Translations under genes and position numbers: made by a program | Shown: piece after piece, positions 1-33,825 of the stretch | Layout: each line of letters opens with the position of its first letter | Numbering within the stretch: position 1 is the stretch's first letter | Source: Desulfopila aestuarii DSM 18488 | Lineage (GTDB): Bacteria; Desulfobacterota; Desulfobulbia; Desulfobulbales; Desulfocapsaceae | NCBI GenBank assembly: GCA_945863875.1 | Contig: CAMBBS010000045.1 | Location: 1-33,825, forward strand | Length of the DNA stretch: 33,825 nt | Direction: 5' to 3' | The notes under the pieces: model-generated | Databases searched by the model: none | What the model was told of the DNA's origin: nothing | Seen by the model: only the letters and a program-made list of their open reading frames with translations

Positions 1-28
1 TTTTTTTTCTGACCAGCCGTTTACAATC

Positions 29-71
29 GTTCCGTTCCGTTATCCCTATAGGGTCGCGCTCGGAACGGAAC
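29..71. repeat. 11-bp inverted repeat enclosing a 10-bp palindrome
   Basis: GTTCCGTTCCG (29-39) is mirrored exactly by CGGAACGGAAC (61-71). Between them lies the palindrome CCCTATAGGG (44-53). A further hairpin, GGTGC-TTAT-GCACC, follows shortly after, around 86-99. No T-run sits where a terminator for the minus-strand reading frame would need it; the T-run at 1-8 lies on the other side. The structure overlaps the 3' end of the remnant gene, exactly where its homology fails. It could be the end of a mobile element or an extragenic palindrome; the identity is unknown. Confidence 0.5.
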
Positions 72-330
72 AGGTTGGTTGGTGCTTATGCACCTTCCAT
101 GACACGGAATTTACAACGTGGGAGGCTGCGGGGCGCGCAACGTAACAACCCTCAGTTTTAAAAGTTACAGAGGGCGGGCTCTGGGTGCATTGCGAACCAC
201 CCAATGCACTGTTCAGATAAGGAATGACCTCGGTAATATCTTGTTCAAGACTGGCAAGACCATTCACGCTTTGTGTGCCGGGTAGACAATGGTTGTTGAC
301 TATAGAAAGGATGTATCCATGTAAAAGCAT
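46..330 (-). pseudogene. Truncated small conserved protein (N-terminal part only)
   Basis: A 94-codon frame begins MLLHGYILSIVNNHCLPGTQ. Through about residue 62 (IPYLNSALGG, then PPSVTFK) it resembles, from memory, a small deltaproteobacterial family of about 105-115 residues linked to putative Fe-S domain proteins. Such proteins continue after the VTFK strand with a conserved stretch ending in an EADKI-WL-EIN-like helix. Here the sequence after residue 62 has no such character; it runs into inverted repeats and stops at a TAG. I infer that the 3' half was replaced or rearranged. No convincing ribosome-binding site precedes the ATG. The family assignment is tentative. Confidence 0.35.
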
Positions 331-600
331 AACAATATTAGTCTTGTAAGAGTTTTCAAGACAACTGACTTATTGAAATGTCGCATGTCAGTAATAGCAG
401 TCCATTATTTTTTTACACCTATTATTGTAAAGGTTTATTCTATTTTTTAAGCCATTTCTGACTCAAATCTATCAATGATAGATTAAACATGATAATTTTC
501 GATAGACAACTTCTAGTTGGAACATGTCGTTGTTGGCATATTTTGCCATGATTTTATTTTATTGCATAGAGTGTAACAAAATGTTTGTGAAGGATCTGGG
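331..600. other. AT-rich intergenic stretch, no gene seen
   Basis: This is 270 bp between the truncated gene and the end of wtpB. No credible reading frame or strong hairpin with a T-run was seen. It is strikingly AT-rich, as intergenic spacers are across the left third of the window. Confidence 0.5.
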
Positions 601-1371
601 TCAAGCCCTTTTTCGGTTGTTCAAGCCTCTAATCATCAGGAACGTGGTCAAAGAAACCGCGATCATTACAGCTGCCACCGGGGCGGAATAGGAAAGACCG
701 TAACTGTTGAAACGGTCGTATATGAGCACCGGCGCTATCATAGGGTGATAGGCGATAATTACCACGGCGCCAAACTCACCCAGCCCTCGACTCCACATCA
801 TCAACATACCATTAATGATATCTTTTTTCGCATTCGGCAGTACAACCCGGAAAAAAACTGAAAAACGTCCGGCTCCTAAAGTACGCGCCACATTTTCCAA
901 CTTAGGATCGACATTTTTGAACCCCTCTTTGGCACCGTTGATGAGAAATGGGGAGGAGAGGAACATCATGGCAATCATGATACCAGCCTCAGTGTCGATA
1001 AATTGAATCCCCACGAAGTCGAAAAAACTCTTCATGACTCCGCGGTTAAAAGCCATCAGCAGGGCAATGCCGGCTGCCGTGTGAGGGATCATAACCGGTA
1101 TATCAATAATGCTTTCTATGATCGATTTGCCTCTGAAATTATTACGAGCAATCAGGTAAGCAAGAGGCAAGCCAGTAAAAAGGATCAGGCAAGTGCCGAG
1201 AAAGGAGATTTTCATGGTCAACAGGACAGAGCGAATGATCTCCGCATCAAGGAATGAACTCATCAAACCGTTCCAGCCAACACCGCTAAAAAGGCCAACC
1301 AATGGAATGATGATAAACAGCAGAACAAATGTCGAGAGAATGAAAAAGGTAATATTAAACAGATGCTTCAT
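601..1371 (-). CDS. wtpB: Tungstate/molybdate ABC transporter permease (WtpB-like)
   Basis: Inner-membrane permease of an oxyanion ABC importer, 256 residues. It has several hydrophobic helices (for example residues 8-30, 50-75, 90-108, 128-148 and 232-250). The cytoplasmic coupling loop for the ATPase is visible as the EGFKNVDPKLENVARTLGAG stretch, a typical binding-protein-dependent permease EAA-type loop. The ATG at 1371 is preferred over the TTG one codon upstream. The start overlaps the end of the ATPase gene by 17 bp, showing translational coupling in the order wtpA-wtpC-wtpB. Because WtpA is clearly of the Wtp family, tungstate (and molybdate) is the likely substrate. Specificity cannot be read from the permease itself. 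Confidence 0.8.
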   Translation of the reverse strand: MKHLFNITFFILSTFVLLFIIIPLVGLFSGVGWNGLMSSFLDAEIIRSVLLTMKISFLGTCLILFTGLPLAYLIARNNFRGKSIIESIIDIPVMIPHTAAGIALLMAFNRGVMKSFFDFVGIQFIDTEAGIMIAMMFLSSPFLINGAKEGFKNVDPKLENVARTLGAGRFSVFFRVVLPNAKKDIINGMLMMWSRGLGEFGAVVIIAYHPMIAPVLIYDRFNSYGLSYSAPVAAVMIAVSLTTFLMIRGLNNRKRA

Positions 1372-2362
1372 CAAAATTCTCGGACGCTTGGAAGCGGGTG
1401 ACGGCAGAATGGGTAAAACTCAGATGAAGTGAAGCACCAACCTGGATAATAGCGGGATCGTAGATCTGCTTGGCGATTTTCACAAAGACCGGACAACCGT
1501 CCACATCGAAAATCAGCTTAAAATAATCCGTATCTTCTCTTATCTCTATACAATTGCCGCTGATATTGTGATCCCTTTCCAGGGCATGGCTGCTGATGTT
1601 GATCAGTGTCGGGTTCAATGAAAAATAGTGCCCTTCAGGATCAGATTCGATCAGTCTATCAGGGAGAATGTTCTTAAAACCAAGAAACCTGGCAATGGGA
1701 ATTGTGTCCGGATGCTGGAGAACCTTTTGAACCGGCCCCTGTTGAACCAGTTTCCCATTCATCATGATACCTATCTTATCCGCCAGATAAGCAGCTTCGC
1801 GAAAATTATGAGTCACATGAACAACAGTGATGTGAAAACGGTGATTGAGGCCTCTCAGATTCTCCATGATGGTATTTCTAAAGCTGGGATCAATAGCGCT
1901 GAGAGGTTCGTCCAGAAGCAGGATATTGGGACGGGAATAGATTGCCCTGGCTAGTGCTACCCGCTGTTTTTCGCCACCGCTCAGGTAGCGAATATTACGA
2001 TGAAGAAGGTTTTCAAGATCAAGAAAATCGATCAGTTCATCCCATTGAGAATTTATCGATTGTTTCTGATAACGGTCGGAAAAACGAATGTTTTTGACAA
2101 CCGACAGATGGGGGAAAAGGGCAAAGTCCTGGTAAACAAAACCGATTTTCCGTTTCTCCGGCGGGAGATCTGTGATATCACGTTTGTGGTAAAAAACAGT
2201 ACCTGCATGTTTGTGGAGACCGGCAATCGTTTCCAGTAATAAGGTTTTACCACTGCCGGTTCTCCCGAGAATAACAAAATAATCTCGATCCTTCACATCG
2301 AAGGAGACCTTTTTTAAGGTGAACGATCCTTTTTGAAGATGTATGTTGCGTAGCGACAGCAT
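1355..2362 (-). CDS. wtpC: Tungstate/molybdate ABC transporter ATP-binding protein (WtpC/ModC-like)
   Basis: ATPase of the importer, 335 residues. Walker A is GRTGSGKT (33-40), a Q-loop glutamine follows at about 78, the signature LSGGE spans about 127-131, and Walker B is ILLLDEP (about 147-153). A C-terminal extension of about 100 residues after the nucleotide-binding domain fits the regulatory TOBE/Mop-type domain found in ModC and WtpC, where oxyanion binding can inhibit transport. Its ATG overlaps the TGA of wtpA by one base (TGATG), so the two are translationally coupled. Family membership is firm; the exact substrate follows from WtpA. Confidence 0.85.
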   Translation of the reverse strand: MLSLRNIHLQKGSFTLKKVSFDVKDRDYFVILGRTGSGKTLLLETIAGLHKHAGTVFYHKRDITDLPPEKRKIGFVYQDFALFPHLSVVKNIRFSDRYQKQSINSQWDELIDFLDLENLLHRNIRYLSGGEKQRVALARAIYSRPNILLLDEPLSAIDPSFRNTIMENLRGLNHRFHITVVHVTHNFREAAYLADKIGIMMNGKLVQQGPVQKVLQHPDTIPIARFLGFKNILPDRLIESDPEGHYFSLNPTLINISSHALERDHNISGNCIEIREDTDYFKLIFDVDGCPVFVKIAKQIYDPAIIQVGASLHLSFTHSAVTRFQASENFDEASV

Positions 2363-3312
2363 CAGTTCAGGATAGAAGGATCTCCGGTGATAACAGCTGG
2401 AGCAATAACACCCTGACCGTTCTTCTCCATTATCTTTTGTCCCTGCTCAGAAAGGATATATTTAACAAACAGAACAGCGCCTTTTTTATTCACAGGTGAA
2501 TTGTTGTTCTCAGCCACGGTGATGCCGTAAACCATGGGGTCGCCTTTTTGGGTGATCCACTCACCCGGTTTTTTACCATTGATCTGGAAAGTAGCTTTTT
2601 GGTACTGATCAGCAAATTTGGCACTTTTCAGCGATACTTCTTCCGGCAATTCCAGATACCTCAGGTGGTGCTGTTCCGCGACCGACTTGTAGATGTACAG
2701 ATAATCGTACATGCCGGCTTCAATCAGTCCGAGAAGGTCAGTTTCCTTCGGCCGTACAATAACCTTGTTTTTGTCCTCTTCACCATTTTGGTAGGAATCA
2801 CCGTAGCCGAACAGTTTGTCAAACAGACCAGGCGTATTGTAATAGCTCTCAGCTAGTTTGGTGACCAGCATTGAACGGTATCCACAGGGATCCATGTTGG
2901 GATCGGAATGACCTACCTTCACGCCCTCTTTCAGAAAAATCTGCGTCCAGTTCTCAACTGTAATCTGGTCAGCATATTTTGCTTTGTCGGTAAATGCTAT
3001 GACCATTTCATTGGTGGCAAACTGAGCGTTGAATTTAGCATGGTTAGGGATCATCAAGTTGTCGATTACCTTGTAATCAGCACTGGCCATGACATCCGCA
3101 GGCTTATTAATATCTGTAATTTTTCTGGCGGCGGCTCGGCTGCCGGAGGCTTCTCGCTGAACATCGTACTGCGGGTATTTGGCTTCAAAGGTTTTCTCAA
3201 TTTCGTCAAAGGGAACAGACAGGCTGCCGGCATGGAAAACGACAACCTTCTCTTTGGCATGGGCGGTGCTAGCCAATGCTAACATCATCAACACAATCAC
3301 GATTTTTTTCAT
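2362..3312 (-). CDS. wtpA: Tungstate/molybdate-binding periplasmic protein WtpA
   Basis: Extracytoplasmic solute-binding protein, 316 residues. A Sec signal peptide occupies residues 1-19 (MKKIVIVLMMLALASTAHA, cleavage after AHA). The mature protein opens with VVFHAGSLSVPFDEIEKTF and continues with QREASGSRAAARKITD and ADVMASADYKVID, the pattern of the Wtp family first described in archaea, which binds tungstate and molybdate with high affinity. Several residues of that anion site (Ser in AGSLS, Ser in ASGS, the later acidic cluster) are visible. A purine-rich ribosome-binding site (GGGAGAGAAGAG) precedes the ATG. It heads a wtpA-wtpC-wtpB operon. WtpA-type binding proteins differ from the TupA and ModA encoded nearby, so the locus carries three families for similar ligands. 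Confidence 0.88.
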   Translation of the reverse strand: MKKIVIVLMMLALASTAHAKEKVVVFHAGSLSVPFDEIEKTFEAKYPQYDVQREASGSRAAARKITDINKPADVMASADYKVIDNLMIPNHAKFNAQFATNEMVIAFTDKAKYADQITVENWTQIFLKEGVKVGHSDPNMDPCGYRSMLVTKLAESYYNTPGLFDKLFGYGDSYQNGEEDKNKVIVRPKETDLLGLIEAGMYDYLYIYKSVAEQHHLRYLELPEEVSLKSAKFADQYQKATFQINGKKPGEWITQKGDPMVYGITVAENNNSPVNKKGAVLFVKYILSEQGQKIMEKNGQGVIAPAVITGDPSILN

Positions 3313-3794
3313 CTCTTCTCTCCCGGTAACATAGTTTGTTCAGTCATAACAGAAAGATATACCTAGACAACAGAAAACTACAGTCGCGCAGAATTCTTTA
3401 AAGAATTGACTGAGCCGACTCATTTATTTTACAGGCTTATGGCTATCCGACAAATTTCTTTCAACATAGCACTACTTCTTATACACACCTCTGGTTTTCG
3501 GCAAAACGACCATAAAAGACATGAAGCAACACTCTTAGAAAAGATATCAAAGAGGCGTGGGCATCCGCTTTATATCGCCAGAATAAGGTGAGTTCTGGAG
3601 TTTCAAGATGAAGGTTAACCTATGAGGCGTTTTTCCAATTGAATCATGCCAATGACTTTATATTTACCGAACAACCTGTCCCAGTTATCTTTTTGAAAAT
3701 ATTATCAGCTTTTTCATCTAGTTCTGTATTTCACTGCCCCGGGAAAGACCACGCCCTTTAGGGTAGCGAAAACGCTACTTACTGCTGGCAATAC
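3313..3794. other. Spacer between tupA and wtpA (wtpA leader)
   Basis: About 480 bp with no credible gene; the short plus-strand frame at 3406-3591 has no ribosome-binding site or recognisable protein character. It contains the hairpin at 3763-3778 and one copy of AAAACGACCA (3503-3512), which also occurs upstream of the storage-protein operon. wtpA expression is presumably controlled here. Confidence 0.5.
3763..3778. repeat. Hairpin GTAGCG-AAAA-CGCTAC with adjacent CCCTTTAGGG
   Basis: A perfect 6-bp stem with a 4-base loop, preceded by CCCTTTAGGGT (about 3754-3764). The adjoining stretch resembles CCCTATAGGGTCGCG at 44-58 (13 of 15 bases by eye). It lies just downstream of tupA on the minus strand but has no T-run, so a rho-independent terminator is doubtful. 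A REP-like extragenic palindrome is an alternative. Confidence 0.4.
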
Positions 3795-3828
3795 TTAGTG
3801 CACGTACTGCTTTGCATATTCTGCGTCG

Positions 3829-4653
3829 TTATACATGGGCTGGCCGTATAAGTTTTTGCCGCACGTAAGTGCCGATTATCGTCTGACCTTCAGGGGAACC
3901 GATAAAATCTATAAATTTCGATGCGGCGGGTTGACCGTCGGTAGCACCTACCGGTTGACACAGGCCGTGGTAGGTATTTATGAGGACTGGATCACCTTTA
4001 AAAAGGATTTCCAGGGCTGTCATCACTTTCTGACCAGCAACCCAAGTGGATGAATCTGTCATAAAATATCCTTTTAGATCGTTTGCTTTCTTCAAGGTTG
4101 CCATCATGAAATCTTTGGTAATGATGTACCATTCACCTTCGGGACTTAATCCGGCAGTTTTCCAGATAGCCAGCTCTTTTTTATTGGTGCCGGAATTATC
4201 TCCACGGGAGAGAAAATATGATTTATGCGCAGCAATTTTCGCGTAGGCTTCAGCTGCCGAAGTTGTATCGGCAATACCTGCAGGGTCATCTTTGGGGCCT
4301 ACGATATAGAATTCATTCGATCCAATGAGCGTGCGCTTAATCGCCCACCCCTCTGTTATTGCCTGTTTTTCCGCTGCCGGGGCGTGAACAAGTATTAGGT
4401 CAACTTTCTTCTCCTGTAAAAGTTTGAGTGATTTTCCTGATCCTGCTTTTTTCCAGCACATTGTTGTGCCATTGATGCTGTTAAACTCATCGGCCAATTT
4501 CTCAAGCAATCCTAGTTCACCAGGGCTTCCGGTTGCCAGTGTAAAAAGGTTATCACCATTGCCATAGACTGCCGTGCAGTCATCCCCAGCATAAGCTGTC
4601 TGTGCTAATGCTAAACAAAGCACCACTGCCCCAAGTATCTTCCTGAATTTCAT
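3829..4653 (-). CDS. tupA: TupA-like tungstate-binding periplasmic protein, C-terminus frameshifted
   Basis: Solute-binding protein of the TupA family, 274 residues as read. The signal peptide is residues 1-22 (ending AQTAYA). TupA hallmarks are the LATGSPGELGLLEKLADEF start, the KVDLILVHAPAAEKQ segment and the FYIVGPKDDPAG segment. A good ribosome-binding site (AAGGAGATGAG) precedes the ATG. No tupB or tupC lies beside it. The last codons look wrong: after GTY the frame reads VRQKLIRPAHV-stop, whereas one base over it reads GKNLYGQPMYNDAEYAKQY and ends at 3795, which is what I expect at a TupA C-terminus. A single-base insertion near 3858 is therefore likely, losing about 20 native residues. 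Whether the protein still functions is uncertain. Confidence 0.8.
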   Translation of the reverse strand: MKFRKILGAVVLCLALAQTAYAGDDCTAVYGNGDNLFTLATGSPGELGLLEKLADEFNSINGTTMCWKKAGSGKSLKLLQEKKVDLILVHAPAAEKQAITEGWAIKRTLIGSNEFYIVGPKDDPAGIADTTSAAEAYAKIAAHKSYFLSRGDNSGTNKKELAIWKTAGLSPEGEWYIITKDFMMATLKKANDLKGYFMTDSSTWVAGQKVMTALEILFKGDPVLINTYHGLCQPVGATDGQPAASKFIDFIGSPEGQTIIGTYVRQKLIRPAHV

Positions 4654-4704
4654 CTCATCTCCTTAACATTGTTACTTAAATGAATTTCCGCCTTTTTTTG
4701 AATC

Positions 4705-4736
4705 CAATATGACGTATCCTACTGCAATACATATTG
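4705..4736. promoter_or_regulatory. Inverted repeat upstream of tupA
   Basis: CAATATG (4705-4711) and CATATTG (4730-4736) form an inverted repeat about 50 bp upstream of the tupA start, with partly matching inner bases (GTAT/ATAC). Position and symmetry would suit an operator for an oxyanion-responsive regulator, but it matches no motif I know. Confidence 0.3.
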
Positions 4737-4965
4737 TTTTCAATCGTTAGCTTCAAAAAGCCCAAAGAATGACAGGAACTTACCTGTAAAAGAAAAGAAC
4801 CAGATATCGTTTGAGGTAATCAGGGGTATCTTGTTACTGAGTTATTTTTTTGGTGTTTTCAAATAATTATGCAATTCTGATGAGTTACAAGGTAATATTT
4901 CTGTTATGCACTATTTAGATTACGATTTTTGAAAAATATGTCCAGTTTGCAATCACTATAAATTT

Positions 4966-5005
4966 GCCTTGTACAAGGCACCATTTTGGCGGCTCGCTTC
5001 CGCCA
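4966..5005. repeat. Two adjacent palindromes (possible REP-like element)
   Basis: GCCTTGTACAAGGC (4966-4979) is a perfect 14-bp palindrome. Eight bases later TGGCGG (4987-4992) pairs with CCGCCA (5000-5005). The GC-rich second hairpin stands out in an AT-rich spacer. There is no T-run on either side, so a terminator is unlikely. Confidence 0.45.
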
Positions 5006-5203
5006 TTAAGTGGAAGGTTTGGTATTCACTATTGACGATCGACATCATCTTTTCATTTGATAATTTTTACTGAGACTTCATTGATTTTATCATGGTAAAG
5101 TATGGCATTTTGAATCTTCTAGGTATATGATATTACAATGATATAGTAAATCCCAACCGAAAATTGTGATCACAGAATAAATCATTATTTCAGGAGAAGT
5201 CTC

Positions 5204-5514
5204 ATGACAAAAACAGAACTCGTAGCAAAAAATTGCAAAAGACGCAGATTCAAGCTCAAAAAGCACTCAACAGTTTTATCGAAACGACCACTGCTGCTAT
5301 CAAAGCTGGCGACAAGGTTGCACTCGTCGGTTTCGGTACATTCAATGCAGTAAATCGTGCAGCTCATATCGGCAGGAATCCTCAGACCGGAAAAGAACTT
5401 AAAATAGCTGCAAAGACCAACGGAAAATTCACCCCAGGAAAAGCTCTCAAGGATTTGAAAGCAAAACCTGTCAAAGCGACACCGAAAGCAAAGATTAAAG
5501 CTAAAAAGAAATAG
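5204..5514 (+). CDS. HU-family DNA-binding protein with disrupted N-terminus
   Basis: Nucleoid-associated DNA-bending protein of the HU/IHF family. From 5233 (a TTG codon) an open frame carries the HU core: QAQKALNSFIETTTAAIKAG, then the VALVGFGTF strand and the GRNPQTGKELKI DNA-binding arm. It ends with a lysine/alanine-rich tail (KAKIKAKKK), as in some long HU variants. The natural start is almost certainly ATG 5204, which has an AGGAG ribosome-binding site and codes MTKTELVAK. That frame is lost twice: at the A6 run (5227-5232, one A too many; removing it gives KIAKDAD) and again near the GATTC at about 5247-5251. Either the gene is broken, the 5' end is misassembled, or the TTG start is used to give a protein lacking its first helix. 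Confidence 0.75.
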
Positions 5515-5599
5515 AACTGCAGGAACGGGTTTGAAGTTAAATGCAGTGAAAGTGTATGCTCTCGCTTAAATCATTCCATTTTGGTTTTGCAGGGTAAAA

Positions 5600-5633
5600 T
5601 ATGATTTATATTGTCATGACAATATAAATCATA
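5600..5633. repeat. Perfect 34-bp palindrome between convergent genes
   Basis: TATGATTTATATTGTCA (5600-5616) is followed immediately by its exact reverse complement (5617-5633), with no loop. It lies between the convergent HU-like gene and the DCC-family pseudogene and overlaps the original stop of the latter. A loop-free AT-rich palindrome is unusual for a terminator; a dimeric regulator site or a cruciform is possible. Confidence 0.75.
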
Positions 5634-6034
5634 AGAATCTATCCTTTATATTTTTATCAGGAAGCAGACACTGATTTTTCCTGCCAAACCACCGACACCT
5701 ATTTTTTGAAATTATTGAATAAACTAGATCTCTGACAGGCTTTGGTATAAATTTAATAAACATGCAGGAATCTCTATAGTCAATTGAGATCCTTCACTAT
5801 TTCTACAGTAGCACCGCTCTTGACATACACGTGGTCATTTTTTAGTAAAATAACGGAGCCATCTTTGAAAGTATCGACACCATGCAAACGCTGAAGTTCC
5901 TTCCCTTTATCCGATTGGGCTGATACAAATTTAAACTTCGCTTTACGGTCATTTTCGACGATAAATTTTACAGAATACTCACAAATATTGCATACACCGT
6001 CAAAAATAATAAGTGTTTGATCTGTCGTCTCCAT
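5629..6034 (-). pseudogene. DCC-family thiol-disulfide oxidoreductase, inactivated
   Basis: The N-terminal 84 codons (5780-6034) carry the family signature DGVCNIC (residues 12-18) and a long conserved stretch to VEIVKDLN, then a TGA. Reading on without regard to stops gives LN-TGA-L-TAG-RFLHVY. Changing TGA to GGA and TAG to TGG restores the expected LNGLWRFLHVY. A one-base frameshift follows near 5755. The next frame then gives the family C-terminus, FIKFIPKPVRDLVYSIIS then RCRWFGRKNQC and PDKNIKDRFL, ending at 5629. Two nonsense changes plus a frameshift in one short gene indicate true decay. Family members are about 130 residues with an N-terminal CxxC, proposed to handle thiols. Confidence 0.85.
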
Positions 6035-6294
6035 CTATATTGCTCCAAAGCATACCTTCATCAAACAGTTTGAAGAAAAGAGATATGGACAATCTCAACC
6101 TTCAGAATGCCCTATTTCGGGTGGGATAACAAGGCAAGTTCTTATATGAACTGAATGAGGAATAAGGTCGACTTACTTTCCATTTGAAGGAGCTAAGGTT
6201 GCCAATAGCTTTGTATGGTTGTAAGATGTCATGTCGTATTATTAGATTGGAAATATGACGAAGCAACTACATCAGGACAACAACAGGATTGAAC

Positions 6295-6935
6295 ATGGAA
6301 TCGTCCTCTTATTGGTTATTGTTTTTATCTGCAGCCATTATGATAAATATCACACCTGGTCCGGATATGATCTACATCCTCTCCAGGACAATAGCTCAAG
6401 GACGAAAGATTGGGATTGCATCATCTTTTGGGGTATGCAGTGGATCTTTTGTACATATTTTTGCAGCAGCATTTGGCCTGTCAGCGATCATTGCAACCTC
6501 AGCCATGGCCTTCGGTGTTGTTACGTATGTCGGTGCAGCATATCTTTTTTATCTGGGGATACAGGCATTACGGTCGAAAGGAATTTCTTTTGATATTCCT
6601 GGTAAAAAACAGGTACACTCAACATTCTGGAAGGCCTTCAGACAAGGGGCGTTGATCGATATTCTAAACCCAAAAGTTGCCATTTTTTTATGGCCTTTTT
6701 ACCGCAATTTGTTCGTCCGGAACTGGGACACGCACCGGCTCAGATTCTTGTACTCGGATTTCTCGTAAATTTAGTTGGGGTGGTAATTGAATCTGTTCTC
6801 GTTTTAACTGCTGCTCGAACAACGATTTTTTTTCGCAAAAACAGTCAATTCTCTACCTTGCTTAACCGAGTTTCAGGCTCTATGTTTATTTACCTGGGGA
6901 TTCGCTTAACCTTAGTTGAGAATCACACGAATTAG
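6295..6935 (+). pseudogene. LysE/RhtB-family exporter, frameshifted at a T run
   Basis: A membrane exporter of amino acids or related small molecules, about 210 residues when repaired. The first part opens with MESSSYWLLFLSAAIMINIT, then PGPDMIYILSRTIAQGRK, the RhtB signature NxxPGPD region, and runs to NPKVAIF. At the T7 run near 6682-6688 the frame is lost. With one more T the reading continues FFMAFLPQFVRP and through two more hydrophobic segments to the stop at 6935 (LTLVENHTN). As written the protein stops at 6768 without its C-terminal helices. ATG 6295 is preferred to the TTG at 6289; ACAGGA stands just upstream. A sequencing error in the homopolymer is possible, but other genes nearby carry nonsense changes. 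Confidence 0.85.
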
Positions 6936-7254
6936 TACAGCATAGGTTGCCATTTCAAAGATCTGTACAAATCACGAGCTATATACTTTTCGCCCAAATC
7001 GGTTGTAAGACATTCAACCGGCTTTTTCCCCAGTGGCCTCCGGAAACATCTGGTTAATACTCATATATAAGATATTTTTGCTCAAAGGCAACCGGACAAA
7101 GGCATCCTAAATTTTTCTGCCTACGTTTCCGGGTTATGGAATATTCCTATGCGCTCATTGGTGTAAAACTCAATCAGTTCCTCTTGTGGCAAACAATCGA
7201 AATGAAAACATTTTTATCCGTTTTATCTGATAGAAAATATTGATTATCGTTCTT
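6936..7254. other. Intergenic, no gene seen
   Basis: About 320 bp between the convergent exporter remnant and the TiaS-like gene. I see no credible coding frame and no clear terminator hairpin. Confidence 0.45.
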
Positions 7255-8001
7255 TCAAAACCGTTTTACCTCTTTTTTACTGAGTGTGGTCCACATTGCA
7301 CCATTCATAGCATCGGTAAGCCTGGCGACAGGTATAACCTGGGCTCCACCAAGCAGGACGGTTTTGACGGTATCTTCGGCAAAGATAACGAGGGCATCTT
7401 TTGCAAGCAGGTCTCCATCAACATCGATCACGGAATCGACGTGGTCGTGTGCACACATATCGGCATAGGTGGATGTTTCACCAGCTTTCCCAAAGTGATA
7501 CCAACCTCTGAATCTACCGTCATTTCCCTGGAGCCTTAGACCGATAGCAGCCAGGGCACCAATGACACCGCCTCCAGTACCTCCGTGTTCGGATAGATGC
7601 ACACCAAGCTGGTTTGCCAGACCGTAGGCATCCTGTTTTGTCAGAATGCTTTTTTTTGCAGTGAGGCCAAATGCTATCAGCGTCTCCGTGTCCAACCGAG
7701 AATCGGCAACAGCCACACAGAGTCCAGGATCAGAACCCACTGCCGATTCCTTTTTCAGGAATTCCTCGCTGAAACGAATAATCGTATCCACATGTGCCTC
7801 ATCGGTTGAAGCAAAAAAACACATGGCGCTGTTGTGTGAAGTATAAGGAATATCCGCATGGACATAGAGCTGGTGGCGGGTAATGTTTGAACATTCAGCC
7901 AACCCAAGGTCCTGCAGCTCCTCAGCAAGTTTCTCCGCAGCTTGCCCGGATCCCGGGCTATCAAGATTGTCCGTATCATCTATGCTTATCAGAATTTTCA
8001 T
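7255..8001 (-). CDS. TiaS-like 'IDDTD' protein of unknown function
   Basis: 248 residues. The N-terminus MKILISIDDTDNLDSPGSG is the nucleotide-binding motif of the family that includes archaeal TiaS (tRNA-Ile2 agmatinylcytidine synthetase). Bacterial relatives lack the RNA-binding C-terminal domains and have no agreed role. Further conserved-looking segments are TRHQLYVHADIPYTSHNSAM and HGGTGGGVIGALAAIGLR (about residues 138-155). ATG 8001 was chosen because GAGGAATACTTC gives a ribosome-binding site and the upstream codons look unlike protein. It stands alone, divergent from the storage-protein operon. Given its neighbours a link to Mo/W metabolism can be imagined, but the sequence does not show it. 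Confidence 0.7.
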   Translation of the reverse strand: MKILISIDDTDNLDSPGSGQAAEKLAEELQDLGLAECSNITRHQLYVHADIPYTSHNSAMCFFASTDEAHVDTIIRFSEEFLKKESAVGSDPGLCVAVADSRLDTETLIAFGLTAKKSILTKQDAYGLANQLGVHLSEHGGTGGGVIGALAAIGLRLQGNDGRFRGWYHFGKAGETSTYADMCAHDHVDSVIDVDGDLLAKDALVIFAEDTVKTVLLGGAQVIPVARLTDAMNGAMWTTLSKKEVKRF

Positions 8002-8202
8002 GAAGTATTCCTCAACACCTGGGTAGATTATTGCTGATTGGAAGTTTGCCCTCACCAACACTCGGGAAGTACTTTTATTATGTTCGCGATGGAAAATTTT
8101 AATAAAATTTCCATGTAGCCCCCCCCCTCATATTGTCAAATGAGAAGCGTAATAGACTTTTTCACCGCCAGGCTGTCAAAAAACTAATGAAAAATTCACA
8201 AG

Positions 8203-8220
8203 AACGACCAAAAACGACCA
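8203..8220. repeat. Tandem AACGACCA repeats upstream of the storage operon
   Basis: AACGACCA occurs twice in a row with a 10-bp period (8203-8210 and 8213-8220). AAAACGACCA also occurs at 3503-3512 in the wtpA leader. One helical turn between copies would suit a protein binding one DNA face. The motif is short, so chance is a serious alternative. Confidence 0.3.
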
Positions 8221-8241
8221 ATAATTACAGATAAATCCAGC

Positions 8242-8270
8242 TTGCTATTTTCTTTTTACGGTCATATACT
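8242..8270 (+). promoter_or_regulatory. Possible sigma-70-type promoter for the storage-protein operon
   Basis: TTGCTA (8242-8247), a 17-bp spacer and TATACT (8265-8270) match 4/6 and 5/6 bases of the vegetative consensus. It lies about 48 bp upstream of the 65-codon gene that precedes the mosB-like gene. The tandem AACGACCA repeats end about 20 bp before the -35 box. Confidence 0.45.
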
Positions 8271-8317
8271 TACCAAGGGTTACACAACCAAAACCACTTA
8301 CATACAAGAGACATACA

Positions 8318-8515
8318 ATGAACGGTCAAATTTTTTACAGAACACGCCAGAAGGCACGAGAAGGCGCAAAAACACCTCAATATCGGATAGTTGCAGTAAG
8401 CGGTGTTGACCTTAAAGTATATGGCCAGCATCTGCGTAAAACTGAACTTGAACAGATCGCCAAGGCCGTGAATGCAGATCTTGTCGCCTTGAAACGCGGC
8501 GAAAAACATCTGTAA
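8318..8515 (+). CDS. Small conserved-looking basic protein of unknown function
   Basis: 65 residues, basic, no signal peptide or membrane segment. The N-terminus is rich in Arg/Lys (YRTRQKAREGAK). The rest looks like a compact fold of strand (YRIVAVSG), short strand (LKVYG), helix (RKTELEQIAKAVN) and strand (ADLVALKRG). It lies 52 bp before the mosB-like gene on the same strand, under the same candidate promoter, so co-transcription is likely. I do not recognise a family. A role in loading, regulating or assembling the storage protein is only a contextual guess. GAGA precedes the ATG as a weak ribosome-binding site. Confidence 0.6.
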   Translation: MNGQIFYRTRQKAREGAKTPQYRIVAVSGVDLKVYGQHLRKTELEQIAKAVNADLVALKRGEKHL

Positions 8516-8567
8516 TCTATCATAAACAGGTTTTTACCTACACTATCTATTCAAAGGAAACGGATTT

Positions 8568-9398
8568 ATGGCATTGGTGCGAGAAAAGGATGGCAAAAGG
8601 TTGCACGTGAAAAGCACACTCATGGGGGAGAGTCTGGTAAGCAAGGAATTTATCGAACAACTGGATATAGCTCCGCAGGAGCGACTCTATCCCGATATTG
8701 CAATCATGAAGATTGGCGGTCAGTCGATATGTGATCGTGGGGTCAAGGCACTCCCGGCAATTCTCAGGGAAATAGTCAGGAATCGGCAGGAGCATAAGCT
8801 GCTTATTACAACAGGTGGCGGCACCAGAAGCCGCCATATCTATACGATCGGCCTGGAAATGGGCATGCCCACCGGCGTGATCGCGAAATTCGGTAGCATG
8901 GTTTCCGAACAAAATGCTTTAATGATTGCTACCTTGCTTTCACCCTGGGGTGGGATCAAGATCTCGCACTCGGATATTGTCAAGCTCCCGACATATTTTG
9001 CTGAAAACATCATCCCGGTCATGCATGGCATGCCGCCATATGACTACTTTGCGATCAAGCCAAAAGTTGGCCGAATCCCGATACACCGAACCGATGTCGG
9101 TTTGGTAATACTTGCTGATTTGATAGGCTCGAGGACCATCCTCTTCGTCAAGGATGAAAACGGTCTCTACACAGACGATCCGAAAAAGAATCCCAGCGCG
9201 AAATTCATTCCGGAAATTGGAGCCCAGGATCTGTTGAATCTTGAGCAGGACGATCTGGTCATAGAAAGACCATGTCTCGAGATCATCCAAAACAGCGAGG
9301 TTATAGAAAAAGTCCAGATAATCAACGGCCTGATCGAGGGGAATATCACCAGAGCACTGAACGGTGAGCATGTTGGTACCTATATTTATAAGCAATAG
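8568..9398 (+). CDS. mosB: Molybdenum/tungsten storage protein subunit (MosB-like, amino-acid-kinase fold)
   Basis: 276 residues, closest in memory to the beta subunit of the Azotobacter vinelandii molybdenum storage protein. That protein uses ATP to pack molybdate or tungstate into polyoxometalate clusters inside an (alpha-beta)3 cage. Matching segments are IMKIGGQSICDRG (46-58), HKLLITTGGGTRSRHIYTIG (76-95), GMPPYDY (154-160), GRIPIHRTDVG (168-178), FVKDENGLYTDDPKK (193-207) and the C-terminal VQIINGLIEGNITRALNGEH with VGTYI. UMP kinase is the main alternative; the IP-HRTD-G and GMPPY segments argue against it. Only one subunit gene is present, so a homo-oligomer or a distant partner is implied. 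AAAGGAAACGGATTT supplies a ribosome-binding site. Confidence 0.85.
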   Translation: MALVREKDGKRLHVKSTLMGESLVSKEFIEQLDIAPQERLYPDIAIMKIGGQSICDRGVKALPAILREIVRNRQEHKLLITTGGGTRSRHIYTIGLEMGMPTGVIAKFGSMVSEQNALMIATLLSPWGGIKISHSDIVKLPTYFAENIIPVMHGMPPYDYFAIKPKVGRIPIHRTDVGLVILADLIGSRTILFVKDENGLYTDDPKKNPSAKFIPEIGAQDLLNLEQDDLVIERPCLEIIQNSEVIEKVQIINGLIEGNITRALNGEHVGTYIYKQ

Positions 9399-9593
9399 AT
9401 CTGAAAACAATGTATATAGTATCATGAATTTCATCTAACTCCCCACAAGGGTGTATAAGTGCCCGACTGGTTATTTATCTTGCTCTATATAAAAGAACAA
9501 TAATCTGTGTGGCACTCAACAGTTTATCTTAATTGTCACCGAAATTCTGTTCATCGGCTTTTAAGATGAGTCACAAGAAAGTGAAACTGCGAT

Positions 9594-9806
9594 ATGCTTT
9601 TAGTCATCCTCCTTTGGATAGTTATTCTCTTTATCAAGGAAGTACTGCTAGGCTCCGGCACTGAAGTGTATAATGCCGAGATCGGCTACGAAGCAACTTT
9701 TGACCAGGCAGATCGTCTTTCATCCAAGGAATTTTTTACCGAATTAATTCCTTTCATTATTTTTTTTGCTGTTCTCCCAATACTTCTGTTGTCTGTTATT
9801 TTCTAA
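9594..9806 (+). CDS. Small two-helix membrane protein, hypothetical
   Basis: 70 residues with two hydrophobic segments (about 1-14 and 51-70) around a polar, acidic middle (EVYNAEIGYEATFDQADRLS). The translation looks like protein rather than a shadow frame, but the ribosome-binding site (AAGAAAGTGAAACTGCGAT) is weak. It follows the storage-protein gene by about 195 bp on the same strand. Function unknown. Confidence 0.4.
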   Translation: MLLVILLWIVILFIKEVLLGSGTEVYNAEIGYEATFDQADRLSSKEFFTELIPFIIFFAVLPILLLSVIF

Positions 9807-9909
9807 AAGAATACCTATCCCGACAGGAAACCGCGCATAACCTTCTGTCAGTGGGAAAGGTGGACTCCTTTGCCGGTTTCTTTCGTGACAACCGGCTTTT
9901 CAAAAAGAC

Positions 9910-10170
9910 CTAAGCCGAAAATTCCGCTTTTCCTTGGAAGTCGCCGCTTTTCAAGTGAAACAAGCATTGCTGAGCTGCGATATGGCCTGTACCTTCGACC
10001 TTGGCATGAGGACCAGCCTGTTTGCAGGTCACTTTGGTGGCCGGCAAGTACACATCGCTCACCAGGGTGTACACCATCTTTTCATTGGCATTAATCAGTT
10101 GAGCAGCTCTTTTTGTTGTCAGGTATTTTTTCCTCTTTGGGTGTGGCCATTTTGTTTTTCCGGACTTCAT
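9910..10170 (-). pseudogene. Remnant of a HTH_17 (excisionase-type) transcriptional regulator
   Basis: From the ATG at 10170 the frame reads KKYLTTKRAAQLINANEKMV then YTLVSDVYLPATKVT (to about 10027). This is the DNA-binding domain of deltaproteobacterial regulators that pair a MerR/excisionase-type helix-turn-helix with a C-terminal periplasmic-binding-protein-like domain. Intact members normally continue GKWLFPRHLVEQW. Here the frame diverges into CKQAGPHAKVEG, while a neighbouring frame offers LVLMPRSK, consistent with a frameshift. The ligand-binding domain is absent. Intact relatives are often encoded beside molybdate/tungstate transport genes, and modA follows divergently, so it may once have controlled modA. 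That link is inference. Confidence 0.55.
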
Positions 10171-10588
10171 AGTAAGGATATGTGCCTCTGGAAAATTCAG
10201 GATGGTGATGTATTCCTCTGCGAAAATTCTGCCCCAAAAAGAGCTTTTTCCCGCCCGCATAAACAAAATCTTACAAGAAACAACCCAGTCAGTAGCTCAT
10301 GACCACATGATAAATGCGTTGTGATGAAATCAAAAGTAATTTGGCGTCAGACGTTATTTTTGGATGTTGTTGGTTAGTTTTAAAGAAAATCGGCACTGCC
10401 GCTGACACTTTGGTTAACATGGCGCAGACACACTCCAAGAGTCTCGATGCTATTATCGCCTTTGCAAAGACAGCCTGAACCTGCGCCATATATACAAGAA
10501 GAACATTTTCTGTCCAAAAGTGCCGGCGGTCACACTTGACGACCGGTCATTAAACTGATCCATATGTCTGAATATTAAGGAGATAATC
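10171..10588. other. Intergenic region upstream of modA
   Basis: No credible gene; the minus-strand frame at 10289-10489 has no ribosome-binding site or protein character. The palindrome GACCGGTC (10541-10548) abuts a TTGACG hexamer (10536-10541) with CATATG 19 bp downstream, a poor promoter match at best. The palindrome could be an operator. Confidence 0.4.
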
Positions 10589-11407
10589 ATGAAATTTTGT
10601 CGAAACTACCTGGTTATTATTACTCTGTTTGTCCTTTCCATTCCTCTGTCCGTTTCGGCCGAGTCCTTAAACCTTTATGCTGCAGGAAGCTTGAAGACGG
10701 CTCTCAGCGAGGTGGCATCTTCCTATGAAAAAATCTACAAGACCAAAGTAGCTACAAAATTCGGCCCCAGCGGCCTTTTGACAACGGCTATTGAAGGAGG
10801 CGAAAACGCCGATGTTTTCGCCTCTGCGAATATGGCCCACCCCGTAAAACTTGCATCCAGCGGATGGGGAAGTCCCGTTGTGCTGTTTACCCGTAATCAG
10901 CTTTGTGCATTAGCTCAGTCTGATTCAGAAGCAACAACAGACAATCTCTTGAATACCCTTATGGATAAGAATGTCAGAGTGGGAATCTCGACACCAAAAG
11001 CAGATCCAAGCGGCGACTATGCCTTAGATCTCTTTAAAAAGGCTGAGACGATAGAAAAAGGGAGTTTCACGACGCTTTCCGGGAAGGCGCTCCAACTCAC
11101 TGGCGGACCAGACAGTGAGTTGGCCCCCGAAGGCCGCAACCAATATGGATGGGTAATGGGTGAGAACAAAGCAGACGTTTTCCTTACCTATTGCACCAAT
11201 GCCTTGTTGGCCCAAAAAGAAGTGCAATCCCTGAAGATCATCAGAATCCCTGAAAATCTTTCTGTAGGTGCCGATTACGGCATAGTGGTCAGGAATGGAG
11301 CATCGGGTGAGGCATGGCAACTGGCAATGTATATATTATCGCCCGAAGGTCAAAAAATATTGAGAAAATATGGATTTGAAGCCTCAGCAATCGAAAAGGG
11401 AAAATAA
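10589..11407 (+). CDS. modA: ModA-like molybdate-binding periplasmic protein (orphan)
   Basis: 272 residues. The signal peptide is residues 1-24 (hydrophobic core [14 protein letters not shown], cleavage near VSA-ES). The mature start [20 protein letters not shown] and the [14 protein letters not shown] and [13 protein letters not shown] segments are those of the ModA family, with the serines that ligate the oxyanion in the AGSL and GPSG loops. The C-terminal [16 protein letters not shown] is typical. AAGGAGATAATC is a strong ribosome-binding site. No permease or ATPase follows; the next gene is a convergent pseudogene. It would have to use wtpBC or a distant modBC, or it is a leftover from a broken operon. 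Confidence 0.82.
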
Positions 11408-11446
11408 AGACCACAATTAAACAAGTTAGCTCGGATTTCATCTGGG

Positions 11447-12222
11447 TTAAATATCGAACTTGATTCCTTGGGCTAAGGGGGAGGATCTTGCCGTAGTTGA
11501 TGGTGTTCGTTTGACGGCGCATATATGTTTTCCACGCATCGGTGCCGGATTCTCGACCGCCGCCGGTTTCTTTCTCGCCGCCAAAAGCCCCGCCGATCTC
11601 AGCGCCTGAAGTGCCGATGTTGACGTTGGCAAGACCGCAGTCAGATCCTACCGCCGATATGAAGAGTTCGGCTTCACAAATATTCTCTGTGAAAATGGCC
11701 GAGGAGAGGCCCTGGGCAACATCGTTATGCAGCAGAAGACCATTTTCGACCTCGCCGCTGTATTTGATCAGGTAGAGGATCGGGGCAAATGTCTCTTCCT
11801 GGACGATCTTGTAGCTGTTTTCCACTTCGGCTACAGCCGGGACCACATAGCAGTTCGACTCAAAACCTTCACCTTCCAGGACAGATCCTCCGTAAATAAC
11901 CTTGCCGCCTTCTTCTTGAACTTTTTTGAGTGCATTAAGGAAATCTTCGACCGCATCGCTGTCAATCAGAGGGCCGACGTGGTTGTTTTCATCGAGAGGG
12001 TTGCCAATCTTCAGGCCGGCATAGGCACTGACGATGGCCTCTTTGACATTGTCGTAGATCGATTCGTGGATAATCAATCGACGGGTCGAGGTGCAGCGTT
12101 GTCCAGCCGTGCCGACCGCTCCAAAGACGATGGCGGGCAGGGCCATTGTCAGGTCGGCATGAGGGGTGAGGATGATAGCGTTGTTGCCGCCCTGTTCAAG
12201 GATGGATTTGCCGAATCTCGGC
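11447..12222 (-). pseudogene. Aldehyde dehydrogenase (ALDH7-like), N-terminal half deleted, C-terminus frameshifted
   Basis: C-terminal half of an NAD-dependent aldehyde dehydrogenase resembling alpha-aminoadipic semialdehyde dehydrogenase (ALDH7/AMAD). Visible are [16 protein letters not shown], the catalytic-cysteine segment [44 protein letters not shown], and [18 protein letters not shown] followed by [16 protein letters not shown]. About 250 N-terminal residues, including the Rossmann fold, are missing: homology starts abruptly near 12222 at a LysR-like fragment of opposite polarity. At the other end a C5 run (near 11482) shifts the frame. With one C fewer the protein ends [10 protein letters not shown] at 11447, as the family should. 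Without that correction it runs on to 11289 through non-family sequence overlapping modA. It cannot be a working enzyme. Confidence 0.85.
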
Positions 12223-12480
12223 CAGTTGGAAAAGGAACTCGACAGACAGTTGTTTATCCGACATGCCAAAGGGGCCAGCCCAACGCAGGCAGGAAAAACT
12301 TTTTATCCTGCTGCGGTCAAAGTACTTAATGAAATAAACACAATGCAGGTATTGTTTCACAAGTGTCCTCCGCACGTGCCGTTGCGAATTGCTCTGATGC
12401 CTTTTTTGTCAGGGGAGCGGGTCGGCCTAATAATAAATGAACTGATAATCTCTCTGCCGGAGTTGGACTTAACCCAAGTT
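12214..12480 (+). pseudogene. LysR-type regulator fragment
   Basis: Plus-strand codons read [20 protein letters not shown] then [20 protein letters not shown] and PLRIALMPFLSGERVGLIIN, ending around SLPELDLTQV. This is the second half of a LysR-family HTH plus the start of the effector domain. The first HTH helix and start codon are missing at the left, where sequence passes directly into the aldehyde dehydrogenase remnant. Homology also stops near 12480, after which the frame reads unrelated residues to a stop. It is a fragment caught between two breakpoints. Confidence 0.8.
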
Positions 12481-12602
12481 AAGCAATCAGGAAACGGACA
12501 CGAAGGTTCGAAATATGGTATGGACGATTACCTTGAGATAAAATATCTTTGCATGGGCGGTATTGACCGATAGAGGAGAGCCAAGAAGGTTTCGGCACAC
12601 TG

Positions 12603-13658
12603 TTATTTACCAAAACTGCAGACCGGATATTGACAATGTTTACAATTTCGACAAAGTCCACCGTGGCCAAGCTCGGCGATATCCCGGCGCTCAAGGGAAG
12701 CTCCGGTGAGGATCCGCGGAAGGACCAAGTCTAATACGGTGATTCTATGAAACATGCCGCAGGCCGGCAGTCCGACCACCGGCACCTGACCGATTCGACC
12801 GACGAGAAACATGGCACCCGGCAGAACAGCTGTGCCGTAGACGATGTTTTCCGCGCCGGCTTCTTTTATGCCTTGGCGGGTGACATCGTCCGGATCGACA
12901 GACATACCGCCCGAGGTGACGATCAACTCCGAGCCGGCTGCAAGGCACCGGTGAATCTCTTCGGCGATCCGCTGTGGATCGTCAGGGGCAAATCTTACAC
13001 TTTGCACTGTTGATCCGAGGCAGGCCAGTTTCTCCCGCAGAACCTGCTCGAACTTATCCTCGATCCGGCCGTAGTAGATCTCATTGCCGGTAATCACCAG
13101 ACCTGCCTGGACAGGGCGGAGCGGCAGCACCTGGATGATCGGTCTGTTCGTTTCGGCGATGGCCACCGCCTGTTCGACCACTCGCCGCCCGGCGACGAGG
13201 GGAATCAGTCTGGAGGCGGCAATCTGCTCCCCTTTTTTGACCGGGGTATTCGTCTGCAGGGTGGCGCACATCACCTCTCCGAGCATATTGAACTGCAGCA
13301 ATCCCTCCCTGTCGATTTTCAGCAGGCCGTCTGTTGCCGCACGGATGGAAACCTTGCCCTCAACTATTTCTTCCTGGTATTCTGTTCCGGAACCGGCGAG
13401 GGCCCTGGCCAGCAGCAGAGCCGCTTCATTCTCATGAATCTCGTTGTCGCTCAGCTGCAGGACATAAATATGTTCCTTGCCAAGGCGGAGGAGAAGGTCG
13501 ATATCTTCCTGCTGGATAACATGCCCCTTCCTGAACGCCCTCCCTTTAAAGGTATCTTTGACAATCTCGGTAATATCATGGGGGAGTACCATTCCCACTG
13601 CCTGTTCCACCGGAACGATGGTTTTCATTGATACGTTGTTCGCAGTCGTAATACCCAC
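12603..13658 (-). CDS. MoeA-like molybdopterin-binding protein with cysteine-rich tail
   Basis: 351 residues with a MoCF_biosynth (MoeA/MogA-type) domain, which binds molybdopterin during adenylylation or metal insertion. Key segments are AGLVITGNEIYYGRIEDKF in the middle and VTSGGMSVDPDDVT, the cofactor-binding loop. The N-terminus (VEQAVGMVLPHDITEI, then FKGRAFRKGHVI) is typical of the MoeA-like proteins beside aldehyde oxidoreductases. The C-terminus ends CRNCKHCQYPVC, giving CX2CX2CX4C spacing that could hold a metal or Fe-S cluster. GTG 13658 is preferred over ATG 13628 because AGAGAGG stands 8 bases upstream of the GTG and nothing similar precedes the ATG. It is the last gene of the long minus-strand operon, 37 bp after the phosphatase gene and next to the rearranged segment. 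Confidence 0.82.
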   Translation of the reverse strand: MGITTANNVSMKTIVPVEQAVGMVLPHDITEIVKDTFKGRAFRKGHVIQQEDIDLLLRLGKEHIYVLQLSDNEIHENEAALLLARALAGSGTEYQEEIVEGKVSIRAATDGLLKIDREGLLQFNMLGEVMCATLQTNTPVKKGEQIAASRLIPLVAGRRVVEQAVAIAETNRPIIQVLPLRPVQAGLVITGNEIYYGRIEDKFEQVLREKLACLGSTVQSVRFAPDDPQRIAEEIHRCLAAGSELIVTSGGMSVDPDDVTRQGIKEAGAENIVYGTAVLPGAMFLVGRIGQVPVVGLPACGMFHRITVLDLVLPRILTGASLERRDIAELGHGGLCRNCKHCQYPVCSFGK

Positions 13659-13695
13659 TTGTTATGCCTCTCTTGTAAGTATAACACTGATAATA

Positions 13696-14298
13696 TTACG
13701 TTATTTCATGAAGATTAACAGCTTCCACCTGCAAAACTTCAGAGTGGTAACTGAGGATATTGATCCCGCAATAATCCTGCGGAATCTCCAGCAACCGATG
13801 CAACGGCCTATGCTGGAGGCGCGACAGCAGCGCCCGGTTGACCCCGGCGTGTGCAACCACCAGCAGCGGCCCCATGAAAGTTTTCGCCAGGGAGATAAGC
13901 GCCGGGTAGCTGCGGACGGCAAGGTCGGCGAAACTCTCGCCATTCTCAGGCCGAAAAAATTCCATGTCCCGACCTCGCTGTTCGTACTCCCCGGGGAAAC
14001 GATGCCGCACCTCGTCGACAGTCAAACCCTCCCAGGCCCCGAGATTGATCTCCTTGAATGACTCGACCTGCCGTACAGCTGCAGACAAAATACCGCCAAC
14101 CAGAACCGCCGTTTGCATTGCCCGTTGCAGGGGCGAGGCAAAAATTCCGGTAAAGGGAATGTCCTGCAGCAGTTTGCGTAAGCCCAGGGACTGGCGGATA
14201 CCGTTGTCGTTTAACGGCGGGTCGGTCCAGCCGAGGAACGAGCGAGGCGCGTTGTGGTCAACTTCACCGTGGCGGATCAGATAAATTTTTGATTCCAT
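13696..14298 (-). CDS. Histidine phosphatase family protein
   Basis: 200 residues of the phosphoglycerate-mutase-like fold. The phosphohistidine motif is LIRHGEVDHN (residues 7-16), with an arginine in FASPLQRAMQTA (about 54-65), the catalytic acid in NLGAWEGLT, and the second histidine in VVAHAGVNR (about 147-155). It resembles CobC-like alpha-ribazole phosphatases, but no cobalamin gene is nearby. Its place, three bases after the MocA-like gene and before the MoeA-like gene, suggests a phospho-intermediate in cofactor maturation. That role is inferred from context. Confidence 0.8.
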   Translation of the reverse strand: MESKIYLIRHGEVDHNAPRSFLGWTDPPLNDNGIRQSLGLRKLLQDIPFTGIFASPLQRAMQTAVLVGGILSAAVRQVESFKEINLGAWEGLTVDEVRHRFPGEYEQRGRDMEFFRPENGESFADLAVRSYPALISLAKTFMGPLLVVAHAGVNRALLSRLQHRPLHRLLEIPQDYCGINILSYHSEVLQVEAVNLHEIT

Positions 14299-14301
14299 GG
14301 G

Positions 14302-15447
14302 TCATTCATCCAGGGTATGGGCAAGAATATCTTCGAGCCGTTGGCCGCTTTCCGTCTCGACGGCAGCAGCAAGGCGCCGCGCCAGTTCAAAGCGGCGGTT
14401 GATAGCCCGCACCACCTCCGGCCTATCGTGGTAGAGGTCGAGTTTTTCCTTAAAGCGTGCCGCCAAATCGACAATCCTACTGCCCCGTGCCAGTTTGTCG
14501 GCGAGATGCACCAGTTCTTTTTCGGTAATGGCCGTTCCAGGTTGCCAGGCCAGATCCCTGTGGGCGGCAACGATTTCCGCTGCCCGATCAAATCCGAGTT
14601 CACGCAGCCAGCGGCCGGCCTCCTGTTCGTGATTGGCATGTCCCTTGGCCATATCGTGCAGCCAGCCGCAAACCTGGCAAAGCTCGGGATCCAGCAGTCG
14701 TTTGGTGTTGTGCGAAATGGCTTGGCAGAGGGTTTTGGCAATGCTACCGACCAGCCGGCCGTGGGCCAGACCCTTTACCGGCATGGGGTGGAGCCGGAGG
14801 ATAATCGCTGCTTCCTCCGGAGTCGGATAATCCAGTCGGGCAGCACGTCTGAGTCCGGCGATGTATTCCTCCGGGGTATCCATATCAAAAAGGATATTAC
14901 CATCGGGCACCGGGACATCGATTATCAGTTCCGATTTTTTGTTTTCGAAGGTTTGCAGCAGGGAGCGCAGGCCGCCCTCGGGATGCTTTTTGTCGAGAAT
15001 TGCCGGAAGCAGGTCGCGGCCAATGAGTGGTGGGTGGCCCCGTCTCCCAGCAAAGGTCGGGTAAGTGATTGCCGCCGGTGTTGCCGAAAATGAACGGGCC
15101 AGCAGCCGAATCGTTCCGGGACGCACCAGAGGGATATCCACCGGCAAAAGGAAAAATCCGTCGCTTTCGTTCGCCAGGTGCCGCACGCCGGTCTTGATTG
15201 AGCTGTACATGCCGGCACCAAAATCGGGATTGTAGACCACTCGTGCACCTGCCCGTTCGGCAATGGCGCCGGTCTCTTCCCAGCGATGGCCGGTGACCAC
15301 CACCAACTCCTCAATGCCGCAGGTTTTGAAAAGGCTAATGCACAGGTCGAGGACAGTACCCGTTCCAAGAGGAATAGTCGCCTTCATTTTTCCCATGCGC
15401 GAAGAGAGTCCGGCCGCCAGGATGATCGCGCTCAGATGAGGTGCCAT
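14302..15447 (-). CDS. MocA/MobA-like nucleotidyltransferase fused to an HD domain (DVU_1551 type)
   Basis: 381 residues, two domains. Residues 1-200 form an NTP transferase: LSAIILAAGLSSRMGKMKAT holds the nucleotide-binding LSSRMG-K loop, and FFLLPVDIPLVRPG and TFAGRRGHPPLIGR match MocA-type molybdenum-cofactor cytidylyltransferases. Residues 215-381 form an HD hydrolase domain (HGRLVGSIAKTL, then CGWLHDMAKGHANHEQEAG). The same fusion occurs in the D. vulgaris DVU_1551 family as I recall it. MocA makes the cytosine dinucleotide form of the cofactor used by xanthine-oxidase-family enzymes such as Mop, so the nearby mop is the likely client. The HD domain could cleave a nucleotide or phosphate product. 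The start overlaps the xdhC stop by 16 bp. Confidence 0.85.
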   Translation of the reverse strand: MAPHLSAIILAAGLSSRMGKMKATIPLGTGTVLDLCISLFKTCGIEELVVVTGHRWEETGAIAERAGARVVYNPDFGAGMYSSIKTGVRHLANESDGFFLLPVDIPLVRPGTIRLLARSFSATPAAITYPTFAGRRGHPPLIGRDLLPAILDKKHPEGGLRSLLQTFENKKSELIIDVPVPDGNILFDMDTPEEYIAGLRRAARLDYPTPEEAAIILRLHPMPVKGLAHGRLVGSIAKTLCQAISHNTKRLLDPELCQVCGWLHDMAKGHANHEQEAGRWLRELGFDRAAEIVAAHRDLAWQPGTAITEKELVHLADKLARGSRIVDLAARFKEKLDLYHDRPEVVRAINRRFELARRLAAAVETESGQRLEDILAHTLDE

Positions 15448-16481
15448 GCCTTCCTGCCGGTTGCCCGCTGATAAATGAGTTCGCCGACAATACTTACCGC
15501 GATTTCTTCCGGGGTGTCTGCTTCGATAGCCATGCCGATCGGACAGTGAACCTGCTCAAATTGTGCCTCCTCGAAGCCCTTGTCCATCAGATGGGCATAG
15601 ATGGCGTTGCGCTTTTTGCGGCTGCCGATCATGCCGATATAGCCGGCCCTGGTGCGCAGGGCCTGATTGAGCACTTCCATGTCGTGCATATGTCCGCGGG
15701 TGACGATCACCAGATAGCTGTCCCCGTCCACATCATACCCTTTGAAGCAGTCGGTAAAAGAGGGGATCACCTTGATCTCATCCGCCAGGGGAAAGCGATC
15801 CCGGTTGGCGAACTCGATCCTATCGTCGATGACGATGACCCGGAAGCCGACCCGGGCCGCCGCTTCGGCAGTACAGGCGGCGACATGCCCGGCGCCAACG
15901 AGAAAGAGATTGCCGCCGACGGCGAAATAGGAGATCAGATATTCCCGGCCCATGTAATCAATAAGGGTGGCGGCCGAGGTGGAGGAACGGATCTGCCTGA
16001 CGGCGGCGAGCAAGCCATCCGACGCCTTTTCATGCAAGGTACGCCCCTGATGATCGATGACGAAGCGCCGGTTGTCGCTGTCGACGTCCAGCGAACTGAC
16101 CAGGGTAACCCTGCGTCCCGAAGTCATGGCCTCAAGCAGGGCACGGAAAACTTTTTTATTTTCCTCGTCGGCCGGAATAAATTCAAGAAACAGTTCCAGC
16201 TTGCCGCCGCAGATCATGTCGGTGACCGCAGCGTCGCTGTTGGAAAGATCAAAGACCCGGCGCAGGGAGTGGCCCTCGGAAAAGCAGTTTCGGGCTTCCT
16301 TCATGGCCTGGGCTTCGACCAGACCGCCGCCGATGGTTCCGGCGATACGACCGTCGCGATGAATGATCATTTTCGCACCGGCCAGGCGCGGGGTGGAACC
16401 CGACTGACTGGAGATGGTGACGAGGACGAGATCCTCTCCATCGCTTAAAAAGGAGCATAGTTGTTGTATAAGTTTTTTCAT
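15432..16481 (-). CDS. xdhC: XdhC/CoxI family molybdenum-enzyme maturation protein
   Basis: 349 residues. The N-terminal XdhC domain has LVTISSQSGSTPRLAGAKMI and GRIAGTIGGGLVEAQAMKEA (about 45-64). The C-terminal Rossmann domain has FLVGAGHVAACTAEAAARVG, then VTRGHMHDMEVLNQALR and GMIGSRKKRNAIY. XdhC proteins bind molybdenum cofactor, promote its sulfuration and insert it into xanthine-oxidase-family enzymes. The start overlaps the CoA-ligase stop by four bases (ATGA). With the MocA-like gene downstream and mop upstream in the same transcription unit, Mop is the obvious client. Confidence 0.9.
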   Translation of the reverse strand: MKKLIQQLCSFLSDGEDLVLVTISSQSGSTPRLAGAKMIIHRDGRIAGTIGGGLVEAQAMKEARNCFSEGHSLRRVFDLSNSDAAVTDMICGGKLELFLEFIPADEENKKVFRALLEAMTSGRRVTLVSSLDVDSDNRRFVIDHQGRTLHEKASDGLLAAVRQIRSSTSAATLIDYMGREYLISYFAVGGNLFLVGAGHVAACTAEAAARVGFRVIVIDDRIEFANRDRFPLADEIKVIPSFTDCFKGYDVDGDSYLVIVTRGHMHDMEVLNQALRTRAGYIGMIGSRKKRNAIYAHLMDKGFEEAQFEQVHCPIGMAIEADTPEEIAVSIVGELIYQRATGRKAWHLI

Positions 16482-17788
16482 GTTCTGATTTCCTGTCGCT
16501 TGATTTCGAGAATACGTTTACCTGGATGAATTGTCGGTGTTGGATCGATGGTGAGGACCAGCTCCAGTTTGAGTTTCGCCAGCAGCGTCGCCATCCTTTG
16601 TGAAACCTGACGAAGCAGGACATCCTCGTCGCCTGGAATGGCGACAAGGCGGAGGTGAAGTTTTTCGTGTCCCCTTTTCGCAGTCAGGACCGCCCGAAAA
16701 TCGAGCAGGCCGGGCAGCGGAAAAAGAAGTTCGTCCAAAGTCTGCAGGGCGAGCTGTTGGCCATTGCCAAGGGTGTGGACCTGGCCAATCCGGCCAAAGA
16801 CCCGGTCAAGCCGACGAATATGGCTGCCGCAGGGGCAGGGATCGGGCAACAACCGGCCACGATCACCGGTACGATAGCGGATAAGCGGCATGCCGGTACG
16901 GGTGATGGTGGTAACGACGATTTCTCCCCACTGACCAATGGCGAGAGGATTGGTGGTTTTTGGATCGATGATTTCAAACAAGAGGTCTGCCTCCCGCACA
17001 TGCAGCCCACAATGGGCGCCGCAGTCGACCCCGCCACCGAGACCTGTTTCCACCGTGCCGTAATGGCTGAAGACCTCACAGGTCAGCAGCTCGGCCAGAT
17101 GGCTGCCGAGACTCTCTGGGATGTAATCCGAACAGAGCAGTACTGAGCGAATGTGACCGAGCTGGAGTTTCAGGCTTGCCGCAATCCGAGCAATGGCCAG
17201 AAGCTGGACCGGAAAACCGACCAGCACGTCGGGCTGCAGTTTATGCAAGGTGCGCGCGGCCAGAGTGGGATCGTTAACCAGACCGAGGATGGCAGCTGAC
17301 ACCTTCATCCGTTGCAGAGCCTGGGCCAGCATATGGCCAGTGGAATCGGGGGTGGCGCCCGGCAGCAGAATCGCTACCGTCTGTCCGGGGTCGACCAGGG
17401 ACAGCATGCCATGGTGGAAAAAATCCAGGGTCCGTTGCAGATCCGCATCGGTAAAATGGAGCCTTTTCGGATGACCGGTGGTCCCGGAGCTCTGTAAGGT
17501 GATGATCCGGGCCACCGCATCCTGGCTGACACAAACCATCTGTGATCCGTGCGAGCGCAGGTCGTCTTCGCCGGTCAGAGGCAGCTCTGTCAGGTTTTCC
17601 ATTCCTTTGATCGTGGTGACTCCGGCATCGGTAAAAGTACGTCGATAAAAAACGGACCGCTCCCGACAGAAATCAACAAGGCTGCACAACCGTTCGGCCT
17701 GGTAGCTTTCGATCTCGGAACGTGACAGGGGTGAGGAGGACCGGCCGATACTTTTGCTGATCATCGCTTCCAGGGAGGTGATATTCAT
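16478..17788 (-). CDS. AMP-dependent (PaaK-like) CoA ligase of the DVU_1553 type
   Basis: 436 residues from ATG 17788, an adenylate-forming enzyme. The phosphate-binding loop is LQSSGTTGHPKR. HYGTVETGLGG is the A5-type motif, IRYRTGDRGRL the hinge aspartate and arginine motif, and PGKRILEIKRQEIRT carries the C-terminal lysine. The family activates a carboxylate as acyl-AMP and then as a thioester; the closest shape is phenylacetate-CoA ligase. The longer frame upstream to 18067 is shadow sequence of the radical SAM gene. AGGTGGGACAACA supplies the ribosome-binding site, and ATGA couples it to that gene. The acid substrate is unknown. Confidence 0.85.
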   Translation of the reverse strand: MNITSLEAMISKSIGRSSSPLSRSEIESYQAERLCSLVDFCRERSVFYRRTFTDAGVTTIKGMENLTELPLTGEDDLRSHGSQMVCVSQDAVARIITLQSSGTTGHPKRLHFTDADLQRTLDFFHHGMLSLVDPGQTVAILLPGATPDSTGHMLAQALQRMKVSAAILGLVNDPTLAARTLHKLQPDVLVGFPVQLLAIARIAASLKLQLGHIRSVLLCSDYIPESLGSHLAELLTCEVFSHYGTVETGLGGGVDCGAHCGLHVREADLLFEIIDPKTTNPLAIGQWGEIVVTTITRTGMPLIRYRTGDRGRLLPDPCPCGSHIRRLDRVFGRIGQVHTLGNGQQLALQTLDELLFPLPGLLDFRAVLTAKRGHEKLHLRLVAIPGDEDVLLRQVSQRMATLLAKLKLELVLTIDPTPTIHPGKRILEIKRQEIRT

Positions 17789-19197
17789 TGTTGTCCCACC
17801 TGGCGATAGAGAGTTTTGCCCAGCGTGGAGCTCAGGTTGTAGGCGCAAAACGGGATAATGTCGCCCTCCGGGGAAACCACATGAATACAACAGCCCCGCA
17901 ACCGTTCCAGGTCCAGGGTCCACACATCCTGAAAAGCCATGGCCGAGATCGACAAGGTGTGGGTTCGTGCTCGGGCCAGAAAACGATCGAGATCGTCGTC
18001 TACCTTGGCTTGTTTCCCCGCCCGGCTTGATGTTTCGGCTGCAATGGCCATAACAGGAAGCGACCACTGCCTAGCGGTGAAGGCCACACTCTTTTCCCTG
18101 CCTTCCAGCGCTGAGGGAATCACCGTCTGGGGCTCACCGCCCGAACAGCAGGCGGTCTTGGCATGGCCAAGGGGAAGAAGACTATTGTTTTCCTGGATGA
18201 GAAAATTGCCATGGAACGAACAAAGGGCGTGTTCGCAGGCCGGGGGGGAAAAGTTTTCGGCGGTGAGAGTGCCTTCGCTCTGTTCTTCAAGTAACTGCAG
18301 GACTTCGGGCAAGGTCAGCCGGTCCTCGTCGGCCGGGTCTTTTTGCATACGGCCAAAATAGCTGACCGGCTGAAAATGGACGCCGCGCACCGTGGGGGCA
18401 AAGCGGATGGCATAGTCGATGATTGCCCCGACCTCATGGGTGTTGACACCGGGGACCAGGGTCGGAACCAGGACCACGGCCAGTCCGGCGGCTTGACAGT
18501 GCAGCAAGGCCTGTTCTTTTATTGCGGTCAGGTCGCGTCCCCGCAGGGTTGTATGGGTGGCGCCGCAGAGGCCGTCGAATTGGAGAAAGACCGAGCTCAA
18601 ACCGGCTTTTTTAAGGGATATTGCATAGTTCGGATCTTCGGCCAGGCACAGGCCGTTGGTATTCAGCTGGAGAAAGGGAAAGCCCTTGTCCCGGCCCAAG
18701 GCAATGATCGCGGGCAGATCGGTCCGCATCGTCGGTTCGCCGCCGGACAGTTGAATATTACAGGGACCGGAGGCGGCCATGATCCGGTCATAGAGAAAAC
18801 CGATCCTGGTCAGCGAGGGCTCGTCCATTTTATTTTCCGTGCTGCCGGCATCGGCAAAGCAGACCGGACAGTGCAGATTGCAGCGGCTGGTGATTTCAAT
18901 GAGAGCGGTGCAGGTATGCTGGCCGTGCTCCGGACAGAGACCGCAGTCAAAGGGGCAGCCTTTATCAACCGCAGTGAAACTGAGCTGTGGGGTGGAGGGT
19001 TTTTTCGGTCGCAGCCAGGTAGAAAACTCCACCGGCCCCCGCCAGATCACCGTACGAAAGTTGCCGTGTTCCGGGCAGTGTTTGACCAGATAGACCGTAT
19101 CACCCTGTTGTTCGCGAACGGCGGGAATTCGTCGGAGACACACCGGGCAGAGACTTGCGGTCGATGACAGCTGTTTTATCTGCTGATCAGTATGCAC
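17785..19197 (-). CDS. Radical SAM protein (TrsS-like; related to the MJ0619/Tes group)
   Basis: 470 residues from GTG 19197. The radical SAM cluster motif is CNLHCPVC (residues 106-113, CX3CX2C). It is preceded by CPFDCGLCPEHGQHTC (81-96), an arrangement also seen in archaeal MJ0619 and tetraether lipid synthases. A zinc-like CPVC sits at 17-20. LSGGEPTMR is the SAM-binding GGE motif. C-terminal cysteines (CEHALCSFHG, ACCSGG, GCCIHVV, FCAYNL) could carry more clusters. Some relatives are named (seleno)protein TrsS; here these positions are plain Cys and the frame has no internal UGA. The start is uncertain: a TTG at 19242 gives a longer frame, but GTG 19197 follows GAGAAGAAG. No reaction is established. 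Confidence 0.8.
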   Translation of the reverse strand: MHTDQQIKQLSSTASLCPVCLRRIPAVREQQGDTVYLVKHCPEHGNFRTVIWRGPVEFSTWLRPKKPSTPQLSFTAVDKGCPFDCGLCPEHGQHTCTALIEITSRCNLHCPVCFADAGSTENKMDEPSLTRIGFLYDRIMAASGPCNIQLSGGEPTMRTDLPAIIALGRDKGFPFLQLNTNGLCLAEDPNYAISLKKAGLSSVFLQFDGLCGATHTTLRGRDLTAIKEQALLHCQAAGLAVVLVPTLVPGVNTHEVGAIIDYAIRFAPTVRGVHFQPVSYFGRMQKDPADEDRLTLPEVLQLLEEQSEGTLTAENFSPPACEHALCSFHGNFLIQENNSLLPLGHAKTACCSGGEPQTVIPSALEGREKSVAFTARQWSLPVMAIAAETSSRAGKQAKVDDDLDRFLARARTHTLSISAMAFQDVWTLDLERLRGCCIHVVSPEGDIIPFCAYNLSSTLGKTLYRQVGQQ

Positions 19198-19642
19198 CGG
19201 CTTCTTCTCGTGGCAGGCTGGGGTCGATGTTACTTTCGGCAAGCAGCTGGAGGATCATCTCCCGGGCGCGGACCATCATGTCGCCGCAGACTTCGGGCTT
19301 TCTGCCGCCATGAAAAGCGATGATATCGTCGCAGCGGATACCGCCCCAGGTATCGGCGTTGTCCTTGTACCAGTCCATAAACCTGGACAGCAGCAGGGGA
19401 TAGCAGTCCAGAACCGTTTCTTCAGCACTGCCTTTAGCGGTGTACAGGGCGATGATGCAGGCGCCGCCGGCTGCGACCCCGCAAAGCTCGCCAATGGCCA
19501 TTCCTTCGCAGAGTCCGGCCATGGCCCGCACCAGGGCAACGTTTTCCACACCCATATCGGCAAGGGTCAGCTGCATCATTATCTGGCTGCAGCAGAAACC
19601 CTGACCATTCAGCTGCATGACACGCAAAGAAGTATCATCCAT
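19187..19642 (-). CDS. C-GCAxxG-C-C family protein (DVU_1555 type)
   Basis: 151 residues from ATG 19642. Members share spaced cysteines around a C-GCAxxG-like core. Here these are GFCCSQ (about 16-21), GLCEGMAIGELCGVAAGGAC (about 55-74), a DCYPLLL cysteine and GIRCDDI plus EVCGDM. Such proteins are thought to bind a metal cluster and often sit beside redox or radical SAM genes; no activity is established. GGAGCC provides the ribosome-binding site. The start overlaps the methyltransferase stop by 8 bp and its end overlaps the radical SAM start by 11 bp. The upstream in-frame codons to 19681 belong to the methyltransferase gene. Confidence 0.82.
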   Translation of the reverse strand: MDDTSLRVMQLNGQGFCCSQIMMQLTLADMGVENVALVRAMAGLCEGMAIGELCGVAAGGACIIALYTAKGSAEETVLDCYPLLLSRFMDWYKDNADTWGGIRCDDIIAFHGGRKPEVCGDMMVRAREMILQLLAESNIDPSLPREEAGAY

Positions 19643-20366
19643 AATAGGCTCCTTTTTCGGCAATGATTGCATAGTAACCAAGGGGAGCGGCGGCCAGGGT
19701 GCAGCAGGTTTGCCGTGCGGCCTCCGTGCCCATGAACAGCTGCCAGAATTTTTCCAGGCTGCCGTAGCTGAAGATGATCTGTCCGGCTAGCTGCTTCAGC
19801 AGCTCGCTGCGGTCCTGGAGCAGGGAGAGGGTGAAACCGGCCGTAGACAACCCTTTTTCTATTGTGGTCAGGGGCCGGGCATGGGTGATGCAGCTCTTCA
19901 GATCGGACAGCTCCGGCTTGGGACCTGCCGGTTTGCGATAGATATCGCTGAGGAAGAGCACTCCGCCCGGCTTGAGAACGCGATACATCTCCCGCAGGCT
20001 CTGTTCAATATCTCCGGTCAGGGAAAGGACACATTCGGCAATGACCGTCTCAAAGCTCTGCGATCGACAGGGAATCGCCGCGGCCACTCCTTGAATAAAA
20101 GTTGCGGCCGGTGCCTGGTGGACCGCTTGGGCCAGGAGAATCGCCGATGGATCAAGACCGGTTGGCCGCAGGCCGAAGTCGGTGACCAGCAGGGCTGCGG
20201 TATGACCGGCGCCGCAACCCACATCGAGGATGGTGGAGTCGGAACTTGGCCTGCGGCGGGCAAGCAGTTCGCTGGTCAGTGCAAGACCGCCGGGACGCAG
20301 GGTGCCGCCGGTAACCTGAGAGAATTCCTCCTGTTCGTAGAGCGTAATTGTGGTCTTACTTGTCAT
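19635..20366 (-). CDS. Class I SAM-dependent methyltransferase (DVU_1556 type)
   Basis: 243 residues. SAM-binding motif I is ILDVGCGAGHTAALL (about 46-60) and the motif II acidic residue is in PTGLDPSAILLAQ. YRVLKPGGVLFLSDIYR is the typical later motif of small-molecule methyltransferases. The N-terminus EEFSQVTGGTLRPGGLALT is shared with UbiE-like and arsenite-methyltransferase-like members. It starts one base after the stop of the small CxxC gene. Its methyl acceptor is unknown; its place between the small CxxC gene and the C-GCAxxG gene implies a product-tailoring step in the cluster's pathway. Confidence 0.85.
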   Translation of the reverse strand: MTSKTTITLYEQEEFSQVTGGTLRPGGLALTSELLARRRPSSDSTILDVGCGAGHTAALLVTDFGLRPTGLDPSAILLAQAVHQAPAATFIQGVAAAIPCRSQSFETVIAECVLSLTGDIEQSLREMYRVLKPGGVLFLSDIYRKPAGPKPELSDLKSCITHARPLTTIEKGLSTAGFTLSLLQDRSELLKQLAGQIIFSYGSLEKFWQLFMGTEAARQTCCTLAAAPLGYYAIIAEKGAYYG

Positions 20367-20367
20367 C

Positions 20368-20577
20368 TTACTTATCTTCCAGGAGCTGTTCCACTTCCAG
20401 CATCTTGCCCATGGCCAGAGTTTCCGGAACCAGGACCATGCCGCACTGCGGGCAGGTCATGAGTTCGACATTGAATACCGAGTTCAGATAACTGACATTG
20501 ACCTTGGTCGGCTGCAGGGGCTGCCTGCAGCCGGCGCACTGCCAGGAAGTATCTTCGATAAAGGAAAAATTGCTCAT
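20368..20577 (-). CDS. Small two-CxxC protein (DVU_1557-type redox or zinc-ribbon protein)
   Basis: 69 residues with CAGC (about 14-17) and CPQC (about 42-45), each on a hairpin-like turn, as in rubredoxin or zinc ribbons. The middle (KVNVSYLNSVFNVELMT) is beta-rich. A C-terminal acidic helix (ETLAMGKMLEVEQLLEDK) follows. Whether it carries iron and transfers electrons or binds zinc structurally cannot be told from sequence. The ATG overlaps the stop of the large oxidoreductase gene by four bases. Confidence 0.8.
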   Translation of the reverse strand: MSNFSFIEDTSWQCAGCRQPLQPTKVNVSYLNSVFNVELMTCPQCGMVLVPETLAMGKMLEVEQLLEDK

Positions 20578-22892
20578 GAAAGTTCCTCCGGCAGCTGCAT
20601 GCGATGGCTGTAGGCATTGTGAATCACATTGCCCTGGGCTGCAGGTTCATATTCCACCCAATAGGTTACCCGTACCGGTTTGTAACTCGCCAGGTGATGA
20701 TTGTTGTGCGGATTAATCAAGTGCTTGCCGGTTTGTTTCGCATGAAAAATGACCTTGCGGATGTCATCGTCGAGGATATGGCGGCTGTCCAGTAATTCAG
20801 CCACCTCCCGGCTGATGATGAGCTGGATCCTTGCATGATCGGGACCGGGACCGGCGGCCTCCCCCCAGAGCTCAGCCAGCATTTCTTCTTTCAGGCGGGC
20901 CCGGTTTTCATGACGCCCGGAAAAGCCGGGATTGTTTCGCAGCAGAGGATCGCCGTCTTTTTGTCCGGGGAAAATATAGTCAAGCAAATGGGCAACCGGT
21001 GAGCCGGATGCGGCGAGGTTGTCGCGGCACATGGCGCAGTAGGCAAGACCGGCATGTTCGCTGCGTTCCGCCTTAACCCGGGCTGCCTTTTTGCCGAGGG
21101 GCGGATTGGCGACCTGCATCAAACCGCCGTAGCCGCAGCAGTCGGTCAATTCGCCGTTATAGTCGTGCTCGACAATATCCAGTCCGAGTCTGGTGCAGAT
21201 ATTACGGACACAGCTGCGCATGACCTGCTGGTGCCGGGCCGTGCAGGGATCGTGGATGGTCAGCGGTTGTTCCGGCTTGCGGGCAGCGGCTCTGTCTGTC
21301 GGCAGCTGCAGGCCGTCCAGCACCTCCCAAAGGGAAATCGTTTCTATCTCGCCGGCAAATTCCTTGAATAGAGCCAGACAACTCGAACAGGCGGTGATCA
21401 CCGTTGGTTTGCCCAGCTTTTCATGCTCTATCTTGAAATTTGCCATAGTCTTGGCAAACAGTCCATCCTGTCCGGCCCAGTGGGCGGGAATACCGCAGCA
21501 GCTGAGCAGCAGGCCAACCCCGTCCGGAAGCTGCTGGCGGAGAAAAGCGTAAGTGTTTTTCACCGTCTCCGGCGCCGATCCGGCCAACTGACAACCGGGA
21601 TAGAAGAGATAGCGGCTGGTCGAGCTACCCGGCTGATGGCGGCTGAGAGTACAGAAATCGCTGAGACTGAACTGCATATCCTCCAAGGCAAATTCATGGG
21701 CCGAGGGCGGCATGTGCTTATCCCGCACCATCTCCTGTCGACTGGTGCGACAGATATCAGCCACCGGAAAGTCATGGGGGCAGATCATCGTGCACTGGGT
21801 ACAGAGGCTGCAGGAATTGATCATTTTGTTGGCCGACCTGGTACCCTGGACGATGGCTTGATTATTATAGATCTTACGCAGCAGTGTTTTCGGATATTCC
21901 TTGAATTCACGGAGATAAACGCACTGCTTGACACATTCCAGACACTCGCAATGGATGCAGCGCCCAGCCTCCCGGCGGGCTTCATCATCGGAATAGCCGG
22001 CGTCCGGATCGGCTGGAACAATCTCGGCGACAGGGGCAATACCGGAGGTTACGGTGTGCATCCGGGTAGTCCGAACTCCTTCCATCTCCCGCTGGGCGGT
22101 AAGCGAGACCTTGTCCAGATAACGCTCAATGGAAAGAGCGGCTCGACGGCCGTCTTCCACTTGCTTTATTACCGAAAAAGCAGCAGTGTCGGGGAAAGCT
22201 CCGCCGCCGGCAAAGCAGCCTTCGGGGCCAAGGGCCAGGGTGTGCGGGTCGGGGCGTCCGGCAGCGGTGGGTAATCGGCCCGGTTCGATTTCGTCCAGAT
22301 CGACGTAGACGGCGTCATAGTCCGATGCCAGGGAAACAATAAATTGTGTGGGCAGCGCTGTAGCGGTTTGCAAAATGACACCGTAGTCCGCAAGGATGGT
22401 CTCCGCCTGGAGCAGGGCCTTTTTCGGCAGAAGTTTTTCATCAAAATCAAGCAGGGTTCCGCCGATGCATGCTTTTCCGGTCATGAGTGTGGTATTGCGC
22501 CCCTTACGGGCGAGATCAAGAGCCGCGGTCATGCCGGAAAGACCACCGCCGACGATCACGACCCGGCCTTTTTTAGCCGGGAATCTTGGCAGTTTAAGCA
22601 CCGTCTGGCTATTGACGACACAATAACGCTCAAGTCTGCCGGTACTGAGCGGGTCACCGATTTCCCCTCGTTTGCAGAAGGAGTAACAGGGCTGGTCGCA
22701 CACCCGTCCGACAATGTCCGGAAAAGGCATGGCCCGGTCCAGAAGCCGTCGGGCTCCGCGTATATCCCCTTTGGCAAGGGCCGCCATAAAGGCCCGGACA
22801 TCGACATGAATGGGACAGGCAGCCGTGCAGAAAGGTTGCTCTTCCTGGATACAGCGGGCCTCGATTTCTTTCAGTTGCGATTGATCCATCAT
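20574..22892 (-). CDS. Pyridine nucleotide-disulfide oxidoreductase / dicluster-binding protein with CCG domains
   Basis: 772 residues from ATG 22892 (GGA five bases upstream; a second ATG follows at once). Domain order: an N-terminal GltD-like Fe-S region (C-IQEEQPFCTAACPIHV, then CDQPCYSFCKRG); an FAD/NAD fold with VVIVGGGLSGMTAALDLA; two [4Fe-4S] sites (CIHCECLECVKQC and CSLCTQCTMICPHDFP); two HdrD/GlpC-type CCG domains (FYPGCQLAG with SCCGIPAHW, then DCCGYGGL with YCAMCRDNL); and a tail of about 120 residues. This is a flavin-to-heterodisulfide-type electron relay. It may connect NAD(P)H to the cluster's redox chemistry or to Mop. It follows mop after a 147-bp gap that holds a strong hairpin. 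Confidence 0.85.
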   Translation of the reverse strand: MMDQSQLKEIEARCIQEEQPFCTAACPIHVDVRAFMAALAKGDIRGARRLLDRAMPFPDIVGRVCDQPCYSFCKRGEIGDPLSTGRLERYCVVNSQTVLKLPRFPAKKGRVVIVGGGLSGMTAALDLARKGRNTTLMTGKACIGGTLLDFDEKLLPKKALLQAETILADYGVILQTATALPTQFIVSLASDYDAVYVDLDEIEPGRLPTAAGRPDPHTLALGPEGCFAGGGAFPDTAAFSVIKQVEDGRRAALSIERYLDKVSLTAQREMEGVRTTRMHTVTSGIAPVAEIVPADPDAGYSDDEARREAGRCIHCECLECVKQCVYLREFKEYPKTLLRKIYNNQAIVQGTRSANKMINSCSLCTQCTMICPHDFPVADICRTSRQEMVRDKHMPPSAHEFALEDMQFSLSDFCTLSRHQPGSSTSRYLFYPGCQLAGSAPETVKNTYAFLRQQLPDGVGLLLSCCGIPAHWAGQDGLFAKTMANFKIEHEKLGKPTVITACSSCLALFKEFAGEIETISLWEVLDGLQLPTDRAAARKPEQPLTIHDPCTARHQQVMRSCVRNICTRLGLDIVEHDYNGELTDCCGYGGLMQVANPPLGKKAARVKAERSEHAGLAYCAMCRDNLAASGSPVAHLLDYIFPGQKDGDPLLRNNPGFSGRHENRARLKEEMLAELWGEAAGPGPDHARIQLIISREVAELLDSRHILDDDIRKVIFHAKQTGKHLINPHNNHHLASYKPVRVTYWVEYEPAAQGNVIHNAYSHRMQLPEELS

Positions 22893-22972
22893 TACAATCC
22901 GGTTGAAGGGCAAAAGAGCATTCTCGGACAGGCTCCTGGGAGCCACAGCGATAAAAGGTTAAAGGGAGCTAA

Positions 22973-23009
22973 CACCACAGGGACGATACGGCGCATCGTC
23001 CCTGTGGTG
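22973..23009. terminator. Strong hairpin between mop and the dicluster gene
   Basis: CACCACAGGGACGAT (22973-22987) pairs perfectly with ATCGTCCCTGTGGTG (22995-23009), a 15-bp stem with a 7-base loop. No T-run follows on the minus strand. It may block 3' exonucleases and set a higher mRNA level for mop than for the genes after it, rather than end transcription fully. Confidence 0.6.
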
Positions 23010-23038
23010 GTCAGAAGGAGACCTGCATAAAGCCGATC

Positions 23039-25756
23039 TTATTTCGGCATGGCGGCCAGCACCTTCTCCGGCAGAGCCGGGAGATTTCGCACCCGCGCTC
23101 CGCAGGCGTTGTAGATGCCGTTGATGACCGCTGCGTGCGGACAGGTCAGCGGCAACTCCCCGACTCCGGATGCACCGAAGGGGCCGTCGGGACGCGGGCT
23201 TTCCACATAGATAAGCTCCATATCGTCGGGGATCTGTTTGATATACGGGAAACCGGCTCCGGCGAGGGTCGAATGTTTTTTAATATCCTCGAAATCCTCG
23301 GTGAGCGCCAGGCCGATCGCCTGGGCGATTCCGCCATACAGCTGACCGTCGACCACCAGTTTATTGACGATCTTGCCGACATCGGCGATGCAGGTGATCT
23401 TCTCCACGGTAGTCTTGCCGGTGGCCGTTTCAACCGCCACTTCGGCCATAAACAGCCCGTACATATAGTTGCAGAAGGGGTTCCCCTGGCCGTTGTCATC
23501 GCAGGCATTGGCAGGAGCGCTCCATTTGCCGTTTACCTTGGTGGGTATTTTCGCCTCCAGCATCTCGGCATGGGTGCGGAAGGTGCCGTCATCCTTTTTC
23601 ATGGCCTTGAGAAGCTCATCGCAGGCAACCCGTATAGACTGACCGACCACGACCTGGCTGCGGCTGCCGCCGGCGGGACCGGAGTTAGGACATTTGCCGG
23701 TGTCGTTCATCACCAGCTTGATCCGGTCGGTGGTGAGACCCAAGGGGCGCAGGGCCTCATGGGCAGTGGCCATCGTCCCCATATCCGCTCCCTGACCATG
23801 GTCCTCCCAGGTGTTGAAGACGGTAACGGTACCATCAACGTTCAACTCGACGTCGGTTTCAGCGGTATCCGGACCATCAAGTCCGCAGCCATAGACGCCA
23901 AGGGAAATGCCGACCCCCCGTTTGACCGCATCGGTGGAATTGGCAGCAACTCGTTTTTTGGCCTCTTCGTATTTCGGGCGGAGCTTGTCAAGCATTTCCG
24001 GCAGGGAGTATACCTCCGGATCCTGACCTGTTGGTGTGGTCGATCCTTGACGGTAACAGTTCTTGTAGCGCAATTCAAGCGGATCCATGCCCAGTTTTTC
24101 GGCCAGTTCGTCCATCAGCACTTCGGAGGCGAATTCGGACTGGGGCGAACCGTAGCCGCGGAAGGCGGATCCCCAGGCATGGTTGGTGCACACGGTGCGG
24201 CCTTCTCCACGGATGTTTTTGATATCGTATCCGGCACCGATAAACTGTGCGCCGCGCAGGGTCAACAGGTCGCCAAATTCGGAATAGGGACCGTGATCAA
24301 CTGACCAGTCGGTCTCCATGCCCTGAAGCATGCCTTTTTTGTCGGCGGCGAACTTGACATTCATGAAGAAAGGCGACCGTTTCCCCGTGTAGGTTTGCTG
24401 CTGGAAGTAGTCATAGCAGAGAAAGACCGGGCGTCCGGTGGCGATGGCTGCTGCGCCGACCAAGGCCTCCATGGTCGGGCTGAATTTATAGCCGAAGGTC
24501 CCGCCGGTGTTATTCTGGACGAGAACCAGGTTTTCCGGCTCCACGCCCAGGCCGGGCGCGATCATATAAAGATGGAGATGGACACCGATGGATTTGGAGT
24601 GGATAACCAGTTTGCCGGCATCGTCATGATAGGCATAGCCGACATCGGGCTCGATGGGCATATGCGGCTGACGACCGACATAATAATCGCCTTCAATGAC
24701 CACCTCGGCCTGGTTGAAAATAGGCTGGGTTTCTCCACCCTTGGCAATCTTCTGAATATAATAGACATTGGGTGTCCCTGGATGGATCTCGAGGGCGTCG
24801 GGTTCCATGGCTGCCGGTGCGCTCATGTAGGCAGGCAGTTCTTCAAGCTCGACCTTGACTTTTTTTGCCGCGGCCTTGGCATTTTTTTCGGTATCGGCAC
24901 AGACGATGGCCAAGGCATCGCCAAACTGGAAGACCTTGGTGTCACAGAGGATTGGACGATCCCAGCCATCACCCTTATTTGACGGGAAGGTAATAAGGCC
25001 GGTAATTCGGTTTTTCCCTTTGATGTCCTTGGCTGTCACCACCTTAACCACTCCGGGCATCTTTTCGGCTTCACTGGTATCTATGGACAGAATATTCGCA
25101 TGGGACACTTCGGCCTGTACCAGCGCCATCTGCAGGGTGTTTTCCGGCAGGCTCAGCCCGCTGTCCGCACCGAAATCCCAAGTGCCGGTTACCTTGGCCG
25201 CGGCACTTGGCCGCGGCATGCTGGTGCCAAAGACCTTGCCGTCTGCAGGAAGTTTGAAAGCCAGGTCTTTCAGGGTCAACTCTCCTTTCAGAACTCTCGC
25301 TGCATCCTGGACTGAATCGACCAGTTGTTTGTAGCCGGTGCAGCGGCAGGCATTGCGGTATTTCTGAAACCAGTCGCGGATGGCTTCACGGGATGGATCA
25401 GGGGTGGTGTCGAGCAGGGCCTTGGCGGAAACAATGAAACCGGGAGTGCAGAACCCGCATTGGGCTCCGCCGTGGACCATCCAGGCCATTTGCAGGGCAT
25501 GGAGATCATCCGGGGTTCCGATACCTTCGATTGTGGTGATAGCCGAACCATCCTCTACCCTGTCCATTTTGGTGATGCAGGAACGGAGCAGTTTGCCGTT
25601 GACAATGACGTTACAGGCGCCGCATTGTCCCTGACCGCAACCGACTTTGGTCCCGGTGAGACGGAGGGTTTTCCGGATTACGTCGGACAGCAGCTCGGAC
25701 GATTCCGTGACCACCGTCCGGGCAATACCATTGACGTACAGTTTTTTTCTCTGCAT
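23039..25756 (-). CDS. mop: Aldehyde oxidoreductase (Mop type, xanthine oxidase family)
   Basis: 905 residues from ATG 25756, with GGGAG seven bases upstream; D. gigas Mop has 907. It oxidises aldehydes to carboxylic acids with a Mo-pterin cytosine dinucleotide cofactor. [2Fe-2S] cysteines fall at 40, 45, 48, 60 and at 100, 103, 137, 139, identical to D. gigas numbering. Later blocks include KNRITGLITFPSNKGDGWDR, RQPHMPIEPDVGYAYHDDAG, GTFGYKFSPTMEAL, WGSAFRGYGSPQ and, near the C-terminus, FGASGVGELPLT with the catalytic glutamate. All domains are fused and no flavin domain is present, as in D. gigas. It lies between an alcohol dehydrogenase gene and the maturation cluster, and presumably removes the aldehyde formed by the former. 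Confidence 0.95.
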   Translation of the reverse strand: MQRKKLYVNGIARTVVTESSELLSDVIRKTLRLTGTKVGCGQGQCGACNVIVNGKLLRSCITKMDRVEDGSAITTIEGIGTPDDLHALQMAWMVHGGAQCGFCTPGFIVSAKALLDTTPDPSREAIRDWFQKYRNACRCTGYKQLVDSVQDAARVLKGELTLKDLAFKLPADGKVFGTSMPRPSAAAKVTGTWDFGADSGLSLPENTLQMALVQAEVSHANILSIDTSEAEKMPGVVKVVTAKDIKGKNRITGLITFPSNKGDGWDRPILCDTKVFQFGDALAIVCADTEKNAKAAAKKVKVELEELPAYMSAPAAMEPDALEIHPGTPNVYYIQKIAKGGETQPIFNQAEVVIEGDYYVGRQPHMPIEPDVGYAYHDDAGKLVIHSKSIGVHLHLYMIAPGLGVEPENLVLVQNNTGGTFGYKFSPTMEALVGAAAIATGRPVFLCYDYFQQQTYTGKRSPFFMNVKFAADKKGMLQGMETDWSVDHGPYSEFGDLLTLRGAQFIGAGYDIKNIRGEGRTVCTNHAWGSAFRGYGSPQSEFASEVLMDELAEKLGMDPLELRYKNCYRQGSTTPTGQDPEVYSLPEMLDKLRPKYEEAKKRVAANSTDAVKRGVGISLGVYGCGLDGPDTAETDVELNVDGTVTVFNTWEDHGQGADMGTMATAHEALRPLGLTTDRIKLVMNDTGKCPNSGPAGGSRSQVVVGQSIRVACDELLKAMKKDDGTFRTHAEMLEAKIPTKVNGKWSAPANACDDNGQGNPFCNYMYGLFMAEVAVETATGKTTVEKITCIADVGKIVNKLVVDGQLYGGIAQAIGLALTEDFEDIKKHSTLAGAGFPYIKQIPDDMELIYVESPRPDGPFGASGVGELPLTCPHAAVINGIYNACGARVRNLPALPEKVLAAMPK

Positions 25757-25818
25757 TTTTTTTCTCCCAAATAGATATTGATAGTGCATCCGGACTATCG
25801 TCTTTCTTAAAACAACGA

Positions 25819-25843
25819 CAGGACGCGAAAGATTCGCGTCCTG
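25819..25843 (-). terminator. Hairpin between the alcohol dehydrogenase gene and mop
   Basis: CAGGACGCGAA and TTCGCGTCCTG form an 11-bp stem with a 3-base loop. On the minus strand it is followed by TCGTTGTTTT, a moderate T-rich tail. It could end or attenuate transcription from the sigma-54 promoter before mop, which starts 63 bp further on. Confidence 0.6.
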
Positions 25844-25957
25844 AAAAGTCGACCATAGCCGAATGTCTGGACAAGTACATCATGCAACAGCTGGTTCAAC
25901 CTCGCCCCGGATAATCAAAAGGTCTGGGGCCTGGCTGAACCGGAATTCTTTTTGACT

Positions 25958-27139
25958 TTACAAGGCGGCCTTATAGATGGCCTTGACGTCGGCATCCTTG
26001 GGAATGCGCGGATTGGTCATGCCGCAGGCATCCTTCTGGGCATTAATGGTCATGGTCTCGATATCTTCCGCTTTGACATCCTTGCCGTAGCGCTTGCCGA
26101 GTTCGACTAAACCACCGGGGATACCGATATCGGTGGAGAGTTTCTTGATGGCGACCAGGGCCAGTTCGGCGGCGTCGCGGGGGGACAGACCGGTTGTGAC
26201 TTCACCCATCAATTCAGCAATCTTGACGAATCGATCAATTTTGGCGATCAGGTTGAACCGCTCGACATGGGGCAGCAGGATGGCGTTACATTCGCCGTGG
26301 GGCAGGTCATAGAAGCCGCCCAGTTGATGGGCCATAGCATGGACATGACCGAGACTGGCATTATTAAAGGCCATTCCGGCCAGATACTGGGCATAGCACA
26401 TTCCTTCACGGGCAACTATATCACTGCCGTTGGCAACGGCCGGACGGAGATGCTTGGCGATCAACTCAATGGCCTTTTCCGCGGCAGAGTCGGTCATCGG
26501 CGTGGCGATTGTGGAAACATAGGCCTCAACCGCATGGGTGAGGGCGTCCATTCCGGTTGCAGCAGTCAGTGCAGGCGGCATGCCCATCATCAGCAGGGGA
26601 TCATCCAGGGCAATGCCGGGGGTGACGCGCCAGTCGACAATGGCCATTTTAACGTGTCGGGAAGTGTCGGTGATGATACAAAAGCGGGTCATCTCGGATG
26701 CGGTCCCCGCGGTGGTGTTGACCGCCAGGTAGGGTGGCATGGGTTTGGTGGATTTATCCACACCCTCAAAATCATGAATCTTGCCGCCGTTGGCGATTAC
26801 CAGCCCAATGCCTTTACCACAGTCGTGGGAGGAACCACCCCCCAGGGTGATCAGACTGTTGCAGCCGTTTTTCTTGTAGACATCAACTCCGGCATGGACG
26901 TTTTCATCGGTGGGGTTGGGGATTGTTTCGTCGTAGACAACATACTCCATCTCCGCCTGGGCCATGAGATCGGTGATCTGTTTGGTGATGCCGGCGGCGG
27001 TAATACCCTTATCGGTGACGATGAGCGGTTTTGAGCCACCAAGGTCTCTGATTTTAGCCGGGATCTGTTTTGCAGCACCGATGCCGATGAGAGTAACGCT
27101 GGGAATGAAATAGCCGTAGACTTCTTCTCGAATTGCCAT
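25958..27139 (-). CDS. Iron-containing (group III) alcohol dehydrogenase
   Basis: 393 residues from ATG 27139 (AGGAAGG upstream). NAD-dependent dehydrogenase of the Fe-ADH family. The cofactor loop is ITLGGGSSHDCGKGIG (about 95-110). The metal-site region is NASLGHVHAMAHQLGGFYDL then PHGECNAILLPHV, with the histidines that hold the divalent metal; PALTAATGMDALTHAVEAYV is also typical. It probably oxidises ethanol or other primary alcohols to aldehydes, or runs in reverse. A near-consensus sigma-54 promoter stands about 85 bp upstream. Mop, next in line, would take the aldehyde to the acid. Confidence 0.92.
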   Translation of the reverse strand: MAIREEVYGYFIPSVTLIGIGAAKQIPAKIRDLGGSKPLIVTDKGITAAGITKQITDLMAQAEMEYVVYDETIPNPTDENVHAGVDVYKKNGCNSLITLGGGSSHDCGKGIGLVIANGGKIHDFEGVDKSTKPMPPYLAVNTTAGTASEMTRFCIITDTSRHVKMAIVDWRVTPGIALDDPLLMMGMPPALTAATGMDALTHAVEAYVSTIATPMTDSAAEKAIELIAKHLRPAVANGSDIVAREGMCYAQYLAGMAFNNASLGHVHAMAHQLGGFYDLPHGECNAILLPHVERFNLIAKIDRFVKIAELMGEVTTGLSPRDAAELALVAIKKLSTDIGIPGGLVELGKRYGKDVKAEDIETMTINAQKDACGMTNPRIPKDADVKAIYKAAL

Positions 27140-27221
27140 AATGTCACCTTCCTTTCCTTGAGTTTTAGTTTCTGTAATCGTTTTTTCCGGGTTTTGGATT
27201 AAACGAACTGCACTCAATTTC

Positions 27222-27237
27222 AGCAAGTACTATGCCA
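27222..27237 (-). promoter_or_regulatory. Sigma-54 promoter upstream of the alcohol dehydrogenase gene
   Basis: On the minus strand TGGCATAGTACTTGCT matches the RpoN consensus TGGCAC-N5-TTGCW, with GG and GC 12 bases apart as required for -24/-12. The expected start is near 27211, giving a leader of about 70 bases. A sigma-54 promoter implies control by an enhancer-binding activator, with room for its sites in the long upstream spacer. Confidence 0.75.
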
Positions 27238-27663
27238 TAGTAATCTCTTGTAATTTAAATACATTAAAATCTTTTCTGATGGAGATATACTTACTTAGAC
27301 GAACATTAAATGACTGCCTGCAAGCTCAAATGGCAGAAAAAAATCGGCAAGTGAAAGGGGAAACAAACAAACGAGCCAAAGCAAACCGAGACAATATGTC
27401 CCTGCACGCTTTAGAAAAGAGTCGACCGGCTCTAGAAAGTTTTGTAAGTTGAAGTAATATACATTTGAAAACAATATGTTGCGTGGCTGCGGGTCATAAA
27501 GACACATAAAATTGCGAATGAGGCCAAAATGTCTCTCTTTTGAACAGCTGCCTCCTTTTGTACAATTCGAGGGATGCTCATCTTGCCGATGTATGTATAT
27601 GGAGAGAATATTTCCGCAATGTTCTTTGTTCGTACAGCTGCGGTGTCAAATGGCCTTAAGGAA
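27238..27663. other. Long spacer upstream of the sigma-54 promoter
   Basis: About 425 bp with no credible gene; small frames here lack ribosome-binding sites and protein character. It contains AGAGTCGACCGGCTCT (27418-27433), an imperfect palindrome about 205 bp upstream of the predicted start. That is a normal distance for an enhancer-binding protein site. Confidence 0.45.
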
Positions 27664-28545
27664 TTAACCGCAGAAATTGTTCCAGTCGCACTCGGTCATT
27701 GGACTATACCCCTTCTCCTGCAAAATTATGTCGAGGTGAGTAAGTCCCATGGCGATGAGATCGGCAGGGGGATGACCGAGACAGGCTGATCGGTTGGCCG
27801 TGAGCAGGTATCTGTTGCATTTGTCGCAGGTAAAAGCAGCCTCCTCCTTTTGCCCGTCTATAAAAATAATATTGGTGTCTTGCGGGTCTTCGTGGTCACA
27901 GTACGGGCAGGCGAGACGGGAAAACGGCCAGGCATGGCCGCAATCTGCGCATTGCAAAAGGCGTTGTCCCTTTTCTCCAAGGATGGCCAGGTGGGGAAAA
28001 CTGCCGCAGAGCGGACAATAGCCTTTTGTCCAGGAATAGGCGGAGAGTTCCAGTTTCATGTCCCTGGCCTTTTTCGTCAACATGAAACTGTTCAGGACAC
28101 GCAGGAAGAAATGAAGCGAGACCGTCGAAATGCCCAGTTCCTCAGCCCTCAGGGCGAGTTGTCCTGCAACTTCTTCAGCGTTGGTAAAAAACTGGGAGAA
28201 GCTATCAGACTTTCCTGCGGTAACCCGATGCAAAATAACTTGCATGTCTTCGGTTAAATTTGGAAATCCGTGGGTAATTGCATTGACGACCGACCACCCG
28301 GCACTACCCCATGGATCATGTGTGAAAAATAGCTGATGTTGCTGATTAAGCGGAATACCCTCCGCAAATCGCAGCGGATCGATCGGCAAGATTGTCGGAT
28401 CGACGGATGTCTCTGACAACCACCGGTTTTTTTCCAAAAAAAGATGACTAAAGGCGTCGAGTAAGGTTTGCAGATGGGGTTGTGTATTGCGAAGCTGCTC
28501 GATTTCCCTCACCAAGTCTTCGATTTCATAAGTGTCGATTGCCAT
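27664..28545 (-). CDS. fdhE: Formate dehydrogenase accessory protein FdhE
   Basis: 293 residues (E. coli FdhE has 309). Cytoplasmic protein needed for activity of respiratory formate dehydrogenases, probably in assembly or quality control. Four CxxC pairs in the C-terminal half are diagnostic: YCPLCGSFP, LQCADCGHAW, ACPYCDHED and FTCDKCNRYL; they bind iron in characterised members. AAGGA precedes the ATG. It is separated from fdhABC by an intrinsic terminator and has its own possible promoter, so it may be expressed independently of the enzyme it serves. Confidence 0.92.
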   Translation of the reverse strand: MAIDTYEIEDLVREIEQLRNTQPHLQTLLDAFSHLFLEKNRWLSETSVDPTILPIDPLRFAEGIPLNQQHQLFFTHDPWGSAGWSVVNAITHGFPNLTEDMQVILHRVTAGKSDSFSQFFTNAEEVAGQLALRAEELGISTVSLHFFLRVLNSFMLTKKARDMKLELSAYSWTKGYCPLCGSFPHLAILGEKGQRLLQCADCGHAWPFSRLACPYCDHEDPQDTNIIFIDGQKEEAAFTCDKCNRYLLTANRSACLGHPPADLIAMGLTHLDIILQEKGYSPMTECDWNNFCG

Positions 28546-28567
28546 TTTTATTTTTCCTTGCTGCTAA

Positions 28568-28596
28568 TGTATAAAGTCTCGCCTGCGCGAGGTTAA
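28568..28596 (-). promoter_or_regulatory. Possible fdhE promoter with palindrome in the spacer
   Basis: On the minus strand TTAACC (28596-28591), a 17-bp spacer and TATACA (28573-28568) make a fair vegetative promoter. The spacer contains CTCGC-GCAG-GCGAG, an inverted repeat well placed for a repressor. It starts just after the terminator. Confidence 0.4.
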
Positions 28597-28599
28597 GTG

Positions 28600-28633
28600 A
28601 AAAAAGGACCGGGGTGGGAAAAACCCCCGGTCC
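28600..28633 (-). terminator. Rho-independent terminator after fdhABC
   Basis: On the minus strand GGACCGGGGG, a short loop and CCCCGGTCC form a GC-rich stem followed directly by TTTTTT (28605-28600). This is a textbook intrinsic terminator separating the fdhABC operon from fdhE. Confidence 0.85.
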
Positions 28634-28680
28634 GTAAGTTACAGTTGACTGTGTCTTAAAAAGTGATGTTTTAGTACCTT

Positions 28681-28719
28681 ACAGCTTGTTTTCTTGTTTT
28701 TTGCAAGAAAACAAGCTGT
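28681..28719. repeat. Perfect 16-bp inverted repeat downstream of fdhC
   Basis: ACAGCTTGTTTTCTTG (28681-28696) and CAAGAAAACAAGCTGT (28704-28719) enclose a 7-base T-rich loop. It lies 56 bp after the cytochrome b stop and before the terminator at 28600-28633. With no T-run after it on the minus strand it may protect the fdhABC transcript. Confidence 0.65.
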
Positions 28720-28775
28720 CCTGGTTTTCCCGTTTACCGGGAATAGAGGTGATTCTCGAGTTGTAATCTCGAAAC

Positions 28776-29441
28776 TCATACTTTTTTTTCGGCACTTTTC
28801 TTCTGGCCATAGACGATCAGAGTGCCGTCCTTTTCCATTTCTTTCAACCACTTCGGGTGCTGCGTCTTGACCCAGCCCCGTGTCACCCAGCCGGTAAACA
28901 TCGCCGGAGCCGAGCCCGGTGCACCGATGGTAACCAGGTAGAGATGGACAAAAAAGAAGGCAAAGATTACCACGAAGCCAAGCGCATGGAGGACATACAT
29001 CAGCCGTAGAGTCGCCATTGCATAGCCGGTCGGGAACCAGATAATCAGGCCGCTTACCACCATGATCGTACCAAACAGTGATACAGCCCAAAAGAACATT
29101 TTCTGTCCCGGATTGTATTTGCCTACTTCCGGCACCTTCTCGACCTTCCAAAGATAGCCGCCGGCCGCCAGGATCCACTGCAGGTCTTCAGGGAAGGAAA
29201 ATATTCCGGCTTCCTTCCACCATATGATGATGGCAAACAAGAGACTCACGGCAAAGAAAATTCCCCCGTAGTTATGGAGGTTTTTGAGATTTTCCATGCC
29301 GCCGACCAGGGTGCCGACAAAGTTCAGGGAGTGATACATCATCCCCATTCCGGTGATACACAGAAAGAGACAGGAGAGAGCCACACACCAGTGCACCACC
29401 CGTTCAAAGGGCCCCGTGGCCTTAATCATTCCCGTTTTCAT
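28776..29441 (-). CDS. fdhC: Formate dehydrogenase cytochrome b subunit
   Basis: 221 residues (E. coli FdnI has 217). Membrane diheme cytochrome passing electrons from the Fe-S subunit to the quinone pool. Four hydrophobic segments are visible (about 17-38, 53-72, 112-133 and 148-172). Histidines in RVVHWCVAL, LHNYGG, VLHALGF and FVHLYLV fit heme ligation. It ends in a basic cytoplasmic tail. The ATG overlaps the fdhB stop by four bases. The symbol FdnI/FdoI-type gamma subunit would be equally fair. Confidence 0.88.
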   Translation of the reverse strand: MKTGMIKATGPFERVVHWCVALSCLFLCITGMGMMYHSLNFVGTLVGGMENLKNLHNYGGIFFAVSLLFAIIIWWKEAGIFSFPEDLQWILAAGGYLWKVEKVPEVGKYNPGQKMFFWAVSLFGTIMVVSGLIIWFPTGYAMATLRLMYVLHALGFVVIFAFFFVHLYLVTIGAPGSAPAMFTGWVTRGWVKTQHPKWLKEMEKDGTLIVYGQKKSAEKKV

Positions 29442-30235
29442 GATAGCTTACCTCCTTCACTTGTGGTTTCCTCTTCGGGGGTCTTAGGCCCATGGGTGAT
29501 ATAGTGGAGGAAGGCACCCGCCACGACACTGCCTGCGACAAGAAGCCCTGCCGGTTTGAGCACATCCTTCCAGACAATTATGGTCAGAGGCATTTTGGGA
29601 TCGGTGGGGAGATTGTCGTAAACTTCCGGTTTCTCCGGCAATACATAGACGACATGGGTGCCGTCAAGAAATTTATCGCCGTAAACACTGGCATCTCCGC
29701 CTAGTTCCTTGACCCGTTTATAGGCTTTTTTCAGCATGACATCTTTTTCGCCAATAGTCAGAGCTCCGGTTGGACAGGAGAGAACACAGGCCGGAAGCTG
29801 ATTGGCCTGAAGCCGGGTGTAGCAAAGATCGCACTTGGAAATCTTGTTTGTTGCAGCATTGAATTTCGGCACTCCGAAGGGGCATGCCGGGATGCAGGCC
29901 TTGCAGCCGATGCATTTATGCTCGTGCATACTGACGCTGCCGAATTCGGTGTGGTATAGCGCCTCGGTCGGACAGACTTTAATGCAGGCCGCATCGGAGC
30001 AATGCATGCAACCGTCTTTCCTGAACAGCCATTGCAAAATTCCGTTCTGGTCTTCGCGCTCCTGGAAACGGATCATCGTCCAGGTATTCCACTGCAGATC
30101 AGGCGGATTTTGATAACTGCCAAAGTTTTCGGTCTGCCTGGCCGGCAGTTCGTTCCATTGTTTACAAGCAATCTGGCAACCGCGGCAGGCGGTACAGCGT
30201 GATAGGTCAATCAACTTTATGAGTTCTTGTTTCAT
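29438..30235 (-). CDS. fdhB: Formate dehydrogenase iron-sulfur subunit
   Basis: 265 residues. Four [4Fe-4S] ferredoxin-like sites: CTACRGCQIACKQ (from residue 14), CMHCSDAACIKVCP, CIGCKACIPACP, and CDLCYTRLQANQLPAC with VLSCP. A C-terminal membrane anchor follows (about residues 230-250, GLLVAGSVVAGAFLHYI), as in FdnH. It relays electrons from FdhA to the cytochrome b. It has no signal peptide of its own, so export with the Tat-tagged FdhA is expected. It starts 12 bp after fdhA. Confidence 0.92.
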   Translation of the reverse strand: MKQELIKLIDLSRCTACRGCQIACKQWNELPARQTENFGSYQNPPDLQWNTWTMIRFQEREDQNGILQWLFRKDGCMHCSDAACIKVCPTEALYHTEFGSVSMHEHKCIGCKACIPACPFGVPKFNAATNKISKCDLCYTRLQANQLPACVLSCPTGALTIGEKDVMLKKAYKRVKELGGDASVYGDKFLDGTHVVYVLPEKPEVYDNLPTDPKMPLTIIVWKDVLKPAGLLVAGSVVAGAFLHYITHGPKTPEEETTSEGGKLS

Positions 30236-30247
30236 TTCCTCACCCCC

Positions 30248-33200
30248 TTAAGCCTTGCTGACATTAACCATGAATGCCTTATACTCCGGACAGAAAGTAT
30301 TAGGGCAACCCACGGCCGGGGTCAGGTGGTTGACGGAATCGTCGTCGTTCTTTACAGGATTTAACCAGCCATAATTACACGGCATTCCTACCTGATGGAC
30401 GACCTTGCCTTCCACCTCAAACGGTGTCATCCGTTTGGTGACCATGGCCACACATGTTACTTCACCCCGGACAGAAGAGACCCTGACACGTTCACCGTTT
30501 TTAAGACCCAGCTGAGTAGCCAGCTTGTCACTTATTTCGACATAAGCCTCGGGCATAGCCTCAAGGAGCCATGGCTGCCATCGGGTGAAACCGGAGCACC
30601 AGTGCTCGGTGCAGGAGTAGGTGGTGCAGACATAAGGAAATTTCTGGTCGGCATTGGCAACCTTATCGAGATCGCTTGTGAATACCTTGACGGCTGGGTT
30701 GATGCGCTGAGCCGACATCGGGTTCGTGGCAAGCGGTCCTTCCAGCGGTTCATAATGTTCCGGGAAAGGTCCTTCAGCCATGCCCGGACCAAACAGGGAA
30801 CCGACACCATCTGCCTTCATGATAAAGGGATATTTTCCCTTCTCCGTATTCGCCATCGGTGGCCAGGGACCATCGGGAACATCGCCGACCCACTTCTCTC
30901 CCGTCCATTCCAGCAGTTTCATCTTCGGATTGTAGGGTTTTCCTTCGAGGTCACAGGAAGCGCGGTTATAGATGATACGTCGGTTGAGCGGCCAGGCGAA
31001 AGACCAGTCTGGATAGAGACCGAGGCCGGTAGGATCCTCCTTGCCGCGGTTCATCATCTTGTTCACACCCTTTTGATCGAAACTTCCACTCATCAGCCAG
31101 TTGCCGCAGGAAGTCGAACCGTCGGCCGTCAGTTTGGCGAAAGATGGTACGGTTTCACCCTTCTTATTCTCTTCTGTCGTTCCTTTTATCGGATCCGTGA
31201 TGACGGTCAGATCCTGGTTATAGTGACCGTTGATCATCTTGGAAACCTTTGCCACGTCAAAATTTCCTAAAGCATCCTTATAATCCCACTTCAGATTAAG
31301 GATTTGTTCCGGAAATGCCCCACCTTCTTTCTGGTAGAGCTCGCGGACCGTATCCATGATCCGCATGGTGATATCACCGTCGGAAAGTGCGTCTCCCGGG
31401 GGATTTGCCGCCTTATACCGCCATTGAACCCAACGGCCAGAATTGCTCTGACTGCCCTCTTTTTCCATGCTTGCCGCAGCCGGCAACAGGAAAACTTCGG
31501 TATCGATCGTTTTCGGATCGACCCCGGGTCCCTTCCAGAAAGAGGAAGTCTCGTTGTCAAAGATATTGACGTTGACCATCCATTTCAGTTTTTCCAAACC
31601 CTTCCGAACTTTGGTCGAGTTTGGTGAACTGACAGCGATATTTGAACCGTAGGCGAAGAACCCCTTCATCTTACCGGCGTACATCTGGTCAGTAGCATGC
31701 ATGATTGAGTAGTCTTTGCCGTCGTCCAGCTTGGGCAACCATGAATAACCGAATTCGTTTTCCGGAGTTGCCTTGGCGCCCCATACTGCCTTCAGGAAGC
31801 TGACAGCATATTTGGGATAGTTCTGGTACCAGTTCGCCGATTGTGGATCGGTGGATTTGGAAGTGTATTTCTCAAGATACTTGCTCAGGGTGTCTACAGG
31901 TCCTGAAGGCATTTTCAGATAACCGGGCAGGATATTGTAAAGGATGGCGTGGTCGGTCGAACCCTGAACATTCGGTTCGCCGCGCAGGGCATTGATGCCG
32001 CCGCCGCAGATGCCCATGTTGCCGAGCAGCAGCTGGATGATCGCCATGGCCCGGATGTTCTGACTGCCGACCGTGTGATGGGTCCAGCCCAGGGCATAGC
32101 ATTCGGTGCCGGCCTTGTCCTTGGCGCCGGTTGCACCATACTCGTTATAGACCTTGAGCAGGTTGTTTTTGGACACCCCGGTGATCGAAGAAACCTTTTC
32201 CAGGGTATACCGCTTATAATGCTTTTTCAGCATCTGATAAACGCAGCGTGGATCTTCCAGGGTATAGTCGCGAACCGGTATCCCTGCCGCGTCTTTTTCG
32301 GTGGTCCAGGTATTCTTGGCATATTTGCGTTTTTCTGCATCATAGCCGGAGAAAAGGCCATCCTGAAAGTCATAGTCTGGGCTTACTATCTGCGAGGCAT
32401 TGGTATAATATTTAACATATTCTTCCTGGATGAGATTATTGTCAATAATGTGCTTGATCATACCGCCCAGAAAAGCGATATCGGTACCGGAACGCAGCGG
32501 CACATGATAATCACACCGAGCCGATGTCCTGGTAAAGCGGGGGTCGACATGTATTATTTTAGCACCCCGATCCTTCGCGCGGAGAATCCACTTGAAGGCG
32601 ATGGGGTGGTTTTCGGCGGCATTGCTGCCCATAATGAGAATACAATCGCTGTTCTTTAAGTCAATATAGTGGTTCGTCATCGAACCGCGGCCAAACGACT
32701 CTCCCAGAGCCGATACGGAGGGACTGTGTCAGATCCTGGCCTGGTGATCTATGTAGACAAGTCCCATGGCGCGGCAACCCACGCTGAGTGTCCAGCATTC
32801 TTCATTGCCGATATTGGAGGAGCCATAGTGGCCGATGGTTTCGACCCGGTTAACCAATTGGCCTTTACCGTTATGGGTGATGAAATCGGCATCGCGTGTG
32901 TTCTTAACCAGACGGGCAATCCGTTTGAGACTCCAGTCCCAGTCTTTTTCCTCCCACTTGTCGCTCTTTGGTGCCCGGTAGAGCACCTTGCGCAGGCGGT
33001 GTTCGTTAACTTCGGTCAAGCCGAACAGCCCGGCACCTTTGGCGCAGAGCGAACCTTCGTTGATTGGATGGTCGGGATCTCCTTCGATATTGATGATCTT
33101 GCCGGTCAGCCTGTCGGTGCTGCAGATCAGGCCGCAACCCACTGAACAGTAACAGCAGATGGTTGTCGACTGCCTGGCCGCCCGGATTCGGTCCATCTTC

Positions 33201-33316
33201 CCAAGTCCTGCGGCATGGGCCTTCAAAGCAGTTAAATCCAGTCCTAGCGAGGACAGGGCTACCCCTGATCCTATTGCCCCGGACATGGCAAGAAATCTCC
33301 TCCTGGTAATGTTCAT
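30248..33316 (-). CDS. fdhA: Selenocysteine formate dehydrogenase catalytic subunit
   Basis: 1022 residues when the in-frame TGA at 32729-32731 is read as selenocysteine (E. coli FdnG is 1015, also Sec196). It oxidises formate to CO2 at a Mo or W bis-pterin site. A Tat signal is present (RRRFLAMSG at 5-13). The [4Fe-4S] cysteines are C54, C57, C61 and C91. Sec196 sits in DHQARI-U-HSPSV, the family active site with its following histidine. Downstream are the cofactor-binding blocks (LIMGSNAAENHP, GWTHHTVGSQNIR and, near the C-terminus, SVRGEVTCVAMVTKR). AAGGAG lies five bases before the ATG. Without recoding, the gene would look like two frames (32729-33316 and 30248-32680). Sequence does not settle Mo versus W; the transporters nearby make W plausible. 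Confidence 0.95.
32702..32731 (-). promoter_or_regulatory. Sec codon and bacterial SECIS-like hairpin in fdhA
   Basis: The TGA (32731-32729) is followed after five bases by TCCC-T-CCG-TAT-CGG-CTCT-GGGA, a bulged stem-loop at the place where bacterial SECIS elements lie. SelB would bind it to deliver Sec-tRNA. Pairing was judged by eye; the exact loop is uncertain. Confidence 0.6.
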
Positions 33317-33825
33317 ACACTCTCCTTATTGCTGAGGTTAGTCAATAATCCATGAATTATCTTGATTCGATAAGGCCGGATTTCCTAGTTCAATATGTCG
33401 GGTGTATAACAGGTTTAATTTTGTGGACAATACATTTCCTTTGGATTACAAAGATCGACGTATCCACACATGTGTTTGTTTTATTATGATTTTTTTTAGG
33501 TGACAAAACATCGTTTTTTAAGGTTGGCCTAAAAAAACCGACTCCCTGCTTAAAACTGCGGTATTCACGAAAATCGTCCTGTCCCTTTCCGACCGATCTT
33601 GCAAGATTTTTTTCGTTCGCCGACAAACCTCCTGCCATTCTGGCACACGAGTCAAATATTTGTGTGGCAACACTACGCTTATCAGCAATTACACCGTTTG
33701 CAAATCAATAAAAGGCTCCTCACATCCTCACGTCCGGCCAGCCGAGGTCACCATCGGACAGGGTCCGGCATTCATGGTTATCAAGGGCCGCTTATTTTGG
33801 CCTTGCCGGCCATTTGCCGCATAAA
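33317..33825. other. Region upstream of fdhA to the window edge
   Basis: About 510 bp that must contain the fdhA promoter. On the minus strand TTGAAC, 17 bp and TCGAAT (around 33392-33364) is only a 4/6 plus 4/6 match. GTTTTTTAAGG-TTGG-CCTAAAAAAAC (33513-33538) is an A/T-flanked hairpin that could terminate transcription in either direction. No gene could be supported out to 33825. Confidence 0.4.

Follow-up and report, generated by a model that had tools for sequence, protein, structure and literature searches.

A gene module that nearly always accompanies the aldehyde oxidoreductase Mop, yet is also found alone, even in methane-making archaea, suggests a small molecule of anaerobes

The genes encoding the radical SAM protein TrsS, a CoA ligase, a methyltransferase and a disulfide-reductase-like protein nearly always occur with the well-studied molybdenum enzyme Mop, yet they also exist without it, methane-making archaea included. 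This suggests an involvement in making a small molecule of anaerobes. These families have already been named, and what is proposed here is their function. As a case study, we considered the window, i.e. the whole stretch of 33,825 nt of Desulfopila aestuarii DSM 18488 that was analysed (contig CAMBBS010000045.1 of GCA_945863875.1). Ten minus-strand ORFs (12603-22946) adjoin mop, either overlapping or separated by no more than a few dozen bases. The original prediction had described these ten genes with their families and had noted a resemblance to DVU_1551-1557; the ORFs and profile scores confirm the former and the NCBIfam names agree with the latter. Nine of the eleven proteins (ten genes and Mop) exceed the curated NCBIfam cut-offs of the DVU_1551-1559-type locus, and the phosphatase and the MoeA-like protein reach none of the NCBIfam cut-offs:

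23039..25789, minus strand: Mop, molybdopterin-dependent aldehyde oxidoreductase of the xanthine oxidase family, without FAD domain (NF045668, 1700.2 bits, cut-off 1100)
20574..22946 (likely start 22892), minus strand: dicl, dicluster protein (NF045663, 1005.7 bits, cut-off 530; Pfam Fer4_20, Fer4_17, CCG)
20368..20577, minus strand: small Cys-rich redox protein, DVU_1557-type, DUF7479 (red57; NF045645, 105.7 bits, cut-off 60)
19635..20366, minus strand: SAM-dependent methyltransferase (mt), DVU_1556 family (NF045667, 216.2 bits, cut-off 155)
19187..19681, minus strand: C-GCAxxG-C-C protein (cga), DVU_1555 family (NF045669, 143.4 bits, cut-off 103)
17785..19242, minus strand: TrsS, radical SAM protein related to the tetraether lipid synthase Tes (NF045646, 672.6 bits, cut-off 490)
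16478..17788, minus strand: PaaK-like adenylate-forming (CoA) ligase (lig), DVU_1553 family (NF045666, 438.3 bits, cut-off 300)
15432..16481, minus strand: XdhC-type Mo-cofactor maturation factor (NF045664, 422.9 bits, cut-off 350)
14302..15447, minus strand: MocA-like NTP transferase-HD fusion (ntpHD), DVU_1551 family (NF045665, 417.6 bits, cut-off 315; NTP_transf_3 and HD)
13696..14298, minus strand: histidine phosphatase, CobC-like (His_Phos_1, 173.7 bits; TIGR03162, 146.9 bits, 162.9 needed)
12603..13658, minus strand: MoeA-like molybdopterin-binding protein (MoCF_biosynth, 84.2 bits; TIGR00177, 59.2 bits, 85.35 needed)

The dicl ORF opens at 22946; 22892, the start given originally, is an internal Met. 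The raw ligase ORF runs to 18067 and overlaps TrsS, but its NF045666 match begins only at residue 97. With an ATG at 17788 that shares the letters ATGA with the TrsS stop, the ligase very probably starts there. The MocA-like NTP transferase-HD fusion probably performs cytidylyl transfer to molybdopterin. The claim that half of the genes mature the Mop cofactor finds support for the XdhC-type, MocA-like and MoeA-like proteins, which fit cofactor supply, but not for the rest.

Compared through NCBIfam models, the window and the DVU_1551-1559 locus of Desulfovibrio contain the same families (NF045645, NF045646, NF045663-NF045669), with no essential difference found. The order mop-dicl-DUF7479-mt-cga-trsS-lig-xdhC-ntpHD is common to the window and the Desulfobulbus-type loci L002-L006; Desulfovibrio gigas, which carries the TrsS module, has the same order up to xdhC, where the stretch examined (L101) ends. 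An Fe-dependent alcohol dehydrogenase adjoins mop in the window as in its Desulfobulbus relatives, and a moeA-like gene lies upstream of mop in many relatives. Since the ordered block mop-dicl-red57-mt-cga-trsS-lig is found again in Thermodesulfobacteriota and Bacillota, this arrangement is not due to chance. The solved structures closest to the window Mop, both full-length matches (1488.6 and 1434 bits), are 1dgj, which we take to be the Mop of D. desulfuricans, and 1sij, the Mop of D. gigas, whose locus matches that of the window as far as examined. According to the accessible part of PMC10223205, the D. gigas enzyme was the first member of the xanthine oxidase family with a solved crystal structure and flavodoxin is its proposed electron acceptor; that part does not mention the neighbouring module. 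We found no role in print for the partner genes of Mop, and among DVU1553 to DVU1558 found only DVU1558 mentioned, in one of the papers searched; a review table names this radical SAM protein TrsS, citing Haft and Tolstoy 2025 (mSystems 10:e0141724), who may already describe parts of the neighbourhood.

The link of Mop with TrsS, the ligase and the methyltransferase is very strong in bacteria, in line with the original prediction. Among 297 genomes of the window's phylum (Desulfobacterota, going by named relatives), TrsS is present in 25 of the 26 that have Mop, and among 265 genomes of Geosporobacter's class (Clostridia, on the same basis) Mop and TrsS are found in an identical set of 10 genomes, giving TrsS in 9/9 Mop genomes when the seed genome is left out. 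One genome, G262, has Mop, dicl, DUF7479, the methyltransferase and the ligase without TrsS. TrsS carriers without Mop number 8/33 in the window's phylum, 0/10 in Geosporobacter's class and 7/7 among the archaea tested. A MoCoBD_1 protein (molybdenum hydroxylase) was found in none of these seven archaea, nor in four of the 33 carriers of the window's phylum (G096, G129, G152, G233). By the terms of the original prediction, occurrence of the families mostly without a molybdenum hydroxylase would refute it; these archaea and these four genomes point that way, but the prediction as worded is not refuted, since most bacterial carriers have Mop.

The TrsS product probably acts in trans, since in some genomes a single TrsS goes with two or three Mops: G559, a genome in one contig, encodes three Mops and one TrsS, and G109 and G316 each have two Mops over the cut-off and one TrsS. 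The extra Mops of G559 (L134, L135) have kept dicl and DUF7479, and mt, trsS and lig are absent in the stretches examined. Action in trans is not forced in G648 and G626, which have as many TrsS copies as Mop copies, or in G580, where TrsS outnumbers Mop. In Sporomusa, the Mop locus L157 continues on the same contig into the ligase and TrsS of L140, and of L156 and L157 only one, L156, is counted as a Mop locus without TrsS. In a TrsS/Tes tree (115/129 rows kept, near copies removed; a quick method with SH-aLRT only and long branches), all 64 Mop-labelled rows fall in one inner clade (83 rows; branch SH-aLRT 100); the TrsS rows outside it include 13 that are archaeal and 10 that are bacterial and Mop-free.

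TrsS of the window contains both motifs read in it originally, CPFDCGLCPEH and CNLHCPVC. Its nearest solved relative by far is Tes (7tol, 9.7e-94), and its structural model fits 7tol best (TM 0.79 by query length, the next among those listed reaching at most 0.44). The two proteins (Tes as 7tol/7tom) share the fold and the Tes-conserved Cys: twelve columns (C32, C35, C56, C96, C100, C103, C121, C125, C128, C341, C451 and C466), selected for conservation of 90% or more among 10 Tes rows, are present in 98-100% of 119 TrsS rows and 90-100% of the 10 Tes rows; some of them presumably bind metal, at the radical SAM site and at further metal sites. By contrast, H289 is found in 98% of TrsS rows and 0% of Tes rows, C111 in 99% and 30%, and C249 in 85% and 20%; phmmer aligns both ends of TrsS and Tes but not the middle region, in the tree the Tes rows all fall to the same side of a branch supported at SH-aLRT 99, and window TrsS scores 356.1 bits with the Tes model NF045702, below the 450 needed for membership. 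All 61 genomes of the archaeal order panel have Tes over the cut-off, and 36 of the 61 have TrsS over its own; TrsS is therefore additional to Tes and was rejected as the host's own Tes. Selenium was also rejected as the key to the module: window TrsS has no in-frame TGA inside, its ORF ending in the TGA that overlaps the ligase start as ATGA, and there is nearly none in the loci read, with no TGA in the best aligned TrsS stretch of 79 loci except at two N-terminal positions of L008. A possible exception is the TrsS G626:C203, where a TGA lies close to the C terminus, within the profile match.

The closest companion of TrsS is the ligase, which is over the cut-off in 31/33 TrsS genomes, the other two reaching 288.6 and 275.1 bits (300 needed). 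The window ligase scores 113.4 bits with the PaaK model TIGR02155, below the 646.3 needed, and its closest solved relative is the phenylacetate-CoA ligase 4r1l (2.1e-28). The steadiest companion besides the ligase is the HdrB/D-like dicl or its C-terminal domain. This protein consists of a GltD-like FAD/NAD(P) N-terminal half, a 4Fe-4S dicluster, two HdrB/D-type CCG motifs and a C-terminal domain of about 100 aa with a YSHRM motif in the alignment. Two CX27-45CCX28-45CXXC motifs, which we take to be the Hdr (CCG) motif, are present in 92/101 dicl proteins, including that of the window, and are common to HdrB/HdrD-type heterodisulfide reductases; dicl is a putative disulfide reductase. With the TfrB model dicl reaches 45.7 bits, far short of the cut-off, and the DsrK, TmcB and LdhH models match as well; unlike HdrB/HdrD and TfrB, dicl also carries an FAD half at its N terminus and a further domain at its C terminus. 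The dicl body is present in 83/86 Mop loci over 7 kb (some of which repeat one another), and the C-terminal domain in 51/64 bacterial and 13/15 archaeal loci of one locus set, contig ends included. The model of this domain is good (pLDDT 89.8) and no PDB match to its fold was found at E <=0.001; in archaea it is fused to DUF7479 in L067, L152, L153 and L154 by score, and in L080 and L062 by eye only. As the FAD half is also present in L011, L043 and L070, loci without an adjoining Mop (the genome of L043 having Mop elsewhere), it is not strictly bound to Mop.

Neither the dicl body nor the DVU_1556-type methyltransferase was found in the 15 archaeal loci of that set. An MtaA-like protein lies beside archaeal TrsS (55.6 bits with PRK06252, 244 needed), and at least 7/8 of such proteins retain H-x-C...C, presumably the MtaA zinc motif. 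L124 encodes a dihydrolipoyl dehydrogenase between mt and trsS (475.6 bits, cut-off 408.8; CX4C seen), the only such locus, a 27% relative being present in L048. A lipoate-protein ligase was seen in L043 only, and one loose motif scan found no lipoyl carrier protein near TrsS. RACo and a TRAP transporter (L087/L089) were discarded as partners, being on the opposite strand and within one family only.

We tentatively propose, as a possible reading, that the operon holds two layers. In the first, partly established, Mop oxidises an aldehyde, its molybdopterin cytosine dinucleotide being supplied by XdhC, the MocA-like NTP transferase and the MoeA-like protein; its electrons would pass to dicl and the DUF7479 protein, the N-terminal FAD half of dicl replacing the FAD domain missing in Mop. 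In the second, we infer that TrsS and the CoA ligase, with the methyltransferase in bacteria, build a small diffusible redox coenzyme, which would be reduced or used at the HdrB/D-type double CCG site of dicl and elsewhere by another disulfide or thiol enzyme. The module would predate its link to Mop and have other partners where Mop is absent. The asymmetry of Mop without TrsS (1/26 and 0/10) against TrsS without Mop (8/33, 0/10 and 7/7 archaea) speaks for this reading, as do the grouping of the Mop-linked rows in the tree, the ordinary cofactor of D. gigas Mop, the surplus of Mop over TrsS in G559, G109 and G316, the constancy of dicl and its C-terminal domain, the double CCG motifs, the dihydrolipoyl dehydrogenase of L124 and the MtaA-like protein. 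Against it, CCG motifs occur in electron-transfer proteins as well, the HGD-D proteins of several Mop-free loci also suit acyl-CoA chemistry, the copy numbers in G648, G626 and G580 do not force action in trans, G262 lacks TrsS, the 15 archaeal loci lack both the dicl body and the methyltransferase, the FAD half of dicl is present in loci without an adjoining Mop, and dihydrolipoyl dehydrogenase and lipoate-protein ligase are each confined to one locus.

An unlikely alternative is a pathway branch that makes or uses an acyl-CoA: Mop would convert an aldehyde intermediate to the acid, the ligase would convert the acid to a CoA thioester (or activate the TrsS substrate), TrsS and the methyltransferase would modify it, and where Mop is absent HGD-D/BadF reductases would act on the thioester. 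The constancy of the ligase with TrsS is consistent with this, as are the double-cubane HGD-D proteins of Mop-free loci (L085, L090 and L128 by Pfam; L067 and L124 by BLAST only), their BadF activases (L085 by Pfam; L090 and L067 by BLAST) and the NMT1-type ABC and TRAP transporters of some Mop-free loci; however, a single TrsS serves several Mops in G559, G109 and G316, dicl is more constant than Mop, BadF relatives are also present in a Mop locus (L020), and a catabolic branch using SAM twice would be unusual. By analogy with Tes, TrsS might instead join or alter alkyl chains, yielding an unusual membrane lipid or a lipophilic electron carrier, which we consider rather unlikely. The structural closeness to Tes and the retained Cys columns agree with such a role, and lipid roles have been proposed for bacterial Tes homologs in the accessible part of Zeng et al. 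(PMC8941075); but TrsS scores below the Tes cut-off, does not align with Tes in the middle region and occurs on top of Tes in archaea. GGGP synthase (PcrB) and UbiA genes, which would also suit a lipid, lie near archaeal TrsS, but they sit by RadA and CCA-transferase genes, and we set PcrB/UbiA aside as probably ordinary archaeal synteny.

The main idea of the original prediction, that TrsS, the ligase and the methyltransferase add a special ligand to the Mop cofactor or modify its pterin, now appears improbable. The near-perfect dependence of Mop on TrsS across genomes, the common operon and the paired copies in G648 and G626 would fit it, but the module is present in genomes in which no molybdenum hydroxylase was found, none of nine genomes in which the top Mop-like protein reaches 740-832 bits has TrsS, and in D. 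gigas, a carrier of the module, Mop contains an ordinary cytosine dinucleotide cofactor at 1.28 A (accessible part of PMC10223205), which speaks against the special ligand. As TrsS occurs without Mop, the Mop-linked sequences fall in a single clade and the D. gigas cofactor is ordinary, the module is probably not a maturase of Mop.

Returning to the coenzyme, it is speculative that it would be a thiol or dithiol. It is improbable, though conceivable, that sulfate reducers, acetogens and some methanogens have a common undescribed coenzyme of this kind, built by TrsS and the ligase, tailored in bacteria by the methyltransferase, reduced by the HdrB/D-like dicl or by dihydrolipoyl dehydrogenase (unrelated folds), supplied with electrons by Mop and alkylated in archaea by the MtaA-like zinc enzyme. 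If the module makes a coenzyme, flavodoxin as the proposed electron acceptor of Mop (accessible part of PMC10223205) would have to be reconsidered, and genes common to sulfate reducers, acetogens and methanogens would gain a testable function. With the asymmetry between Mop and TrsS and the genomes that have three Mops and one TrsS, an annotation puzzle becomes experimentally tractable.

The ten-gene minus-strand block that the original prediction had placed behind mop is present, and in profile searches nine of the eleven proteins, Mop included, exceed their curated NCBIfam cut-offs, the phosphatase and the MoeA-like protein being recognised at domain level only. The features of the window are as follows.

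23039-25789, minus strand: Mop, a molybdopterin-dependent aldehyde oxidoreductase of the xanthine oxidase family (NCBIfam NF045668, cut-off 1100 bits), followed by ten genes on the same strand, down to 12603
25958-27226, minus strand: Fe-dependent alcohol dehydrogenase, adjoining mop
10589-11407, plus strand: molybdate-binding ModA, near the Mop locus
601-3312, minus strand: ABC transporter (permease, ATPase and binding protein), near the Mop locus
11289-12269, minus strand: aldehyde dehydrogenase ORF
30248-33316, minus strand: formate dehydrogenase-N alpha subunit

Because the protein families bear the same names as those of the DVU_1551-1559 region of D. vulgaris, this locus ranks as an ordinary example of a catalogued type; it is real and strongly conserved, and its families already carry NCBI names. 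The D. vulgaris counterparts of the CoA ligase gene lig and of mop are DVU_1553 and DVU_1559; gene order suggests DVU_1554 for the radical SAM gene trsS and DVU_1558 for the dicluster gene dicl. The alcohol dehydrogenase, kept in loci L002-L006 and L022 with 83-88% identity, fits a route from alcohol through aldehyde to acid. The aldehyde dehydrogenase ORF matches positions 222-469 of 475 of the L-piperidine-6-carboxylate dehydrogenase profile, thus the C-terminal half only; the N-terminal half was not found upstream in the one frame read, where stops were seen, and the ORF is perhaps a gene remnant. An in-frame TGA at 32729-32731 splits the formate dehydrogenase gene between profile positions 194 and 212, the region where selenocysteine is expected. 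From moeA through the alcohol dehydrogenase gene (12603-27226), GC content is 0.53-0.59, compared with 0.44-0.49 in the five ORFs measured at 601-8061, a contrast that could reflect gain by transfer or two regions with different histories.

Scanning a collection of species genomes with TrsS, the radical SAM protein related to the tetraether lipid synthase Tes, gave 79 loci, 64 bacterial and 15 archaeal. In counts that take in loci cut by contig ends, Mop was found in 47 of the bacterial and none of the archaeal loci, the PaaK-like CoA ligase in 61 and 14, the C-terminal domain of the dicluster protein (dicl) in 51 and 13, and the methyltransferase (mt) in 55 and none. The order mop-dicl-DUF7479-mt-cga-trsS-lig, followed by xdhC-ntpHD-phos, is common across Thermodesulfobacteriota and Bacillota, often with moeA upstream of mop. 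As these loci were selected through TrsS, the frequency of Mop without TrsS cannot be read from them, and genome panels were used for this purpose.

Among 297 genomes of the phylum of the window (Desulfobacterota, as inferred from relatives), TrsS exceeded the cut-off in 33, Mop in 26 and both in 25 (Fisher p = 2.3e-28, kinship ignored); all ten families with Mop, by panel labels, also have TrsS. The ligase and the methyltransferase exceed their cut-offs in 31 and 29 of the 33 TrsS genomes, respectively. The sole Mop genome without TrsS, G262, still has dicl, the small redox protein DUF7479, methyltransferase and ligase; one of its loci (L092) carries dicl, DUF7479, mt, the C-GCAxxG gene cga, lig and a Mop fragment, without trsS. 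Two Mop contigs of this MAG, C118 and C121, share identical coordinates, so an assembly error is possible. In a second panel, 265 genomes of the class of Geosporobacter, which we take to be Clostridia, Mop and TrsS occur in the same ten genomes. The proposed link of the module (trsS, lig and mt with dicl) to Mop is therefore right for bacteria, with TrsS in 25/26 Mop genomes of the first panel and in 9/9 of the second once G021, picked because it has both, is set aside. Nine first-panel genomes have, as their best Mop-like protein, a remoter relative that scores 740-832 bits and so misses the cut-off, and TrsS occurs in 0/9 of these; hence TrsS is tied to this particular Mop family and not to molybdenum hydroxylases at large.

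The module also exists without Mop. Eight genomes of the first panel have TrsS without Mop over the cut-off (G096, G125, G129, G146, G152, G173, G233 and G274); G125 holds a Mop fragment (890 bits, 1-453), and in G274 TrsS sits on a 4.9-kb contig. A search for MoCoBD_1, the molybdenum-binding domain common to the entire family, covered the seven of these genomes other than G125, and also G060, which has a cut TrsS match; the domain was found in G146, G173 and G274, whereas G096, G129, G152, G233 and G060 gave no match. Neither Mop nor MoCoBD_1 was found in seven archaeal TrsS carriers, mostly Methanomassiliicoccales, of unstated genome completeness. Because Tes exceeds its cut-off in all 61 genomes of this order and TrsS in 36 of them, archaeal TrsS is an addition to Tes and not a local version of it.

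A tree built by a quick method from 115 rows (TrsS and Tes) places all 64 Mop-labelled rows in one branch of 83 rows (SH-aLRT 100). The 19 further rows of this branch include loci cut by contig ends and some, such as Sporomusa L043, where TrsS has no Mop neighbour. Outside it lie 9 rows of Tes, 13 of archaeal TrsS and ten of bacterial TrsS without Mop, in a weakly supported branching order (83-87). Read most simply, the tree suggests that Mop joined an older module once. Two loci outside the Mop clade carry tandem, slightly overlapping trsS pairs (L124, 6876-9471; L128, 2646-5238), the products of which may form a heterodimer.

Two full HdrB/D-type motifs are found in 92 of 101 dicl proteins; of the nine exceptions, L010 and L011 have one motif and the remaining seven are truncated or short ORFs. 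Of the seven Mop-free loci read in the phylum of the window (L085-L091), none has the N-terminal GltD-like half, all have the C-terminal domain and five, by score, have the CCG body. The N-terminal half is present in L011, L043 and L070, which come from the TrsS scan and have no Mop beside them, and in archaeal loci the C-terminal domain alone was found, fused to DUF7479. This domain pattern suggests that the FAD half may belong to the electron route of Mop and the remainder to the TrsS side.

Tes is the best sequence match of TrsS (9.7e-94), the predicted fold (pLDDT 89.2) has a TM score of 0.79 to 7tol, the next ones listed being at or below 0.44, and the cysteines conserved in Tes are kept; because of this resemblance TrsS probably performs a difficult C-C or C-H step. 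H289 occurs in 98% of TrsS rows, whereas no Tes row has it. At the trsS end of L121 (G626:C203), TGA codons, either stop or selenocysteine, stand right behind the last aligned residues, one of them within the profile match.

Other partner genes vary. Double-cubane HGD-D proteins are found in Mop-free loci L085, L090 and L128 by Pfam and in L067 and L124 by BLAST only (Pfam gave nothing for L124), and BadF activase in Mop-free L085, L090 and L067, with relatives in a Mop locus, L020. L124 encodes a dihydrolipoyl dehydrogenase, over the cut-off, between mt and the tandem trsS genes, and L086 DsrM-like and DsrK-like proteins below cut-offs. A BioB-like radical SAM protein occurs in L043 and, by BLAST, L067; NMT1-type binding proteins in L067 and L044; and DUF5714 in L043 and, by BLAST, in L067, L128 and Mop loci L095 and L096. 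Archaeal loci encode an MtaA-like protein (URO-D family), below MtaA cut-offs, with H-x-C and a later C kept in at least seven of eight aligned. As disulfide and thiol enzymes recur among these partners we lean towards a thiol-type coenzyme as the product, but acyl-CoA reductase relatives recur too.

It had been proposed that the module matures Mop, which is unlikely given D. gigas, whose genome was recognised by 309 residues that match the solved structure 1sij at 100%. Its locus (L101) reads moeA-mop-dicl-DUF7479-mt-cga-trsS-lig-xdhC, and where Mop loci were fetched, in 20 of the 60 genomes of its family with a match, TrsS lies beside Mop in 18 of 20; of the exceptions, L115 stops at a contig edge and L112 has no TrsS nearby. 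According to a review (PMC10223205), D. gigas Mop was solved at 1.28 Å with very clear pterin rings, its cofactor is the cytosine dinucleotide and a sulfido ligand is not needed. Had TrsS stably modified the pterin or added a stable extra ligand, the structure should have revealed it; a labile or regulatory change may have escaped notice.

Several genomes hold more Mops than TrsS. G559, a single contig, has three Mops over the cut-off and one TrsS, and around its two extra Mops (L134 and L135, 19-kb stretches) dicl and DUF7479 are kept while mt, trsS and lig were not found. G109 and G316 each have two Mops over the cut-off and one TrsS, and Sporomusa Mop locus L156 is without trsS, mt and lig in a genome with TrsS elsewhere (L043, L140); as counter-cases, G648 and G626 each have two of both. 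Among 86 Mop loci longer than 7 kb, some of which repeat one another, 83 have the dicl body (it is missing in L130 and in L112 and L138, two loci that flank a single Mop) and 76 have TrsS; among the 42 not found via TrsS, the figures are 39 and 32. The closer companion of Mop is thus dicl rather than TrsS, and a trans-acting product used together with dicl is, with modest confidence, the best-supported account of the module.
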